Shown here: positions 1 through 64,000 of the stretch, piece by piece
How positions within the stretch are numbered: position 1 is the first letter of the stretch
Layout: each line of letters begins with the position of its first letter
NCBI GenBank assembly: GCA_035461765.1
Contig: DATHUY010000024.1
Span: 1 to 64,000 of the forward strand
Direction: 5' to 3'
Origin: Longimicrobiales bacterium
GTDB taxonomy: Bacteria > Gemmatimonadota > Gemmatimonadetes > Longimicrobiales > RSA9
Length of the DNA: 64,000 nucleotides
The notes under the pieces: model-generated
Databases searched by the model: none
What the model was told of the DNA's origin: nothing
The model's input: the letters and a program-made list of their open reading frames with translations, nothing else
Made by a program: the position numbers and the translations under genes

Positions 1-52
1 TCATCCCGTGCCGCTCGTCGGCCAACCCGTCGGCTTGGCCCCGCCGGTCTGA
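1..52 (+). CDS. 3' end of an unidentified gene (partial)
   Basis: From base 2 one frame stays open for 16 codons and ends in TGA at 50-52. It reads as a proline- and valine-rich tail ending in LAPPV. This is the likely end of a gene lying upstream of the window on the same strand as the transporter at 101. It is too short to assign a family, and chance is possible. Confidence 0.25.
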   Translation, partial: HPVPLVGQPVGLAPPV

Positions 53-100
53 CGCGTCTATCCTTTTCGCCACCCGAGCCGCGGCCAGGCCGCCGAATTC

Positions 101-1432
101 ATGACCGACAGCGAGACTGCCCGCGCCCCCGGCCCCCTGACCCGTCTGCTCGGGCGTGTCGCCGATGTCGAGCCCGATGAGGTGGGTGCGGTCGTGACCG
201 CGTTCATGCTGTTCTTCTGCGTGCTCGGCGGCTACTTCATGGTGCGGCCCGTGCGCGAGACGGTGGGCACCATCCTCGGTCCGGACCGCGTCGCCGACCT
301 GTTTATGTTCACGTGGATCGCGGCGGTCGCGCTCGTTCCGATCTACGGCGCACTGTGCGCGCGCTTCCGGCGCAGCACCTTCCTGCCGTGGATCTACGGC
401 TTCGTCGGAGTCTCGCTGGTAGGCGTCGGGCTGATGCTGAGGCCGGCCGGACCGAACGTCATCGCGAGCCAGTTCTTCTTCGTCTTCATCAGCGTACTCA
501 ACCTGTTCGTCGTTTCCGTCTTCTGGAGTTTCCTCCTCGAGCTGTTCAACTCCAACCAGACGAAGCGCCTGTTCGGCGTCATCGCGGCGGGTGGAACGGC
601 CGGCGCACTGGTTGGGCCGATGGCGACGGACGTGCTCGTGGGATTCGTCGGCTACGAGGGCATCCTGTTCTTCGGCGCCGGCGGCTTCTTCCTCGCCATC
701 ATCTTCCAGCGCCTGCTGATCCGCGTGCGTAACCGCACGCACTGGGGCACGCCCGAATCCGAACGGATGGAAGAGCGGCCGATCGGCGGCAACCCGTTCG
801 CCGGCTTCACGCTCATCCTGCGCTCGCCGTACCTGGCCGGCATCGCGCTGTTCGTGATCCTGCTCGCCTCCGTCAACACGTTCCTCTACTTCGAGCAGAT
901 GCGTGTGGTTTCCGATACGTTCGCGGATACCACGCAACGCACCCGCATCTTCAGCCGCCTCGACTACACGGTGCAGACGCTCACGATCATCTCGCAGTTC
1001 GTTCTGACAGGGCGTATCGCGAAGAAGTTCGGCATCGGCATGCTCCTGACCGCGGTGCCCATTCTCATGTTCACCGGCTTCCTGCTGCTTGCCGCGTACG
1101 GCACGTTCGCCGTGCTCGCCGCCGTGATGATCACGCGTCGCGTCGGTGAGTACGCCTTCGTGCGGCCCGGCCGCGAGATGCTGTACAGCCGCGTGGATAC
1201 CGAATCGAAGTACAAGGCGAAGATGACCAATGATGTGCCCGTCTATCGCGGTGGCGACGCCATCTCCGCGCAGGTGGACAAGGGTCTTGCCGCGTCCGGG
1301 TGGTCGGCCTCGGCCGTTGCACTGCTCGCGGCGGCCGTCACCATCGTATGGGCAATCGTCGGATACCTGCTCGGCCGCGCCCGCAAGGGTGAGGAGGAGC
1401 GGGCGAGTGCACAGGCTGCCGCAACGGCGTGA
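101..1432 (+). CDS. MFS / ATP:ADP-translocase-like membrane transporter
   Basis: This 443-residue protein has about 12 hydrophobic segments, consistent with a full-length inner-membrane carrier. The segment near residues 40-60 (GYFMVRPVRETVG) is typical of the Tlc/NTT-like branch of the major facilitator superfamily (nucleotide exchange transporters and relatives). In free-living bacteria these proteins usually have no proven substrate. No clear Shine-Dalgarno sequence precedes the ATG, but it is the first start before the conserved N-terminal region. The gene ends two dozen bases before the next start (1456), so the two may be co-transcribed. Substrate is unknown, and nucleotide exchange should not be assumed. 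Confidence 0.75.
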   Translation: MTDSETARAPGPLTRLLGRVADVEPDEVGAVVTAFMLFFCVLGGYFMVRPVRETVGTILGPDRVADLFMFTWIAAVALVPIYGALCARFRRSTFLPWIYGFVGVSLVGVGLMLRPAGPNVIASQFFFVFISVLNLFVVSVFWSFLLELFNSNQTKRLFGVIAAGGTAGALVGPMATDVLVGFVGYEGILFFGAGGFFLAIIFQRLLIRVRNRTHWGTPESERMEERPIGGNPFAGFTLILRSPYLAGIALFVILLASVNTFLYFEQMRVVSDTFADTTQRTRIFSRLDYTVQTLTIISQFVLTGRIAKKFGIGMLLTAVPILMFTGFLLLAAYGTFAVLAAVMITRRVGEYAFVRPGREMLYSRVDTESKYKAKMTNDVPVYRGGDAISAQVDKGLAASGWSASAVALLAAAVTIVWAIVGYLLGRARKGEEERASAQAAATA

Positions 1433-1455
1433 TTCACCGACTCAGGAGAACTGAC

Positions 1456-2658
1456 GTGGCGCACAGACGTGAATTCGTGAAGCGCGCTGTCATCGCTGGC
1501 GGCGCGCTCGGCATGGGGAGTCCCGTGTTTGGCGACAACGCGACCGGTGCGACCACCGCGCCCGCAGGCGGCGCGCAACACACGCGTGCCCCCCGTGCAC
1601 TGCGCATCCTCATTCTGGGCGGTACCGGCTTCACCGGCCCGCATCAGGTCCGCTATGCGGTCGAGCGCGGGCATCACGTGACCGTATTCAACCGAGGCCG
1701 GCGCCAGACCGAGCTGCCGGACGGCGTCGTTCACCTCCAGGGTGACCGCAACGAGCCCGATGGCCTCGCGGCGCTCGAGCGAGAGGTGGCGAACGGCACG
1801 ACGTGGGACGTGGTGATCGACAATCCGACATCGCTTCCGTTCTGGGTGCGTGATGCAGGCACCGTTCTGAAGGACGCGACGCAGCAGTATGTCTTCATCT
1901 CCACGATCTCCGTCTATGCCGATACCAGCCAGCCGGGCATGGACGAGGGGACGGTGACCGCCGTGTACGAGGGCGATGATCCGCTGAAGGAAACGATGCA
2001 GTCGTTCCAGCAGAGCAGGGGCTCGCTGTACGGCCCGCTGAAGGCGGCGTCCGAGAGGGAGGCGGAGAAGTGGTTCCCCGGTCGCACCACGGTCATCCGA
2101 CCCGGCCTGATCGTCGGACCCGGCGACATGAGCGGCCGGTTCACTTACTGGCCCGTACGCATCGACCGCGGCGGCGAAGTGCTTGCGCCGGGTACGGGGC
2201 ACGACGCCGTTCAGATCATTGATGCCCGCGACCTGGCCGAATGGACGATCCGCATGACGGAGACGCGGACGTTCGGCACCTACAACGCGACGGGGCCTGC
2301 CGGCGAGTTGACCATGGCGGAGATGCTTGGCGGCATTCGCGCCGCGTTCGACGGCACGCGGCCCATGAAGCTGACGTGGGTACCTGCCGAGACGCTGGCC
2401 GAGCATGGCGTACGCGGCTGGTCCCATATGCCCGTGTGGGTGCCGCCGCAGCCGGACAACGCCGGCTTCGCACGGGTCAGCATCGCACGTGCACTCGCTG
2501 ACGGTCTCACGTTCCGTCCGCTCGCGACGACCGCGCGGGATACCCTGGAGTGGTTCCGTTCGCTCGCACCAGACGTTCAGGCGAACGTCGGCGGCCCGCT
2601 GACTGCCGAGCGCGAGGCCGAGGTCCTGGCCGCGTGGCATGCACGCGGCGCAGGATAG
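1456..2658 (+). CDS. Tat-exported NAD(P)-dependent epimerase/dehydratase family protein
   Basis: The 400-residue product begins with a twin-arginine-like leader (HRREFVKRAVIAGG), then an extended SDR Rossmann domain with the nucleotide motif GGTGFTGPHQVRYA around residues 53-66. A conserved FISTISVYAD segment follows in the middle. Related proteins act on nucleotide sugars or are isoflavone-reductase-like. An exported version in a cofactor-dependent family is common in this type of genome, but the substrate is unknown. GTG at 1456 is chosen because AGGAG lies at 1444-1448 with a 7-base gap. A GTG at 1429 overlapping the previous stop is in frame but has no better signal and would bury the Tat motif. 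Confidence 0.75.
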   Translation: MAHRREFVKRAVIAGGALGMGSPVFGDNATGATTAPAGGAQHTRAPRALRILILGGTGFTGPHQVRYAVERGHHVTVFNRGRRQTELPDGVVHLQGDRNEPDGLAALEREVANGTTWDVVIDNPTSLPFWVRDAGTVLKDATQQYVFISTISVYADTSQPGMDEGTVTAVYEGDDPLKETMQSFQQSRGSLYGPLKAASEREAEKWFPGRTTVIRPGLIVGPGDMSGRFTYWPVRIDRGGEVLAPGTGHDAVQIIDARDLAEWTIRMTETRTFGTYNATGPAGELTMAEMLGGIRAAFDGTRPMKLTWVPAETLAEHGVRGWSHMPVWVPPQPDNAGFARVSIARALADGLTFRPLATTARDTLEWFRSLAPDVQANVGGPLTAEREAEVLAAWHARGAG

Positions 2659-2712
2659 CCTCGCAGAACGCCGGGACGCGCAAGGATAGCCTCGGCGACG
2701 CCAGGCGTGCCC

Positions 2713-4095
2713 TCACTCGTGTCCCTGGTGATCCATGCCGGGCATGCCGCCGCTCATGTCATGACCCGTCATGGCGCCGTGCTCGGTCATCGCGTCGAGC
2801 ACGCCGTATGTGCCCATGCGCATGGGACCGCCGCCGATGAAGAGACGCACACCCGCGGTGAGTGAGAAGAAGCTGGTCGTCCCGAACAGCTCCCGCGCCG
2901 ACACAGCGCCGCGCTCGTTCGCGGCGTTGTTGTGCTGCATCTCCACGAACGGACGCGCGCTGAACGGCAGATTCGTCGCCGTGTAGCCGTACCCGAGACT
3001 CGTGATGACCCAGCGCGTCGCGCCATGCGCATGGTCATCATGATCGTATCGGAAGAAACCATCGGTGCCGGCAGGCCCGGTGCGATCGTATTCCGGCCGC
3101 GTGGAAACTTCGACACGCGCATACGGCTGATGCGGGCCGCGGGTCAGCTGCACCTCACCGAGCACCGAATAGTACCCGTCCTCGCCATCCGCCTCCGGGT
3201 CGCTCACCGACGCCTCGAGCAGCGAGTACACCGTGCCGAACGTGTACGGCCGATCGTGGCGCACGAACACGTTCGCGAGCCGTGTCGTGCTCTCCTCATC
3301 ATCGTGCGTCTCGACCACGTTGCCGAACGATGCTGACAGCTCCCACGGCGCAGTCGTTCCCGTGCCACCCAGCCGGCGCGTCACGCGCGCAGACCACGAG
3401 TTGATGCTGCTGAAGTTGCTGAAGTCGTACGGACCCGTCGGCTCCGCTCCATCGAACGCACCCGCCTCCACGCTCCAGCCGCCATGGAGGTATGCGACGT
3501 TCAGCGTGTACCGCTCCAGGATCTGCGACAGGTGATGGTTCGTCGGATACTTCACCACCGGCCGCGCCATCGGGTCGTCCGTGCCGTAAGGCGCGAAGCC
3601 GCGTCCCGCCGACAATGACAACGCGCCGCCCGCAACGTTGCGCATGTTGACGCTCAGCATGGCCTCATGCAGCAGCGTGTGCGGATGGCGCCGGTCAATG
3701 AATCCTTCGCCCCACCCGCCGAACGTCAGCTCGCCATCCGGCTGTGTGATGCCCTCGAAATTCAGTGTCGTCCGCAGCACGACCTTCGAACCTGGACTCT
3801 CCACATTGAACATCACCGCCGGCTGCGTCGCGTACAGCTCCGTCTGGGTCACATCATCGTTCGCATTGGAGCCGAAGCCCGTGCTGACCATGGGAAAGAC
3901 CTGCGCCATCCCGAGCAGCCGCCACCCCGAGCCGAGCTGCCGGCTGAACATGTAATCGTGCATCGGCTGCTGCGCCGAATCGGCTGCGGCTCCGTGCATC
4001 GGCATTTCCTGCGCGACCAGACCGATGGGCGATCCAGCAGTAACCAGCAGCGCTGCGGCGAGCGCCGCGCGCCTCATGTTGTAAGACATGCTCAC
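2713..4095 (-). CDS. Outer-membrane barrel protein with His/Met-rich tail
   Basis: The 460-residue protein has a signal peptide cleaved after about residue 28 (GLVAQ), a short Met/His patch (MPMHG), then alternating hydrophobic strands with many aromatic and glycine residues typical of an outer-membrane beta barrel. The C-terminal ~30 residues are rich in His and Met (GHDMSGGMPGMDHQGHE), a pattern seen in copper-binding proteins. It lies just downstream of the His-rich secreted protein on the same strand, 58 bases apart, so they are probably one operon for metal handling. AGGAG on the minus strand lies 5 bases before GTG 4095 and 11 before ATG 4089, and either could be the start. Exact family not recognised. 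Confidence 0.65.
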   Translation of the reverse strand: MSMSYNMRRAALAAALLVTAGSPIGLVAQEMPMHGAAADSAQQPMHDYMFSRQLGSGWRLLGMAQVFPMVSTGFGSNANDDVTQTELYATQPAVMFNVESPGSKVVLRTTLNFEGITQPDGELTFGGWGEGFIDRRHPHTLLHEAMLSVNMRNVAGGALSLSAGRGFAPYGTDDPMARPVVKYPTNHHLSQILERYTLNVAYLHGGWSVEAGAFDGAEPTGPYDFSNFSSINSWSARVTRRLGGTGTTAPWELSASFGNVVETHDDEESTTRLANVFVRHDRPYTFGTVYSLLEASVSDPEADGEDGYYSVLGEVQLTRGPHQPYARVEVSTRPEYDRTGPAGTDGFFRYDHDDHAHGATRWVITSLGYGYTATNLPFSARPFVEMQHNNAANERGAVSARELFGTTSFFSLTAGVRLFIGGGPMRMGTYGVLDAMTEHGAMTGHDMSGGMPGMDHQGHE

Positions 4096-4153
4096 TACTA
4101 CTCCTGATGATTTGATTCCCGGCGCCCGCCACTCGACGGGCTGCCACGTCTGC

Positions 4154-4603
4154 TCAGGAGTGCAGTCTCGGGGGTGGTGTCAGAAGTGCCGCCGCTGCCG
4201 CATCCAGTGCGTCGTGCGAGAGCGCAATCCGGTGTGGCGGTCCGGGCTGATCGAGGATCGCAGCGGCCTCACTCGCCGGGACGAACGCCCAGTGGCAGCG
4301 CGTGACGTCATGGCAGGAATCGTCGTGCTCCGGCGGGGCCTGGGCCGCACCCGGTGTCGTGGCGCCTGCGTGCGCGTGGGCAGTCACTGTCGCGACGGTC
4401 TGTTCGTGCGCATGTGCCGCTACGTGTCCGTCATGTCCTGCAATGGGCGCTTCGTGGCGCGCCGCGGCGCCAGCGTCGTGGGAAGCTCCCGCCGCAGCAA
4501 CGTGGGCCGGCCCGGCGTGGCTCGCTGCGGCCGTACACAGACCGGGCGCAGCCTGCGAGAGCAGCAGTGTGGACAGGACGAAGAACGAAATGACGCGTCG
4601 CAT
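4154..4603 (-). CDS. Small secreted histidine-rich protein
   Basis: This 149-residue protein starts with a clear signal peptide (VISFFVLSTLLLSQAAPG) followed by an Ala/His-rich region with repeated HAH, GHDGH and SHD groups at about residues 28-85. A CHDVTRCH pair follows near residue 95. Such spacing of His and Cys suggests binding of copper, zinc or a similar metal in the periplasm. It is first in a probable two-gene operon with the barrel protein downstream. There is no Shine-Dalgarno sequence before the ATG. Instead a TAGCAT -10-like hexamer ends 6 bases upstream, so the message may be leaderless. No database family is recognised. Confidence 0.6.
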   Translation of the reverse strand: MRRVISFFVLSTLLLSQAAPGLCTAAASHAGPAHVAAAGASHDAGAAARHEAPIAGHDGHVAAHAHEQTVATVTAHAHAGATTPGAAQAPPEHDDSCHDVTRCHWAFVPASEAAAILDQPGPPHRIALSHDALDAAAAALLTPPPRLHS

Positions 4604-4609
4604 GGGCGG

Positions 4610-4634
4610 ATGCTAATGCAAAATGCGGTGCATT
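4610..4634 (-). promoter_or_regulatory. Putative leaderless promoter with overlapping palindrome
   Basis: On the minus strand TAGCAT (4615-4610) sits 6 bases before the ATG at 4603, with ATGGCA 18 bases upstream of it as a possible -35. An inverted repeat AATGCA-N8-TGCATT (4615-4634) overlaps the -10 and spacer. A repressor bound there would block transcription. Given the His-rich products, a metal-responsive regulator (Fur/Zur type) is an inference only. Confidence 0.4.
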
Positions 4635-4685
4635 GCCATCGGCGCAGTCGGCAATCTCCTGACAGCGCTTGCGGATGGCCCTCCC

Positions 4686-4714
4686 TTGTAGCGCCACCGC
4701 GTGCCGGCTAGCAT
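4686..4714 (+). promoter_or_regulatory. Putative sigma-70-type promoter for the malic enzyme gene
   Basis: TTGTAG (4686-4691) and TAGCAT (4709-4714) are separated by 17 bases. Transcription would begin near 4721, leaving about 43 bases of leader before the ATG at 4764. The -10 hexamer is the same TAGCAT seen before the His-rich gene and before the M28 peptidase gene. The -35 match is weak. Confidence 0.4.
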
Positions 4715-4763
4715 GCGAACGGGAGTGGCTATTCCGCTCCGCCAACGCACACAGAGGGTACGC

Positions 4764-7022
4764 ATGGTCATTCGGGAGAGGGAAGTTCTCGATTATCACG
4801 ATGGCGGCAGGCCGGGCAAGCTCGACATTGTCGCCTCCAAGCCATTTCTGACGCAGCGCGACCTGTCACTGGCCTATACGCCGGGCGTCGCCATTCCCTG
4901 CCTGAAGATTCAGCAGGACCCGCTGGACGCGTTCCGTTACACGGGCCGGGGCAACCTGGTGGCAGTGGTGACGAACGGTACTGCAGTGCTGGGCCTGGGC
5001 AACATCGGTGCGCTGGCGGGGAAACCCGTCATGGAGGGCAAGGCGATCCTGTTCAAGCGCTTTGCCGACGTGAACGTGTTCGACATCGAGCTCGACACGC
5101 AGGACCCGGATGAGCTGATCCGGTGCGTCAAGCTGCTGGAGCCGACGTTCGGCGGCATCAACCTGGAGGACATCAAGGCGCCGGAGTGTTTCTACATCGA
5201 GGAGACGCTCCAGAAGCAGATGGACATCCCGGTGTTCCACGATGACCAGCATGGCACGGCGATCATCAGCAGCGCGGCGCTTCTGAACGCACTGGAGCTG
5301 ACGGAGCGCGACATATCGAAGGTGCGCGTGGTCTTCGCCGGCGCGGGTGCGGCGGGCATCGCGTGCGCGAACATGTACCTGGCGCTGGGAGTGGACCCCG
5401 CGAACGTGCTGATGGTAGACAGCAAGGGTGTGCTGTACGAGGGGCGTGGCGAGGAGTCGAACCCGTACAAGGCGCAGTACATCCGGAAGACGGACCGGCA
5501 CACGCTGGGTGAAGCCCTCGACGGTGCTGACATCTTCGTGGGCGTATCGAGCAAGGACCTGGTGACGCAGGACATGGTGCGTGCGATGGCGAAGAACCCG
5601 ATCGTCTTCGCCATGGCCAATCCCGATCCGGAGATCACGTACGAGGCCGCCAAGGCCGCGCGGCCCGACGTGATCATGGCCACCGGCCGGTCGGACTATC
5701 CGAACCAGGTCAACAACGTGCTCGGTTTCCCGTTCATCTTCCGCGGCGCCCTCGACGTGCGGGCGCGAGCAATCAACATGGAGATGAAGATTGCGGCCGC
5801 GCGTTCGCTGGCGGAGCTGGCGAAGGAGGACGTGCCGGACTCGGTGATCAATGCCTACGGCGGTGACCGTTTCTCGTTCGGCCCCGAATACATCATCCCG
5901 AAGCCGTTCGACGCGCGAGTGCTGACGCGTGAGGCAGTTGCGGTCGCACGCGCGGCGGTGGAGACGGGCGTTGCGCGGGAACCGATCAGCGACTGGGACG
6001 AGTACGCCGACCGCCTGGAGCGGCGCATTCTCGGGAAGGCGCACCAGGTCACGCGCACACTGATGCACAAGGCGCGTTCAGCCGGGCGCAAGCGGATCGT
6101 CCTGCCGCAGTCGGGTGAGGAGAAGATCCTGCGTGCGTGCCAGGTCCTGATCGACGACAATGCCGTGCAGCCCGTACTGGTCGGTGACGCCGATGTGATC
6201 GGCGCGCGCGCGACCGAGCTCGGCATCGACCTGAGCGGTGTAGAGATATTCGACCCGCAGCCCAGTCTCGAGGCGTACGCAGACGAGCTGTATCGTCTGC
6301 GCGGGCGGAAGGGCGTCACACCGCAGACGGCGCGGCTGCTGCTCCAGGACTCCGCGTACATCGGCGCGATGATGGTGCACATGGGTGACGCGGACGGTCT
6401 GGTCCATGGCCTGAACCGCTCGTACCCGGAGACGATCCGCCCTGCGCTCCAGGTGCTGCGGCTGCGCGAGGGCGTCACGCGCGTCGCCGGTCTGTACTGC
6501 CTGATCGTGCGCGACCGCGTCCTCTTCTTTGCCGACGCCACGGTCAACATTGATCCGACGGCGGAGGAGCTGGCGGAGATCGCGGTCGCTTCCGCAGCCG
6601 TCGCACGACGGTTCTTCGATATCGAGCCGCGCGTGGCCATGCTCTCGTTCGGCAATTTCGGCTCGGTCGATCATCCCTATGCGCAGAAGATGGCGCGGGC
6701 GACGGAGATTGCGCGCTTGCGCGATCCCGGCCTCATCGTCGAAGGCGAGATGGCGCCCGATACCGCGCTCGTTCCGGAGATCGTGGAGGCGAACTTCCCG
6801 CATTCACGCATCCGCGGCAACGCGAACGTGCTGATCTTCCCGAACGTGCAGTCCGGTAACATTTCGCTCAAGCTCGTGCACCGGATCGCAGGCGGCGAGG
6901 TGATCGGGCCGATCCTGATCGGAATGAACAAGCCGATCAACGCGCTCAACTACTTCTCGTCGGTACAGGAGATCGTGAACCTCACGACAATCACCGGCAT
7001 CATGGCGGGGACGCAGGCCTGA
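4764..7022 (+). CDS. maeB: NADP-dependent malic enzyme with C-terminal phosphotransacetylase-like domain
   Basis: Malic enzyme oxidatively decarboxylates malate to pyruvate, yielding NADPH in the cytoplasm. The N-terminal half (about residues 1-425) carries the hallmarks LAYTPGVA, the FHDDQHGTA metal/substrate motif and the Rossmann region [12 protein letters not shown]. The C-terminal half (about 430-752) resembles phosphate acetyl/butyryltransferase and is generally regulatory, not catalytic, in MaeB proteins. At 752 residues it matches the usual length of the family. The start at 4764 is preferred over one 63 bases upstream because GAGGG lies at 4754-4758 with a 5-base gap and the conserved sequence begins here. 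It stands alone, with a hairpin terminator after it. Confidence 0.93.
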
Positions 7023-7030
7023 CCTCTCAC

Positions 7031-7064
7031 CGGCCGGTGCGCTGCATTCGCAGCGTGCCGGCCG
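7031..7064 (+). terminator. Hairpin terminator after malic enzyme gene
   Basis: A 15-bp stem (arms 7031-7045 and 7050-7064, with two G-U pairs) closes a 4-base loop starting 9 bases after the stop codon. There is no T-run, so it may need Rho or act as an mRNA 3' end stabiliser. Confidence 0.6.
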
Positions 7065-7216
7065 TACCGTATGGCACCCACGCCCGTGCGCGTGCGCTCG
7101 CACGTGCCGCCCCGTGCGTTGCGCGACTCCGTGCCGGCCACACCGCTCTGGTGCCGCCGCCCCGATTTCGCCACAATACCCGCCCACACCTGACACCTCC
7201 CACGCCGGAGCTTCGA

Positions 7217-8113
7217 ATGACACCTCGCCGGAGCATTCTCTCCGCATTGCCGCTGCTGCTGGCGGTACTCACTGCCTGCTCGACCACGTCCGCCGGTGAG
7301 GAGCAGGACGCAGCCGATACCGACGCCAATGCGCAGCCGGCCGCCGTCAGCCAGGAGCCCGACCTGCCGCCGGGCGCCCCCGAGGCCGCCGCACGTCTGG
7401 ATGCGTCACCGCGGCACGGCGAGTGGGTGATGATCGGAACGGGCGGCGACAGCATCCGCGCGTGGGTGGTGTATCCTGAGCGGAGCACGCCTGCACCGGT
7501 CGTGCTGGTCGTCCACGAGATCTATGGTCTGACCGGCTGGATCCGCAGTGTAGCCGACCAGCTCGCGGCGGACGGCTACATCGCGATAGCACCGGACCTC
7601 ATGACGGCGTACGACGTGCCGACCGATGAGAGCGGCGATCCGGTGCGCGAGCAGGCGACGCGCACGATCCGCACGCTCGATCCCGCCACGTATCATCCGC
7701 AGCTCGTCGCCGTGGCGGAGTGGGGGATGTCGCAGCCGTCTGCTGCGGACAGCTACGGGATTGTCGGCTTCTGCTGGGGCGGCTCCGCATCGTTCCGCCA
7801 CGCGATCGAGTCGTCGTCTGTCGATGCGGCGGTCGTGTACTACGGCTCATCCCCGGACACGGAGACGCTGTCGCGCGTCAATGCGCCTGTTCTCGGTCTC
7901 TACGGCGGTGACGACGCGCGCGTGAATGCGAGCGTACCGCCTGCCGACTCGGCGCTGAAGGCGCTGGGCAAGCCTTACGAGTATCACATGTTCGATGGAG
8001 CCGGGCATGGATTCCTGCGCGACCAGCAGGGTCGCGACGGCGCCAACATGGCCGCCACGCGCCGCGCCTGGCCGATGACCGTGGCGTTCTTCCGCGAGCA
8101 TCTCGGCAGCTGA
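7217..8113 (+). CDS. Dienelactone hydrolase family lipoprotein
   Basis: The 298-residue product starts with a lipoprotein signal peptide (LLAVLTAC lipobox, Cys near residue 18), then an acidic linker. The rest is an alpha/beta-hydrolase of dienelactone-hydrolase type. The catalytic triad is visible: Cys186 in GFCWGG, an Asp in LYGGDDARV, and a His in GAGHGF. The conserved Glu in VHEIYG is also present. These enzymes hydrolyse dienelactones or other small esters. A membrane-anchored periplasmic copy points to a broader esterase role. GGAG at 7207-7210 supports ATG 7217, whereas upstream in-frame starts would destroy the signal peptide. Confidence 0.85.
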   Translation: MTPRRSILSALPLLLAVLTACSTTSAGEEQDAADTDANAQPAAVSQEPDLPPGAPEAAARLDASPRHGEWVMIGTGGDSIRAWVVYPERSTPAPVVLVVHEIYGLTGWIRSVADQLAADGYIAIAPDLMTAYDVPTDESGDPVREQATRTIRTLDPATYHPQLVAVAEWGMSQPSAADSYGIVGFCWGGSASFRHAIESSSVDAAVVYYGSSPDTETLSRVNAPVLGLYGGDDARVNASVPPADSALKALGKPYEYHMFDGAGHGFLRDQQGRDGANMAATRRAWPMTVAFFREHLGS

Positions 8114-8126
8114 GATCTGACCCCGC

Positions 8127-8156
8127 GTGGCGGACATACGCGTCTACGTCCGCCAC
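8127..8156. terminator. Hairpin between convergent genes
   Basis: Arms GTGGCGGAC (8127-8135) and GTCCGCCAC (8148-8156) form a 9-bp perfect stem between the convergent ends of the hydrolase and amidohydrolase genes. It could serve both directions. No T-run is present. Confidence 0.5.
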
Positions 8157-8192
8157 CGCTTCACCGGCGCCGCCCGTCGGAGTGCAACGCTA

Positions 8193-9878
8193 TCAGTTGC
8201 GTTCCCAGCCCGTCCATCCGGGGCCGCGCACGACGCGGCCGGGCAGTGCGCCGGTATGCTCGCCATCCTTCAGCACCTGCACGCCATTCACGAATACGTG
8301 CTGGACACCCGTCGAGTACTGGTGAGGCTGATCGAATGTCGCGTGGTCCATGACCGTCGCCGGATCGAACACGACGACGTCCGCGTAATGTCCGACCTGA
8401 AGCGCACCGCGCCGCCGCAGCTGCAGATTCGTCGCCGGGAGCGTCGTCAGCTTCCGCACCGCCTCCTCGAGCGGGATCACCTTTTCGTCGCGGACGTATC
8501 TGCCGAGCAGGCGTGCGACGTTGCCGTAGGCGCGCGGGTGCGGATTGGATCGCAGGAACACGCCTTCCGTGGCCATCGATCCTGCGTCCGAGCCGAAGCT
8601 CATGAACGGCAGTGCGATCTGTCGCCGCACGTTCTCCTCGGACATCAGGAAGTAAACGGTGCCGACGCGACTGTCATCCGCAACGACCAGGTCCATGGCC
8701 GCCAGTTCGGGTGAAACGCCCCTCAAGGCGGCGACGTCGGCGAGGGACTTGCCCGTGAGGTACTTGAGCGAGTCCTGCTTGAACGCGACCAGGAGCACGC
8801 GCTCGGGCGAGCCGCTAAGCAGATAGAGGCTCTCCCACTCGTCGGTCGGCGTGCGCATCTCCTCTTCGACACGCGCGCGCGTCGCCGGATCCTGGAGCCG
8901 CTTCTTCCATTCCTGGAGCCCGCCCTCCTGCACCCAGGGCGGCATGGCGGCATCGAGACCGGTCGCCCCAGCCGTGTAGAGGTACATGTCCGTCGTGATG
9001 TGGAGGCCTTCCGCCCGTGCCGCATCGATCTTCGCGATCACGGAGTCCAGCTTCGGCCAGTTGTCGGCGCCGGCCAGCTTCAGGTGGTAGATCTCTGCCG
9101 GCACATCCGCTTCGCGCGCGATCGTGATCAGCTCGTCCACCGCCTCGAGCACGGCATTGCCTTCGCTGCGCATGTGCGAGATGTACATGCCGCCGAAGCG
9201 GCCCGCCTCCTCGGCCAGCGCCACGAGCTCCGGCGTCTTCGCGTAGAACGCCGGCGCATAGATGAGCGACGAGCCGACACCGAGCGCGCCCTCCTCCATT
9301 GCCTGCCGCACCAGTGCGCGCATGCGCTCCAGCTCCGCGCCGGTCGGCTCGCGATCCTCGTGGCCCAGCTCGTGGATGCGTACGGTCGTGGCGCCGATGA
9401 ACGACGCGACGTTCGTGGCCACGCCCCTCGTTTCCAGATGCTCCAGGTACTCCCCGAGCGTCGTCCACGTGATGTCGTATTTGATGTCGCCCTGCTCCGC
9501 CTTGTCCTGCGCCTTCATCGTCTCGTTCAGCGGCCCCATGGACGAGCCCTCGCCGAAGATCTCGAGCGTGACGCCCTGCCTGATGCCGCTCTGCGATCGG
9601 CCGTCCTCGATCAGCGACTCCGTGGCCCACGACAGCATGTTGATGAATCCGGGCGCGACCGCGAGACCGCTGGCATCGACGACCAGGGGCGCCTGCGCTG
9701 CCGCCAGGTCGCTGATCGCCGCGATCGAGTCACCGATGATCCCGATGTCGGCGGCATACGGTGCACCACCGCTGCCGTCGTAGATCGTGCCGCCGCGGAT
9801 GATCGTGTCGTATTCGACGGGCCCAGCGGCGCAGCCGGCGAGGGTGGCAGACAGCACGGTCAGGGTGAGATAGCGCAT
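8193..9878 (-). CDS. D-aminoacylase-family amidohydrolase lipoprotein with altered metal site
   Basis: The 561-residue protein has a lipobox (SATLAGC) and the N-terminal RGGTIYDGSG strand of the amidohydrolase superfamily. The later motifs SHMRSEG, YHLKLAG and SFGSDAGS correspond to the His220, His250 and Asp366 positions of the D-aminoacylase family. The usual HxH after GFID is replaced (GFINMLSW), and the Cys of the NCG motif is replaced by Glu (FGEG). It may bind one metal or act on a different substrate, so N-acyl-D-amino acid deacylase activity is not assured. AGGA lies 6 bases before ATG 9878, and a longer reading to 10100 would bury the lipoprotein signal. It is a single gene, convergent with the hydrolase. 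Confidence 0.75.
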   Translation of the reverse strand: MRYLTLTVLSATLAGCAAGPVEYDTIIRGGTIYDGSGGAPYAADIGIIGDSIAAISDLAAAQAPLVVDASGLAVAPGFINMLSWATESLIEDGRSQSGIRQGVTLEIFGEGSSMGPLNETMKAQDKAEQGDIKYDITWTTLGEYLEHLETRGVATNVASFIGATTVRIHELGHEDREPTGAELERMRALVRQAMEEGALGVGSSLIYAPAFYAKTPELVALAEEAGRFGGMYISHMRSEGNAVLEAVDELITIAREADVPAEIYHLKLAGADNWPKLDSVIAKIDAARAEGLHITTDMYLYTAGATGLDAAMPPWVQEGGLQEWKKRLQDPATRARVEEEMRTPTDEWESLYLLSGSPERVLLVAFKQDSLKYLTGKSLADVAALRGVSPELAAMDLVVADDSRVGTVYFLMSEENVRRQIALPFMSFGSDAGSMATEGVFLRSNPHPRAYGNVARLLGRYVRDEKVIPLEEAVRKLTTLPATNLQLRRRGALQVGHYADVVVFDPATVMDHATFDQPHQYSTGVQHVFVNGVQVLKDGEHTGALPGRVVRGPGWTGWERN

Positions 9879-9937
9879 GTGAATCCTGGAAGGATGGAGG
9901 AGTGGAACCGGTCGCAGCGAACGTAGCGCGCGAACGT

Positions 9938-10124
9938 CGGACGCGGAACCCATTCTGCAGATTGGCCGCGGGCGCCATGGTGGGGTCCCGCCACGGCGGC
10001 GCCAGGGACAGCCGGATATGTTACCTGACCGCGCTGGCCGGTGGCTCCAGATGAGGAAGACCGTCCGGCCGAAGGGCGCCGGACGGTCTGAATGGGTCAA
10101 TCTGCAGAATGGGTTCCGCGTCCG
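9938..10124. repeat. 187-bp element with 27-bp perfect inverted ends (MITE-like)
   Basis: Bases 9938-9964 are the exact reverse complement of 10098-10124. The 133 bases between hold no coding sequence but contain further hairpins, including a 12-bp stem at 10058-10089. No clear target duplication flanks it. It could be a miniature inverted-repeat element, a REP-like unit or an elaborate bidirectional terminator between two same-strand transcription units. Confidence 0.6.
10058..10089 (-). terminator. Hairpin inside the 187-bp element
   Basis: AGACCGTCCGGC (10058-10069) pairs perfectly with GCCGGACGGTCT (10078-10089) around an 8-base loop. It follows the susC-susD-DUF4397 operon in the direction of transcription and could end it. 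No T-run. Confidence 0.5.
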
Positions 10125-10132
10125 GAGCTGAG

Positions 10133-10156
10133 GGGCGCCGGGACTTCCCGGCGCCC
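10133..10156 (-). terminator. Hairpin directly after the DUF4397 gene
   Basis: A 10-bp perfect stem (10133-10142 with 10147-10156, 4-base loop) lies 10 bases after the stop codon at 10167 on the minus strand. It is the first of two hairpins in series that probably end the susCD operon. Confidence 0.55.
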
Positions 10157-10166
10157 TCCCCCTGTA

Positions 10167-10970
10167 TCAGTGATTGGCCGTATTGTCGAGCGCGGCCGTC
10201 CCCGTGATGCTGCCCCGGGCTGTGATCGTGTACACCCTGCCGGCCGAGAATCCCACATTGGCGCGCGTGATGAGATCGGTCGCACCTCCCGCTGTGCGCG
10301 TCGCCAGGTCATAGGTACCCGGCGCCAGGCTCGTGAATGCGCCGGCGGACTTGTACGCAACATCGCCACCCACCGCCGTCTGCGCATTCGTTTCCGTATT
10401 CGTCGCGTGGAGAACCATCGGCGCTGCGTTCGATACTGCGTTGACGAACCGGACGTATGCGACCGAGTGGTCAATCGCAGGAATCGGGTCCTGCACGATG
10501 AACGAGTCCGCCGTCTTCGTTACGCCGTTGTACGGCCCGCTCAGATAGTACGAGTAGCGTGCGCCATCGGCGAGATTCGTCTGCAGGTTGGAAATCGCGA
10601 GGTTCTTGTCCGTCGCGGCAGCGATTCTGCCACTCACGGTGTACTGCCCCGGCGCGATATCGGAGTACCAGCCGTTCGCACCATTCGCAGAACCGCCATA
10701 GGTGACGCCGCTCGTCGACTCCGAGCCGGTCGTCGTGCACTCCACCTCGTTCGTCTCCGTAAGGGTGACGCACGCGGTGGTGCTGACGGCAGTCACCTTA
10801 ATGTCGTTCGCGTAGAAGTTCACTCCGGGTGAACCGGGAGCGAAGTTGAAGAACTTGATGGCTGCGCCTCCGGCGGGCGGTCCCGCAATCTCCTGCACCG
10901 CGTTCTCTTCGCACGCCGGGAGGAGCGCTGCTGTCAGCAGCAGCAGCAGTATGGATCGAGGATTATTCAT
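10167..10970 (-). CDS. DUF4397-type lipoprotein
   Basis: The 267-residue protein has a lipobox (TAALLPAC, Cys20), followed by repeated beta-rich segments such as AIKFFNFAPGSPGVNFYAN and VAYVRFVNAVSNA. These are characteristic of DUF4397 surface lipoproteins with immunoglobulin-like folds. The function of the family is unknown. The gene starts 6 bases after the SusD gene ends, so it is the third gene of the susC-susD operon. It may be a surface accessory to the uptake complex. Two cysteines in the middle (TTACVTL, EVECTTT) could form a disulfide. Confidence 0.7.
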   Translation of the reverse strand: MNNPRSILLLLLTAALLPACEENAVQEIAGPPAGGAAIKFFNFAPGSPGVNFYANDIKVTAVSTTACVTLTETNEVECTTTGSESTSGVTYGGSANGANGWYSDIAPGQYTVSGRIAAATDKNLAISNLQTNLADGARYSYYLSGPYNGVTKTADSFIVQDPIPAIDHSVAYVRFVNAVSNAAPMVLHATNTETNAQTAVGGDVAYKSAGAFTSLAPGTYDLATRTAGGATDLITRANVGFSAGRVYTITARGSITGTAALDNTANH

Positions 10971-10976
10971 GTTCCC

Positions 10977-12551
10977 CTACTGTTCGGTGATCCACATTGG
11001 CACTGTATGATAGTCGGGTGCGAGCCCGCCAATCGCTTCGAGACCTTCCCGGTTCCATACATACTCCGAGTTGTACCTCGGGCGGAGCCGTTCGACCGGC
11101 CGACCGCCGTTGTCGGTATCGAGGTTCGCCGGGATCGTGAACCCGCGGAACACCTGCGTTCCACTCACAGGATCCAGGTCCGTGTAGTCGTAGCGGCGCA
11201 TGTCCATCCACAGCTCGTTGTGCCCCCACGCCCACTGCGCGATGAACTTCTGTGACATGATGTGGGACAACGTGAGCGTGGGAGGGTTGATTTCCGGCGA
11301 TGCCAGGAAATCAGCCTTCTCCTGCGCCGAGATCTGCGTGATGGTCGGATTCGCAGTCTCCGCGTTGCGTGCGTTCACGAAGTCGATGTGCGACGAGATC
11401 CCCTCCAGATATGCAGCCTTCGCCAGCGACTGGTTGCCCATCAGCAGTGCCGCTTCAGCCTTGATGAACTGGAGCTGCGAGTACGTCAGCATCACCGGGA
11501 TCTTCGACTTGTCGTCGAACAGATACCGGCCGGGCTCCCCCTGGCCGCCCGTGCCCGCAAACCCGTGCAGGTTGTTCGGACGCTCGTCGGTGGTGAACGC
11601 CGAGTAGCCGATGTCAGGGTCGATGCCGCGGTACTCCCCATCGGGCGATGCCGCGAGCATCCGCGTCATGCGCGGGTCCTCCACGCCGCCAAACTGCGTT
11701 CCGTCCATCAGCTCGAGCGTGAACTGCGTCTGCCGATAGTTCACGATGTTGCTGCGTGTGCGACCCCAGAAGTTCTTGTCAGCATTGGCTGCGTCGACGC
11801 CCGGATACGGGAACAGGGGGTCATCGGCGTTGCCCGTCAGCGACTGGTCGACCAGTGCGATCACCTGTGCGGGATCGTAACTCGCCTTGTTGCTGAAATG
11901 GTTCAGGGCCATCGCCTTCAGGCCGTAGGCGACCTTCAGCCACTTGGTTCTGTCGCCGTTGTAGATCCTGTCTCCTACAGCGAGGTAGCCGGCGTCGACG
12001 GCTCCGTCAGTGCGCTCCAGATTGACGATCGCCTCGTCGAGCAGACGCAGCACTTCCTGGTACGCGAGCTCCTGCGTGTCGTAGTCGAACTGGAAGCGGG
12101 TCACGTCGAAGGCCTGCTCGATGATGATCTCACCATGCAGGCTGGTCAGCGCCAGCCAGCCCCAGGCCTTCAGGATATAACCGACACCGAGGATGTCCCA
12201 GCGCTCCTCGGCCTCGGCGAGATTCATCAGGTCGACCAGATTCTGGCCCATGGTCCAGTAGACGTCACGCCACTGCTGCGCGGCGTTGTCGCTGCCGCGG
12301 TCGTAACCCATTCTCGACCAGATGTTGGGCGTTCCCGTGGTGTGCGGCAGCACCCATTGCTCGGTATAGCGGCCGACGAAACGGCCATCGAACTGCGGTG
12401 CCGTCGCAACCCAGTGCAACATGGGCGGCAGGTACAGGTTCGCCGTTACCGTCTCCGGTGCATTGGGGTTGTCGTTGACATCCAGGAAGTTGTCACATGC
12501 CGTACTCACAGTCGCCGCGGCGACGAGGACGGCTAGGTTGAATTTCTTCAT
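10977..12551 (-). CDS. SusD/RagB-like nutrient-binding surface lipoprotein
   Basis: The 524-residue protein has a lipoprotein signal (ATVSTAC) followed by DNFLDVNDNPNAPETV, the classic start of the SusD-like family. A helical TPR-like scaffold follows. SusD lids a SusC channel and captures a ligand on the cell surface, commonly an oligosaccharide or peptide. ATG 12551 is preferred because GAGG lies 9 bases upstream, while earlier in-frame starts add a positively charged stretch before the signal peptide. It follows the susC gene directly (61 bases after its stop) and precedes the DUF4397 lipoprotein. The ligand cannot be predicted, since no polysaccharide-degrading enzyme is encoded beside it. 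Confidence 0.88.
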   Translation of the reverse strand: MKKFNLAVLVAAATVSTACDNFLDVNDNPNAPETVTANLYLPPMLHWVATAPQFDGRFVGRYTEQWVLPHTTGTPNIWSRMGYDRGSDNAAQQWRDVYWTMGQNLVDLMNLAEAEERWDILGVGYILKAWGWLALTSLHGEIIIEQAFDVTRFQFDYDTQELAYQEVLRLLDEAIVNLERTDGAVDAGYLAVGDRIYNGDRTKWLKVAYGLKAMALNHFSNKASYDPAQVIALVDQSLTGNADDPLFPYPGVDAANADKNFWGRTRSNIVNYRQTQFTLELMDGTQFGGVEDPRMTRMLAASPDGEYRGIDPDIGYSAFTTDERPNNLHGFAGTGGQGEPGRYLFDDKSKIPVMLTYSQLQFIKAEAALLMGNQSLAKAAYLEGISSHIDFVNARNAETANPTITQISAQEKADFLASPEINPPTLTLSHIMSQKFIAQWAWGHNELWMDMRRYDYTDLDPVSGTQVFRGFTIPANLDTDNGGRPVERLRPRYNSEYVWNREGLEAIGGLAPDYHTVPMWITEQ

Positions 12552-12612
12552 CTGCTTCATCCTCAGCAGCGGGGATCGGATCGCACGCCGCATTCCATGT
12601 GTTGATGTCATA

Positions 12613-15600
12613 TCAGAATCCCACGCGAACGCCGAAGTTGAGACCGATCGGCGTCGGGAAATTACCGTAGTCGATGCCCGTGCCGCCCGAGCCGCCGGTA
12701 GCAGCGCTCGTCGCGCTCACGATCGGGTCGAGGCCGGAGTAGTTCGTCAGGAGGAACAGCTCCGTGCCCGTGACATACACACTGGCGTGACGGCTGCCGA
12801 AGACTCCGTTCGGCAGACGGTAGCTCAGCGTCACATCCCTGAGGCGTACCCAGTTGATGTCCTTCTCGATGAAGTTCTCTTCACTCATGCCGAGGTAGTA
12901 GCTGGTATTCACGGACGGAATCACCACGATCGTGTTCGGCGTCGGGTTGTCTGTATTCTCGAGGCCGTCGCGCAGCACACCCTTGACCACGCGCGGCTGA
13001 TCGCGGTCGAGCGTGCGGGTGCTGAGACCGCGCGCCGTCAGGTAGTGCTCTGTTGCGTTGAAGATGTCGCCGCCCCTCCGGATATCGAGCAGGAAGTCCA
13101 GGCTGAACGCCTTGTACTGCACCCGGTTGGAGAGACCGATCAGGAAATCCGGCTGGCGGTCGTACCCGGCGTCGATGAAGTCGCTCGTGCGGAGCGGCAG
13201 CCCGTTCGTCGGATCGATGAGGATGTCACCGTGCCTGTTCCGCTGGTAGAACCTCCCCGTCATGGACATCGTGGACAGCCCGGGCGATGTGCCGTTGCGG
13301 ATGTTGCCGTACAGCCACGTGTCCGAGCTGTAGTATTCGGGCAGCACGGCCGGCAGTGCGAGCACCTTGCCGCGCGCCCTCGTGAAGTTCGCCTGGACAT
13401 CCCACGCCAGATCGGTGCGCAGGACCGGCGTCGCGCGCAGCGTGAGCTCCACACCTTCGTTGCGCGTCGAGGCGCCGTTCACGTTCAGCAGAATGAACCC
13501 GGTCGCGTAGCTGGACCGGATGCTGGTGACGATCTGGTCCCTCGTCTCCTTGCGGTACACAGTCGCGTCGAGACCGACCCGGTTGTCCAGGAATCCGAGC
13601 TCCGTGCCGAACTCGTAGGACGTGGCGAACTCCGGCTTGAGGTTGGGGTTCGGGCCCCAGAACCCGTAGCCGTAGCCGCCGTACGAGGTGGTCTTGAACT
13701 CCAGGGCCTGGCGGTAGGAGTAGGGAGGAGCGTCCTTGCCCACCTCCGCCCAGCCGGCGCGGAGCTTACCGGTCATGAACTGGCCAATGGCCGGAAACGC
13801 ATCGGAGAAGATGAAGCTGCCCGAGAGGCTCGGATAGAAGAACGAGTTGGAGCCCTTCGGGATGGTGGACGTCCAGTCGTTTCGACCGGTCGCCGTGATG
13901 TAGAGGTAGTTCCTGAAATCGATCTGGGCCTGGCCGAACGCGCTGACGAGCCTGCGCTGCGCGATCGTGGTCTTCGTGGAACGGAGGTTCGTGTTGTTGA
14001 TGGACACGAAGTTCGGGTCCAGGAAGTCGGAGCCCGCCAGCGCGGCAACAGTGCCCTTCCGGTCGCTGATCTGGTTCCCCAGCATGCCGGTGATTCCGAA
14101 ATCGTCCGAGATCCGGTAACGGTGGAAGTTGAGCAGGGTCTGCGCGTTGATCCCGCGCGTGACGTCATTGACCTTGTCCAGGGTGCCGCCCGTGTTGGCG
14201 CCGCCGAGGATACCGCTCTCGGGGTGCCTCACGAGCTCGCGCTCGGTCGTGTAATTGTCGACGCCGATCCTCGTCTGCAGGTTGCCCCACGACACCGGCC
14301 GGAGCGTTAGCCCGACGTTGACGTTCGTACGCGTCGTCTGCGAGTTGTTGCGATTCTTGTTGACGCTGAAGTACGGGTTGTCCTGTTCGGCGGCCGTGGA
14401 CAGCGTCGTGATCCGCCGGCGTGTACCGGCCGGGGTCAGCCAGTCGGTCGCATCGATCGTGTCCGGCCAGGAGAGCAGGCCGAGCAGCGCGCCGTCCGTT
14501 CCGCTGTACGGCTGGTCGTTGCTGTCCGTGCTGTACTGAATCGACGCATCCGTGTGCAGCCATGACGTCGCTTCCGCCTGCGACGATGCCGTCACGTTGA
14601 TGCGGTCGTACTTGGCGGTCGGGATGACGCCGCTCATCTGGAGTGTGCTCGCAGCGAGCCGGTAGTTGATCCTGGAATCCTCCGAAGCACCGCTGAACGA
14701 GAGGTTGTGCTTCTGGGTCAGCGCGTTCTGGAAGAACCCGTCAATATTGTCATAGAACGTCGCATTGCCGGGATACGGCGAACCCCAGTACAGATAAGTG
14801 CTGCTGCCCTCCTCGTTCGGACCGTACACACGCTGCAGCTCCGGAATGCGGCCGGGAATCTCGACCTTGATGCTGTTGCTGTAGTCGAGTCCGCCCACGC
14901 CGGCCTTGCCGCGCTTCGTCGTGATCACGATCGCACCGTTCGCCGCATCGATCCCGTACAGCGCGGCCGCTTCCGGGCCTTTCAGCACGGTCAGCGTCTC
15001 GATGTCCTCGGGGTTGAAGTCCGAAGCACGGTTCGTGAACGCGATGCCCCGGTTCTCGAAAGTGCTCGTGGACGCGAACGAGCCCGTGTGCTGTGTGCTG
15101 TTGTCGACGGGGAGACCATCGATGATCATCAGCGGCTGGTTGCTGCCGCTGATCGAGCTCACACCACGGATCGTGACCAGGGCACCGCCGCCCGGCACGC
15201 CGGACGTGTTGGTGATCTCGACGCCGGAGACCCGCCCCTGGAGCGCCGTGACGAAGTTCTCCTTCTGCGACTGGGCGATCTCTCTGCCCGACACCGTCTG
15301 CTGCGCCGTGCCGAGCGCCCTCTGCCGGGACGTCTGGCCAAGGGCGGTGACCACGACTGCCTCGAGGCTGATCGCATCCGTGCTCAGCTCGAAGTCCGCT
15401 CGCGCAGTCTGACCGGCCGCAACCGTGACCGTCTGCTCGGCTTCCGCATAGCCGATGAACGTCACGGACAGGCGGTGCGTGCCTGGCGGCATGCTCACGA
15501 GCAGGAAGTCACCCTGCTCGTTCGTCGTCATCCGCCGCTGGGTGCCGACCACGGAAACCTCGGCCCCGGCCAGCGGGCGCTGGGTCTGGGCATCGACGAC

Positions 15601-15717
15601 TCTGCCCCGGATCGTCCCGGTGCTTTGCGCTGCGCCGGTATCGGACGAGCCTATCAGCAGGGCTGCCGCCACGGCGAGGCCAGCGACTGACCTGGCACAG
15701 ACGTGTATGAATTTCAT
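12613..15717 (-). CDS. SusC/RagA-type TonB-linked outer-membrane protein
   Basis: The 1034-residue protein has a signal peptide (ending in TGAAQ), an N-terminal carboxypeptidase-regulatory-like domain (TIRGRVVDAQTQRPLAGA), a TonB plug with GVSSISGSNQPLMIIDG, and a long C-terminal barrel ending in the aromatic residue of FGVRVGF. It imports the ligand captured by the neighbouring SusD across the outer membrane using TonB energy. ATG 15717 is chosen because the signal peptide starts there and GAGGGAG lies just upstream, although spacing is tight. The longer upstream reading is not plausible. No anti-sigma/sigma pair is seen nearby, unlike many Bacteroides loci. Confidence 0.9.
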   Translation of the reverse strand: MKFIHVCARSVAGLAVAAALLIGSSDTGAAQSTGTIRGRVVDAQTQRPLAGAEVSVVGTQRRMTTNEQGDFLLVSMPPGTHRLSVTFIGYAEAEQTVTVAAGQTARADFELSTDAISLEAVVVTALGQTSRQRALGTAQQTVSGREIAQSQKENFVTALQGRVSGVEITNTSGVPGGGALVTIRGVSSISGSNQPLMIIDGLPVDNSTQHTGSFASTSTFENRGIAFTNRASDFNPEDIETLTVLKGPEAAALYGIDAANGAIVITTKRGKAGVGGLDYSNSIKVEIPGRIPELQRVYGPNEEGSSTYLYWGSPYPGNATFYDNIDGFFQNALTQKHNLSFSGASEDSRINYRLAASTLQMSGVIPTAKYDRINVTASSQAEATSWLHTDASIQYSTDSNDQPYSGTDGALLGLLSWPDTIDATDWLTPAGTRRRITTLSTAAEQDNPYFSVNKNRNNSQTTRTNVNVGLTLRPVSWGNLQTRIGVDNYTTERELVRHPESGILGGANTGGTLDKVNDVTRGINAQTLLNFHRYRISDDFGITGMLGNQISDRKGTVAALAGSDFLDPNFVSINNTNLRSTKTTIAQRRLVSAFGQAQIDFRNYLYITATGRNDWTSTIPKGSNSFFYPSLSGSFIFSDAFPAIGQFMTGKLRAGWAEVGKDAPPYSYRQALEFKTTSYGGYGYGFWGPNPNLKPEFATSYEFGTELGFLDNRVGLDATVYRKETRDQIVTSIRSSYATGFILLNVNGASTRNEGVELTLRATPVLRTDLAWDVQANFTRARGKVLALPAVLPEYYSSDTWLYGNIRNGTSPGLSTMSMTGRFYQRNRHGDILIDPTNGLPLRTSDFIDAGYDRQPDFLIGLSNRVQYKAFSLDFLLDIRRGGDIFNATEHYLTARGLSTRTLDRDQPRVVKGVLRDGLENTDNPTPNTIVVIPSVNTSYYLGMSEENFIEKDINWVRLRDVTLSYRLPNGVFGSRHASVYVTGTELFLLTNYSGLDPIVSATSAATGGSGGTGIDYGNFPTPIGLNFGVRVGF

Positions 15718-16050
15718 ACTCCCTCGTGCGAATGGAACGTGGTGATGTTGAGAAAGCCGTCGTGCACGCGTGGACCATTGCACGAATTCCGGCTTCCTGT
15801 GCGAAGGCGGGACCTGGTGTTGCTCAATCTTTTCGTCCGAGCCCCTGTGCGGGCTTGCCACTTCCTGCCAGTCGCGGCGCACGGGCGATGTTCTGAGGGT
15901 GGGGGAAACCCCCTGTATGCTCGTCGGCGCCGAGCACAGTGGCGGTCGGCACCGCCATCGCCCGCTCGGGCACAACGGACATACAGAGCCGTTGAATAGC
16001 ATTGCACCTCCTGCCCGCCGGAAGCAAGGGTTTTGTGTCGGCGGACCGCC
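15718..16050. other. Intergenic region between susC and the M28 peptidase gene
   Basis: This divergent non-coding stretch of about 330 bases should hold the susC promoter, but no convincing -35/-10 pair or Bacteroidetes-type -7 element was found. A short GGGGG-AAA-CCCCC hairpin lies at 15901-15913. No gene is supported. Confidence 0.4.
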
Positions 16051-16080
16051 TTGACCGGCCGGCCGCGCGGCCTCTAGCAT
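16051..16080 (+). promoter_or_regulatory. Putative promoter of the M28 peptidase gene
   Basis: TTGACC (16051-16056) and TAGCAT (16075-16080) are separated by 18 bases. Transcription would start near 16087. TAGCAT recurs before two other genes in the window. Confidence 0.45.
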
Positions 16081-16109
16081 TCCTTTCCGAATAGCCATGA
16101 AAGGAATGC
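16077..16109 (+). promoter_or_regulatory. 11-bp perfect inverted repeat covering the ribosome site
   Basis: GCATTCCTTTC (16077-16087) is the exact reverse complement of GAAAGGAATGC (16099-16109), with an 11-base loop. The right arm contains the Shine-Dalgarno AAGGA and ends one base before the ATG at 16111. If the transcript begins upstream, the hairpin hides the ribosome site. If it begins near 16087, the repeat is more likely a DNA operator at the start point. Confidence 0.55.
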
Positions 16110-16110
16110 C

Positions 16111-17481
16111 ATGACCGCCCGCCTGCTCGCCGTTGCGGCAGTAACTCTGATCGGTGCCGCTCCGTGCCGTGCCCAGACGATCCCGCAGGATTACCGCGCA
16201 CCGGCCGACCGGTTGATCGATGCCGCGCTCGGAGACAGTGCTGCGTTCGACCGTCTGACCACACTCGTGGACCGATTCGGCCACCGGCTGAGCGGCAGCG
16301 AGAGTCTCGAGCGTGCGCTCGACTGGATCATGGAGCAGATGCGCGCGGACGGACTGGACAACGTGCGCGGCGAGCCCGTGATGGTTCCCCACTGGGTGCG
16401 CGGCGAGGAGTCGGCCGAGCTGGTGTCACCGCGTCCGCGCGTGCTCCCGATGCTGGGCCTGGGCGGCAGTGTCGCCACGCCTGCCGGCGGTCTCGAGGCG
16501 GAGGTGCTCGTCGTGGGCAGCTTCGAGGAGCTGCAAGACCGCGCGGACGAGGCCCGTGGCCGGATGGTGCTGTTCGACGTCCCCTTCACCACGTATGGGG
16601 AGACGGTGCGCTACCGGACGGGTGGTGCTGTTGCGGCCGCACGTGCGGGCGCCGTCGCATCCCTTCTGCGGTCGGTGGGGCCCTACTCGATGCAGACGCC
16701 GCATACGGGCACGATGTCGTACGAGGAGGGCGTGCCCCGCATTCCCGCCGCGGCGATCACCGTGGAGGACGCGATGCAGCTGCATCGCATGCAGGATCGT
16801 GGCGACCGTATCGTCGTGCGACTCGTCATGAACGCACGGACACTGCCGGACGCGGAGTCGCGCAACGTGGTTGCCGAGATCCGCGGCACCGAGCTGCCGG
16901 ACGAGGTGGTGGTATTGGGCGGCCACATCGATTCCTGGGATGTCGGTCAGGGCGCCATGGACGATGCCGGCGGGTCCGTCGCGGCGTGGGAGGCGGTGCG
17001 ACTGATGCACGAGCTGGGCATGCGTCCGCGCCGTACGGTTCGCGTAGTGCTCTGGACCAACGAGGAGAACGGTCTGCGCGGCGGCACCGCGTACCGCGAC
17101 CAGCATCGTGACGAGCTCGCTGATCACGTGCTGGCGATCGAGTCCGACGCCGGCGTATTCAAGCCGCTCGGCTTCGGCTTCAGCGGCAGCGATTCCGCGT
17201 ACGCCATCATGCGGCAGATCGGCTCGCTGCTGGAGCGCATTGATGCGGGCGACATGGCCCGTGGCGGCGGCGGCGCCGACATCGGTCCGATCATGGAGCT
17301 CGGCGTACCCGGCGCCGGCCTGAACGTCGACGGCACGCGCTACTTCTGGTACCATCACTCCGACGCCGATACGATCGACAAGCTGGACGCGCGCGAGTTC
17401 AACGAGTGCGTCGCGGCACTGGCCGTGCTCGCGTACATCGTTGCCGACATGCCGGACCGTCTGCCCCGCGCCGAGGAGTGA
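16111..17481 (+). CDS. M28-family zinc aminopeptidase/carboxypeptidase Q-like
   Basis: The 456-residue secreted peptidase has a signal peptide (ending near APCRAQ), a PA-like insert around residues 120-215 and the co-catalytic di-zinc site. Visible ligands and catalytic residues are His/Asp in GGHIDSWDVGQGAMDDAGG, Glu-Glu in TNEENG, Asp in ESDAG and the late His in WYHHSDADTID. It probably removes N- or C-terminal residues from peptides in the periplasm. The ribosome site lies inside a perfect inverted repeat (16077-16109). The next gene starts 3 bases after its stop codon, with the shared GAGGAG, so the pair is one operon. Confidence 0.88.
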   Translation: MTARLLAVAAVTLIGAAPCRAQTIPQDYRAPADRLIDAALGDSAAFDRLTTLVDRFGHRLSGSESLERALDWIMEQMRADGLDNVRGEPVMVPHWVRGEESAELVSPRPRVLPMLGLGGSVATPAGGLEAEVLVVGSFEELQDRADEARGRMVLFDVPFTTYGETVRYRTGGAVAAARAGAVASLLRSVGPYSMQTPHTGTMSYEEGVPRIPAAAITVEDAMQLHRMQDRGDRIVVRLVMNARTLPDAESRNVVAEIRGTELPDEVVVLGGHIDSWDVGQGAMDDAGGSVAAWEAVRLMHELGMRPRRTVRVVLWTNEENGLRGGTAYRDQHRDELADHVLAIESDAGVFKPLGFGFSGSDSAYAIMRQIGSLLERIDAGDMARGGGGADIGPIMELGVPGAGLNVDGTRYFWYHHSDADTIDKLDAREFNECVAALAVLAYIVADMPDRLPRAEE

Positions 17482-17483
17482 AC

Positions 17484-18791
17484 GTGCATCGCATTCCATC
17501 CTTCGCGGCGGTTGTGCTGGCCGTTCTGTCCGCCGTGCTCCAGCCTTCCACGCCGGTGTCCGGGCAGGAGCCCGCGCGCGAGCCTGGTTCCCAGCTGACC
17601 GTGTATCTCGCGACCATGGGTCCGGGCGACGCCGTGTGGGAGAAGTTCGGACACAACGCGATCTGGATCCGCGATGCACAGACACGCAGCACCATCGCAT
17701 ACAACTACGGCATCTTCGATTTCCAGCAGGAGCGGTTCATTCCGCGGCTGATGAAGGGCCGCATGCTCTACAGCATGGGCGTCGATGACGCGGAGAACTC
17801 CCTGGCCGCGTACTCCTATTTCAATCGGTCGGTCACGCTTCAGCGGCTGAACCTGACGCCCGCCCAGCGCCACGCGCTGCGTGAGTTCCTCGAGTGGAAC
17901 TGGCTGCCGCAGAACCGCGACTACCTGTACGACTACTTCCGCGACAACTGCTCCACGCGCGTGCGCGACGCGCTCGATCGTGCCCTGGGCGGCGCACTCG
18001 GCGATGCCCTGAAGGGTGTACCGACCGGCACCACGTACAGCTCGCACAGCCTGCGCCTCACTGCGGCCGCGCCGGCGACGTACACGGGACTGATGCTGGG
18101 ACTCGGGCTGCCGACGAACAGGCCGATTGATGCGTGGGAGGAGTCGTTCATTCCGATGGAGCTGATGCGACACGTGCGCACGATCCAGGTGACCGATCCC
18201 GATGGCCGGGTCGTGCCGCTGGTGGCCGAGGAAGTGGCTGCGTTCGAGGCGAATCGCGAGCCGCCGGCCGACGCCGCGCCGGACCGCCTGTGGATCTACC
18301 TGCTGATCGGCGTTCTGTGCGCCACGTTGCTCCTGCTCCTCGCCCATGCCGGCCGGACGCGCCCCATCGCCCGTGCAGGTGTCGCGCTCGCTATTTTTTT
18401 CTGGGGTGTCGCCACTGGGTTCTTCGGTCTGATCCTCGCCATGCTCTGGCTGTTCACCGATCATACGGCCGCCTACCCGAACATGAACCTGCTCCACGTG
18501 AACCCGCTGGGCCTCCTGCTGGCCGCCGCCGCACCGTTCGCGGTCATTGGCAGCCGCACCTCGCACGTGGCCCGGCTGGCATGGCCGGTGGCCGTCGCGC
18601 TCGCCGTATTCTCCGTGCTGGGCCTGCTGCTGCATGGGTTTTCAGGTCTGCGCCAGTTGAACGGGCCGCTCGTCGCGCTGCTTCTGCCCGTCCACATCGC
18701 CGTTGTCGGCGCACTGTACCATGGAAGGACTGCCGTTCCGTCCCCGACAGAGGACGCGGCGGCCCGGATGACCGCGGCTGCGGCCGCATGA
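17484..18791 (+). CDS. DUF4105 (Lnb-like) membrane protein
   Basis: The 435-residue protein has an N-terminal signal segment, a periplasmic DUF4105 domain (residues ~30-190) with KFGHNAIWI and YFRDNCSTR, and about four to five transmembrane helices in the C-terminal half. DUF4105 resembles papain-like/NlpC folds, with the His and Cys in these motifs as candidate active residues. The function is unknown. GTG 17484 is chosen because GAGGAG (17473-17478), overlapping the end of the preceding peptidase gene, is 5 bases away. A run of seven T at about 18393 is unusual for this GC-rich gene but preserves the frame. Confidence 0.75.
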   Translation: MHRIPSFAAVVLAVLSAVLQPSTPVSGQEPAREPGSQLTVYLATMGPGDAVWEKFGHNAIWIRDAQTRSTIAYNYGIFDFQQERFIPRLMKGRMLYSMGVDDAENSLAAYSYFNRSVTLQRLNLTPAQRHALREFLEWNWLPQNRDYLYDYFRDNCSTRVRDALDRALGGALGDALKGVPTGTTYSSHSLRLTAAAPATYTGLMLGLGLPTNRPIDAWEESFIPMELMRHVRTIQVTDPDGRVVPLVAEEVAAFEANREPPADAAPDRLWIYLLIGVLCATLLLLLAHAGRTRPIARAGVALAIFFWGVATGFFGLILAMLWLFTDHTAAYPNMNLLHVNPLGLLLAAAAPFAVIGSRTSHVARLAWPVAVALAVFSVLGLLLHGFSGLRQLNGPLVALLLPVHIAVVGALYHGRTAVPSPTEDAAARMTAAAAA

Positions 18792-18873
18792 ATGCTGGCA
18801 CCCACCTTGCCCTGAGACGTATTGGATGGCTTCCGGCTGTGAGGCCACTTATCGAACAACCGAGGATAGGTCT

Positions 18874-19545
18874 ATGACAACGATGCTACGGAATTCCACG
18901 ACGATTGTCGCGCTGGCGGCAGTGTTGAGTGGCTGCTCGAGCCTGAATCAGACGCAGCGCGGTGCCGCCATCGGGGCGGGCGCCGGTGGTGCGGTCGGTG
19001 CCGCCGTGGGCGCGGCGACGGGCTCGACGGCGCGCGGCGCGATCATCGGCGCGGCGGTCGGCGGTGTGGCCGGTGCGGTGATCGGGTCGCAGATGGACAA
19101 GCAGCGCGAGGAGCTCGCGGAGGATCTCGAGGGAGCCCGCGTGGAGCGTTACGGCGAGGGCGTGCTCGTGACGTTCGATTCGGGACTGCTGTTCGATTTC
19201 GACTCGTCGGTGGTGAAGGGCGCAGCGCGCTCGAACCTCACGGATCTGGCCAACAGCCTGCGTGAGTACCCTGACACGGAAGTCCTGATCGTCGGTCACA
19301 CCGACTCGCAGGGCTCCGACAGCTACAACCAGGGCCTGTCCGAGCGCCGCGCTGCGGCCGCGAAGAACTTCCTGGTCACACAGGGCGTGCCGGCCAACCG
19401 CATTCGCACCGAGGGTCTGGGCGAGATGGAGCCGGTCGCCTCGAACGACACGGACGCGGGCCGCGCGCAGAATCGCCGCGTCGAGGTCGCGATCTTCGCG
19501 AGTGAGGAGTACCGCGAGGAGCTGATCCGCCGCCACGGCCGATAA
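18874..19545 (+). CDS. OmpA-family peptidoglycan-associated lipoprotein (YiaD-like)
   Basis: The 223-residue product has a lipobox (AVLSGC, Cys about residue 20). A glycine-zipper hydrophobic stretch follows (GAGAGGAVGAAVGAATG, residues ~30-70). The C-terminal OmpA-like domain (~95-215) contains VLIVGHTDSQG and NQGLSERRA, which bind peptidoglycan. It would tether the outer membrane to the wall. ATG 18874 has GAGGA at 18862-18866, 7 bases upstream. It is a single gene followed by a strong Rho-independent terminator. Confidence 0.9.
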   Translation: MTTMLRNSTTIVALAAVLSGCSSLNQTQRGAAIGAGAGGAVGAAVGAATGSTARGAIIGAAVGGVAGAVIGSQMDKQREELAEDLEGARVERYGEGVLVTFDSGLLFDFDSSVVKGAARSNLTDLANSLREYPDTEVLIVGHTDSQGSDSYNQGLSERRAAAAKNFLVTQGVPANRIRTEGLGEMEPVASNDTDAGRAQNRRVEVAIFASEEYREELIRRHGR

Positions 19546-19564
19546 GCCTCACGTCTCCGGAAAC

Positions 19565-19599
19565 GAGCCCCCGGCCTGCTGGTCGGGGGCTCTTTCTTT
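19565..19599 (+). terminator. Rho-independent terminator after the OmpA-family gene
   Basis: A 12-bp stem (19565-19576 with 19581-19592, one G-U pair) around a 4-base loop is followed by TTTCTTT. This is the clearest canonical terminator in the window. It also separates this gene from the convergent permease gene. Confidence 0.85.
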
Positions 19600-19615
19600 C
19601 AGGCGGCCCCCCTCC

Positions 19616-22201
19616 TCACCCCATGTCGGCTTCGCGCAGCACAGTCAGCGGCGTGCTCCTGAGCGCTTCACGGCTGTTCAGCATCCCGAGCAGCGCCGCG
19701 GCGACCGTGACCAGCAGCCAGATCAGCGCGAGTGTGGCGATGGGCAGGGTGTAGGGCATGCTGAAGACGAATCGCGTGAGCAGCCAGCCGGCGATACCGG
19801 CGAGCAGCACACCCGTGAGGCCCGCGAGCGCGCCGAGTGCCGCATACTCGACGAGCAGGATGCGCCGCACCTGTGCGCGTGTTGCACCGAGCGCGCGCAG
19901 GAGTGCACTCTCGCGCACGCGCTGGAAGCGCGATGCGGCGATCGCACCGAACAGCACGAGCGTGCCGGCGCCGACGCTGAACGCGGCCATGAACCGGATG
20001 GCGTATGTGACGCGATCGATGATACGGCGGAGTACCCGCTGCACCGTTGCGATGTCGACCACGGAGATGTTGGGGAACTGCTGGACGACCTCGCGCTGGA
20101 GCGTCGTACGCGCCGAGTCGTTCTCGACAGCCACCAGCGATACGGCGCTCTGTGGCGCCTGCTCCAGCACGCCGGGCTCGAAGACGAAGAAGAAGTTCGT
20201 CTCGAACCGCGCCCAGTCGACCGTCCGCACGCTCGTGATGACCGATTCGATGCTGACGCCCGTGATGTCCCACGTGATGCTGTCGCCGACGCTGACGTCG
20301 AGGTTGCGCGCGACATCCTGTTCGACCGACACACGGGCGATACGGGGCGGCGCCGCTGCGGCCTCGTCGAACCAGGCACCCTCCACCAGCGCCTCCGTGC
20401 TGGTGAGCGTATCGCGATATGTGTGGCGGTATTCGCGTCGGAGCGCCCACGGCTCCACCCGACGCGGCCGCTCCTCGAGCAGCTGGTCGACGGTGCGGCC
20501 GTTGATGGAAGTCAGCCTCGCGGGCACGATAGGCACCAGCTCCGCCGGCGCGTCGGCATGCCGGCCCATGAGCGATCGCATCTCGTCGAGCTGGTCGCGC
20601 TGGATGTCGAAGAAGATCAGGTTCGGCTGCGGCGCGCCGTCGGCGGGCGCCAGCCATGACAGCAGGTTCTGCTGCACCACCCAGAGGGTGGCCACGAGAA
20701 AGACGCCGAACCCCAGCGACATTGTCACGGCCGCAGTCTGATTGCGCGGGCGGTACAGGTTGGCAATGCCCTGACGTGTCGTGAACGCGCGCCTGCGCGC
20801 GGCGCCGCTGTGTCCGCGCCGGGCGATGGCGGCGCCCGTCCGTGCGACGCGTCGGGTAAGCATGATGAGCAGGCGGGCACAGACCCAGAGGATGCCCATG
20901 CCGGCGATCAGCGCTCCCGCGTACAGGAGCCCGGCCTGCCACAGACGCGCCTGCCATATCGATACGGCGGCGACGCTGGCGATGATCAGCAGGAAGGCCG
21001 CAATGCGCCACGGATCAAACCTGCGCGCCGGCTCATCCACGTCGTGACGGAGTGCGCGCAGCGGTGAGATGCCGCGCACCGCGAGCAGCGGGAGCAGCGC
21101 GAATGTCGCCGCTACGAGCGCGCCGGTGGCCACGCCGATCGCGACGACATCCCACTGCACGGCAAACGGCACGGTAATGGGAAGCGCAGTGCCTATCATC
21201 AGCGGCAGCAGCGCCTGGATGCCGACGCCGAGCAGCGCGCCGAGCAGTGCGCCCAGGGATCCGATCAGCGTCGCCTGAAGCAGGTATGCTCCGAACGCAG
21301 TACGCTGTGTGGCCCCGAGACAGCGCAGCACGGCGACCGTACGGCGCTTCTCCTTCACGAACACGTTCACCGCACTCGCGACACCCAGCCCGCCGAGCAG
21401 CAGGGCACTCAGGCCGACCAGTCCGAGAAAACGGCCGAGGTTCTCGAGCGCCTGCGCAAGGTCCTCCGCCTGCTCGGCAGCCGTCTCGAAGCCGACGCCG
21501 GCGCGGCTGAACACGGCGTGATTGCGGTCGACGAACTGCTGGAGCTCCAGGTCATCGCGGATCTGGAGGTACGCCTCGTAGCGCGCGATCGAGCCGAAGC
21601 GGAGCAGGCCGGTCTCAGCCAGCATGCTCTCGCTGATATAGACGCGCGGACCCACGGCGTTACGGAACGAGAGCTCGGGGGGGAGGGATGTGAGCACACC
21701 GCGTATCTCGAACCACACCGCGCCGAGCCGTATCGAGTCGCCGACCTCGGCACCGAGCTGTTCCATCAGTGACTGCTCGGCCAGTGCCGTACGCGCCTCC
21801 TGCACGCGTGGCCAGAGCCCTGCCGGCTCCGTCACCATCTCGCCATAGAACGGGTATCCGCCGGCCACGGCACGCACCTGCGCCAGCCGGACGGCGCCGT
21901 CCTGCGTCAGCGCAACGGTCAGTGCGGTCGTGACACGCGACACCGGCACGCCTGCCATCGACGCCGAATCCAGGATGCCGGTGATGCTGTCGGGGAACGC
22001 GCGATTGCTGCTGATGCGCAGGTCCGCGCCGAGCAGAGCCTTCGATTCGCTGTCGACGGACTCGACTACCTGCGCGCGGAACGAGTTGATGGCAACCAGC
22101 GCCGCTACGCCGAGTGTGATCGCGCCCATGTACACGGCGAGTCTGCGGCCGCTCGCGCGCATCTCCCGCGCTGCGAGCTTGAGCCAGAACGGCGCGCGCA
22201 C
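19616..22201 (-). CDS. ybbP: FtsX-like ABC permease, YbbP type
   Basis: The 861-residue protein has an N-terminal helix followed by a large periplasmic domain and two FtsX modules, with about 10 transmembrane segments in total. This matches the YbbP/FtsX permeases, which do not transport in the usual way but extract or hand over hydrophobic compounds at the outer leaflet. It follows the ATPase gene with a single base between, and is divergent from a TesA-type lipoprotein. The same three-gene arrangement (tesA, ybbA, ybbP) is known in E. coli. Substrate unknown. Confidence 0.85.
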   Translation of the reverse strand: MRAPFWLKLAAREMRASGRRLAVYMGAITLGVAALVAINSFRAQVVESVDSESKALLGADLRISSNRAFPDSITGILDSASMAGVPVSRVTTALTVALTQDGAVRLAQVRAVAGGYPFYGEMVTEPAGLWPRVQEARTALAEQSLMEQLGAEVGDSIRLGAVWFEIRGVLTSLPPELSFRNAVGPRVYISESMLAETGLLRFGSIARYEAYLQIRDDLELQQFVDRNHAVFSRAGVGFETAAEQAEDLAQALENLGRFLGLVGLSALLLGGLGVASAVNVFVKEKRRTVAVLRCLGATQRTAFGAYLLQATLIGSLGALLGALLGVGIQALLPLMIGTALPITVPFAVQWDVVAIGVATGALVAATFALLPLLAVRGISPLRALRHDVDEPARRFDPWRIAAFLLIIASVAAVSIWQARLWQAGLLYAGALIAGMGILWVCARLLIMLTRRVARTGAAIARRGHSGAARRRAFTTRQGIANLYRPRNQTAAVTMSLGFGVFLVATLWVVQQNLLSWLAPADGAPQPNLIFFDIQRDQLDEMRSLMGRHADAPAELVPIVPARLTSINGRTVDQLLEERPRRVEPWALRREYRHTYRDTLTSTEALVEGAWFDEAAAAPPRIARVSVEQDVARNLDVSVGDSITWDITGVSIESVITSVRTVDWARFETNFFFVFEPGVLEQAPQSAVSLVAVENDSARTTLQREVVQQFPNISVVDIATVQRVLRRIIDRVTYAIRFMAAFSVGAGTLVLFGAIAASRFQRVRESALLRALGATRAQVRRILLVEYAALGALAGLTGVLLAGIAGWLLTRFVFSMPYTLPIATLALIWLLVTVAAALLGMLNSREALRSTPLTVLREADMG

Positions 22202-22202
22202 G

Positions 22203-22892
22203 TCAGCCCTGTCGCTCGTCGGAGATGACGCGGCCCGACGCGAGACGGATGATGCGCCCGGCGCGCCGTGCCAGCTCCAGATCGTGCGTCACCAGCACGA
22301 GCGTCGTCGCGCTCTCCTCGTTCAGCCGCACCAGGAGATCGATGATGCGCCCGCCCGTCTCCCCGTCGAGATTGCCCGTCGGCTCGTCCGCGAACAGGAT
22401 CCTGGGCTCGCTGGCGAATGCACGCGCCAGCGCGACCCGCTGCTGCTCACCTCCCGACAGCTGCTGCGGATAGTGATCCGTGCGGTCGCCCAGACCGACG
22501 CGATCGAGCAGCCTGCGCGCGCGATCCTCGAGATCGCCCGCGCTGCCCGGTGTGCCGGCCAGCTCGAGCGGCACGAGCACATTCTCCAGTGCGGTCAGCG
22601 TCGGAACCAGCTGGAACGTCTGGAACACAAAGCCTATGTTGACGGCGCGAAAACGGGCGCGCTCATCTTCGCTGAGCTCGCTGAGTGCTGCGCCGGCCAG
22701 CTGAACGCTCCCCGTTGCCGGTGTATCAAGTCCTGCGAGCAGGCCGAGCAGCGTCGTCTTGCCGCTCCCGGACGGTCCCAGGATGGCCACGAACTCGTTC
22801 TGTGCGATCTCGAGATCGACGTCGCGCAGCACCGTCAGCGGCTCTGTGCCGCTCCGGTACGTCTGACCCAGATTGCGTGCGATGATCATCAT
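22203..22892 (-). CDS. ybbA: ABC transporter ATPase, YbbA/LolD type
   Basis: The product (229 residues) has Walker A GPSGSGKTT (about residue 38), Q-loop FVFQTF, signature LSGGEQQR, Walker B ILFADEPT and H-loop THD, all intact. It powers the FtsX-like permease encoded immediately downstream. Start codon options are ATG 22892 and ATG 22889, with longer readings upstream not expected. No Shine-Dalgarno sequence is seen. A TATTAT hexamer ends 7 bases before ATG 22892, so the transcript may be leaderless. Its start overlaps the start of the divergent esterase gene. Confidence 0.88.
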   Translation of the reverse strand: MMIIARNLGQTYRSGTEPLTVLRDVDLEIAQNEFVAILGPSGSGKTTLLGLLAGLDTPATGSVQLAGAALSELSEDERARFRAVNIGFVFQTFQLVPTLTALENVLVPLELAGTPGSAGDLEDRARRLLDRVGLGDRTDHYPQQLSGGEQQRVALARAFASEPRILFADEPTGNLDGETGGRIIDLLVRLNEESATTLVLVTHDLELARRAGRIIRLASGRVISDERQG

Positions 22893-23628
22893 GCGGCGGA
22901 TAATACTCGCGATCCTGACGCTCACGCTAACGGCGTGCGGCCGGCCGGCGGAGGATGTGCCGGGCCGGACCGGGGAGCCCGACCCCGGCTCTGACGCGGC
23001 CACGGTCGAGCGTGCGGAGCCGGCCACGACCGCGGCGCGCACGAACCGCGACGACAGCGCTGCGACCATCCTGTTCGTCGGAACGAGCCTCACAGCCGGG
23101 TACGGCGTCGGCGCCGAGCAGGCTTACCCGGCCGTGCTCCAGCAGAAGATCGATTCCGCCGGACTGAGGTATCGCGTGGTGAACGCGGGCATCAGCGGTG
23201 AAACGTCCGCAGGCGGGCTGCGCCGCATCGACTGGTCGCTGCAGCAGCCGACGGATGTCCTCGTGGTCGAGCTCGGCGCCAACGATGGGCTCCGCGGGCT
23301 CGATCCCGCCGCAATGAGGAGCAACCTGGACGGTATCCTGGCGCGCGCACGCGAGCTCCATCCCGACGTCGCCATCGTCGTCATCGGGATGGAGGCGCCG
23401 CCGAACCTCGGGACCGACTACGGCGCGCGGTTCCGCAATGTGTTCACGGACATCGCACGACAGTACGACGCCGCGCTCGTGCCGTTCCTGCTCGACGGTG
23501 TGGCCGCCGATCCGGCACTGAATCTCGATGACGGCATCCACCCGAATGCCGAAGGCCATCGCATTCTTGCCCGGACCGTCTGGGAGGTACTCGGTCCCGT
23601 TCTCGCCGCCCGCGTCGCGGACGGCTGA
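22891..23628 (+). CDS. tesA: TesA-like SGNH/GDSL esterase lipoprotein
   Basis: The 245-residue product has a lipobox (LTLTAC, Cys16), a low-complexity linker to about residue 55, and an SGNH hydrolase domain. Catalytic motifs are GTSLTAGYG (Ser66, block I), the block III motif GAND, and DGIHPNAEGH with the Asp/His pair. The family includes thioesterase I / lysophospholipase L1 / arylesterase. The lipid anchor suggests action at the membrane, next to the YbbAP transporter encoded divergently. ATG 22891 lies in CATG shared with the opposite start codon. No ribosome-binding sequence is evident. Confidence 0.88.
   Translation: MRRIILAILTLTLTACGRPAEDVPGRTGEPDPGSDAATVERAEPATTAARTNRDDSAATILFVGTSLTAGYGVGAEQAYPAVLQQKIDSAGLRYRVVNAGISGETSAGGLRRIDWSLQQPTDVLVVELGANDGLRGLDPAAMRSNLDGILARARELHPDVAIVVIGMEAPPNLGTDYGARFRNVFTDIARQYDAALVPFLLDGVAADPALNLDDGIHPNAEGHRILARTVWEVLGPVLAARVADG
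22900..22905 (-). promoter_or_regulatory. -10-like TATTAT 7 bases upstream of the ybbA start
   Basis: On the minus strand the hexamer TATTAT ends 7 bases before ATG 22892, the spacing expected for leaderless transcripts. It lies inside the esterase coding region. No good -35 element was found. Confidence 0.35.
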
Positions 23629-23700
23629 AGGATGGCGCCGATGCTGCCCGCGACATGAACGCGTAACGTGGTCTGAGGGTCACGAAAGCGGCGCGTTAAA

Positions 23701-24357
23701 TCAGCGGCCAAGGATGCTTCCGTCATACAGCCTCAGCAGTCCTGCCGGATCGTCGTGCACCTCGACCGCACCCTTCAGGTCGTGATCGTTCCAGCCGCCG
23801 CAGCGCAGACCGATGATGCGGACGCCGGCCTGCTGAGCGGCTTTCACGTCGTACGGCGTGTCCCCGAGCATCACCACCTCTGACGCGGGCACGCCCGCCT
23901 TCTCGAGCGCCGCCTCCACGATGTCCGGCGCCGGCTTCGACTCCTCGGCTTCATCGGAGTTCGTCGAATCGTCGATGAGGTCCTCCAGATCCGCCTGCTT
24001 CAGGAGTGCGGAAAGGTCCTTCCCGCTCGCGGAAGTCGCCACCACCAGCTTCCTGCCCTCACCGCGCAGCCGCTTCAGCAGGTCGTGCGTGCCCGGGAAC
24101 GCGCCCAGTCGCGGCAGGTAGCGCTCGCGGAAGATCGCGCCGCGCCGGTCGAGCATCTCGCGGCCGCGGTCGCTTTCCTCCTCCAGACCCGTCAGGTCGG
24201 GCAGCACGCGGTCACCGCCCATGCCGATCAGCCACCGTACCCGTCCGAACTCGATCTCAAACCCGAACTCGTCCCCCACATCCACCCATGCGCGCGCGTG
24301 CGCATCGTTGCTGTCAATCAGTGTGCCATCCACGTCGAGCAAGACTGCCCGGATCAT
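23701..24357 (-). CDS. HAD-superfamily phosphatase, phosphoglycolate-phosphatase-like
   Basis: The 218-residue soluble protein has motif I LLDVDGTLIDS (catalytic Asp pair), a helical cap domain from about residue 18 to 90, motif II VVATSASG, a Lys in ESKPAPD (motif III) and motif IV MLGDTPYD. These fit a C1-capped sugar phosphate or phosphoglycolate phosphatase (GPH-like). GAGGAGG 5 bases upstream supports ATG 24357. It is a single gene, divergent from the AAA+ gene at 24689. Confidence 0.87.
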   Translation of the reverse strand: MIRAVLLDVDGTLIDSNDAHARAWVDVGDEFGFEIEFGRVRWLIGMGGDRVLPDLTGLEEESDRGREMLDRRGAIFRERYLPRLGAFPGTHDLLKRLRGEGRKLVVATSASGKDLSALLKQADLEDLIDDSTNSDEAEESKPAPDIVEAALEKAGVPASEVVMLGDTPYDVKAAQQAGVRIIGLRCGGWNDHDLKGAVEVHDDPAGLLRLYDGSILGR

Positions 24358-24477
24358 GCGCCCCTCCTCGGTCGTTGTCCCTGTGCGCCCGACGCATATG
24401 CAAGAAACGAGAACGTGCCGATCCAACCGGGTTCCTGCCGCCCCGGCCAAATCGACACGCCTCGTGTTCCCCCCATT

Positions 24478-24496
24478 TGTCGCCCATCAGGCGACA
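24478..24496. promoter_or_regulatory. 7-bp palindrome in the HAD-CDC48 divergent region
   Basis: TGTCGCC (24478-24484) and GGCGACA (24490-24496) form a perfect inverted repeat around five bases. It could be an operator for either divergent gene or a weak hairpin. Confidence 0.3.
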
Positions 24497-24538
24497 CCCG
24501 GAATATGAGTGATCGGCGCGGGCCACAGGTCAGGGCCG

Positions 24539-24585
24539 TGTCAGAAGTATGTCAGGAATTCGTGGGCATTTGTCAGGAACTCATG
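24539..24585 (+). promoter_or_regulatory. Helically phased direct repeats upstream of CDC48 gene
   Basis: TGTCAGAA, TGTCAGGAATTCGTG and TGTCAGGAACTCATG begin at 24539, 24550 and 24571. The steps of 11 and 21 bases correspond to one and two turns of DNA. This resembles binding sites of OmpR/PhoB-type regulators, which use 11-bp direct repeats. Function is inferred. Confidence 0.4.
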
Positions 24586-24688
24586 AAGCGGCGGCCCACA
24601 GGGTCCATGGACCGCACGCTTCTTGCCACTCCTGCCCGGTCAGAATCAAGGCAATTCGTGGCCTGCGACCCCGGCTGGAGGAAGGCAC

Positions 24689-27016
24689 ATGACGGAACAA
24701 AGGCAGGACGGCACGAAGCTCCAGGTGGCGGGCGCAAAGCCGCAGGACGTGGGGACCGGCACGGCCCGATTGAGTCGCAAGTCGATGCAGTCGCTCGGCG
24801 TGCGAGAAGGCGAAGTGATCGAGATCGCCGGCAAGCGACCGACTGCCGCACTGGCGCTGCCGCCCTACGCCGAGGACGAGGGGCTCGACGTGATCCGGCT
24901 CGATGGCCTCCAGCGCGGCAACGCCGGCGTCAGCATCGGCGACCACGTCTCCGTGAAGGCCGCCGAGACGAAGCCGGCCCGTCGGATACAGCTGGCTCCG
25001 GCGCAGAAGAACCTGCGTTTGGTGGGCTCCGGTGAAATGCTTCGGCGCACGCTGTTCCAGCGGCCGCTGGTAGCAGGCGACATCATCTCCACATCGATCT
25101 ATCAGCGCAACCAGATGCAGCAACAGCCCGGCAGCGGGGTGCCCGACGACCTGTTCCGGATGTTCTTCGAGCAGCCCGCCTTCGGTCTCCAGGAGATCCG
25201 GCTGCGCGTGATATCGACGGTGCCGCGCGGTGTCGTGCAGATCGCGCAGGACACGGAAATCGAGCTGCTCCCGGAATTCGTGGAGTTGGATGAGCAGCGG
25301 CCGGCCGCGGTCACGTATGACGATCTCGGCGGGCTCGGTGAAACGCTCGGCCAGGTCCGCGAGATGATCGAGCTGCCGCTGAAGCATCCCGAGCTCTTCC
25401 AGCGACTCGGCATCGATCCGCCCAAGGGCGTGCTGCTCTATGGCCCGCCCGGTACCGGCAAGACGCTGCTCGCGCGCGCCGTCGCCAATGAGGCCGATGC
25501 CCGCTTCTTCCATATCGCGGGTCCGGAGATCATGGGTCGGTATTACGGCGAATCGGAGCAGCGCCTGCGTGAGGTATTCCAGCAGGCGCAGCAGCAGTCG
25601 CCATCCATCATCTTCATCGACGAGATCGACTCGATCGCGCCGAAGCGGGAAGAGGTGACGGGCGAGGTCGAGCGCCGGGTGGTGGCGCAGCTGCTCACAC
25701 TCCTCGATGGCCTGGAGCCGCGGCAGAACGTGGTCGTGATCGGAGCCACCAACCGCGTGGATGCCATCGACGAAGCGCTGCGCCGTCCCGGTCGCTTCGA
25801 TCGCGAGATCATCATGGGCGTGCCGGACGTCCAGGGCCGCCGTGAGATTCTGGCCATCCACACGCGCGGTATGCCGCTTGACGAAGATGTCGCGCTGGAC
25901 GAGCTGGCGCGCGTGACGTACGGATTCGTCGGCGCGGACATGTCGGCGCTGGCGCGCGAGGCGGCCATGGAGACTCTGCGCCGCAGTGTCTCCGGCGTGG
26001 ACCTCGATTCCGGCGAGATCCCCCGTGAGGTGATCGAGAATCTGCGCGTGACGAGGCAGGACTTCATGCGTGCGCTCAAGCGCGTGCAGCCGTCCGCGCT
26101 GCGCGAGATCATGATCGAGGCACCGAACGTCGGCTGGGATGATGTCGGCGGTCTCGATGAAGCGAAGCGCGAGCTGCGCGACGGCGTCGAGCTGCCGCTG
26201 CGTCATCCACAGAGCTTCGAGCGTCTCGGCATTCGCCCCGCAAAGGGGTTCCTCCTGTTCGGCCCGCCCGGCACAGGCAAGACAATGCTCGCAAAGGCCG
26301 TCGCACGGGAGGCGGAAGCGAACTTCATTGCCACGAAGTCTTCCAACCTGCTGTCGAAGTGGTATGGCGAATCGGAGCGCCAGATCTCGCGGCTGTTCCA
26401 GCGCGCGCGCCAGGTCGCCCCGACGGTCATCTTCATCGACGAGATCGACTCACTCGCACCATCCCGCGGCGGTGGACTCGGTGAGCCGGCGGTCACCGAG
26501 CGCGTCGTGAACACGCTGCTCGCCGAGATGGATGGACTCGAAGAGCTGCGTGGTGTGGTGGTCATTGCCGCCTCGAACCGTCCGGCACTGCTGGATCCGG
26601 CACTGCTGCGGCCGGGCCGCTTCGACGATCTCATCTACGTGCCCGTGCCCGAGCGCGATGGCCGCCTCCACATCCTGAAGATCCACACGCGCAACATGCC
26701 GCTCGGTGATGACGTGGACCTGGAGGCCGTCGCTGCACGGACGGAAGGTTACACCGGCGCCGACCTGGAGGATGTGGTGCGGCGCGCCGGCCTCCAGGCG
26801 CTGCGTGACAACCTCGACGTCGAGCGGGTCACAATGAACTACTTCGAGGACGCCCTGAAGGAGACGCGCGCCTCCGTGACACCGGAGATGGACCGCGAGT
26901 ACCGCGACCTCATACGCACGCTCAAGCAGGAGAGCCCGCGCGGCGGTCGCATCGGGTTCGCCATCGAGTCCGAGGAGGCAGCATCACCTCCGCCGCCGCG
27001 CATCGCTGCATCGTGA
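24689..27016 (+). CDS. CDC48/p97-type AAA+ ATPase
   Basis: The 775-residue protein has an N-terminal double-psi-barrel/N domain (about 8-195) and two AAA modules (D1 about 215-460, D2 about 485-740). Walker A (GPPGTGKT) is at residues 252-259 and 525-532. Walker B is FIDEID in both, and D1 and D2 show GATNR and AASNR sensor motifs. It is a hexameric protein unfoldase. Bacterial copies are patchily distributed and their clients are mostly unknown. The C-terminus (RIAAS) lacks an HbYX proteasome-docking tail. GGAGG at 24677-24681, 7 bases before ATG 24689, sets the start. Confidence 0.92.
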   Translation: MTEQRQDGTKLQVAGAKPQDVGTGTARLSRKSMQSLGVREGEVIEIAGKRPTAALALPPYAEDEGLDVIRLDGLQRGNAGVSIGDHVSVKAAETKPARRIQLAPAQKNLRLVGSGEMLRRTLFQRPLVAGDIISTSIYQRNQMQQQPGSGVPDDLFRMFFEQPAFGLQEIRLRVISTVPRGVVQIAQDTEIELLPEFVELDEQRPAAVTYDDLGGLGETLGQVREMIELPLKHPELFQRLGIDPPKGVLLYGPPGTGKTLLARAVANEADARFFHIAGPEIMGRYYGESEQRLREVFQQAQQQSPSIIFIDEIDSIAPKREEVTGEVERRVVAQLLTLLDGLEPRQNVVVIGATNRVDAIDEALRRPGRFDREIIMGVPDVQGRREILAIHTRGMPLDEDVALDELARVTYGFVGADMSALAREAAMETLRRSVSGVDLDSGEIPREVIENLRVTRQDFMRALKRVQPSALREIMIEAPNVGWDDVGGLDEAKRELRDGVELPLRHPQSFERLGIRPAKGFLLFGPPGTGKTMLAKAVAREAEANFIATKSSNLLSKWYGESERQISRLFQRARQVAPTVIFIDEIDSLAPSRGGGLGEPAVTERVVNTLLAEMDGLEELRGVVVIAASNRPALLDPALLRPGRFDDLIYVPVPERDGRLHILKIHTRNMPLGDDVDLEAVAARTEGYTGADLEDVVRRAGLQALRDNLDVERVTMNYFEDALKETRASVTPEMDREYRDLIRTLKQESPRGGRIGFAIESEEAASPPPPRIAAS

Positions 27017-27083
27017 GTGGCTCGAGCGGGTCGGTGTCACGATCGGCTCGAGTGCACCGAACTGGCACCTGACCACGGGCGCG

Positions 27084-27099
27084 CGGCACTTTTGTTGCA
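27084..27099 (+). promoter_or_regulatory. Sigma-54 (RpoN) promoter
   Basis: CGGCACT-N4-TTGCA has the GG at -24 and GC at -12 with exact sigma-54 spacing. It differs from the consensus TGGCACG-N4-TTGCA at two positions. Transcription would begin near 27110, about 67 bases before the small gene at 27177. A 12-bp palindrome (27092-27103) and ACAAC-N8-GTTGT follow and may bind an activator or other protein. Confidence 0.55.
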
Positions 27100-27176
27100 A
27101 CAACGTCAGCATGTTGTGATGGCTCGCATCGACCACCGGTGCGGGCCTTTGTTGTTGTATCAATGCAGGAGGAAAA

Positions 27177-27467
27177 ATGGCCGCGAACGACTGGAGCAGG
27201 GACGAAAGCTTCTGGCGGGACAACTACAAGACCCGCCCGTACACCGACCAGAACCGCAGCTTCGATGAGTATCGCCCGGGCTACAAGTACAGCTACGACA
27301 GCGCTGAGAAGATCGGGCGCCGTCCATGGAATGAAGCGGAGCCGGAGCTGCGCAGCAACTGGGACCGCTACGAGGGGCGCGGCGAGTCCACGTGGGAGGA
27401 AGTGAAGGACAGCGTGAGGGACGCCTGGGACCGGATCACCGGCAAGGACGACCGCACACACCGGTAG
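27177..27467 (+). CDS. Small charged protein of unknown function
   Basis: This 96-residue, highly hydrophilic protein is rich in Arg, Asp, Glu, Trp and Tyr and ends with the helical region STWEEVKDSVRDAWDRITG, which resembles the C-terminal part of small stress-response proteins. AGGAGG just upstream is the best ribosome site in this area. The sigma-54 promoter at 27084 and the terminator at 27521 make it a self-contained transcription unit. It might be a desiccation or envelope stress protein, but no family was recognised and this is only an inference. Confidence 0.6.
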   Translation: MAANDWSRDESFWRDNYKTRPYTDQNRSFDEYRPGYKYSYDSAEKIGRRPWNEAEPELRSNWDRYEGRGESTWEEVKDSVRDAWDRITGKDDRTHR

Positions 27468-27520
27468 TTGCAGGACGCCGTCGGCCGCTCGACAGAAGCG
27501 GCATGACCGGCTGACGCTCG

Positions 27521-27551
27521 AAGGGTCGGATCGCGCTGCGGTCCGACCCTT
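27521..27551. terminator. Bidirectional hairpin terminator
   Basis: AAGGGTCGGA (27521-27530) pairs with TCCGACCCTT (27542-27551). The stem extends inward by a few more pairs and is followed by T on one side and A on the other. It separates the small gene from the convergent cyclase gene. Confidence 0.75.
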
Positions 27552-27552
27552 T

Positions 27553-28791
27553 CTACGTACCCGTTATGTCCCGCTTCTTCTGCACATACATCAACTGATC
27601 CGCGGCCGCGATGAGAGAATCGACAGTGACGTCGGGTCCGGGCTGGACGCGCACGGCACCTATACTGAGGGACAGCGTGTAGGAACGTCCACTTTCCTCA
27701 TTGTACTGCTCGAGCCGATTTTGCAGACGGTCCTTCAGGATAATGTCGCCCTGCACGCCGGCATCGACGGCCAGGATTACGAATTCGTCACCACCCATCC
27801 GCGCGAGTACACCGGGTTCCTCCCCCACGCGCGCGACGATGTCGGAATCACGAAAGCAGCTTCTCAGGATCTGAGCGAGATCGTTGAGGACCCTGTCGCC
27901 CTCGATGTGGCCGTGCGCGTCGTTGATCAGTTTGAAATCGTCGATGTCGATATACAGGAGCAGGAGCTCCGCTCCCCTGCGGACGGCGAGACGCATCTGC
28001 TGTTCGGCCAGGAGAAAAAAACCGCGGCGATTGAAGAGCCCGGTCAGCTCGTCCGTGGTGGAAAGTCGGCGCAGCGCCGCCTCCGCCTCCTTCTGTGCCG
28101 TGATGTCGCGATAGATGCCATAAACGGCTACCTGATCGCCCTGCACGGTAACGGGCGTGCCGAGGACGGATACGTGCAGCAGCGTGCCGTCCTTGCGTCG
28201 ACGCTGAGCCTCCTCGAACACGGTGCGGCCCGCGGCCACGTCCTTCGTCAGCGCCATCCCGGATTCCCGGTGCTCCACCGGTACGATCAGTTCGTTGATG
28301 GTGCACCCCTGCGCCTCCGAAAGTGTGTAGCCGAAGAGGCGCTCGAACTCGCGGTTCACACGCACGACACGGTCCTGGCCGTCCAGCACGACGATCGCTT
28401 CGGGTGACGCCTCGAAGAGCTGTTCGAAGTACACCCGGTCGAGCTGCAGTCCTTCGTTCAGGTTGCGACAGTCCTCGAGTGCACGGATTCTCTCCAGCGC
28501 TGCGCCGGTGAGCCCGGCAATTGCCGGCAGGACCGTCATCGCGTGGGCGCCACCACCAGCGAGCCTCAGCTCGCCGGCCTGCCTTCCGCGGCAAAGTACC
28601 GGCGCCGCTACCAGATCGTTACCGGCCAGGACCGGCTGCCGGCCGGCATGGACGAACTCCATTCGTCCCCCACCCGTGCACGAGTCGGGCAGCTGCGAGC
28701 ACACCAGCGCGATGGATGCTTCATCCGCGCACGACATGAGATCCCGTGCCGCATTCACGACGTTCGCAACAAGTGCAGCTCGATCCAGCAT
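27553..28791 (-). CDS. PAS-GGDEF diguanylate cyclase
   Basis: The 412-residue soluble protein has a GAF-like N-terminal region (~1-105), a PAS domain (~122-235; EAIVVLDGQDRVVRVN) and a C-terminal GGDEF domain (~245-405). It should make the second messenger c-di-GMP. The catalytic MGGDEF is intact. The inhibitory RDSD site lies about 10 residues further from GGDEF than usual because of an extra VG-EEPGVLARM stretch, so product inhibition may be altered. GGAG 8 bases before ATG 28791 supports the start. It is the last of three minus-strand genes after a lipoprotein and a barrel protein (51-base gap). Confidence 0.88.
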   Translation of the reverse strand: MLDRAALVANVVNAARDLMSCADEASIALVCSQLPDSCTGGGRMEFVHAGRQPVLAGNDLVAAPVLCRGRQAGELRLAGGGAHAMTVLPAIAGLTGAALERIRALEDCRNLNEGLQLDRVYFEQLFEASPEAIVVLDGQDRVVRVNREFERLFGYTLSEAQGCTINELIVPVEHRESGMALTKDVAAGRTVFEEAQRRRKDGTLLHVSVLGTPVTVQGDQVAVYGIYRDITAQKEAEAALRRLSTTDELTGLFNRRGFFLLAEQQMRLAVRRGAELLLLYIDIDDFKLINDAHGHIEGDRVLNDLAQILRSCFRDSDIVARVGEEPGVLARMGGDEFVILAVDAGVQGDIILKDRLQNRLEQYNEESGRSYTLSLSIGAVRVQPGPDVTVDSLIAAADQLMYVQKKRDITGT

Positions 28792-28842
28792 GTGTCCGCT
28801 CCAATTCTTGCTTGCTGCGGCGTCTGCGCGCGTTCCGGACGT

Positions 28843-29538
28843 CTAGAACAGACTCCCGACTCCCGCAAAGAGCGTCAGGGTCGCACGGATGTTATGCATC
28901 GAGCCAGGGTCCGAGCCATCGAGCGGACGGAACGGGTGATCCAGAATCAACTGATCAACGCCCTCCAGCCGGAGGCCCAGCTGGCCGTCGGTAACGCGGA
29001 TACCGGTGAGCATCTCGATTCCGGCTCCGCCCAGCACCGTCAGCTGCCGTGTATCCTCCGGGTTGTAGGCGACATTGGAGCCTTCGATGAGCACCTCCTC
29101 GTCGCCCTCGCCGAAGCCAAACCACGTGACACCGCCGCCGCCAATCAGGTAGGCCGTCATGGATCGGTGGACCGCAGGCGGCACGATCCGGACGAGCGCC
29201 GTCGTCTCCAGATTCCAGGCGTCGGCAGCGATGTTCCGGTTCGGCAGCGTGATGGTGCCGTGCGAATAGGACCCGCCCAGCCGCACGCCGAGCCAGCCAC
29301 CCAGATCCCAGCCCTCGGCCTGCAGGCCCGCGATCCAGGTCCCGCCGAATCCGATATCCACCGGCGAGTCCTCGCCGGACTCGATGAAGGGAGCGTACTG
29401 CACGTACCCGCCGCCCCACCCGACGCTGGTGTCGTAGTCCTGTGCCGCAGCCTCGGCCGGCCGGAAAAGGGCGACGCATGCTGCAGCCAGAATGCCCGCG
29501 AGGCAGTGCCCGGTGCGACGTATCTTGATGTGGATCAT
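28843..29538 (-). CDS. Predicted outer-membrane beta-barrel protein
   Basis: The 231-residue protein starts with a signal peptide (cleaved near AEAAAQ) and has a strand-rich glycine/aromatic pattern ending in a terminal Phe (AGVGSLF), which fits an eight-stranded barrel of OmpW/OmpA size. The start ATG overlaps the TGA of the upstream lipoprotein gene by four bases, so the two are translationally coupled. No specific family is recognised. Confidence 0.6.
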   Translation of the reverse strand: MIHIKIRRTGHCLAGILAAACVALFRPAEAAAQDYDTSVGWGGGYVQYAPFIESGEDSPVDIGFGGTWIAGLQAEGWDLGGWLGVRLGGSYSHGTITLPNRNIAADAWNLETTALVRIVPPAVHRSMTAYLIGGGGVTWFGFGEGDEEVLIEGSNVAYNPEDTRQLTVLGGAGIEMLTGIRVTDGQLGLRLEGVDQLILDHPFRPLDGSDPGSMHNIRATLTLFAGVGSLF

Positions 29539-31103
29539 GGATTGATATCGGTATCGAGGACCGGCACGTGGAACACGTGTCCGCTGGCTGTAACACCGAA
29601 CAGGTGAGCCCTGACATCCGCATCGTCTGCCGCACGGCGGTCGACAATGCGCAGCGGGCCTGCCACTCGCTGCGGCACGATGATCCGGCCGATGCGGCGG
29701 AAGTGCCGCGTGTCGATCAGGATGATATCAGAACCTCCGCCACCGACCGCCGCCCAGTTCGTCTCCACACTTCCACCATCGAACGAAGCGAGCGGATGGA
29801 CAGCCACACCCGCGCCGCCCGAGATATCAGCTGCGCTGTACGTTCCGCGCAGTTGAGCCGGCTGTGTCAGAAAGAACACCGAGGAGGCACCGCGCGTCAC
29901 CATCACATCGCCGGTGTGGTTCACCGACATGCCCGTGATCTCCGACGATGTGTTGTTCGCGTAATCGGAGATGTTCACCACATCCGAGATCCAGCGGTCG
30001 AACAGGGGCGGGTGCGCTCCCATCTCGCCCCACAGCCACACGCGTCCCGGGTTGCGGGCGCCCTCAGCGATCGCGATCGAGCTGCCATCGCCAGACGCCG
30101 TAACGAACGTCGTGTCTGCATTCAGCCACTCATCGAGCTTCCACTCGCCGAGATACATGAAGATGTCCGAGCCCTGCGCGCGCAGACCCGTGTAGATCTC
30201 GTACCAGCTCCCGCTGGTTACCGAGATCACCTGATCCGGGTTGCCTGGAACGTGGTCGTAGACGCGCCACTGCGTCCCGAGCGTGGGGTTCTCGTAATGG
30301 ATGCGGACGCTGTCCGCAAATGCGATCACACAGCCGGGGTCGTCGGTGCTGTCGAGGTTGACCAGTGTCACCGGGTGGTGGCAGGTTCCCGGCGTTGCCA
30401 TCCCTGGTCCCCATGCATTGTCGTCGACTACCTGGGTCCACAGCAGCAGGTCGGACTCGCGCTCGGCCCAGGCGGCATCCCACTGCACCATCCGAATGGA
30501 GCCGTCGGGTGCGGCGCTGGTAGGCTGCGTAGAATAGAGCACCACGCCTGACGCATCCTGCGCGATGTGCTGCGGCCGGTCGCTGAAGTCGAAGTGCGTC
30601 AGGATCACCTTGCCATCTTCCTCCGGCGTGAACTGCCAGAGCACCGCATTCGGCGCGTAAAATCTACGCGCTTCGGCGAAGCTCGTCAGGTCTACGTACG
30701 AGATGCTTGTACCACCGGAGTTGGCGACAATCAGCGTGTCACGCGTCAGGTCCAGCGTCATCCCCCACGGCGCGGAGCCGACGAGCGCGCGGCCTGTCCG
30801 TTCCAGCGCGTCACCCGTCCACGAAATCATGTCGACGGAGTTGTTCTGTTTGTTAGAGACGTACAGGACGCCGCGTACCGCGTCGACGACCACGTCGCCA
30901 ATGGCTGCGACTGAACCCGCGACCGGAAACGTACGACCTGAAAGCGGCGGGTTGGTGCCGCCGCCGCCGTCGCCGCCATCGTCGCCGCCGTTCGTAATCG
31001 AGTCGGTCCCGCACGCTGCAAGCAGTGCCACAAGGAACAGCGGCAGATACGTGCGCGCGTGGAACCCGCGGATCACCATCCGCCGGGTCAGCTTCCGCTT
31101 CAT
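29535..31103 (-). CDS. Lipoprotein with propeller-like repeats
   Basis: The 522-residue protein has a lipobox (LVALLAAC, Cys about residue 31) followed by a Gly/Asp-rich linker encoded by a GCC/GTC-type repeat at 30958-30990. The body has repeated VYV/LYVSN, GMTLD and SISYVDL-like blades, typical of beta-propeller lipoproteins. It would sit on the outer membrane and bind an unknown partner. AAGGA lies 6 bases before ATG 31103, within a small hairpin. The four-base overlap with the barrel gene (29535-29538) argues for a shared job. Confidence 0.65.
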   Translation of the reverse strand: MKRKLTRRMVIRGFHARTYLPLFLVALLAACGTDSITNGGDDGGDGGGGTNPPLSGRTFPVAGSVAAIGDVVVDAVRGVLYVSNKQNNSVDMISWTGDALERTGRALVGSAPWGMTLDLTRDTLIVANSGGTSISYVDLTSFAEARRFYAPNAVLWQFTPEEDGKVILTHFDFSDRPQHIAQDASGVVLYSTQPTSAAPDGSIRMVQWDAAWAERESDLLLWTQVVDDNAWGPGMATPGTCHHPVTLVNLDSTDDPGCVIAFADSVRIHYENPTLGTQWRVYDHVPGNPDQVISVTSGSWYEIYTGLRAQGSDIFMYLGEWKLDEWLNADTTFVTASGDGSSIAIAEGARNPGRVWLWGEMGAHPPLFDRWISDVVNISDYANNTSSEITGMSVNHTGDVMVTRGASSVFFLTQPAQLRGTYSAADISGGAGVAVHPLASFDGGSVETNWAAVGGGGSDIILIDTRHFRRIGRIIVPQRVAGPLRIVDRRAADDADVRAHLFGVTASGHVFHVPVLDTDINP

Positions 31104-31108
31104 CCGGT

Positions 31109-31153
31109 ATCCTTCGGTGCTGTGAAGGGGACGGGTCGCCTTTGCAGACCCGT
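31109..31153 (-). promoter_or_regulatory. Structured leader of the propeller-lipoprotein operon
   Basis: On the minus strand two hairpins precede the start. One is ACGGGTC/GACCCGT (31131-31137 with 31147-31153). The other is a 5-bp stem CCTTC/GAAGG (31111-31115 with 31124-31128) that includes the Shine-Dalgarno AAGGA. It may regulate translation. It does not match a c-di-GMP riboswitch core. Confidence 0.3.
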
Positions 31154-31392
31154 GCTCATTTCAGACGTGCAGGTGGCAGGAACCATACACCGCGTGCCGG
31201 AAACGCCAAACCCTTATCAGGCCATAACCTGTGGACCGGCCAGGCGCGGGTGGCCGCGCGCGGCGTCGCACTCCGGAACAGGCTCGTCAGGGTGCGGCGT
31301 CACATATTGGAACAGCGAATTGCGATCGCGTTCGCGGCAGTTATGGCGGTCAGGTAGATGTCAGAGGGGGCGGGCTTGCGCACCAGGAAGGT
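31154..31392. other. Non-coding stretch before the propeller-lipoprotein operon
   Basis: With the hairpin at 31393 this is part of a gap of about 340 bases between the degenerate GGDEF gene and the lipoprotein operon. No gene is supported. It should hold the operon promoter, but no convincing hexamer pair was found. Confidence 0.35.
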
Positions 31393-31423
31393 GCCCGATC
31401 CCGCAAACGTCGCGGGATCGGGC
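31393..31423 (-). terminator. 12-bp hairpin after the degenerate GGDEF gene
   Basis: GCCCGATCCCGC (31393-31404) and GCGGGATCGGGC (31412-31423) are a perfect stem around 7 bases, located just beyond the stop codon of the minus-strand gene at 31446. It has no T-run. Confidence 0.65.
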
Positions 31424-31445
31424 TGGTATCCGGCGTCTCGGTTCG

Positions 31446-32177
31446 CTAGCGGGTCTGAAGTCGGCGCGCTCGGGCGCCATACGCGGGCGCGCTGGTTCCG
31501 GGCCGCGGGACATTGCGGGCAGCCGCACGGGCCGCCGCGAGCGAGCGCTCAGCGCATTCCACAAACTCTTCCGGCGAAGCAAGGTGCGGCTGGTAAACCG
31601 TGATGCCGGCTTCGATGTCCGGCATGGGAACCGATGACGCCGCAGCGGCCGCCCGCACTCGCGAGATGAAAGCTTGTGCCGCGTCCGCATCGGCGTCGGC
31701 CAGGACGGAGAGGAAGGCATCAGCTCGCCATCCGCACCGTGATGACAGGTTCATCTGCCGCGTCATCTGCTGCAGCACGTGGCCGAACTCGCGCAATGCG
31801 TCGGCTGCTGCGCCGGGGCCGCGTTGCGCCGTGAACTCCTCCAGGCGGCTCAGCCCGAACATCACAAGCGTCAGCTTCCTGCCGCGCCTCGCTGCCGCAA
31901 ACTCCTTTGCAACGAAGTGTCGGGCAAAGGTCGCATCACCGGAGGGCATCTCCGCTGCCGACCCGGCGGGCATGGACAACGCAACCGCACCGGCACCCAC
32001 GTCGGCCGACGCCTCAAACACGAGCGTCAGAATCAGAATCGCTACCGTCATAATGGCGATGGCGAGGGGCGAGTGCAGCGTCATGCCAAGCGTGATCGCT
32101 GCCATCATCCAGACTGCGACCACTCCCGCAAGTCGGGATCGCAGCACCGTCTGAATCCGCACTGGCTGAAATCGCAT
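31446..32177 (-). CDS. Membrane protein with degenerate GGDEF domain
   Basis: The 243-residue protein has two transmembrane helices in the first ~50 residues and a C-terminal region (about 85-215) that follows the GGDEF fold: LTLVMFGLSRLEEF, then RCGWRADAFLSVLAD and AGITVYQP. The signature GGDEF is replaced by RADAF and the metal-binding Asp is not conserved, so it is probably not a cyclase. Such proteins may bind c-di-GMP or GTP or act as scaffolds. A GTG at 32213 would add 12 residues. ATG 32177 is preferred from the TM topology, and no good ribosome site precedes either. A TAGAGT hexamer lies 8 bases upstream. Confidence 0.6.
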   Translation of the reverse strand: MRFQPVRIQTVLRSRLAGVVAVWMMAAITLGMTLHSPLAIAIMTVAILILTLVFEASADVGAGAVALSMPAGSAAEMPSGDATFARHFVAKEFAAARRGRKLTLVMFGLSRLEEFTAQRGPGAAADALREFGHVLQQMTRQMNLSSRCGWRADAFLSVLADADADAAQAFISRVRAAAAASSVPMPDIEAGITVYQPHLASPEEFVECAERSLAAARAAARNVPRPGTSAPAYGARARRLQTR

Positions 32178-32317
32178 CTTCACTAACTCTACCGTTGGGT
32201 CCGGGGCATGCACTCATTTCGAGAACCGTGCCGGCAAGCGTGTTGTTGTGAACAGTGCATTTCCCGGCGCGGTGGTGCGAAAAGCGGAGGTTGAACGCTT
32301 GGTTCGTACTACACGTT

Positions 32318-32356
32318 TGTGGTGCCTACGCCACACATTCGAGAGGATCTTATAAT
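32318..32356 (+). promoter_or_regulatory. Possible regulated promoter upstream of the GT-C-like gene
   Basis: A perfect TATAAT (32351-32356) has no good -35 element. Where the -35 should be lies the inverted repeat TGTGG-N8-CCACA (32318-32335). This is the layout of an activator-dependent promoter. The next start codon is about 150 bases downstream (32509). The remaining bases from 32214 to 32508 show nothing else convincing. Confidence 0.35.
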
Positions 32357-32508
32357 CACTGTTGTCTGAAAGCAGCGCCCGGCTGGTCCCCTGGACTTCG
32401 CATCATTTCCTGGCTCGATATGCCGCAAGCTCTTACAATGCGCACCACCAGCACGCCCGTGGCTGGGCTGAAGCGTGAGCATCACCTTCCTGACTCAGTT
32501 GCAGCTTC

Positions 32509-34119
32509 ATGACCGATAAATCTGAAGTCCAGACTACGAACATGGTCCGGCGTGGCCGGAAACCGGAGCGGGGACCGCGCTCGTGGACCCGCTGGGCCAT
32601 CGCCGCCGGTCTGATCGCGTATACCCTCCGGCTCGTCGGCGTGCCGGTCGCGGACCTGGACATGTTCCACGAGATGGCTCTCATCCGTGAAGCCCTGGCG
32701 GAAGGACGTATTCCGACGGAAGACGTCTACGCGTACACGCCGACGGTCAACCCGGTGGTACATCACGAATGGGCGACCGGCGCCGTACTCTACCTGATCG
32801 CCGTGGGCGCGGGCCTGGGCGGGGCGGGCGTGATGGCGTTGAGGTTTGTGCTGATGGCGGGCATCGGAGTGTGCGGCTACTGGTGTGCACGACTCCGAGG
32901 TGCTCCGCCCGTGGTGCTCGCCGTACTGGCGCCGGTCGGGATCGCGCTCGCCTCGGTGGGGATGTCACCGGTAAGAGCGCAGCTTTTCACTTTCCTTTTT
33001 GTCGGAGTTCTCCTCGTCCTCTTCGAGCTCGACCGCCGGGGCCGCGTGTGGTGGCTGGCGCTATGGCTGCCCCTGTATGTCGTGTGGCTCAACCTGCATG
33101 GCGGCTTCGTGGTGGGGGCGGGGCTCTTTGGCCTGTATACGCTGGAGAAATTCGGCCGGGTGCTGGCAGAAACACGCAGTGTTCGTAACGCTGCCCTGCG
33201 GACCCGGCATCTCCTCGGAGCGGGTGTCGCCATGGCGTTTCTGCCACTGGTGAATCCGTATGGCCTGGCCTACCTCCCCTACCTGTGGAACGCACTGCTC
33301 CTCGACCGTCCTATGGTCATTGAATGGGCGCCCATCTGGCATCCGACCATGCGACTGGAAGGCGTGCTGGTCTATGCGCTCTCCTTATTGTTCCTCGTCT
33401 ACGCCATTGTACGGATGGGGAAGCCGGCGCAGATGCCGGGGCTCCTGTTGGTCATCGCGACGGCGCTTCTCGCAGCCGAGACCCGGCGGCTGTTTCCCGT
33501 TTATGCCATCGTGTGGTTCAGTTACCTACCCGGGTACCTCGCACACACGGAACTCCGCTACATGCTCGATCGAGCCTGGCGCAGGCACGCGGCACCGATC
33601 GCCGGTGTCGTCCTCCTGTGCAGCGTTGTCCTGATCGCGGATTCAATCAGCAAGCGATTCTGGCATCTGCGTGTTCCGACCGTCGGTGCGGAAGGAGAGC
33701 TGCACTATCCGGTGGGCGCGGTTGATTACCTGTCGGCCCACGGATTCTCCGGCAACCTGATGACACCGTTCGATGCAGGCTCGTACGTATTATGGAACCT
33801 TTACCCCGCCGTGAAGGTCGGCATGGACAGTCGTTATGAAGTAGCGTACAGGGCCGAGACCGTGGAGGAGCATGTGCGGATCTACGACGGTGCGCCGGAC
33901 TGGGAGGCGTTGCTCGACAGCTACGCAACGGACGCCGTGCTGGTGCCGGAAAACAGCCCCCTGGATTCGCTGATCTCGGTCAGCGACGGTTCCCGACCGC
34001 CACGCTGGCAGCGCGTTTACAGCGACGATGCCTACGCAATCTATGCGCGTGCAGACGTGGCTCGACGTCTGCCGGTATCCGACCGCACGGGAGAACAGAT
34101 CATGGGCCGATTCCCCTGA
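32509..34119 (+). CDS. Polytopic membrane protein, GT-C glycosyltransferase-like
   Basis: The 536-residue protein has about 10-12 transmembrane helices and an early acidic loop (ADLDMFHEMALIREALAEG) in the position of the Asp-containing loop of GT-C glycosyltransferases, followed by a soluble C-terminal part from about residue 410. GT-C enzymes transfer sugars from lipid-linked donors to proteins, lipids or glycans outside the membrane. Homology to a named family is weak and the function is inferred. No Shine-Dalgarno sequence precedes ATG 32509. It is convergent with the Tad-locus ATPase. Confidence 0.5.
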   Translation: MTDKSEVQTTNMVRRGRKPERGPRSWTRWAIAAGLIAYTLRLVGVPVADLDMFHEMALIREALAEGRIPTEDVYAYTPTVNPVVHHEWATGAVLYLIAVGAGLGGAGVMALRFVLMAGIGVCGYWCARLRGAPPVVLAVLAPVGIALASVGMSPVRAQLFTFLFVGVLLVLFELDRRGRVWWLALWLPLYVVWLNLHGGFVVGAGLFGLYTLEKFGRVLAETRSVRNAALRTRHLLGAGVAMAFLPLVNPYGLAYLPYLWNALLLDRPMVIEWAPIWHPTMRLEGVLVYALSLLFLVYAIVRMGKPAQMPGLLLVIATALLAAETRRLFPVYAIVWFSYLPGYLAHTELRYMLDRAWRRHAAPIAGVVLLCSVVLIADSISKRFWHLRVPTVGAEGELHYPVGAVDYLSAHGFSGNLMTPFDAGSYVLWNLYPAVKVGMDSRYEVAYRAETVEEHVRIYDGAPDWEALLDSYATDAVLVPENSPLDSLISVSDGSRPPRWQRVYSDDAYAIYARADVARRLPVSDRTGEQIMGRFP

Positions 34120-34159
34120 GCCGAACTGGCAGCACGTGCGCCAGCCCTGGCACAGCGTG

Positions 34160-35542
34160 TCATCTCGTGGCAGTATGCGCCGTCGTCGTACCAATAGCGT
34201 TCAGAAAATAGGACTCACACGCGCGGTCGATCAGTTCTGGTGTGAGGGCGGGCGCGACTCCGAGGTACCTGGCCACATCGGTCACGTGGTCCACAATGTC
34301 CCGCGGATGGCAGGCGCGGGGCTCGATGTCGGACTGTTCGTAGAAGCGCGAGTAGATGTACCTCACCGCGTCGGAGTCGAACGGGACATTTCGGCTTGCA
34401 CAGGCGCGCCGGAAGATCTCCTCGTATTGCTCACGCGACGGGCCGTCGACAAAGATCTTGTAACGGATCCTCCGCAGGAACGCTTCCTCGACCAGTTGCG
34501 ATGGGTCCAGGTTTGTCGCGAAAATGAGCAGGCAGTCGAACGGCACCGGGAAACGGGTGCCGGTGTGCAGCGCCAGCAGGTCTCGCCGCTGTTCGAGTGG
34601 CACCATCCAGCGATTGAGCAGCTCGCGGGAAGGGACGCGCTGGCGGCCGAAATCGTCCAGGATCAACACGCCGCCGTTCGCCTTCACCTGAACGGGCGCC
34701 TGATAGAGCCTGGAGGTGGAGTCGAAATTCATCTCCAGCTGGTCGAGCGTCAGCTCACCGCCGGTGGCAACCACCGGCCGGCGAACCCTCATGAACCGCT
34801 CGTCGAATGCAGCAGCGCTTCGCCAGATCGACGATGAGGGATCGTCGGTCTCCTCCTCGTCGGGTTCGATGTGGGACGCGGGGTCGTAGATCATCATGAT
34901 CTGACCCTCCACCAGAACCGCATGTGGGACGTAGATGGGCTCGCCGAGCAGGGCTGCGATCGTGGACGCAATCAGCGACTTTCCGTTACCTGCCGCTCCA
35001 TGCAGGAACAGTGAGCGCGCGGAATTGATGGCCGGCCCGAGACGATCGAGGAATGCGCTGGAGAGAACCAGCGGACTGAAGCCGTCCCGGATCCGCTGCT
35101 GGCTGAGATGCACCTCATGCACACTCTGCAGGGCGACCATGGCCCTGTAGTGCTCGAGCGTGATCGGTGCCGGGCCGACGTAACGCGAGGTGGCGAGCTC
35201 CATCACGGCGCGCTGCTCGCCCGCAGTCGTCAGCTCGAAGACGTAGTTCGCGCGCGATACGGTACCTCCGCCACGCACCTCCACCCAGTGCCGCTGTACC
35301 AGCTCCAGCAGCAGGTCTTCCACAATGATGAACGGGAGACGAATGACCTCAGCGAGTTCCGCACCGGTTGCGGCGCCTCGGACCTGCAGCGCCTTCAGCA
35401 GCAGGTCTTCGACGAAGCCCGCAGTCAGTCCGGTCGCCGCAAGGGAGTCCGGAATTGGCGGGGGGATCTCACCCGGGTGCGGCGGAAAGTGCAGGGGATC
35501 GTCGGCCGCGACCGGACCTGACGCCACCTCGGAAATGTCCAT
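34160..35542 (-). CDS. Winged-helix AAA ATPase at the end of the Tad locus
   Basis: The 460-residue protein has an N-terminal helical/winged-helix region (about 35-125; FVEDLLLKALQVRGAA) and a MoxR/CbbQ-like AAA domain. Walker A is GAAGNGKS (182-189), Walker B VLILDDF (292-298), sensor FATN (341-344), and a late Arg pair (357-360) is a likely finger. It shares only a short gap with the tadG gene upstream and is probably last in the Tad operon. It is not the secretion ATPase TadA and has no standard Tad name. It may remodel or regulate the pilus system. Confidence 0.72.
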   Translation of the reverse strand: MDISEVASGPVAADDPLHFPPHPGEIPPPIPDSLAATGLTAGFVEDLLLKALQVRGAATGAELAEVIRLPFIIVEDLLLELVQRHWVEVRGGGTVSRANYVFELTTAGEQRAVMELATSRYVGPAPITLEHYRAMVALQSVHEVHLSQQRIRDGFSPLVLSSAFLDRLGPAINSARSLFLHGAAGNGKSLIASTIAALLGEPIYVPHAVLVEGQIMMIYDPASHIEPDEEETDDPSSSIWRSAAAFDERFMRVRRPVVATGGELTLDQLEMNFDSTSRLYQAPVQVKANGGVLILDDFGRQRVPSRELLNRWMVPLEQRRDLLALHTGTRFPVPFDCLLIFATNLDPSQLVEEAFLRRIRYKIFVDGPSREQYEEIFRRACASRNVPFDSDAVRYIYSRFYEQSDIEPRACHPRDIVDHVTDVARYLGVAPALTPELIDRACESYFLNAIGTTTAHTATR

Positions 35543-35615
35543 CGCGTCCCCCGAAATCGATTTCTCCGCACCAGTCCGCTGCGGCCGAATCGGCGAGCCA
35601 GCGCCAGCGGCGATG

Positions 35616-36647
35616 CTACTGCACCAAGCGGATGCCCCAGCTGGTGGGACTGCAGTTCGGAGGCGTACATGGGCCGCCTACCGGCTTGTTCGGCAGAATG
35701 ATACCGTACTGGAGAAGGTCGTTGCCCTGCTGGACATTGACGTGGCGGTTCATGAACACGGTCAGGAATCCGGTTACGACGAACTCGGTGTTGCCGACAT
35801 TCGCATTCGGATCGTACGTCACGAGGTTGATCACGCGCGAGCTCGTCTGCCAGTCAGCACGGTTGAACCCGCTGTAGCCGAGATGGCCGTAGAGGGCCGG
35901 GTCCCACTCCAGCGTGGTGTCGAGGCTGCGGAGGTACGTCAGCCCCTGATCGACCTGGCCCGCCATCGATGCGGTGCCGCTCTGCAGCTCCAGCGTGTCC
36001 CCCACCGATACTACCGATGTATTGCACAGCTGGGACTCGATGGACGTGCGGACGTTGGGCACGACGAGGTGCTTGACCAGCGGGTACATGCCGTCGGCCG
36101 ACTTCTGCCAGATGAGCACCTCGGTATAGATGGAGTTCTGCGTGAACGGTGCCTGATCCGGCACCCCGAACGGCTTGAGGCAGCTGGCGGAGCTCCCCTG
36201 GAACACCAGCGCGTGCGCCTCCGCCGCCACCTGTAGCGAATTGACGCCGAAAATGCCCGCGAACAGCGGGGCGATGCTCCCGCGCGTGATCGTCGCCGCA
36301 ATGCGATGGTCGTTCTGAGAAAACTGCAACCCAAGCTCGGCCGTGCTGATCGGTCCGCCCAGCACGCTGTTCCGCGTCGCTATATCCTGCGCTCGCGCGA
36401 TCGCAGAATCCTGCTTGAGGGTCTGCGAGGACTGTCGAAACTCCAGCAGCGCGCTCGCACCTGCCAGCGCGGCTCCATCTGCCGCCCGCTGTGCCTGGGC
36501 GCGGGAGTCCAGCAGCATGCCGATGTCGATCGCGATCGCAGCGCAGCCCACCAGCATGACGATGCACACGGCTACGATAGGAACGACGGCGCCCGCCCGG
36601 TTCCTGAGCAGGTTTCGTCCCGACGGGACCTTCACCCGGCCGATCAT
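35616..36647 (-). CDS. tadG: TadG-like pilus assembly protein
   Basis: The 343-residue protein has an N-terminal transmembrane helix with the TadG signature GAVVPIVAVCIVMLVGCAAIAIDIG and the following QAQRAADGAALAGA region, then a periplasmic Ser/Thr-rich body. Tad-family minor pilins of this kind support Flp pilus assembly. It is preceded by tadE with one base between, so they are translationally linked. Cysteines near the middle (SCLKPFG, SQLCNTS) may form a disulfide. Confidence 0.88.
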   Translation of the reverse strand: MIGRVKVPSGRNLLRNRAGAVVPIVAVCIVMLVGCAAIAIDIGMLLDSRAQAQRAADGAALAGASALLEFRQSSQTLKQDSAIARAQDIATRNSVLGGPISTAELGLQFSQNDHRIAATITRGSIAPLFAGIFGVNSLQVAAEAHALVFQGSSASCLKPFGVPDQAPFTQNSIYTEVLIWQKSADGMYPLVKHLVVPNVRTSIESQLCNTSVVSVGDTLELQSGTASMAGQVDQGLTYLRSLDTTLEWDPALYGHLGYSGFNRADWQTSSRVINLVTYDPNANVGNTEFVVTGFLTVFMNRHVNVQQGNDLLQYGIILPNKPVGGPCTPPNCSPTSWGIRLVQ

Positions 36648-36648
36648 G

Positions 36649-37086
36649 CTATTCGTTCCTCATCACGGAGGACGTGCTCATCGTAATCGGTGTGTTCAGC
36701 ACCAGTCCGACCAGCGGCGTGTACACGTACTGCAGCGCGATCGTCGCCGTCTGACCGCTCCCCACCCCGGTCGGCGTGAACGTCAGCTGCGTGGTGTCCA
36801 GCGCCGCAGCGCTGGCCGTGCGATACACCACCCGGCGCACGGAATCCTGGAGGGCCTGAGCCGGCTTGACCATCGCGTTGTTGACCACCGCAATGCGAGC
36901 CCCTTCCCGCGCGGCATCCGTGAGGGTCTGCTTGGTATTCCAGATGCGCGCAAACTCGATGATTCCGAAGAGAATCACGATGAGTATGGGCATAACAAGC
37001 GCAAACTCGACCGCGGCGGCACCGCGATCGTCAGCCCAGCGCATGCGGCCCTGCCTGCGACGAACGAGTGGGATTTTCTGACTCAT
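36649..37086 (-). CDS. tadE: TadE-like minor pilin
   Basis: The 145-residue product has a short cytoplasmic N-terminus, then GAAAVEFALVMPILIVILFGIIEFARIW, the TadE family transmembrane signature, and a periplasmic tail. The conserved Glu of the VEF group is needed in prepilin-like processing. GAGGA 8 bases before ATG 37086 sets the start. Longer upstream readings lack this signal. It is the first of the tadE-tadG pair, downstream of the repeat protein. Confidence 0.88.
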   Translation of the reverse strand: MSQKIPLVRRRQGRMRWADDRGAAAVEFALVMPILIVILFGIIEFARIWNTKQTLTDAAREGARIAVVNNAMVKPAQALQDSVRRVVYRTASAAALDTTQLTFTPTGVGSGQTATIALQYVYTPLVGLVLNTPITMSTSSVMRNE

Positions 37087-37108
37087 TGACCATTTCCTCG
37101 ATCTACCA

Positions 37109-37801
37109 TCACCCGGAAGAAGGTGGAGACTCGATCGGAGCATCCACCGAATCCGCCGGCGCAGCTGCGGGTGTCGATCCTTCGCCACCTTCACCCGCGC
37201 GCTCGAACACCGTGAGTCCCGCGCCGCCTCGTGTGTCGATACCGAGGCCCACCCGCGTCTCGCCGTTCCCATCGGCAAAGACGAGAGTGGACGACTCGTC
37301 GGGCATGAGGCCGAAGACTGCGCGAGTGCGTCCGAATCGGTCCGCGAACACGAGGTTCGCTGTCTGGTCGGGGAGAAAACCCAGTACGACCCGGGATCGC
37401 CCTTCGGAATCTGCAAAACTGAGGCCCGGCGAGCCATCAGCCAGCAGTGTCATGCGTAATCTCTCGTGCCCGGCGCGATCTTTCAGTACGAGTCGGGACC
37501 CCCCCTCGGCCGTGGGGCCGAGGCTGCCACGGACGTTTCCGTCGGAGTCATGCATCACGAACTGATGCGCGTTCACCACATTCGCGACACGCATCTCCGG
37601 TGTCAGCGCATAGATGAGGGAGCCGGCAGCCATCGTGAGAGCGGCGGCGACGGCGAGCGTGAGAATGGAGCTGCGCCGGGACAGCCGCCGATTGTCGCGC
37701 TCGAGGTCGTCTACCCGGCGGCCCAGCACGGCCTCGACCTCCCGCACGAGCGTAGCCGGGTCGGTCCTCTTATCGGAGCTATCCAGATCGTTTTCGCTCA
37801 T
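37109..37801 (-). CDS. Single-pass membrane protein with tandem beta-like repeats, unknown function
   Basis: The 230-residue protein has a charged N-terminal coiled-coil-like segment (to about residue 45), one transmembrane helix (~47-68) and then at least four ~24-residue repeats such as LSFADSEGRSRVVLGFLPD, LVFADRFGRTRAVFGLMPD and LVFADGNGETRVGLGI, ending in an acidic tail. The repeat (hydrophobic-F-A-D-x-x-G-x-x-R-x-x-G) suggests a small beta-solenoid outside the membrane. It lies between tadC and tadE on the same strand. It does not correspond to a standard Tad component. It could cap or tether the pilus machine. Confidence 0.6.
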   Translation of the reverse strand: MSENDLDSSDKRTDPATLVREVEAVLGRRVDDLERDNRRLSRRSSILTLAVAAALTMAAGSLIYALTPEMRVANVVNAHQFVMHDSDGNVRGSLGPTAEGGSRLVLKDRAGHERLRMTLLADGSPGLSFADSEGRSRVVLGFLPDQTANLVFADRFGRTRAVFGLMPDESSTLVFADGNGETRVGLGIDTRGGAGLTVFERAGEGGEGSTPAAAPADSVDAPIESPPSSG

Positions 37802-37841
37802 TGAGCACTCTTCAGCAATGCGATGGCTGTGACGGACGCGT

Positions 37842-38765
37842 TCATACGCCCTTCACCATGACGTTGTAGATGTTGATGGCGGCGGGTCCGATGATCACGA
37901 TGAACAGCGCCGGGAAGATGCATACGAGCAGCGGGAACAGGATCTTGACGGTGGTTTTCGCGGCGGCCTCCTCGGCCCGCTGGCGGCGCTTGACCCGCAT
38001 GGTGTCGGAGTGCACGCGCAGCGCCTGGCCGACCGACGTTCCGAACCTGTCCGTCTGAATGAGCATGGAGGCCAGAGAGCGCAGATCATCGACGCCGGTA
38101 CGCTCACCCAGGCCGCGCAGCGCGTCCTCGCGCGACTTGCCCGCCCGGATCTCCAGGTTCACGAGCGTCAGCTCCTCCGCCATCGCGGGACTTACGTGAC
38201 GCGCTTCCTGCGCCACACGGACCATCGCCTGATTGAGGCCCAGCCCGGCCTCCACGGCTGTGACCAGCAGATCGAGCGAGTCCGGCAGCGCGCGTCGCAG
38301 TTCCGACTGCCGCTTCCTGATCCTGCCATCCACGTAGAACGAAGGTATGAGCCAGCCGAAGACCCCGGCTGCCATCGCCAGCACGAGACCCAGATTGCCG
38401 GCGAACGGGACGAGGCCGAGCGCCGCCACGAACAGCGCCAGCGGCAACGCTATGCGTATGCCGAGGAATACCGCGGGCGCAGAGGGGCTCTGATAGCCCG
38501 CCTGGGTGAGCCGGGTGCGCGCTTGTCGCTGATGGGTCTCATCGTTCTTCGCGCGCTCCCCAAGCACCTTGAGCACTTCTTCCCACCGCTGCCGGCTGGA
38601 CTGCCGCCTGCGCCGCTGGGCTGCGCCGAAGCCACTGCTGCCGACCGACTCCAGTTCCTCCAGGCGGCGGCCCACACTGGCGGGGCGGGCTGGTATGGCC
38701 TGCGCCACGGCCAGCACCAGCAGTCCCACTGTTGCCGCGATGAGTGCCGCAATTACGTAAGGCAT
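37842..38765 (-). CDS. tadC: TadC-like inner-membrane platform protein
   Basis: The 307-residue protein has two GspF/T2SSF-type transmembrane cores, with the domain motif GLNQAMVRVAQEA around residues 170-190. TadB and TadC together form the inner-membrane platform that the TadA ATPase works on. GGAG 6 bases upstream supports ATG 38765. It is followed by a gap of 40 bases and the repeat protein gene. Confidence 0.88.
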   Translation of the reverse strand: MPYVIAALIAATVGLLVLAVAQAIPARPASVGRRLEELESVGSSGFGAAQRRRRQSSRQRWEEVLKVLGERAKNDETHQRQARTRLTQAGYQSPSAPAVFLGIRIALPLALFVAALGLVPFAGNLGLVLAMAAGVFGWLIPSFYVDGRIRKRQSELRRALPDSLDLLVTAVEAGLGLNQAMVRVAQEARHVSPAMAEELTLVNLEIRAGKSREDALRGLGERTGVDDLRSLASMLIQTDRFGTSVGQALRVHSDTMRVKRRQRAEEAAAKTTVKILFPLLVCIFPALFIVIIGPAAINIYNVMVKGV

Positions 38766-38789
38766 GGCATGCTCCCTGGACCTAGGTCC

Positions 38790-39779
38790 CTAGAACTCGA
38801 TCTTGGTCAGCTTGTTCATCCACAGGTAACCGACCACCTGTGCGACGAGAGCGCCGTAGAGCATCATGCGGCCAGCCTCAGTCTCCCAGAGCGGTCTCAG
38901 ATACTCGCGATTCGTCATATAGACGAAGGCCGCAATGAGAACCGGCATGGCCGTGAGCACGTACACGCTATAGCGCCCCTCGGCCGTGAGGACCTTCACC
39001 TGCCGCTGAAGCGTAAAGCGCTGACGGATGATGTCGGAGAGATTATCCAGGATCTCCGTCAGATTACCGCCGACCTCGCGCTGGATCAGTACCGCGGTCA
39101 CGAAGATGCGGACGTCTGCGCTGGGCACCCGGTCAGCCAGCGCCGCCAGCGACTCACTGAACGGTATGCCGAATCGCTGCTCCTCGAAGACGGCCCTGAA
39201 CTCACCCGCCACCGGCTCATCCACCTCGTCAGCGACCATCTTGAGCGCCGCCGACAGCGGGTGGCCGGCGCGGATGGCGCGGCCCAGAAGGTCGACCGCA
39301 CCGGGGAACTGCTCCTCGAAACGGGCCATGCGCCTGGATCGGCGTCGCGACACGTACATGAACGGCAGGGCAGCGCCGAACGCCGCTGCTATGAGAGCGA
39401 ACACCAGGTTGGCGGTCATTCCGAAGACCGCGACACCGGCGGCAAAGCCGGCGCCCGCCGCGAACGCCAGGTAGCTGCTGACCGACCACTCCAGCGCGGC
39501 CTGCTGCAGCAGGTGCTGCACATCGCGCAGATGCGGCACCCGGCCGGTAAGCGCCTCCACCCATGCCGCGTCGGCCAGCTGCGTGCCCCGCAGAATCGCA
39601 CCCGCGCCGGGGGACAGCGTTTCGAGCGCTTCCGTATTCAGGCGCTCGAGCTGCGTGGTGACCCCGCGCTCCCGGCGCCGCCGCACGAACCATTCGATGA
39701 AAACGGCGACCGCGGTCGTCACCAGCGCTACGCTGATGAATACCAGCGCCGCAGCGATCCATGCGCCGCCGGTCTGCAT
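38790..39779 (-). CDS. tadB: TadB-like inner-membrane platform protein
   Basis: The 329-residue protein has an N-terminal transmembrane helix, a cytoplasmic T2SSF domain (ILDNLSDIIRQRFTLQRQVKVLTAEGRYS near residues 240-270) and C-terminal helices. It is the partner of TadC. The ATG at 39779 overlaps the TGA of tadA by one base (TGATG), which implies translational coupling. GTG 39782 is an alternative start. Confidence 0.88.
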   Translation of the reverse strand: MQTGGAWIAAALVFISVALVTTAVAVFIEWFVRRRRERGVTTQLERLNTEALETLSPGAGAILRGTQLADAAWVEALTGRVPHLRDVQHLLQQAALEWSVSSYLAFAAGAGFAAGVAVFGMTANLVFALIAAAFGAALPFMYVSRRRSRRMARFEEQFPGAVDLLGRAIRAGHPLSAALKMVADEVDEPVAGEFRAVFEEQRFGIPFSESLAALADRVPSADVRIFVTAVLIQREVGGNLTEILDNLSDIIRQRFTLQRQVKVLTAEGRYSVYVLTAMPVLIAAFVYMTNREYLRPLWETEAGRMMLYGALVAQVVGYLWMNKLTKIEF

Positions 39780-41179
39780 CACCAGGACCCTCCTCCCGAG
39801 ACTACATCGGAGAACATGGAGGCGGGCAGACTGATACCGTACTCGCGCAGGCGATCCGCGAAACGCGGACGGATCCCGGTGGACTTGAACCGGCCGACCA
39901 CCTGACCCTCGTCCGTGGTTCCCTGGCGCTCATATACGAAGATGTCCTGCATGGTGACAGTATCACCCTCCATGCCGACGATCTCGGAGATGTTCATCAC
40001 CTTGCGCCGGCCATCCGTCAGCCTGCTCACCTGGATGACCACATCGATGGCGCTGGCCACCTGCTGGCGCATGGCGCGCTCCGGCAGGTTCAGGCCCGCC
40101 ATCGAGATCATGGTCTCGAGCCGTGCGAGTGCATCCCGCGGCGAGTTCGCGTGCAGCGTGGTGAGTGATCCGTCGTGCCCGGTGTTCATCGCCTGAAGCA
40201 TGTCCACCGCCTCCGAGCCGCGCACCTCACCCACCACGATCCGGTCCGGTCGCATACGCAGGGCATTGATCAGAAGCAGCCGCTGCGTCACCTCGCCCTC
40301 GCCCTCCACGTTCGACGGTCGCGTCTCGAGCCGGATCACGTGTGGCTGGCGCAGCTGAAGCTCGGCCGAGTCCTCGATCGTGAGGATCCGTTCATCGTGC
40401 GGCAGATATGACGACAACACGTTCAGAAGCGTCGTCTTCCCTGCACCGGTGCCGCCTGAGATCAGGACGTTGAGCCGGGCCCGCACAATGCCGGACAGCA
40501 ACTCGAGCATCGCGGGTGTCAGCGAGTCGTATCGGAGCAGGTCCTCGCCTGCCAGCGCATCCCGCTTGAACTTGCGGATCGACAGGTGGGGACCGTCGAT
40601 GGCGAGCGGCGGAATGATGGCATTGACACGCGACCCGTCGGGCAGTCGGGCGTCCACCATGGGCTGCGATTCGTCGATACGTCGGCCGACCGCCGAGACG
40701 ATGCGGTCGATGATCTGCAGCAGATGCTTGTCGTCCTTGAAGCGCACTTCGGTCGGGTGCAGCTTGCCTTCGCGCTCGACCATCACCTGCTTGTGCGTGT
40801 TCACCAGGATATCCGAGATATCCGGGTCCTTCAACAGTGGCTCGAGCGGCCCGAACCCGAAGATCTCGTCGAGGATCTGAGTGCTGAGCTCCTCGCGCTC
40901 CTCGAAGTTGAGCGGTACGGTCTCGCGCGCCAGCAGCTCGTGCAGGACCTTGCGCACCTCACTCAGAACGTGGGTACGATCCAGTGTGTCGAGCTGCGAC
41001 AGGTTCAGCCGCTCCAGCAGCTTGCGGTGCACCCGGCCCTTGATCTCCTGCACGGCCGAGGAAGTGCCATAGTTCTCGGAACCGTCCCCCTTGGCTGGTG
41101 TGCGCGCAGCCGGTGAGACAGGCTTTTCGACTGGCTCCACCGTCATCCATGCCGGCCTGCCGTTCGTTTCCGTGGGCAT
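39779..41179 (-). CDS. tadA: TadA/CpaF-type pilus assembly ATPase
   Basis: The 466-residue secretion ATPase has an N-terminal region to about residue 110, then the GspE-type core with Walker [10 protein letters not shown], Asp boxes, Walker B IVVGEVRG and TTLHANSP (His box). It hexamerises and drives Flp pilus assembly. AGGAG five bases before ATG 41179 supports the start. It is preceded by tadZ (8-base gap) and followed by tadB. Confidence 0.93.
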
Positions 41180-41187
41180 GATTTCTC

Positions 41188-42417
41188 CTAGCTCGTGCTG
41201 TTACGGAAGAGACCGCGCAGACCGCTGCGCTTCTTGCCGGCCAGCGGCTTGAGGCCGGCGATTTCAGCGCCTAGCGCACGCAAATCGTTCTTGACCGCGG
41301 AGTTGCGGTTGTCTGACATCAGCGGCTTACCGGCGTTGATCGAGTTGATCACGGCCTCGTAGTCGTTGGACAGTTTCCAGTGCACGTTCAGACCGAGCGT
41401 ACGATGAACCTCTTCGAGCGAGATGACGTTGTCGGGGTGATATCGGTTCACGACCAGGCGCACCCGGTCCTTCAGCTGTGCGCCGGTGATACGCTCGAGC
41501 AGCGGCAATGACCGCTTGATGTTGCGCAGTGACGGCAGATCGACCGCCGTCACTATGTAGATGGCGTCCGACTGTTCGAACGCCGCCGTGGCGGCCGGTG
41601 AGAACGAGCGCGGCGTGTCCACCACGACGTAGTCGTAATTGTGTTTCAGAAACTTCAGGATCTGCCGGATCTGATCGCCGCTGACCGCTTCCACCTTTTC
41701 CGGATGGAACGGCGCCGACAGCAGGTGGACACCCGACTCGTGTCGCTCGATATACGAGGCCAGCAGCTCGGCATCCAGTCGGTGAAAGTTGTGCACCAGG
41801 TCGACGAAGTTGAACCGGGGCTGCACGCCCAGGAACAGCGCGATCTCGCCCAGCTCCAGATCCAGATCGAGCAGCAGGACGCGCTTGTCTGTCAGCTGGT
41901 GCAGGTGAATGGCCAGGTTCGCGGCCACCGTCGAGGAGCCGGATCCCCCTTTTGCGCTGAAGAAGGCCAGCAGCTTGCCGGGTTCGTGAACCACGCCGCC
42001 CGCAGCGCCGAGCTTCCGCTCCATGCGCTCCAGTGCGCCGGAGAGTGACTCCTGCGTCAGCGGCTTCGTCAGATACTCCGATACGCCAGCCTGCATGGCG
42101 TTCATGAGCAGCTCCGGCGAGGGCGCCGGGCCGGCGGCCACGAAGCGCAGATCCGGATGCGAATCGGCCAGGAACTGCACCAGCTTCACCCCGAGTACGG
42201 GATCCGCTTCCAGGTCCACGAATACGATCACCGGCCGGGCCTCTCGCAGCTGCTTGAGCTGCTGATCGGCGATAGCCGTGAACGGTACCGTGATTTCCGC
42301 TGCAACCGTGATCGGCTGGCGCGACGCGGTAAGCGCGCGCTTCAGCGCTTCGCGGAATGCCGCATCCGTCGAGATCACGACGCTGGGGATGTTCACGGCG
42401 ATCATGGCTTCAGCCAT
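41188..42417 (-). CDS. tadZ: TadZ/CpaE-type localisation ATPase
   Basis: The 409-residue protein has a receiver-like N-terminal domain (about 10-125; no functional phosphorylation motif is obvious) and a MinD/ParA-like C-terminal domain with a deviant Walker A ([11 protein letters not shown]) and VVDTPRSFS. It places the Tad apparatus at a cell pole or site. It is between the secretin and tadA genes. Confidence 0.88.
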
Positions 42418-42435
42418 CGTTCTTCTGCCTCGAGC

Positions 42436-43767
42436 TCACCGGGCACCGTCGTTCGGCGGCGGCACACGGCGCTGCGGTACGGGCAACGGATGCGGAACCG
42501 GCGGCCGCATGTGTCGGTCCCGGCTCCAGGTATCCGGCTCCCCGGGCGGTATGGGCGGTGCCTCATCGTAAGGCGCGACCAGCCACGGCGTAACCAGAAC
42601 CAGCAGCTCCATCCGGTCCTCGCGCCTGTTCTTGTTGCGGAACAGCGCACCAATGATCGGGATGTCACCCAGGATCGGGAGACGGGTCACGCTTTCCAGA
42701 GTGTTGTTGTCCAGCAGCCCTGCAATGGCGAACGTCTGCCCGTGCAACAGCTCGACGGTCGTCTCGGCCTTGCGCGTAAGCATCGATGGAATGGCGAATC
42801 CCGAGATCACCAGGCCGGTCGAGAAATCCAGCGATGAGACTTCCGGTGCGACACGCAGACGGATGGCTCCGCTCGGCATGATCGTCGGAAGGAAGTTCAG
42901 ACGCACACCGAACTCCCGCCATTCGACAGTCACACGGCCGAACTCACCCTGCGCCATCGGAAAGGGGAACTCGCCACCCGCAAGGAAGGACGCCTCGGTG
43001 CCGTCGAGCGCAATCAGGTTCGGCTCGGCCAGCGTGCGTACTTCACCCGTGGTGCGGAATCCTCTGAGCACCGCCTCCACAGACGCGTTTGGCTCCAGCA
43101 TGAGAAGCCGCATGAGACCATCCGAGAACGTCTCGATGAACCAGTCACCGCCCTCGCCCGTGATGTTCTGCGGGTTGCGGGCAGCGAGCTCTGCGCCGAA
43201 CTCGCGGATGGCATTACGCGATGCCTCAGCGATCCGAACCTGCAGCATTATCTGCTGCGCGCCGGGCACCTGCATGTTGTCCACCACCTGCGCGCCCGTC
43301 GATCCCGCCAGCTCCCTGATCTGCCTCACCGCCTGCAGGTCGGAAACGGTACCGGTCAGAATCAGCATGTTTCCCACGGCGGTAATACGTACGTCTTCCG
43401 CCGGGAAGAGAGTGTCGAGTGTGCGCTGAAGCGCGGACGCATCTGCAGTCACCTCGACCGAGTACGTGCGGCGACCGCCCGTCTGGTCCCAGATGATGAG
43501 CGTCGTGGTACCCAGGCCGATCCCGTTCACCAGCAGTTCCTGGGGCGAGACGAGGAATGCATTCGCGATGGTTGTATCCGCGATGGAGATGCGCTGCACA
43601 GCGCGCGGCTGCGTCAGCAGCGCGGACTGACCGCGCGCAACCGTTACCACGCCCGTGCTCTGGACCTGCTGTGCTGCAGTCGGTAGCGCCGCCAGTGCGG
43701 ACACGCCGCCCGCCAGCAGAATGCACAGCATGATCCTTTGGAACACCTCCCCGAATGCCCGGCTCAT
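42436..43767 (-). CDS. rcpA: RcpA/CpaC-type secretin
   Basis: The 443-residue protein starts with a signal peptide (ending near AALPTAAQ), then pilotin/N-domain repeats (GVVTVARGQSALL; LILTGTVSDLQ) and a C-terminal secretin domain with VRLRV-APEVSSLDF and LLDNNTLESVTRLPILGDIPIIGALF. It forms the outer-membrane ring through which the pilus passes. GGAG five bases upstream and the signal peptide support ATG 43767. Confidence 0.92.
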   Translation of the reverse strand: MSRAFGEVFQRIMLCILLAGGVSALAALPTAAQQVQSTGVVTVARGQSALLTQPRAVQRISIADTTIANAFLVSPQELLVNGIGLGTTTLIIWDQTGGRRTYSVEVTADASALQRTLDTLFPAEDVRITAVGNMLILTGTVSDLQAVRQIRELAGSTGAQVVDNMQVPGAQQIMLQVRIAEASRNAIREFGAELAARNPQNITGEGGDWFIETFSDGLMRLLMLEPNASVEAVLRGFRTTGEVRTLAEPNLIALDGTEASFLAGGEFPFPMAQGEFGRVTVEWREFGVRLNFLPTIMPSGAIRLRVAPEVSSLDFSTGLVISGFAIPSMLTRKAETTVELLHGQTFAIAGLLDNNTLESVTRLPILGDIPIIGALFRNKNRREDRMELLVLVTPWLVAPYDEAPPIPPGEPDTWSRDRHMRPPVPHPLPVPQRRVPPPNDGAR

Positions 43768-43825
43768 GGTTCTCCTTCGTCGGATAAGAAAGCGGCTCCC
43801 GCCCACGGGGCGACCGCAACAGGTT

Positions 43826-44650
43826 TTACTGGAATCGCGTTAGTGTCCGGACGCCGCCACGGAACGTCTCGACGATGGTCGCGTCCTCCCTGGACGGCTG
43901 CACACGCACGGACCGCGTAGCGGGAGTCGACTGCCGCGGCGCCTGGATCAGACCTGAAAGGCGTACCCCGCTGGTGTTCGTTTCCGCCATGTCCATCATG
44001 CCGCGCAGCGCCAGCTGAATGCGACCCTGCGTGGATGCCAGCGTCAGGCGCTCACCATCAGTCGGGGAGACCAGCAGTGTGATCACACTGACGGTAGCCG
44101 GCGTACCCTCGCGATCACGTTCCACCGTCTGACCAGCGGCGAGGACCGGTACGTTCTGCAGGATGAGTCGTGTCGTCGTAGAAGACGGATCATTACCATC
44201 GAGCGTGACCAGCACGTCGACGCGTGTACCCGCCGTCACGAATCCGGCCACCTGCACCACCTCGTCCACCCGCACGCTGACAGCCCGCATGCCCGCCGGG
44301 ATCAGGATTGGCAGGCCCCCGCCGCCGTTGCGGTCCGCCAGCTTCTCGCTCAGCAGCGGCTCATTGGCGCGGACATGCGCCAGCAACCCGCGCCCCACGA
44401 GCTCCTCGGCGGAGCCGGAGTATCCGATCGGCAGGACCTCTGCCGGCCACTCCACGAGTCGGATGTCCTCTGCGGCGAGGATCGACCCGACCGGCAGGTC
44501 ACGACCCGCCACGGCCAGGTGTACGACCCCCCGCTCCGTCACCACGGCCTTCAACGCTCCGCCGCGCACCTGACGGAGCGCAAGGAAACCGGCCGCGGTT
44601 CCCATGATAATGGCCAGCAGCAGGATAATCGGCAGCCGACTCGTTCTCAT
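43826..44650 (-). CDS. rcpC: RcpC/CpaB-type pilus assembly protein
   Basis: The 274-residue protein has one N-terminal transmembrane helix and a SAF/beta-clip domain at about 45-110 (HLAVAGRDLPVGSILAAEDIRLVEWP), diagnostic of CpaB/RcpC. It is a periplasmic component possibly linking the secretin to peptidoglycan. AAGGGA 7 bases before ATG 44650 supports the start. It is followed by the secretin gene. Confidence 0.9.
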   Translation of the reverse strand: MRTSRLPIILLLAIIMGTAAGFLALRQVRGGALKAVVTERGVVHLAVAGRDLPVGSILAAEDIRLVEWPAEVLPIGYSGSAEELVGRGLLAHVRANEPLLSEKLADRNGGGGLPILIPAGMRAVSVRVDEVVQVAGFVTAGTRVDVLVTLDGNDPSSTTTRLILQNVPVLAAGQTVERDREGTPATVSVITLLVSPTDGERLTLASTQGRIQLALRGMMDMAETNTSGVRLSGLIQAPRQSTPATRSVRVQPSREDATIVETFRGGVRTLTRFQ

Positions 44651-44720
44651 CGCAATTCCCTTTGTCTAACGTTGTGCAGCCTGTGTCCTTCTTCAGCCCG
44701 GAGGCTGTGCTTCAGCTCCC

Positions 44721-45233
44721 TCATGCGGCCGCGAACCACAGCGCGAAGATCGCTCCCGCGGCGATAGCCACGCCGTACGGGATGCTGACCGCGCCGGGCA
44801 TGGCGAGCGTCGTGCGCTCTCCTCTGCGGCCGGCCGTAATCACGTATTTCAGCAGTCCGCGCGTGTTGAGCAGCGCCGGCAGAATCACACCTCGTCGTGC
44901 CGTCCAGGCCAGCGACATCACCCCGCCCGCTATCGCGGTGGCGAGGAGCGCAACAAGAAATCCCTTCGGGCCCAGGAACGCGCCGACGGCCACCAGCAGC
45001 TTGGCGTCCCCGCCGCCGACGCCGCCCAGTGCGAAGAGCGGCATCACGAGCACCAGCGCGAGACCGGCTCCGAGCATTCCGTCCAGTAACGCGGTCGCGC
45101 CCAGAATCAGGCGCAGGACCAGCGCGGCCACGAGTGCGGTCACGGTAAGGCCGTTCGGTATGCGACGGAACCGCACATCCGTCCACATGGCAGCAAGGAC
45201 GACGGCCAGCAACGTGAGACTGAGTGCTGACAC
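44721..45233 (-). CDS. tadV: TadV/CpaA-type prepilin peptidase (A24 family)
   Basis: The 170-residue polytopic membrane protein contains the two catalytic aspartates of A24 prepilin peptidases (WTDVRFRRIPNG and GGGDAK) and about four to five helices. It cleaves the prepilin leaders of the two Flp proteins after Gly. GTG 45233 is preferred because AGGA lies six bases upstream, although a TTG six bases earlier is also possible. Confidence 0.9.
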   Translation of the reverse strand: MSALSLTLLAVVLAAMWTDVRFRRIPNGLTVTALVAALVLRLILGATALLDGMLGAGLALVLVMPLFALGGVGGGDAKLLVAVGAFLGPKGFLVALLATAIAGGVMSLAWTARRGVILPALLNTRGLLKYVITAGRRGERTTLAMPGAVSIPYGVAIAAGAIFALWFAAA

Positions 45234-45241
45234 TGCCAATC

Positions 45242-45418
45242 CTAGGATCCGCCGCCGAGTGCCTGGCCGAGCGCAAGGTTCGTGAACAGAGCACGCAGGT
45301 TGACGCCCAGCGCCGTCACCGTAGCAATCAGTGCTACCGCGATCAGAGCGACCATGAGGCCGTACTCCACGGCAGTTGCTCCGGAGGCATCATCCATCAG
45401 CTGGCGTAACAGTGTCAT
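45242..45418 (-). CDS. flp: Flp-type pilin 1
   Basis: The 58-residue prepilin has a short leader, the cleavage region SGATAVEYGLMVALIAVALI (cut expected after Gly) and a hydrophobic core with Glu/Tyr (EY) typical of Flp pilins. ATG 45418 has GGAG nine bases upstream. It follows the second Flp pilin gene in the direction of transcription, with a hairpin in between. The GC-rich 3' tail LGQALGGGS is longer than in its neighbour. Confidence 0.9.
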   Translation of the reverse strand: MTLLRQLMDDASGATAVEYGLMVALIAVALIATVTALGVNLRALFTNLALGQALGGGS

Positions 45419-45460
45419 TTCGGTCGTCTCCAAATTGTGTGGGCGTTCGGCCAGTGTGAG

Positions 45461-45488
45461 CCCGGGCCGGCTGAATGCACGGCCCGGG
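45461..45488 (-). terminator. Hairpin between the tandem flp genes
   Basis: CCCGGGCCG (45461-45469) pairs perfectly with CGGCCCGGG (45480-45488). It lies 12 bases beyond the end of the first-transcribed pilin gene, with no T-run. It likely acts as a partial terminator or mRNA stabiliser, giving more of the upstream pilin message. Confidence 0.6.
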
Positions 45489-45500
45489 ATGCCCCGAGCC

Positions 45501-45677
45501 TCAGCTGCCGGCGTTCTGCACGCTGCCTGCGACGCTGTTGAACTTGTTGTTCAGGTTCGTGCCCAGCAGCGCCACCGAGACGATGATCACGACCGCGATC
45601 AGGGCCACCATGAGGCCGTACTCGACTGCCGTTGCGCCCGACTCGTCGTTCCAGAACCGCTTCATCGCTGAAACCAT
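45501..45677 (-). CDS. flp: Flp-type pilin 2 (first in the operon)
   Basis: The 58-residue prepilin has leader MVSAMKRFWNDES and then the processing site GATAVEYGLMVALIAVVII, with the body ending in SVQNAGS. GGAGG 5 bases before ATG 45677 is the best start. It is first in the Tad operon on the minus strand and is probably the major pilin, preceded by a sigma-54-like promoter and a leader hairpin (45719-45737). Confidence 0.9.
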   Translation of the reverse strand: MVSAMKRFWNDESGATAVEYGLMVALIAVVIIVSVALLGTNLNNKFNSVAGSVQNAGS

Positions 45678-45789
45678 TGCATCCTCCGGCCAGTTGGCCT
45701 GTTGTGTTGGAGACAGGTGGGTGGTTCCTGTCCACCCTTCCTGGCGAGGCACCGGCACAATTGGTCCAGCGCCGTCGGGTGGTACCTGA

Positions 45790-45805
45790 GGCATGGCACG
45801 TGCCC
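45790..45805 (-). promoter_or_regulatory. Sigma-54-like promoter upstream of the flp genes
   Basis: On the minus strand GGGCACG-N4-ATGCC has GG and GC at the sigma-54 spacing, matching at 9-10 of 12 consensus positions. Transcription would start near 45779, about 100 bases before the first pilin ATG. The core is palindromic (GGCACGTGCC), so the opposite strand also fits, which makes the direction uncertain. A NtrC-family activator is encoded at 47815. Confidence 0.45.
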
Positions 45806-45998
45806 CGCATCGGGCCTTGGCGCATGTTGCCAAGTGACATGCACTTAGCAAGAATCAGCAGCCGGAAAGCGGGGCCCGTGACGCCCACCCTGTTCCAGTT
45901 CGGGACACACTCTCTGTAACACAATGGAGTGATCCGCGTGCTCGAGAGACGCGCACGGCCAGTCATTCGGCCTGGTGGTGCTGACGTACGCTATTTCC

Positions 45999-46026
45999 TT
46001 GTGGCTCCCGCGGGCACGGATATACT
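45999..46026 (+). promoter_or_regulatory. Putative sigma-70 promoter for the GT87-like gene
   Basis: TTGTGG (45999-46004) and TATACT (46021-46026) are separated by 16 bases. The start point near 46033 lies upstream of the TTG at 46086 but downstream of the longer alternative start at 45975. Confidence 0.4.
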
Positions 46027-46085
46027 GTTGGCGCGTTCCGCCGAGCAGTTGCTCCACGCCGTCACGGTCATTGCCAGGGTTCCGC

Positions 46086-47156
46086 TTGCCGCCCAACACG
46101 AACAATCCGCTCCGCTTTGCGCGATTCGATTCCGGCCCCGGACGGACGGAGCGCCTGCTGGTCAGCGTTTTCATTGCGCTGGTCTGCACATCGTTCTACT
46201 GGGGGGCGTCATCGTCACCGGATTACATCAGCGACATCGAGCAGGTGTGGCATGCGAGCGGAGCCATGCTTCGCGGGATGAATCCGTATTCGGTGGTCGG
46301 ACCCGGTCTGCAGTTCGACATCGAATTTCCGCTGTACTATCCGTTGCCAACCATGCTCGCCTTCCTGCCGCTCGCGACGCTGCCGCTCGAGCTGGCGCAA
46401 CTCGTCTTCACCTTCGCATCGGCATGCCTGCTGGCGTACGCGATCACTGTGAACGGCTGGCACCGGCTCCCGATCTTTCTCTCCGGATCGTATGTCGGAG
46501 CAATGGCTTCCGTGCAGTGGTCGCCCCTGCTCACAGCAGCCTTCGTGCTGCCGTGGCTGGGCCCGCTGTTGCTGTTGAAGCCGAATATCGGCGTCGCGAT
46601 CGCAGCCGCTTCATCCGACCGCAGGCTGTTGAGGTGGTGTATTCTCGGCGGCGGTGCGCTTGTACTCCTCAGCCTCGTGGTGCAACCCTCATGGCCGGTT
46701 GGCTGGCTGAGGCTCGTCCGCAGTGCCCCTCATTTCACGCCGCCTGTGCTGCTCCCGGGGGGGTTTCTTGTGCTCCTCGCACTGTCACGGTGGCGGAGGC
46801 CGGAGGCGCGGCTGCTCGTGGCGCTCGCATGCGTACCGCACACCACACTGGTGTATGAGGCCCTGCCGCTCATGCTGATCCCGAAGACATGGAGGGAGAG
46901 TTTCCTGCTGGCCACTCTGTCATTCCTGGCGATGGTTCTGCAGGCTTACCTGGATAGCCGCGTCGCACCCGTGGACCCCGAGGTAATGGGTGCGTTTCAG
47001 GAATGGGTGACGACGGCCGGCATGCTCCTGATCGCGCTGATGTACCTCCCGGCAACCATTCTGATCCTCCGGCGCCCGAATGAAGGAGATCTGCCAGCGT
47101 GGCTGATGCTGATCCGGCGTATGCCGTTGAAGCGTGTCGACCCGACTGGTACCTGA
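46086..47156 (+). CDS. DUF2029/GT87-like membrane glycosyltransferase
   Basis: The 356-residue product has about 8-9 transmembrane helices. Early motifs DIEQVWHASGAMLRGMNPYSV and PLYYPLPTMLAFLPLATLPL are typical of the DUF2029 (GT87) branch of polyprenol-dependent mannosyl/arabinosyl transferases. TTG 46086 is preferred to the ATG-like start at 45975 because AGGG lies six bases upstream and the promoter at 45999-46026 would make 45975 untranscribed. It is near the pilin genes but on the other strand. The acceptor is unknown, and pilin or cell-surface glycan are possibilities. Confidence 0.65.
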   Translation: MPPNTNNPLRFARFDSGPGRTERLLVSVFIALVCTSFYWGASSSPDYISDIEQVWHASGAMLRGMNPYSVVGPGLQFDIEFPLYYPLPTMLAFLPLATLPLELAQLVFTFASACLLAYAITVNGWHRLPIFLSGSYVGAMASVQWSPLLTAAFVLPWLGPLLLLKPNIGVAIAAASSDRRLLRWCILGGGALVLLSLVVQPSWPVGWLRLVRSAPHFTPPVLLPGGFLVLLALSRWRRPEARLLVALACVPHTTLVYEALPLMLIPKTWRESFLLATLSFLAMVLQAYLDSRVAPVDPEVMGAFQEWVTTAGMLLIALMYLPATILILRRPNEGDLPAWLMLIRRMPLKRVDPTGT

Positions 47157-47176
47157 ACGGACCATGCCGTGACAGC

Positions 47177-47587
47177 TCAGGATCGTGCGCTTGAAGCGCC
47201 GTCCGCGGGCGGAGGAGAGGACTGGACTTCGACCACCGGTTTCCAGCTCAAACGGTCGCCCACCATCGTGTCGGTGGCTTCGATGGACCCGGCGGGGAGT
47301 TCGAGCGCAAAACGAGCGGCGCGGTAGATGGGCGTGCGGGTACCCGGACGCAGGCCGGCGTGCGCAGCCACTACGTTACCCGTTTCGTCGATCAGGATCA
47401 CATCCAGAGGAAAGCGCATCCAGTAGGTGTGCACGCCCCTGCACGGAGCCAGGAACAGACCCTCGCCGGCCCTGGGCGCGCGGCGGAACAGGAACCCGCG
47501 CATGCGTGCTCTGAGCGAATGGACGAGACGGATCCGCCCTCCCAGCACCTTCTGTCGGGACTCATTGACCACTCGGACGAAGCTCAT
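47177..47587 (-). CDS. DUF192 family protein
   Basis: The 136-residue protein contains GRIRLVHSLRARMRGFLFR, the HTYWMRFPLDVILID segment and a C-terminal beta-rich part, matching DUF192, an uncharacterised family often fused or linked to signal peptides. It is on the minus strand, downstream of a possible short reading frame whose end overlaps its ATG by four bases. It lies between the GT87-like gene and the sigma-54 activator. Confidence 0.75.
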   Translation of the reverse strand: MSFVRVVNESRQKVLGGRIRLVHSLRARMRGFLFRRAPRAGEGLFLAPCRGVHTYWMRFPLDVILIDETGNVVAAHAGLRPGTRTPIYRAARFALELPAGSIEATDTMVGDRLSWKPVVEVQSSPPPADGASSARS

Positions 47588-47790
47588 TCAGATTCCAGCC
47601 GACCCCGTGCTGCGTTCATGCGCTGCCTGCCGTCCTCGGCGGCTGCGCGGATTGTACGTACAAGTGTCGGACCGGACCGCTGTGGGGGCGGATTGCGTGC
47701 AGTCACATGGAAGGAGAGCAGCAGCCGCGCGCGGAACGGCGTGCTAATGTCCCGCGGCATTACATCGGGTGCTGTCGCGAAGTGAGACAC
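47584..47790 (-). CDS. Possible small open frame coupled to the DUF192 gene
   Basis: A 68-codon frame on the minus strand ends with TGA overlapping the DUF192 ATG (47584-47587). It is basic and Arg-rich. There is no ribosome-binding sequence and no recognised family. The overlap could be chance, since the DUF192 gene itself has only a weak ribosome site. Kept at low confidence. Confidence 0.25.
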   Translation of the reverse strand: MSHFATAPDVMPRDISTPFRARLLLSFHVTARNPPPQRSGPTLVRTIRAAAEDGRQRMNAARGRLESE

Positions 47791-47814
47791 GGCGCGGTTC
47801 GGGCCGGGCGAGGT

Positions 47815-49194
47815 TCAACCGAAACCGGTGGTCAGTCCGTGCTTCTCGATGATGCGGTCGAGCCGACCTCGGGAAACGCGCAGGATCTCGGCGGCGCGGG
47901 ACTTATGTCCGCCGGTACGGGCCAGCACGTGTTGAACGTAGGCTCGCTCCATGTCCGCGAGTGAAGCAAGCCCCTCCTGCAGCTCGGGTGGTGCTCCCGC
48001 GAGCGAGGTCGGGCTGGCGCTCTCGCCAACGTCGAAATCGTCAGGTCCGAGTAAGGTATCCTGAGCCAGCACCACGGCTCGCATGATGGTGTTCTCCAGC
48101 TCACGGACATTGCCGGGCCAGTCATGGTTCAGCAGAACGGCCATGGCCGCATCGCTGATCACGGGCACCTGCTTGCCAAGGGTCGCGGCGGCCTTGGCGG
48201 CCAGATGGCGCGCAAGGCGCGGTATGTCGCTGAGGCGTCTGCGCAGCGGCGGGACCTGGAGCTCGACCACGCGGAGCCGGAAGTAGAGGTCCTGCCGAAA
48301 CGCGCCGGTGCGGGTCAGTTCTTCCACATTTCGATGTGTCGCCGCGATGATACGGGCGTCAGTGTGGCGCGCCGTCTCTCCCCCGACGGGATAGAACTCC
48401 TTTTCCTGCAGCACGCGCAGCAGCTTGGCCTGGAAGGCGGGGCTGGTATCACCGATTTCGTCCAGCAGGATGGTTCCGGAAGACGCGAGCTCGAAGCGGC
48501 CGCGCCGGTCCGAGCTGGCGCCCGTAAAGGAACCTTTGAGGTGCCCGAACAACTCCGATTCCAGAAGCGGCTCTGGCAGGGCGGCGCAGTTGACGGTGAT
48601 GAACGGCGCATGTTTCCGCGAGGAATTCTCGTGAATGGTACGCGCGACCAGCTCCTTTCCGGTGCCGGTCTCACCGCGGATAAGAACCGGAGCGTCGGTG
48701 CGCGCTACCCGCCCGACCAGCTTGTAGATCTCCAGCATCTGCGGGTCCCGTCCGACGAGGCGTCCGGTACCAGTCGGCATCTCGGGGACTTCGGGCGCGA
48801 CTCTCGCCTCGCTCAGGAGTGCCTGATTGACCACTTCATCGAGCTCGTCGAGGTCGAGCGGCTTCATCAGGAAGTCCGTGGCACCGCCAGTCATGGCGTC
48901 CACCGCCAGCTGCATGTCGTCGTGCGCGGTAATGAGCACCACACGTGCGCCAGGGGACCGCTCCATCAGCGTGCTGAGCAGCTCCATTCCGCTCATTCCG
49001 CCCATGCGGATGTCCGAGATGATGAGATGGGGCTCGAAGTTGCTGAACCGGCTCAGTGCCTGCTCGGCGGAATCGCATGCCAGCACCTCGAAGCCGCTGC
49101 GACCGAGGTGGCGCTCCAGGGCGGCACGGTGGGCGGCATCGTCTTCCACTACCAGAATCCTGCGTGTCGCGGTGTCGCCGTTGCTTCTCGTCAT
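47815..49194 (-). CDS. Sigma-54-dependent response regulator (NtrC family)
   Basis: The 459-residue protein has a receiver domain (about 12-125, phosphoacceptor Asp61), an AAA+ sigma-54 interaction domain with Walker A GETGTGKE and the loop GSFTGAS (a GAFTGA variant), and a C-terminal Fis-type helix-turn-helix. It activates RpoN promoters after phosphorylation by the kinase encoded just upstream, whose stop codon it overlaps by four bases. Candidate targets in the window are the sigma-54 sites at 45790 and 27084. Confidence 0.93.
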   Translation of the reverse strand: MTRSNGDTATRRILVVEDDAAHRAALERHLGRSGFEVLACDSAEQALSRFSNFEPHLIISDIRMGGMSGMELLSTLMERSPGARVVLITAHDDMQLAVDAMTGGATDFLMKPLDLDELDEVVNQALLSEARVAPEVPEMPTGTGRLVGRDPQMLEIYKLVGRVARTDAPVLIRGETGTGKELVARTIHENSSRKHAPFITVNCAALPEPLLESELFGHLKGSFTGASSDRRGRFELASSGTILLDEIGDTSPAFQAKLLRVLQEKEFYPVGGETARHTDARIIAATHRNVEELTRTGAFRQDLYFRLRVVELQVPPLRRRLSDIPRLARHLAAKAAATLGKQVPVISDAAMAVLLNHDWPGNVRELENTIMRAVVLAQDTLLGPDDFDVGESASPTSLAGAPPELQEGLASLADMERAYVQHVLARTGGHKSRAAEILRVSRGRLDRIIEKHGLTTGFG

Positions 49195-50930
49195 TTTGCA
49201 TTCGCAGCTGTCATGGTTCGTTTCTCCGCCACCGTGTCACCGGGAGCTGCGAGAGGCAGCTCGAGCACGAATTCCGCTCCACTATCCCATTCGGAGGCCG
49301 ATTCATAGCGCAGCACACCGCCGCACTCCTGAACGGCGCGCACCGCGGTCGGCAGCCCCACCCCGTTGCCGGAGGCCTTCGTGGTGAAGAAGGGATCGAA
49401 AATGCGCTCGCGCAGATGGGGCGGCACTCCCGGTCCGGTGTCCGCGACGCGCAATTCGAATCGCGGTGCGCCTGCCTCATCCAGGATTCGGGTAGTGACG
49501 GCAACACGCCGTCTGGTACTCCCCTGCATGGCATCGACACTGTTCAGCAGGAGATTGATGACGATGCTGCGGAGGGACGCAGACGCCATCGCCACGTCGG
49601 ACCGGGAAGCCTCCAGCCCCACTTCCACTTTTATGCCGCGCTCCGTGAACTTGCCTTGCATAACGCGCAGCGTCTCCTCGATAACGATGTGCGCGGTGCA
49701 CGTGCCGCTCGCCCGCGATTCTGCGCGACCCACTTCGAGCACCGTCCTGACCACATCGTCGAGCCGCTGCAGCTCGGAGAGGCAGAGCCCGACGAGATGC
49801 TCACCATCCTCCGGCACTTTGCCCGTGCGCAGATCACGCCGCAGCATCTGCAGGTTCAGCCGGATCGAGCTGAGTGGATTGCGAATTTCGTGGGACAGAT
49901 ACGTCGCCAGCTCCCCGACGGCCGCCATGGCCCGGCTGACCTCGATCTGTCGCAGGCTGCTCGCAAGCCGGTCGGCCATCCGGCCCAGCGCCAGCGAGAC
50001 CCGTCCGATCTCATCACCCGTCGGCGGCGGCAGCCATATGTCGAAGCGACCGTGGCCAATGGCGTCGGCAGCCGTCGATATGGCGGCGAGCCGCCTCATG
50101 TCACGCCGGATACCCGCCAGCACTACCACCAGCGCCGCCACGAGCACGGCGCCCATCAGACCGAAATACTGCCAGCGCAGGACGACAAAAGGCGCAGCGA
50201 ACTCGCCGTAGTCGAGACTCACGACCGTGGTCCATGCGGGCGCCACCGCCCGCGCCGTCGTCAGGACGACCGGGTCGGTGCGAAAGTCACTCAGATCGGC
50301 GGAGGCCGCCGTCCGGGGGGGCGCGGCGGCGTGTTCGATAACGCGGGCAGCCAGGGCTGCGGCCAGACCGTTCGGATCGTCGTTCGTGCTGATCGTGCAG
50401 CCCGGATCGAAGATCAGAGATCCGTCACCCGTGTTCATCACGGTTGTGAATCCGCGCTCGCCAAGGCGGGAGGCCACGGATGGCACGGCCGCAAAAAAAT
50501 CCTCCACGCTCATCCGCGCACCGACTCTGAATGGCTTCCCGGCAGCATCGAGGAAGCGCACATCGAACGGCACGCTTCCGGCCGCACACGAACCCGGCAG
50601 CGGATCCTGCCCGCGGTCCGCCTGGCCCGCCCGGTAGATCAGCGCGTCGCCGGCGTAAACCTCGACCAGCGAATATCGCCCGGTCGGCGCGGGCAGCGCA
50701 TCGACGGCACCCGCCGCAGCGGCGTAACCCAGTGCGCGCAGCTCCGCCTGGAGACCAGTGTGCCGCTGCTCGATGTCGCTCGCGACCTGCAGCGCCAGCG
50801 ATCCCGCCCGCGACTCGAGCACGTAACGCAGCGCGCGCGTGGACTGGACGTAGTCACTCAGGCCGAAGACGGTGATCGTCAGGACGGCAAAGACGACGAA
50901 CCAGCCGATGATCTTGCGGTGGAGGGACAT
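49191..50930 (-). CDS. Membrane sensor histidine kinase (HAMP)
   Basis: The 579-residue protein has an N-terminal transmembrane helix (~8-28), a periplasmic sensing region of about 220 residues, a second helix (~254-274), HAMP (~275-325), a HisKA dimerisation domain with His347 (YLSHEIRNPL) and an HATPase domain with DTGPGVP. It is a PilS/NtrB/AtoS-like kinase paired with the downstream regulator by a 4-base overlap. The signal is unknown. The gap 50931-51091 before it holds no other gene. Confidence 0.92.
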   Translation of the reverse strand: MSLHRKIIGWFVVFAVLTITVFGLSDYVQSTRALRYVLESRAGSLALQVASDIEQRHTGLQAELRALGYAAAAGAVDALPAPTGRYSLVEVYAGDALIYRAGQADRGQDPLPGSCAAGSVPFDVRFLDAAGKPFRVGARMSVEDFFAAVPSVASRLGERGFTTVMNTGDGSLIFDPGCTISTNDDPNGLAAALAARVIEHAAAPPRTAASADLSDFRTDPVVLTTARAVAPAWTTVVSLDYGEFAAPFVVLRWQYFGLMGAVLVAALVVVLAGIRRDMRRLAAISTAADAIGHGRFDIWLPPPTGDEIGRVSLALGRMADRLASSLRQIEVSRAMAAVGELATYLSHEIRNPLSSIRLNLQMLRRDLRTGKVPEDGEHLVGLCLSELQRLDDVVRTVLEVGRAESRASGTCTAHIVIEETLRVMQGKFTERGIKVEVGLEASRSDVAMASASLRSIVINLLLNSVDAMQGSTRRRVAVTTRILDEAGAPRFELRVADTGPGVPPHLRERIFDPFFTTKASGNGVGLPTAVRAVQECGGVLRYESASEWDSGAEFVLELPLAAPGDTVAEKRTMTAANAK

Positions 50931-51091
50931 CGGAGTGACGGTTTCTCCTCGGCCGAGGCCAAAGCCGCAGTACGAAACGCTTCGACGCGCTGCTCGGATT
51001 GCAGATTACATGGGACTCGCGGATAGCGGGTCCTGTCCGGGGGTGCCGCACAACATAATGCCAATCATTGCGTTATGCCAGAGAACGGCGG

Positions 51092-52744
51092 TCACCGTCC
51101 AACCCTGTATATGGTCACGCGACCCTCCTGTGACCGCCAGGCTTCGTGAAGAAAGTCCGGCCAGCGGCTGTTGAGCCGCTCGATCTGTTCACGGAGTGGT
51201 ATCCTCTCGCCAAAGAGCTCCAGATCCTCCAGAACAACGTGTGTAACGTGATGCTCGACAAGCAGGTTACGAAGAGTGTCCTCGCTTCCGAGTGCCCCCG
51301 CAGGCGCACCGGGAGCATAGTACAGGCGGTAGGGGTCAGCCGCGAAGGCCCTTATCCCTTTTCGACCGCTGTACAACGAGTAGATGGGGTCGAGGTTCGC
51401 GGCGATGACCGCGTTCGCCGGTGTGTTCCGTTCGATCCAGTCGACCCCCGCCAGTACTTCTCGCCCTTCCAGCCGTTCGGTGCGGCTGATCGATACCGTG
51501 TTCCACCCCCCCGTATGCCATGTCGGGGGAATGTGCTGGCTCACTCCGAGCAGCAGCAGGGCGCCGGCGATAATTCGCCCGACCGTCACAGTCCACCGCG
51601 CACCCTCTGCGAGTGAGCGCGGTGCGAGCCCCAGCAGATAGACAGGCACCACGGGCACGACAAATCGGAGTGGTGGCCACATCCACAACAGCACAACCGC
51701 GACTGTACCCAGCAGCCATACTGCCGGTGCTGCGAGACGGCTTCTCAGCATTCCAAGGACACCCGCGACGGCAAGGACCATGACCATCACGAGCAGCCAG
51801 GGAATCTGCAGGCCTGCCGGGAGGTTCCAGAGCCAGGCGGGAGCCAGAGCGAGAGCCGCGAGGTTGGTGCTGAGAACGTTGCCCAGAACGCTGACCCCGC
51901 CACTCAGGACATTCCAGCTCGAGTAGTTGCCGCTGGTGTAGTAGGCCAGAGTCGCATCGAGCGGACCGTCATGAGCGGATTGCCAGAGGAACCACGGCAG
52001 GCAGAGACCCAGCCAGACCAGACCGAACGCGAATGCAGCATTGAGGCTTCGCCGTTGCCACAGCGTCACGGCCGCGGCAGGCAACAGAGTGAAGCCGATG
52101 GTCCGGGTATGGAACGCGAGAGAACAGACGACGGCCAGAAGGACGGCGCTACGCAGCGGCAAAGAACCACTCCCGCGGCCGATCCGCACCATGAGCAGAA
52201 TCGCCCAGGTGGATAGCGCTGCAAACAGCGTCTCCGAAAGCAGGTGCGTTCCCAGATAGAGCGTCAGTGGCGCCGCAAGCATCAGCAGTATGATCCAGGT
52301 TGCGGCTTCCCTTCTGCCGAGCTCCTCCCCGATCAGCTTCCACAGCAGCCACATCCAGAGCCACATGGCGGCCCACGGCACGAGCCGCAGAAGAGGGAGA
52401 TTCTCAGGGAAGTGCGGATATGCTTTCCAGACGAGGGCGAGCAGTGCAGGGAAAAGGACAGGATACTTCGTCTGCGGCAGCGGATCAGGAAGGCTTGCGA
52501 TGGAATACCCGTCGCCCTCCGCCAGGGCGCGTGCCGTCACCAGGTAAACGGCGTCATCATGATAGCCTCCCGCGTACGACGACAGCAGATCCGGCAGCTT
52601 GAGCGCCGTGATGGCGACAACGACGGTCGCGGCTGCCGCGCGGAAACGCCACGCATCTTTCGAGTCCTGCCCGCTCAGTGATGGCGCATCCGACTGCAGT
52701 TCCCGGGCGGATCGCGGCGGGACTGCGGCGTCCGCCGCCATCAC
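51092..52744 (-). CDS. GT39-like polytopic glycosyltransferase
   Basis: The 550-residue protein has about 11-12 transmembrane helices and the early loop YHDDAVYLVTARALAEGDGY, characteristic of GT39/ArnT-type enzymes using polyprenyl-phosphate sugars. A soluble C-terminal part follows from about residue 430. It is last in the seven-gene polysaccharide cluster and overlaps the DUF362 gene by four bases. It may modify the polymer or a lipid carrier. ATG 52744 is taken because of that overlap. Confidence 0.8.
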   Translation of the reverse strand: MMAADAAVPPRSARELQSDAPSLSGQDSKDAWRFRAAAATVVVAITALKLPDLLSSYAGGYHDDAVYLVTARALAEGDGYSIASLPDPLPQTKYPVLFPALLALVWKAYPHFPENLPLLRLVPWAAMWLWMWLLWKLIGEELGRREAATWIILLMLAAPLTLYLGTHLLSETLFAALSTWAILLMVRIGRGSGSLPLRSAVLLAVVCSLAFHTRTIGFTLLPAAAVTLWQRRSLNAAFAFGLVWLGLCLPWFLWQSAHDGPLDATLAYYTSGNYSSWNVLSGGVSVLGNVLSTNLAALALAPAWLWNLPAGLQIPWLLVMVMVLAVAGVLGMLRSRLAAPAVWLLGTVAVVLLWMWPPLRFVVPVVPVYLLGLAPRSLAEGARWTVTVGRIIAGALLLLGVSQHIPPTWHTGGWNTVSISRTERLEGREVLAGVDWIERNTPANAVIAANLDPIYSLYSGRKGIRAFAADPYRLYYAPGAPAGALGSEDTLRNLLVEHHVTHVVLEDLELFGERIPLREQIERLNSRWPDFLHEAWRSQEGRVTIYRVGR

Positions 52745-53730
52745 ACCGCCAGATGCTGAAATCTGTCGAGCAGTCGATACTTCTGACCGTATGTGCTCAC
52801 CTGCTCACCGATCTGCTCGATGCGGTCATCCTCCACATTCCCCAGGAAAGTGGCGCTAGTGCTCAGATACGCCATCTTCGTCGGATCGAGGCCCATGAGG
52901 CGCGCACCTGTCGCGTCAACTGCCACCGGGTCGGCGCCGAACACGAGCACGCCGCTATGGCGCGCGTCCCCCTGAATGGGACCGTTGCCTTCCATGCCGA
53001 CGATGCCGTCGACGATGTTGAATCGTGGCACGTCCAGCGCAGCGTTGATGTCCATGATGCTGTTCTCGATGCCGTGCCAGTGCAGGACGTTCTTCGGCCA
53101 GCCGTAAACGGAGCCGGGGACGATGCCGAACATGTTCTTCATCGAGAGCGTGGCACCGGCCCACTTGTGAGTCTTGAGCTTCGGCATCGACACGATCAGA
53201 TCGGCATCGAGAACCGATTCCGGGAGATAGAGCGCACCGAGCCCGGTGAACGGTGTGCGAAGACCTGTCTTTCTGACACTGTCGGTGTTCAGATCCACGT
53301 ATCGGGATCCGGCGTCGCGCATGGCGTAGCCCAGACCGGATGCGTCGAGCAGATACTCGTTGTCACGGCGATGGCCCGGCCCCTCAGCGACAACCACCTC
53401 GCGCGCGCCGAGCTTCCGGAACGCTTCGACAGTCGCTGCGATGAGCGCAGGTTGCGTATTGATGACGCCGTTCGGATCGAACTCGACCAGGTTCGGCTTC
53501 AGCAGTACCCGGCGGTCGCGGACATCCAGGTCGAACAGGCGCAGACCGCGCAGCACGGTGTCGCCAAGTGCGTCGTCGTACTCGGCATGCGCCAGAATCG
53601 CGATCCGGGAGCGGTCAGGGCGAGAGAAGCGCGATGGATCGACCGTCGGCTGCTCTGGCGGGCTGCACCCCGCGGCTGCTCCGGCGGCGGCCATCGCTGA
53701 AACCTTCAGAAACTCGCGCCTGTCGATCAT
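52741..53730 (-). CDS. DUF362 family Tat lipoprotein
   Basis: The 329-residue protein starts with a Tat signal (DRREFLKVSAMAAAG) that contains a lipobox (AAGC). The rest is DUF362, with KPNLVEFDPN, MPKLKTHKWAGATLSMKN and GNGPIQGDARHSGVLV. DUF362 proteins are often redox-linked, but no ferredoxin cysteine motif is visible here. It is coupled by 4-base overlaps to both neighbours in the polysaccharide cluster. Function unknown. Confidence 0.8.
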   Translation of the reverse strand: MIDRREFLKVSAMAAAGAAAGCSPPEQPTVDPSRFSRPDRSRIAILAHAEYDDALGDTVLRGLRLFDLDVRDRRVLLKPNLVEFDPNGVINTQPALIAATVEAFRKLGAREVVVAEGPGHRRDNEYLLDASGLGYAMRDAGSRYVDLNTDSVRKTGLRTPFTGLGALYLPESVLDADLIVSMPKLKTHKWAGATLSMKNMFGIVPGSVYGWPKNVLHWHGIENSIMDINAALDVPRFNIVDGIVGMEGNGPIQGDARHSGVLVFGADPVAVDATGARLMGLDPTKMAYLSTSATFLGNVEDDRIEQIGEQVSTYGQKYRLLDRFQHLAV

Positions 53731-54653
53731 GGGGTCACGCGGAAGTGAGGCTGTCGTTCATCGAGCGCAAGCAGGGCAAACGCAGTAGTGCGGACTTCGC
53801 CATTGGAGACGAGCGCGGGCAGGCGCCCGCGCAGATCGTCGCGTTCAGCCGTGATATCGTGCCCATAGAGTTGCAGTGCAAGGATCGAGAGTGCAAGAAC
53901 GAGCGAGGAACGATAGCCGGAGAGCATCTGCCGCAGTACCGCGATGCTCGGCTCGGTGACCCCCTCGATCCGGTGATCCTGCAGTGCGATGAGCGCGAGC
54001 GCCGTCGTATCAGGATAAGGCGACAGGTCGAATCCCAGAACTGCCTTGTTGCCGTAGTTCCAGCCGCCGCCGCGACACATCCGGTCGGCCAGCAGTCGGT
54101 GCGCCTCCTCGATGCGGTCGCGAGTGGGGCGTTGCGGCAGGGTCGAGCGTACCTCCTTCAGCGCCAGCAGTGCCCACGATGTCGGCTCCACCCACGGGGA
54201 CGTGCCGTCAGCCCAGGGCCAGCCGAGAAGCTCGGGGTCCTGATCGACGAGCGGTGGTGCTGACGACAGGCGCATGATGATCCGCTGCAGGAACGTAGGA
54301 CCGCGGCTGCGGTTGGCGAGCAGCCATCGCGCTCCGCGCTCCGCATGCCCCCCGTCGGCCGCCGCACGGGCGAGTGCAAACGATGCCACGCTGGTCATCC
54401 AGCTGCTGTCGGGCACCTGCTCGCTCATCGGCCAGCTGCCGTCCGCGCGCTGGCTCGTTCGCAGCCAGGCGATGCCGCCCCTCAGATGAGGTGCGGCGTC
54501 GTCAACTGCATTCTGCCATGCGTTGAGAGCGAGCACGGCGAGCGCTGTGCACTCCGTGTTTGCGGGTGCGCCGCGCCGCCAGCCCCAGCCGCCCTGTCCG
54601 TTCTGCACCGCTGTCAGTGCCGCCAGGGCGGCAGCAATGTCGTTCGACTGCAC
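53727..54653 (-). CDS. Prenyltransferase/squalene-cyclase-like alpha/alpha toroid protein
   Basis: The 308-residue protein shows repeated helical segments with QW-like turns (GQGGWGWRRG, ADGSWPM, GGGWNYGNKA), as in the squalene-hopene cyclase and prenyltransferase-beta superfamily. The DxDD catalytic motif is not seen, and the nearby PYPDTTALAL region lacks it. It is likely a half-size, non-cyclising member. GTG 54653 is chosen because it starts within 8 bases of the preceding stop, but no clear ribosome site is present, so the N-terminus is uncertain. Confidence 0.65.
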   Translation of the reverse strand: MQSNDIAAALAALTAVQNGQGGWGWRRGAPANTECTALAVLALNAWQNAVDDAAPHLRGGIAWLRTSQRADGSWPMSEQVPDSSWMTSVASFALARAAADGGHAERGARWLLANRSRGPTFLQRIIMRLSSAPPLVDQDPELLGWPWADGTSPWVEPTSWALLALKEVRSTLPQRPTRDRIEEAHRLLADRMCRGGGWNYGNKAVLGFDLSPYPDTTALALIALQDHRIEGVTEPSIAVLRQMLSGYRSSLVLALSILALQLYGHDITAERDDLRGRLPALVSNGEVRTTAFALLALDERQPHFRVTP

Positions 54654-54660
54654 GTCGCGT

Positions 54661-56292
54661 TCAGAAGCCCCAGGAACCGGAGAGTACCATCGCCTGGTAG
54701 CGATACCCCGCGTCGCCCGGCGTGAGCCGCTCGAGCCCCAGCTCAGAGAACGTGACACCGATTCCGATCTCGCGCCCGGGCGCGATTGTGTACCCGACAC
54801 GTGCCCGGGCACTGAGCGCGCCCTGCATGTCGCCGTCACTGCCGATGCGCTGCGCGCCCGGCGCGGCCTCGGCGCTGATGGACCAGCGGCTCATGTACCG
54901 GTCGATGCCGATGCCCAGCTCGGCCAGGCCATACTCGTCCGGAGCGAAGTAGCCCTCCTGCACGGTGTTCTCGAAGCGGAACGCCGTGACGCGCGGGCGC
55001 ACGCGCAGCCATGATGTGGGCCGCACCTCGAGCCCGACGCGACCGAGCAGCCGGTCGTTCGACGTCAGGCTCTCGAAGCGCGTGAATGAGAAGCCGGCAT
55101 CCACCCGGAGCGAGCGCAGCGGCTCGGCACCCGCCGACAGCGATACGTTGTCCATCGTGACGTCGCGCCCCATCAGGTCGGCGGTCGCGTCGAGCACGCT
55201 GTGCGACCATGCGGCCGACGCGGTTACGGGCAGCCATGCCGGTGATGCGATAGCCGCACTGTAGACGGCGGTGGGATCGCCGGCGGACCGGTCGGTCACG
55301 CCGCCGGCGGCCGACAGCGCCCAGCCGTCACCGAGCTCGGCGCGCAAGCCGGCCAGCGCCGACCTGGACTCCGGCGTCGGATCCGTGCCGAGCGGGGTCG
55401 GCCCGTCCGCCCGTCGCACATAGCCGTTCAGCGTGGCGGACACCCTGCGCGTGAACGGCACCGTCGCATTGATGGCCGCCGTGTACAGCCGGTTCTCATC
55501 CGAATCCGTCTCGGCCGAGAACGTCGGCGCAACGCGCGGCGCGAAGCCGGCTTCGGCCCATGCCAGCTGCTCGAGCACATCACGGTCGTCCGGACGGAGC
55601 CGGGCGGCTGCTTCCGCATGGTCCAGCGCCTCGCGGCTGCGGCCGCGCCAGCGAAGCACCTGGCTCATGCCTACATGGGCATCCGCGTTGTCCGGCTCCG
55701 CCGCGAGCGCATCCCGCCAGAGCCTCTCCCCGGCCTTCAGGTCGCCGCGCCAGGTCGTGACGCGCGCCATTCCGCGCAGCGCTTCGGCGTCCGACGCATC
55801 CGCGTCGATCAGCGCGCGATACGCGGAAGCCGCTTCGCCGTAACGCCCGGCCCACGACAGGAACCGGGCACGCGTGTGCAGCGCGTCCGATGTCGCGGCA
55901 TGCGCGATGACATCATCCAGCACGGCCAGCGCACGATCGTAGCTGCCGCTCCATGCCAGCACGTTCGCGAGGTCGGTGCGCGCCTCCGCAGAGGGCGCCA
56001 GGCGGACGACGCGCTCGAGCAGCGGTATCGCGCGGACGTACTCGCGCTCCCAGCCGAACAGCAGGCCCAGCCGATGCAGCGCCTGCACGTCCATCGAGTC
56101 TGCCGCGACACGCTGCGTGTACAGCGCGCGCGCCTGTGCATGGTCGCCCGCCGCCCAGGCTGCTGCGGCCGGATCCTCCTGCTGCGCGGTCGCAGGCATC
56201 GTCACCAGTGCCTGCATCAGCACGGCCCCCGCGACCGCGAGCAGAACATGTCTCATCGTGAGTATCCTCATCGTTGTCTCTCGCGCGCTCAT
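54661..56292 (-). CDS. TPR protein with C-terminal outer-membrane barrel (YaiO/PgaA-like)
   Basis: The 543-residue protein has a signal peptide (ending near ATAQ), tetratricopeptide repeats from about residue 40 to 255 and a barrel of about 16 strands from 265 to the end (WGF terminus). This arrangement fits exporters of exopolysaccharides such as PgaA, or the YaiO family. It would form the outer-membrane pore that receives the polymer. ATG 56292 overlaps the previous stop codon; ATG 56271, with GAGAG upstream, is an alternative. Confidence 0.8.
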   Translation of the reverse strand: MSARETTMRILTMRHVLLAVAGAVLMQALVTMPATAQQEDPAAAAWAAGDHAQARALYTQRVAADSMDVQALHRLGLLFGWEREYVRAIPLLERVVRLAPSAEARTDLANVLAWSGSYDRALAVLDDVIAHAATSDALHTRARFLSWAGRYGEAASAYRALIDADASDAEALRGMARVTTWRGDLKAGERLWRDALAAEPDNADAHVGMSQVLRWRGRSREALDHAEAAARLRPDDRDVLEQLAWAEAGFAPRVAPTFSAETDSDENRLYTAAINATVPFTRRVSATLNGYVRRADGPTPLGTDPTPESRSALAGLRAELGDGWALSAAGGVTDRSAGDPTAVYSAAIASPAWLPVTASAAWSHSVLDATADLMGRDVTMDNVSLSAGAEPLRSLRVDAGFSFTRFESLTSNDRLLGRVGLEVRPTSWLRVRPRVTAFRFENTVQEGYFAPDEYGLAELGIGIDRYMSRWSISAEAAPGAQRIGSDGDMQGALSARARVGYTIAPGREIGIGVTFSELGLERLTPGDAGYRYQAMVLSGSWGF

Positions 56293-58919
56293 GGGTTCAC
56301 CACGCGCGCTGCCGGAGTCAGTTCCTGGAATACCTGCCGCATGGCGTCGAACACCGGGCGGCGCCGGCTCCGGAAGCGCGGCTGCTCCCAGGCCGTCCAT
56401 GTGAAATGCGCGACATCCTGACTCTGGCCTGACTCCGGCCAGACCTGCCACTCGCCGCGCGCCCCGCGCGCGGCGGCGACGATGCGGATGCCATCCACCT
56501 GCCGCGATTCAGTGGTGGCGGGATCCCGCACGTAACGGCTGCTGGGGTCGGTCACGCCGATGAGGCTCCACGGAATGCGAACTTCGATCGCACCGGCGCC
56601 GATGCGTTCCCACGCTCCATCCGGGAGCGGACCCTCGCGCAGCACGCCGCGGTCATAGCCCATCCCCAGGTAATGCGTCGAATCGGCCGCGACCCGGGCG
56701 CGGTTCACTACGGTCAGAAGACGCTCGTAACGGCCGTCCGCCTTCGACGCGCGGCTGTGTGCCGGCCGCAGGCCATGCGTGTAGGAGCCCGTGAAGAAGC
56801 CCGTCGGCCTGTTCTGGATCTGACTGGCAATGTCACCCCGCACCGCGCCGCGCGGCAGCGTCTGCACCTCGAACGCGAAAGCACCCGGAGCCGCGACGAT
56901 ACGCGCCTCCGCGGAATCGATCTCGAGCACATACTCCAGTCCTGCGGCGCTCGGCGGTGCACCCGCGCCCGGGAACCGCAGCGCGCCGGCGGCGGCATCG
57001 ACGATGTCGAAGCCGACGGCCAGACTGCCGATCGTGGCGGCCGTGGCGGCCGGACCGCTCACGTGCAGCCACAGGAAGGCCTCGTCGGCATGTGTGCGGA
57101 TGCGTGTGCCGTCCGCGCCTGCGTAGAGCGGCGCGATGGTGTCCCATGCAGCACGGCGCTGCCCGAGTGTTTCGCCCAGCCGCATGACAGGCTCGAGCGC
57201 GTTCACGCCGTAGTGCTGCTCCGGGTTCATGCGGTTCCACCACATGCGGTTCCGCTCGGCGGGCTGCTCGTTGGGCTGCTCGACCCAGCTATGCTTGAAC
57301 CACTCGTCGATCCACGCGAACAGCACGCCGCCCGCCATGTTCGCCGCTGCGATCTCGCGTGTGAGCCGCGCATTGATCTCCGCGCTCTCCGCCTCTGTAT
57401 GGCCGCCGTGATGCCAGCCCTGCGGATTGAAGTGCGCGATGCCCCAGCTCGTCGGCACACCGTACTCCGCGATGACGAGCGGCACGCCCTGGAACCGCTG
57501 CTTCAGGTCCGTCATGTAGCCGAAGTACGACGACTTACCGTACGGAGACTCCGCCGCGCCGTAGACCGGGTCGTGCACCAGGAAGTCCGGGTAGTACGGG
57601 TAGACGTGGAACGCCGCGAACCAGCCGGCCGGGTACTGCGCCGTCGCGCTCACCGGCACCTCGCCCAGCGCGACCTCATCCTCGTTGTGCACACGCCGGG
57701 TCCGATCGTAGTCCACACCGCGGATCGCCAGCTCATCCTGGCTGTTGATCTCGACCGCGTGTCGCATCGGGTCGAGCGTCGGCCAGTTCGTGTAGGCGAC
57801 AGGTCGTTGTGTGCGATACTCCAGCGTTTCGTACGCGACCGCGTGGTCCATCGCTTCCGCCATCCAGGCATCCATTGCCGGCGCGTCATCGATCCCCACG
57901 TAACGGCCGTCCCACCCGCGCGGACCGGGGTAGCGCTCGTTGAATTCCGCGACCGAGTACGGCTCCCACTCGCGGCCGAGGATCAGGCCGAGCGTCCAGC
58001 GCGACACATCGGCGGTGTAGTAGCCGGCCGCGTGGCCGGGCCGCGGCCGCACATCCGCACGGCCGTGCAGCACGTCGATGACGCGCTCCATCTCGCCGAA
58101 GAACTCCGCCTTCCAGATCGCGTTATGGTAGTCGTCGCCCGGCGGCAGCTCCGCCCACACGCCGTGCAGCAGCCACAGCGCGCGATCCGGGTGCGCCTCG
58201 TTGTGCGCGGCGAGCGCGCTGTAGAACGATGGCGGGTGCAGCGTGTAGACGCGGATGGTGTTCGTGCCCATCGCGGCGATCTCATCGATCCAGCCGCGGT
58301 ACGTTGCCGAATCGGGGAACTCGCTCGGGAACCGGCCGGGCAGAGCCGCGCCGATGTTTACACCCTTGATATAGAACGGCGACCAGCCACTGGCAGTGCG
58401 AACCTCCAGGATGTCGCCGTTGGCGCGTGCATGGAACACCAGCGAGTCCGGGAGCAGGAGCTCCGGCCGGTCCGGCCGCGGACCCATGCCTTCCGGTACA
58501 CTCGCGAGGTGACGACGCACGTCATCACGCTCGGGATCGAGCCGCAGTACCTGCTCGAACAGGCTGCGCGCCTCGTCGTACTCCACGGCGCGCCATGCGA
58601 CGAGGCCCAGGCCCGTGAGCGCGTCCACGTGCCGAGCGTTGTGCTTCAACACCCATTCCAGGTGCATGCGTGCGCTGTCCAGTTCGGCATTGCGCAACGC
58701 GACATAACCGAGGCCGACGCGCGACTCGATGTGGTCCGGGCAGCGGGCGCGCGCGGCCGCGAATGCGCGTTGCGCCTGTGGCAGCCGATTCGCCTGGTAC
58801 TCTCGCCAGCCGGTCGCGGTGTACGCATCCGCGACGTCCGGACACTGGAGTGCCGGCGGCACCGACACTGCGGTTGCGGCGAGTATCGTCCCGGCCACGA
58901 TCACGAGGGAGCGTATCAT
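56289..58919 (-). CDS. TPR and glycoside-hydrolase-like periplasmic protein
   Basis: The 876-residue protein has a signal peptide, TPR-like repeats (about 30-140), a (beta/alpha)8-type glycoside hydrolase domain of clan A style (about 175-550) and a beta-rich C-terminal region (about 590-876). Likely acid/base Glu319 (REWEP) and nucleophile Glu485 (VIAEYG) are visible. It may trim or handle the nascent polymer as PgaB or PslG do. No deacetylase domain is seen. It overlaps the GT2 gene and the barrel gene by four bases each. The substrate is unknown. Confidence 0.78.
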   Translation of the reverse strand: MIRSLVIVAGTILAATAVSVPPALQCPDVADAYTATGWREYQANRLPQAQRAFAAARARCPDHIESRVGLGYVALRNAELDSARMHLEWVLKHNARHVDALTGLGLVAWRAVEYDEARSLFEQVLRLDPERDDVRRHLASVPEGMGPRPDRPELLLPDSLVFHARANGDILEVRTASGWSPFYIKGVNIGAALPGRFPSEFPDSATYRGWIDEIAAMGTNTIRVYTLHPPSFYSALAAHNEAHPDRALWLLHGVWAELPPGDDYHNAIWKAEFFGEMERVIDVLHGRADVRPRPGHAAGYYTADVSRWTLGLILGREWEPYSVAEFNERYPGPRGWDGRYVGIDDAPAMDAWMAEAMDHAVAYETLEYRTQRPVAYTNWPTLDPMRHAVEINSQDELAIRGVDYDRTRRVHNEDEVALGEVPVSATAQYPAGWFAAFHVYPYYPDFLVHDPVYGAAESPYGKSSYFGYMTDLKQRFQGVPLVIAEYGVPTSWGIAHFNPQGWHHGGHTEAESAEINARLTREIAAANMAGGVLFAWIDEWFKHSWVEQPNEQPAERNRMWWNRMNPEQHYGVNALEPVMRLGETLGQRRAAWDTIAPLYAGADGTRIRTHADEAFLWLHVSGPAATAATIGSLAVGFDIVDAAAGALRFPGAGAPPSAAGLEYVLEIDSAEARIVAAPGAFAFEVQTLPRGAVRGDIASQIQNRPTGFFTGSYTHGLRPAHSRASKADGRYERLLTVVNRARVAADSTHYLGMGYDRGVLREGPLPDGAWERIGAGAIEVRIPWSLIGVTDPSSRYVRDPATTESRQVDGIRIVAAARGARGEWQVWPESGQSQDVAHFTWTAWEQPRFRSRRRPVFDAMRQVFQELTPAARVVNP

Positions 58920-60349
58920 GCCGCCTCACCCAGCGCGCGGCGCTCCAGCACACCCTTCTTCTCCATCGCGCCCCAGTCCCGCCGACCGAGCATCGCCATG
59001 ATGAGCCCCTTGAAGCGCGCGAACGCGAGATATTGCCGATACCCGAGGTTCTCGATGACGGACAGCAGTAGCAGCCGCCCGAAATCCCTGCCGCCGGTGT
59101 AACGCCTGAAGCTGAGCTCCTCGAGCGCAACCGCCGCCAACGACAGGGCGATGCCGGAGAATACGCTCAGCAGCAGGAACGCTACGACGAACTCCGTCGC
59201 GACCCAGCCGAAGATGAACGCGATTGTGAACGCGGCGTAGCCGAGTACCTCGACGGCCGGTCCGAACCCTTCCATGAACCAGAAGTACGGGTATGCGACC
59301 ATGCCAATGCGTCCGTACTTCGGGTTGAGAAGCATTACCTTGTGCGCCGCGAGGCTCTGCATCAGCCCGCGCTGCCACCGGTCACGCTGACGCGCCAGCA
59401 CACGCAGATTCTCCGGCACTTCCGTCCATGCGACGGGGTCCGGCACGAACTGTACTTCATAGGGCTGTCGGCGCTCCCGCATGTAGCGGTGCAGCCGGAC
59501 GATCAGCTCCATGTCCTCGCCCACGCTGCGCACCGAGTAGCCGCCCGCTCCCACCACCACGTCGCGGCGGAACATGCCGAACGCGCCCGACACGATCAGC
59601 AGCACGCCGCCGTTCGACCAGCCCATGCGCCCCGCCAGGAATGCGCGCAGGTATTCGACCACCTGGAGCTGAGCCAGCAGGTTCTTCGGGAGGCGCACGT
59701 CACGAACGTGGCCGTCCTTGAACGTCGATCCGTTCGCAACACGCACGATTCCGCCCGACGCGATGACGTCGCCGTTCTCCAGGAACGAACGGCAGAGGCG
59801 CAGCAATGCGTCCTTCTCCAGCGCCGTGTCAGCGTCGAGTGAACAGAATAGCGGAGTGTGGCAATGATCGAGCGCGACGTTCAGTGCATCCGACTTGCCG
59901 CCGTTCTCCTTGTCGATGACCCAGAGATCCGGGAACGTCGCGCTCTGATAGATGCCCCGGACGACGCCCTTCCCCAGACTCGATGTCGGGCTGCGGAACG
60001 CGGGCTGCAGATCGTACTCGCGCTTCAGCAGCGACATCGTCGCGTCCGTCGAGCCGTCGTTCACGAAGATGACTTCGTAGCCGGGATAATCGAGGTCCAG
60101 CAGCGAGCGCAGCGCGCCCAGGCAGTTGGCGGCTTCATTGTACGCCGGCACCAGAATGCTCACCGGCGGCGCACTGCCGAACCTCACCAGATCATCAACA
60201 GTGCCCGCATTCAGACTTCGCGAGTACTGCCGCAGCGCGCGAAAGCTCATGATACTGGACGCGAAGTAGTACCCGTTCAGGATAACGAAGTAGGCGAGCA
60301 CCAGGATGTGGAAGACATAGAGCGACGTCCACGCGATCTCGAGCAGCAT
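58916..60349 (-). CDS. Processive GT2 polysaccharide synthase
   Basis: The 477-residue membrane protein has one or two N-terminal helices and about four C-terminal helices around a GT2 domain. Motifs are VPAYNEAAN, VNDGSTD, DAD (172-174), GED (278-280) and QRDRW (321-325, the QxxRW of processive enzymes). These match polymerising synthases such as PgaC, BcsA or hyaluronan synthases. The start codon ATG 60349 overlaps the stop of the HEAT gene (TAATG), with GGAGGAG upstream. The polymer sugar cannot be told from the sequence. Confidence 0.9.
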   Translation of the reverse strand: MLLEIAWTSLYVFHILVLAYFVILNGYYFASSIMSFRALRQYSRSLNAGTVDDLVRFGSAPPVSILVPAYNEAANCLGALRSLLDLDYPGYEVIFVNDGSTDATMSLLKREYDLQPAFRSPTSSLGKGVVRGIYQSATFPDLWVIDKENGGKSDALNVALDHCHTPLFCSLDADTALEKDALLRLCRSFLENGDVIASGGIVRVANGSTFKDGHVRDVRLPKNLLAQLQVVEYLRAFLAGRMGWSNGGVLLIVSGAFGMFRRDVVVGAGGYSVRSVGEDMELIVRLHRYMRERRQPYEVQFVPDPVAWTEVPENLRVLARQRDRWQRGLMQSLAAHKVMLLNPKYGRIGMVAYPYFWFMEGFGPAVEVLGYAAFTIAFIFGWVATEFVVAFLLLSVFSGIALSLAAVALEELSFRRYTGGRDFGRLLLLSVIENLGYRQYLAFARFKGLIMAMLGRRDWGAMEKKGVLERRALGEAA

Positions 60350-61476
60350 TACTCCTCCCGTCCTGCCGCGCGGCGCGGCTCATCTGACGAGGCGTCTCCT
60401 GCTGGCACGAGCATGCTGAGAGCTGAACGGGTCGAACCCATCGCGGGACCCGTGTCGGCGCTGTCGATGACCGGCGCAGAAGGCGTCGAGCTACGACCGC
60501 GCAGCTTCAGACCGTGCGCCGCGGCGCGCGCTACCCATGGCGAGGAATCGTGCACGGCGGGCTCTACGATGTCGGCGAGGTCGGCGTCATCACCGATGCG
60601 GGCGAGGCAGGCGACCGCCTGCCCGCGGACTATCTCATCCTGAATACGGCACAGGTTGCGAACGACGTCGCGCTGTTCCGGAGTCGATCCCGAACCGAGC
60701 AGTCGCAGTGACGCCGCCAGCAGATTGGTGTCGTTCTCTTCCAGCAGCACACGGGCCGCGACACCTGCCGCCTGCACGTAATCCAGCTCAGCCAGCGCGT
60801 CGGCGCATACGGCACGGGAGTATGGCGGTCGTGTCAGGTCTGCGAAGGTCTCGGCAAGAGCGGGCGCCGCCGAGGGACCGAATGAGACCAGCACGGACCG
60901 CAGCAGACGCCGGTCCCAGTTGTGATACCGCTCGAGCCGGGCGAGCAGTGGAGCCACCGGCCCCACGCCTACCTGGGCGTACGCGCGGGCGGCCGTCATC
61001 GCCACATGCGGCTCCGCAGCATCCAGCCCGGCCACGATCGCGTCGCGGGCCCCGAGCCCGGCCAGCTCCGATAGCGTCCGGATCGCGCGCGCGCGCTGCC
61101 ACACGTCTCCGGTCCGGGCCCGCTTCTCCAGTACAGCCAGATACGGCTGTGCCAGCTCCTGATACAGCCGACGGCGAGCGGGCCGCGTCTCCGACACAAG
61201 CACCTTGTACAGATAGTCCAGCAGCACGACGTGTTCGGACGGTTTGATTCGCGAGTGCAGCGTAGCTGCGTCGCCCGAGCCATGCACAATGGACGCGATT
61301 ACAGCGTCCATCTTCGTCTCCAGCTTCGCCCAGAGAGCCGCTTTTCGCATGTTCGCCCGCCGCAGCCGCGCAGCGGCCGCCAGAAAGGCGACGGCGACCG
61401 CGAACATCACTGCGGTTGCAACGACCACTGCGAGCAGGGCAGGACTCGCCTGTGTCAATGTCGACAGCACGTCCAC
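60349..61476 (-). CDS. HEAT-repeat membrane protein
   Basis: The 375-residue protein has an N-terminal transmembrane helix (~12-36), a basic segment and repeated HEAT-type helices from about residue 110 to 340 (ARAIRTLSELAGLGARDA, AALRYVQAAG-type repeats). The end is a short Ser/Pro/Gly tail. It is first in the operon, ahead of the synthase, and may act as a scaffold for the synthase. GTG 61476 is used; GGGG about 8 bases upstream supports it. Confidence 0.78.
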   Translation of the reverse strand: MDVLSTLTQASPALLAVVVATAVMFAVAVAFLAAAARLRRANMRKAALWAKLETKMDAVIASIVHGSGDAATLHSRIKPSEHVVLLDYLYKVLVSETRPARRRLYQELAQPYLAVLEKRARTGDVWQRARAIRTLSELAGLGARDAIVAGLDAAEPHVAMTAARAYAQVGVGPVAPLLARLERYHNWDRRLLRSVLVSFGPSAAPALAETFADLTRPPYSRAVCADALAELDYVQAAGVAARVLLEENDTNLLAASLRLLGSGSTPEQRDVVRNLCRIQDEIVRGQAVACLARIGDDADLADIVEPAVHDSSPWVARAAAHGLKLRGRSSTPSAPVIDSADTGPAMGSTRSALSMLVPAGDASSDEPRRAAGREE

Positions 61477-61774
61477 GTGGCTTCCCCTTCGTCAGGACCA
61501 CCTGCGGGCAGCCTCATTGCCGCCCGCCGATACGCAGGAAGGGGCAACGGCCGTACCGTTTGGCGGCGAAGAGGTTAAGCGGTTATGACGAAACGATTTG
61601 GGAAAAGACGGCGAGCCGCGTGCATGCCCGAGTGGTGCATTCCGGGGTGGCCGGATTGTCCCGGGATGCTACAAAATGCGCGGTCGCGGCCGGTGGGGCG
61701 GCGTGAATTTGCGGCAGCGGAGAGGCGGCAGCGGGCGCGTTCCTACGCTACCCGCTGTGACCCCCGCGCCGCTC
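61477..61774 (-). other. Leader region of the polysaccharide operon
   Basis: This roughly 300-base gap separates the HEAT gene from the ABC permease gene, both on the minus strand. A hairpin GCGGGC/GCCCGC (61504-61509 with 61522-61527) lies near the start of the operon. AT-rich sequence at 61580-61610 could hold the promoter, but no good hexamer pair is seen. No gene is supported. Confidence 0.35.
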
Positions 61775-63079
61775 CTACGCGGTTCGCATCCAGGAGACGA
61801 TCTCGCGGAAAGTGGGTTTCTGACCGGTCGCAAAGATCGCGATGCGGTAGATCTTGGCCGCGAGCCACATGATGAGCGCGGCTGTCGCGAACAGCAGGAT
61901 GACGGACGCCGCGATCTGCCAGAGGGGGACGTTCGTGGCGCTGGCGCGAACGGGCATCACCATGGGTGACGTGAAGGGCACGAAGGACCCGACCGTTGCA
62001 ATGGTGCTGTTGGGATTCTCCGCAGCCGGCATCGAGATGAAGAGTCCGATAATGAATGGCAGCAGCACCGGAAAAACGAACTGCTGAGCCTCCTGTGCGT
62101 TGGTGACCATCGAGCCGATCAATGCGAACAGGGTGGCGAAGAGCAGAAAGCCGCCGGCGAAGTAGACGACGAAGAGCACGCCGACCGAGAGCGGCACGTT
62201 CGGCAGTGCGGCCTGTTCGGAGATCGACTCGATCATGGAGCTGCTCAGGCCGAGCGTCTCCGCAGCCGTCAATCCGTATGCGAGCAGCAACCCGGCCGCG
62301 ACGACCCAGATGAGCATCTGCACAACGCCCGTAGCACCGATGCCGAGCACCTTGCCGACGAGCAGATCGCGCGCATGGATAGAGCTGACGATGAGCTCCA
62401 CGATGCGGTCGCGCTTCTCTTCCTGCACGCTGGACATGATGGACTGGCCATACATCATGACCACGATGTAGATACCGAACGCCATGAAGAACGCGAGCAT
62501 GCGTGCGGCCATGGGATTGCCCACGCCGGTCTTCGTGATGTTCATCCGGACGGCCTGCAACGCCTCGCCGAGCCGCCCCTCGTCGATGCCCTCCGCGCGC
62601 AGCCGCTCCGAATGGACCGCGCGCTGAACTGACGCCTGAAGGTCGCCCGTCACCTTGGAGCTGGTTGCGTTCGACCCATCATATACGGCCTGCCCGCCGG
62701 TGAAGACGTCCGGCGGGATCCACAGGAACCCGTCCAGCTCCTCAGCCACGATTCGTTCGGTCAGCTCCGTGCTCACGGCGTCGAACTCGTCGGGTCGCGC
62801 CTCGCGCGTGTCGAAGGTGTAGACCGGCTTCACCATGAACGATGGGCCGAGGGCGGCGCGTTCGCGCGCGTGTTCCGCAACACGCTCCGCAAGGCCGCGA
62901 CCGGTCGCATCGACGATGGCAACGTGATGTTCGCCCCCGCCCGACTTCATGATGATGAAGATCTGGAGCACGAAGACGCCGATAATGAGCAGCGGTCCGA
63001 GCACCGTCCCGACAATGAACGAGCGCGAGGCCATCCCCTCCGTGAATTCACGCTTGATGATCGGGGTGATCCTAGACAT
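61775..63079 (-). CDS. ABC-2 exporter permease (NatB-like)
   Basis: The 434-residue protein has an N-terminal helix, a large extracytoplasmic domain of about 150 residues and a block of about five C-terminal transmembrane helices (NPMAARMLAFFMAFGIYIVVM region). It resembles the sodium/drug extrusion permease NatB (YhaP family). It follows the ATPase gene, and ATG 63079 overlaps its end by eight bases, with GGAGG six bases upstream. Substrate unknown. Confidence 0.85.
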   Translation of the reverse strand: MSRITPIIKREFTEGMASRSFIVGTVLGPLLIIGVFVLQIFIIMKSGGGEHHVAIVDATGRGLAERVAEHARERAALGPSFMVKPVYTFDTREARPDEFDAVSTELTERIVAEELDGFLWIPPDVFTGGQAVYDGSNATSSKVTGDLQASVQRAVHSERLRAEGIDEGRLGEALQAVRMNITKTGVGNPMAARMLAFFMAFGIYIVVMMYGQSIMSSVQEEKRDRIVELIVSSIHARDLLVGKVLGIGATGVVQMLIWVVAAGLLLAYGLTAAETLGLSSSMIESISEQAALPNVPLSVGVLFVVYFAGGFLLFATLFALIGSMVTNAQEAQQFVFPVLLPFIIGLFISMPAAENPNSTIATVGSFVPFTSPMVMPVRASATNVPLWQIAASVILLFATAALIMWLAAKIYRIAIFATGQKPTFREIVSWMRTA

Positions 63080-64000
63080 GGATGGCCTCCGCCGCCGGCT
63101 GGACACCGCCGACTCGTTCGATGAAGACCTGTTCGAGGGACGGCTCGGCAACCTCGAAGCGGCGCACCGGGATACCCGAAGCGACGAGTTCCTCGAGCAG
63201 GCGCTGCGGGTCGGCACCGTCCGCGAGTCCGACTTCGACCTCACTGCCATGTTCACGGATCTGTTCGACGAGGCCGGTCTGCTTCAGGCGCTGAGCGAGT
63301 TCGGCCGAAGAGCCGGCGACGCGAATGCGCACGTATTCGGAGCCATGCCGACGCTTTACCTCCGCCAGTGATCCGTCGGCCACCTTGGTGCCGCGCGCAA
63401 TGATGCAGACATGGTCGCACAGCCGCTCAGCGTGCTCAATGATGTGTGTGCTGAAGATGAGCGTGCGTCCTTCAGTGCGGAGCTCGTCGATGATCTCGCG
63501 GAGCACCCGCTGGTTAATCGGATCCAGACCGCTGAACGGCTCGTCCAGAATCACGATGTCCGGCTCGTGCACGATCGATCCAATGAACTGCACCTTCTGC
63601 TGCATGCCCTTCGACAGCTCCTGCAGCGGCGCCTCCGCGCGGTCGAGCAGATCCAGCCGCTCCAGCCACCGATCGATGCGCGCGCGTGTGTCACGTGGGC
63701 GGACGCCCTTCAGCTCACCAAAGAACGAGAGCAGCGCACGCACTTTCATCCGCTTGTAGACGCCACGCTCTTCCGGCAGGTATCCGATCCTGTCGAGGCC
63801 CTTCTGCGCCAGCGGCTGCCCGAGGACGCGGATCTCGCCGCCGTCCGGCGGCAGGATCCTCATGATCATGCGAATGGTCGTCGTCTTGCCCGCACCATTC
63901 GGTCCGAGCAGTCCGTAAGTTGCGCCTCGGGGCACGACCAGGTCCAGCGGCTTCACCGCCTGAAACGAGTCGTAGCTCTTCGCGACACCGCTCAGCTCGA
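63072..64000 (-). CDS. ABC transporter ATPase (NatA-like), 5' end outside the window
   Basis: The frame runs to the right edge of the window. From the GTG at 63956 it would encode 294 residues, but conserved sequence before that (SGVAKSYDSFQA) shows that the true start lies outside. Walker A GPNGAGKTT, signature LSKGMQQK, Walker B VILDEPFSGLD and STH are intact. It powers the NatB-like permease encoded downstream with an 8-base overlap. Confidence 0.85.
   Translation of the reverse strand, partial: ELSGVAKSYDSFQAVKPLDLVVPRGATYGLLGPNGAGKTTTIRMIMRILPPDGGEIRVLGQPLAQKGLDRIGYLPEERGVYKRMKVRALLSFFGELKGVRPRDTRARIDRWLERLDLLDRAEAPLQELSKGMQQKVQFIGSIVHEPDIVILDEPFSGLDPINQRVLREIIDELRTEGRTLIFSTHIIEHAERLCDHVCIIARGTKVADGSLAEVKRRHGSEYVRIRVAGSSAELAQRLKQTGLVEQIREHGSEVEVGLADGADPQRLLEELVASGIPVRRFEVAEPSLEQVFIERVGGVQPAAEAIHV

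Follow-up and report, generated by a model that had tools for sequence, protein, structure and literature searches.

Organisation of the locus

Seven open reading frames lie back to back on the minus strand at positions 51092-61476 of the window, i.e. the whole 64,000-nucleotide stretch of DNA that was analysed. In the direction of transcription they encode a HEAT-repeat protein (gene 1), a GT2 glycosyltransferase (gene 2), a protein with TPR and glycoside hydrolase (GH) domains (gene 3), a TPR and beta-barrel protein (gene 4), an alpha/alpha-toroid protein (gene 5), a Tat-signal DUF362 protein (gene 6) and a GT-C-like membrane protein (gene 7). As read from the sequence, the HEAT and GT2 genes overlap by 1 base (TAATG) and the GT2 and GH genes by 4 bases (ATGA). 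The GH and barrel genes overlap by 4 bases with the barrel start at ATG 56292, an alternative ATG being present at 56256. A gap of 7 bases separates the barrel from the toroid gene (start GTG 54653), the toroid and DUF362 genes overlap by 4 bases, and the last junction is an overlap of 4 (start GTG 52744) or 1 (start ATG 52741). All seven reading frames and the tight junctions reported in the initial annotation (overlaps of 1-4 bases, or a gap of 7) were confirmed. Scanning the seven-gene run for internal promoters and terminators gave nothing notable.

The adjoining operon, also on the minus strand, encodes a sensor histidine kinase (HAMP-HisKA-HATPase; 49191..50930), which is a possible candidate regulator, and its partner, an NtrC-type sigma-54 response regulator recognised by family search (47815..49194). 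A sigma-54 promoter for this regulator was rejected, as the window held 14 pattern matches compared with 28 expected by chance.

The four core proteins

The HEAT protein (60349..61476, minus strand; PF13646 HEAT_2, E = 5e-11) has one N-terminal transmembrane helix at residues 14-32, is the sole full-length copy in the genome and is a putative regulatory or co-polymerase subunit of the synthase. Its proposed partnership with the synthase was borne out by 43 HEAT>GT2 adjacent pairs among homologous loci (not deduplicated; modal gap −4) and by a natural HEAT-GT2 fusion in one locus (L109). In Gemmatimonadota and Bacillota relatives, the HEAT gene comes after C1, a gene for an Hpt/receiver protein that partly carries GGDEF (19 adjacent pairs, not deduplicated). 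C1 did not adjoin HEAT in the present operon, and elsewhere in this genome it gave only short matches, largely the size of a receiver domain. No PilZ domain was found in the nine proteins scanned, as the initial annotation had said, and HEAT occupies the position of a regulatory subunit; the lineage is not, however, free of such signalling, since Hpt/receiver proteins, some with GGDEF, stand beside HEAT in relatives. HEAT was absent from the Bacteroidota/Cloacimonadota form of the locus.

The GT2 protein (58916..60349, minus strand; Glyco_tranf_2_3, E = 4e-24) is a predicted processive glycosyltransferase and inner-membrane polysaccharide synthase with hydrophobic segments at both termini. The motifs D172xD174, E278-D279 and Q321xxR324W325 were invariant columns in an alignment of 19 homologues. 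The closest NCBIfam model was PgaC_IcaA (TIGR03937), where the score of 125.8 bits was below the equivalog cut-off of 422.3, so membership of PgaC and the pga system was rejected; the homologues of Bacillota and Bacteroidota likewise fell outside this equivalog. The BcsA equivalog TIGR03030 gave 46.5 bits against a cut-off of 699. The likeness points to PgaC-type synthases, a similarity that cannot fix the sugar.

Gene 3 (56289..58919, minus strand) encodes a secreted three-part protein with a signal-like segment at the N terminus, for which the AlphaFold2 model reached pLDDT 83 and pTM 0.81. The parts are a TPR region (residues ~28-140), a clan GH-A-like (beta/alpha)8 GH domain (~160-600) and a beta-rich C-terminal domain (~603-868), the last giving nothing useful in PDB or Pfam. 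As TPR matches dominated the PDB search with the full protein, it was rerun with the GH domain alone. This domain had no useful Pfam match, and its best Foldseek match was GH157 (E = 2e-12, about 10% identity). GH72 Gas2/Gel4 and GH17 followed, with GH5 and GH2 enzymes also present. The sequence-profile match to LaGH157 was not significant (E = 0.21), but the catalytic Glu agrees. The proposed acid/base, E317, lies in a GREWEP motif at the end of strand 4 (codon 57969..57971, minus strand) and is Glu in 102/102 homologues. The proposed nucleophile, E485, lies in an EYGVP motif on strand 7 (codon 57465..57467, minus strand), is Glu in 101/101 homologues and aligns with LaGH157 E224 (numbered by counting along the alignment), which is the mutated position in PDB entry 9g4n. 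The domain might nevertheless be degradative or inactive.

Gene 4 (54661..56292, minus strand) encodes a signal peptide, TPRs and a 16-stranded beta-barrel, and is a predicted outer-membrane exporter (AlphaFold2 pLDDT 92.4). Foldseek matched the model with three established exporters of synthase systems, BcsC (9b8a, E = 4e-14), PelB (9h80) and PgaA (4y25, TMt 0.79), and the TPR region gave a weak PgaA family match. YaiO (PF19413/TIGR04390) was found neither in this protein nor anywhere in the genome.

Recurrence of the core

The core has homologues in, among others, Gemmatimonadota, Acidobacteriota, Bacteroidota, Spirochaetota, Cloacimonadota and Bacillota, and the named carrier strains in the GTDB set include Geothrix, Sporosarcina, Cohnella and Pontibacillus. 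The two genes of a HEAT>GT2 or a hydrolase>barrel pair mostly overlap at their ends, and fusions of either pair exist in some genomes (GH-barrel fusions in L039, L040/L075 and L098). GH>barrel adjacency was counted 41 times and GT2>GH adjacency 16 times, both without deduplication. Because these two adjacencies return in different phyla, mostly with overlapping ends, the arrangement of the first four genes is far beyond chance. At the genome level, co-occurrence of the hydrolase with GT2 was 35/36 versus 51/262 (298 genomes of the phylum; Fisher p = 9e-21, phylogeny ignored). A GT2 gene lay in the retrieved stretch of roughly 10 kb in only 49/89 unique GH loci, so that the components are frequently not linked or the contigs are short.

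The outer parts of the system vary. HEAT-GT2 also occurs without the gene 3-type GH and the TPR-barrel, and in other loci it is kept while the outer parts switch to a true YaiO barrel (PF19413/TIGR04390), once with a GH16 hydrolase. In the Bacillota loci L136, L139, L141-L143, L145, L147, L151 and L152, GT2 and GH were kept, usually with HEAT, and no barrel was detected. This is in line with Gram-positive synthase-dependent systems, which are known to have lost the pore gene (PMC7112194).

Genes 5-7

The toroid protein (53727..54653, minus strand) is squalene-cyclase/prenyltransferase-like, with an SQHop_cyclase match (E = 2e-5) below the Pfam cut-off and, among the further genomes of the order that were searched, only one good homologue. 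The DUF362 protein (52741..53730, minus strand) matched PF04015 with E = 1e-48. The last protein (51092..52744, minus strand) has at least 9 hydrophobic TM-like segments and weak homologues in 43/154 genomes of the order. Family searches upheld the HEAT, GT2, TPR, toroid and DUF362 assignments; the name 'GT39-like' given to this last protein was weakly supported. As its sole Pfam match was the weak Alg9-like PF03901 (E = 0.023), 'GT-C-like multi-pass membrane protein' is the safer name.

Comparison with known systems

A systematic survey recognised five synthase-dependent exopolysaccharides, namely cellulose (bcs), acetylated cellulose, PNAG (pga), alginate (alg) and Pel (PMC7112194). In common with them, the core has an inner-membrane synthase, a periplasmic carbohydrate-active enzyme and a TPR plus outer-membrane barrel in one operon, and loses the barrel in Gram-positives (PMC7112194). 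Three features of the general class were present, i.e. a membrane GT2 with DxD, ED and QxxRW, a TPR-coupled barrel and a putative periplasmic polysaccharide-modifying enzyme. In contrast to these systems, a HEAT membrane protein stands in the position of a c-di-GMP subunit of PilZ/PelD/PgaD type, the hydrolase domain is not in Pfam, and the GT2 lies outside the PgaC and CelA equivalogs. In the seven proteins, Pfam and NCBIfam gave no match to the PgaB deacetylase/GH153 or PgaD, to the cellulose features PilZ, BcsB or GH8 (BcsZ), or to the Pel and alginate subunits (PelA/D/F/G, Alg8/44/X). The earlier view of a synthase-dependent locus that matches no described system, lacking a deacetylase and Pel/Alg-specific subunits, was borne out, and the PgaC and BcsA cut-offs were missed.

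Individual parts also have known counterparts. The gene 4 protein shares the TPR plus beta-barrel build of BcsC, PgaA and PelB in a confident 16-strand model, but at 12-15% identity, with few TPRs and sometimes fused to the hydrolase. LaGH157, a GH157 endo-beta-1,3-glucanase, lacks the extra TPR and C-terminal beta-rich domains of gene 3, which in addition is encoded with a synthase. In the little-studied E. coli stretch yaiO-yaiX-yaiP-yaiS a GT2 adjoins an outer-membrane barrel, as in the core; YaiP is only 30% identical to the core GT2 over the GT core and, unlike in the core, no HEAT, TPR or hydrolase gene is annotated there. In open-access literature (HEAT with glycosyltransferase and GGDEF/EPS; YaiO with HEAT) no description of the system was found, and a subscription paper or preprint could contain one.

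Proposed machine and alternative readings

We consider it likely, at a probability of about three in four, that genes 1-4 form one machine for making and exporting an exopolysaccharide in the synthase-dependent manner. GT2, to which the HEAT subunit would bind from the cytosol, would polymerise a nucleotide-sugar, and the chain would reach the periplasm by way of the membrane helices of GT2 itself. There the TPR and GH protein may dock on the TPR domain of the barrel protein and clip or transglycosylate the chain, and the 16-stranded barrel would carry the polymer across the outer membrane. HEAT would take the place of PilZ/PelD/PgaD and in most relatives probably relays the state of the adjoining Hpt-receiver(-GGDEF) protein to the synthase. 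As the C1 partner is not beside HEAT in this genome, control here may be transcriptional or come from elsewhere.

The initial annotation had regarded all seven genes as one locus. The gap of 7 and overlaps of 1-4 bases mean that they may be co-transcribed, and a side sugar could be attached by the GT-C-like protein, so genes 5-7 might supply a lipid-linked decoration in this lineage only. We judge this very unlikely, because none of the 89 unique hydrolase loci carried the toroid, DUF362 or GT-C-like gene. In the closest locus, from the same family (L036), acetate kinase follows the barrel, and in a relative (L179) the toroid and DUF362 genes form a separate pair in a stretch that has none of the four core genes. 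In relatives genes 1-4 stay together and genes 5-7 do not; the seven genes are two unrelated sets, a conserved core and its local neighbours. Also unlikely, if less so, is a divergent PNAG system in which poly-beta-1,6-GlcNAc would be the product of GT2 and PgaB would have its counterpart in the GH protein. The top NCBIfam match of GT2 and the weak TPR match and barrel fold shared with PgaA favour it, but the GT2 score and that of its Bacillota and Bacteroidota homologues stay outside the equivalog, PgaD and a deacetylase are missing among the window genes, and the GH-like domain has a fold like those of GH157 and GH72/GH17.

For the polymer itself, a beta-1,3-glucan, either curdlan-like or of mixed linkage, is the leading guess, with the periplasmic enzyme a beta-1,3-glucanase or glucanosyltransferase; this would refine the four-gene exopolysaccharide machine rather than fully rival it, and is possible at odds well short of even. 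The GH-domain fold is nearest to GH157, which was crystallised with laminaribiose, then among others to GH72 Gas2/Gel4 and GH17, and LaGH157 was the only plausible sequence-profile match. The hydrolase of the sister HEAT-GT2-YaiO locus belongs to GH16, a family that includes laminarinases. Against this, the LaGH157 sequence match lacks significance, GH5 and GH2 are among the fold matches, several glycans are GH16 substrates, and the PgaC-type likeness of GT2 leaves the sugar free.

More broadly, and tentatively, somewhat below even odds, the four-gene machine may represent a cross-phylum class of synthase-dependent systems. HEAT-GT2 would be its stablest core, with HEAT, and not PilZ or a known c-di-GMP receptor, coupling a phosphorelay/GGDEF hub to the synthase. 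The hydrolase and pore would be swappable (GH157-like with TPR-barrel, or YaiO, in one group with GH16), and the product probably a beta-1,3-linked glucan. The polymer identity and the function of HEAT look directly testable in the named carriers Geothrix, Sporosarcina, Cohnella and Pontibacillus. If true, the class would add an exopolysaccharide to the five surveyed (PMC7112194), in Gram-negative and Gram-positive phyla, together with HEAT as a type of synthase partner and a hydrolase family outside Pfam.

Composition of the Gene Run

Seven ORFs lie back to back on the minus strand at 51092-61476, where the initial annotation had placed them, with junctions of −1, −4, −4, +7, −4, and −4 (or −1) bases from gene 1 to gene 7. 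Family searches of the window proteins detected HEAT repeats, a GT2 domain, TPRs, a squalene-cyclase-like toroid, and a Tat-signal DUF362 protein, in agreement with the identities first assigned. The seventh protein gave no proper Pfam family match (top: PF03901, E = 0.023); its earlier GT39-like label was therefore dropped in favor of GT-C-like.

The hydrolase protein was searched against 298 genomes of the phylum, and 36 of these contained strong full-length or part-length relatives. The surroundings of the relatives were fetched, and genes were called and labelled. Removal of sequence-sharing loci left 89 unique hydrolase loci, with flanks of about 10 kb at most and many short contigs. GT2 was present in 49, HEAT in 34, and the barrel in 55, and these three with the hydrolase formed the set recurring jointly in relatives. 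A toroid, DUF362, or GT-C-like gene was found in 0/89 loci within these flanks and short contigs. In L179, a locus from another genome of the same family, toroid and DUF362 genes were adjacent on a fetched stretch without any of the four core genes. The seven genes thus divide into a machine of four genes and a tail that is unrelated to it. The seven-gene coupled locus proposed initially held for genes 1–4, which are kept together in related genomes, but not for genes 5–7. As a pair apart from the polysaccharide genes, adjacent toroid and Tat-DUF362 genes occur in two genomes of the family (window 52741-54653; L179:7109-9036).

Adjacent same-strand pairs, counted with some loci taken in twice, numbered 43 for HEAT>GT2 (commonest gap −4), 41 for GH>barrel, 16 for GT2>GH, and 19 for C1>HEAT. 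C1 is the gene preceding HEAT in relatives and encodes Hpt and receiver domains, with GGDEF in some. Natural fusions joined HEAT to GT2 (L109, 1021 aa) and hydrolase to barrel (L039, L040/L075, L098). GT2 and hydrolase co-occurred at genome level in the phylum sample (35/36 vs. 51/262, p = 9e-21, phylogenetic relatedness ignored).

Elsewhere in the window, translations of 35616-45677 resembled by eye a Tad/Flp pilus cluster, with two Flp-type pilins at 45242-45677 and Tad-like genes upstream.

Predicted Structures of the Core Proteins

The DxD, ED, and QxxRW positions of GT2 were invariant among 19 homologues, and the closest named family was PgaC/IcaA, at a score far under its cut-off. In three genomes (L180, L181, L182) the GT2 frame runs on into a 237-aa beta-rich, barrel-like tail (e.g., L180:7347-9482), which is either a synthase/outer-membrane protein fusion or two genes read as one. 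The AlphaFold2 model of the barrel protein (pLDDT 92.4) showed TPRs followed by 16 strands, and its best solved-structure matches were BcsC (E 4e-14), PelB, and PgaA (TM 0.79 on the PgaA barrel).

The hydrolase model (pLDDT 83) comprised TPRs, a (beta/alpha)8 domain, and a beta-rich C-terminal domain; no Pfam family covered the last two. The top Foldseek match was GH157 (E 2e-12), with low whole-model TM-scores because the alignment was confined to the catalytic part; GH5, GH2, GH72, and GH17 enzymes were also among the top matches. A GH-domain profile gave LaGH157 as the sole plausible match among PDB sequences, at a non-significant E of 0.21. The proposed acid/base E317 was invariant in 102/102 sequences covering it and the proposed nucleophile E485 in 101/101. 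E485 pairs with LaGH157 E224 (number counted from the alignment), the residue mutated in 9g4n.

Stable Inner Core and Exchanged Outer Parts

A second set of loci was fetched around GT2s, mostly from genomes without the window-type hydrolase. Most had C1-HEAT-GT2, with a HEAT match in 18/19. In part of them a YaiO barrel followed, and one group (L188, L198) added a GH16 protein. In this group (L188:9137-12302, L198:3740-6989) HEAT-GT2 precedes the YaiO barrel, a 473-aa protein, and the GH16 protein; the 473-aa protein contains membrane helices and HCYLGKDR, a phosphatase-like CX5R motif. In the GT2 tree, HEAT-linked synthases split with full support from a HEAT-less Bacteroidota/Cloacimonadota clade. 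At least nine hydrolase-label and four YaiO-label changes were needed, although labels hang on fetched flanks and at least that of L050 is wrong, its hydrolase overlooked by gene calling. From these changes and the YaiO/GH16 loci it follows that HEAT-GT2 is a stable inner core whose outer parts are exchanged.

The C1-HEAT layout was common to Gemmatimonadota and Bacillota; of the C1 motifs checked, some were intact GGDEF/GGEEF, and in other cases the motif was missing. C1 was not beside HEAT in the window genome, which elsewhere gave only short, mostly receiver-sized matches; in a same-genus relative (L194), C1-HEAT-GT2 was located at the contig end. An NtrB/NtrC-like pair lies just downstream of the operon (47815-50930), and no tie between the two was found.

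A much enlarged HEAT gene (about 1130 aa, nine HEAT_2 stretches) adjoins a divergent GT2 in L191:3711-7103 and L193. The HEAT-less GT2-barrel-GH form is followed by a barely annotated protein of about 610 aa with a weak GH42 trimerisation-domain match (e.g., L107:12885-14720), and similar genes occur in Bacteroidota/Cloacimonadota loci. E. coli K-12 yaiX (L199:4845-6873), in the middle of the yaiO-yaiX-yaiP cluster, carries an annotated IS2 interruption in MG1655.

Distribution across Phyla

A scan of GTDB species genomes gave at least 595 candidate stretches, at least 564 of them upheld by tblastn. Among the matches listed were at least 80 loci, from Gemmatimonadota, Acidobacteriota including Geothrix, Bacteroidota, Cyanobacteria, Spirochaetota, Cloacimonadota, Delongbacteria, Eisenbacteria, Thermus, and Bacillota. 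No barrel was detected in Bacillota loci, which retained GT2 and hydrolase and usually HEAT. That pattern is what a role of the barrel as outer-membrane pore would predict, and known synthase systems have the same loss on record (PMC7112194). Loci of Thermus igniterrae (L122) and Cyanosarcina (L093) had a hydrolase homologue, and no synthase related to the window GT2 was found close by; this homologue may work with an unlinked or different synthase.

Relation to Known Systems and Proposed Function

Synthase-dependent polysaccharide secretion is an already known class, for which a survey lists five polymers (PMC7112194). The window locus has its synthase, periplasmic enzyme, and TPR-barrel, as predicted from sequence and fold, and no recognised c-di-GMP subunit was found there. 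In membership tests it fell outside the pga, bcs, pel/alg, and YaiO systems, which upholds the original proposal of a synthase-dependent locus beyond those described. No description of a HEAT-GT2 system was found in the open-access literature.

Gene order, coupling, fusions, motifs, predicted folds, and recurrence are shown by the analysis, and the following scheme is proposed alongside them. GT2 would polymerise the sugar chain and move it across the membrane, and HEAT, bound at the cytosolic side, would serve as its regulatory or co-polymerase subunit. The TPR-hydrolase may trim or transglycosylate the polymer at the barrel, which would export it. A GlcNAc polymer is possible, as the GT2 similarity is PgaC-like. 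Beta-1,3-glucan is the leading candidate for the polymer, because of the GH157, GH72, and GH17 fold matches and the swap to GH16.
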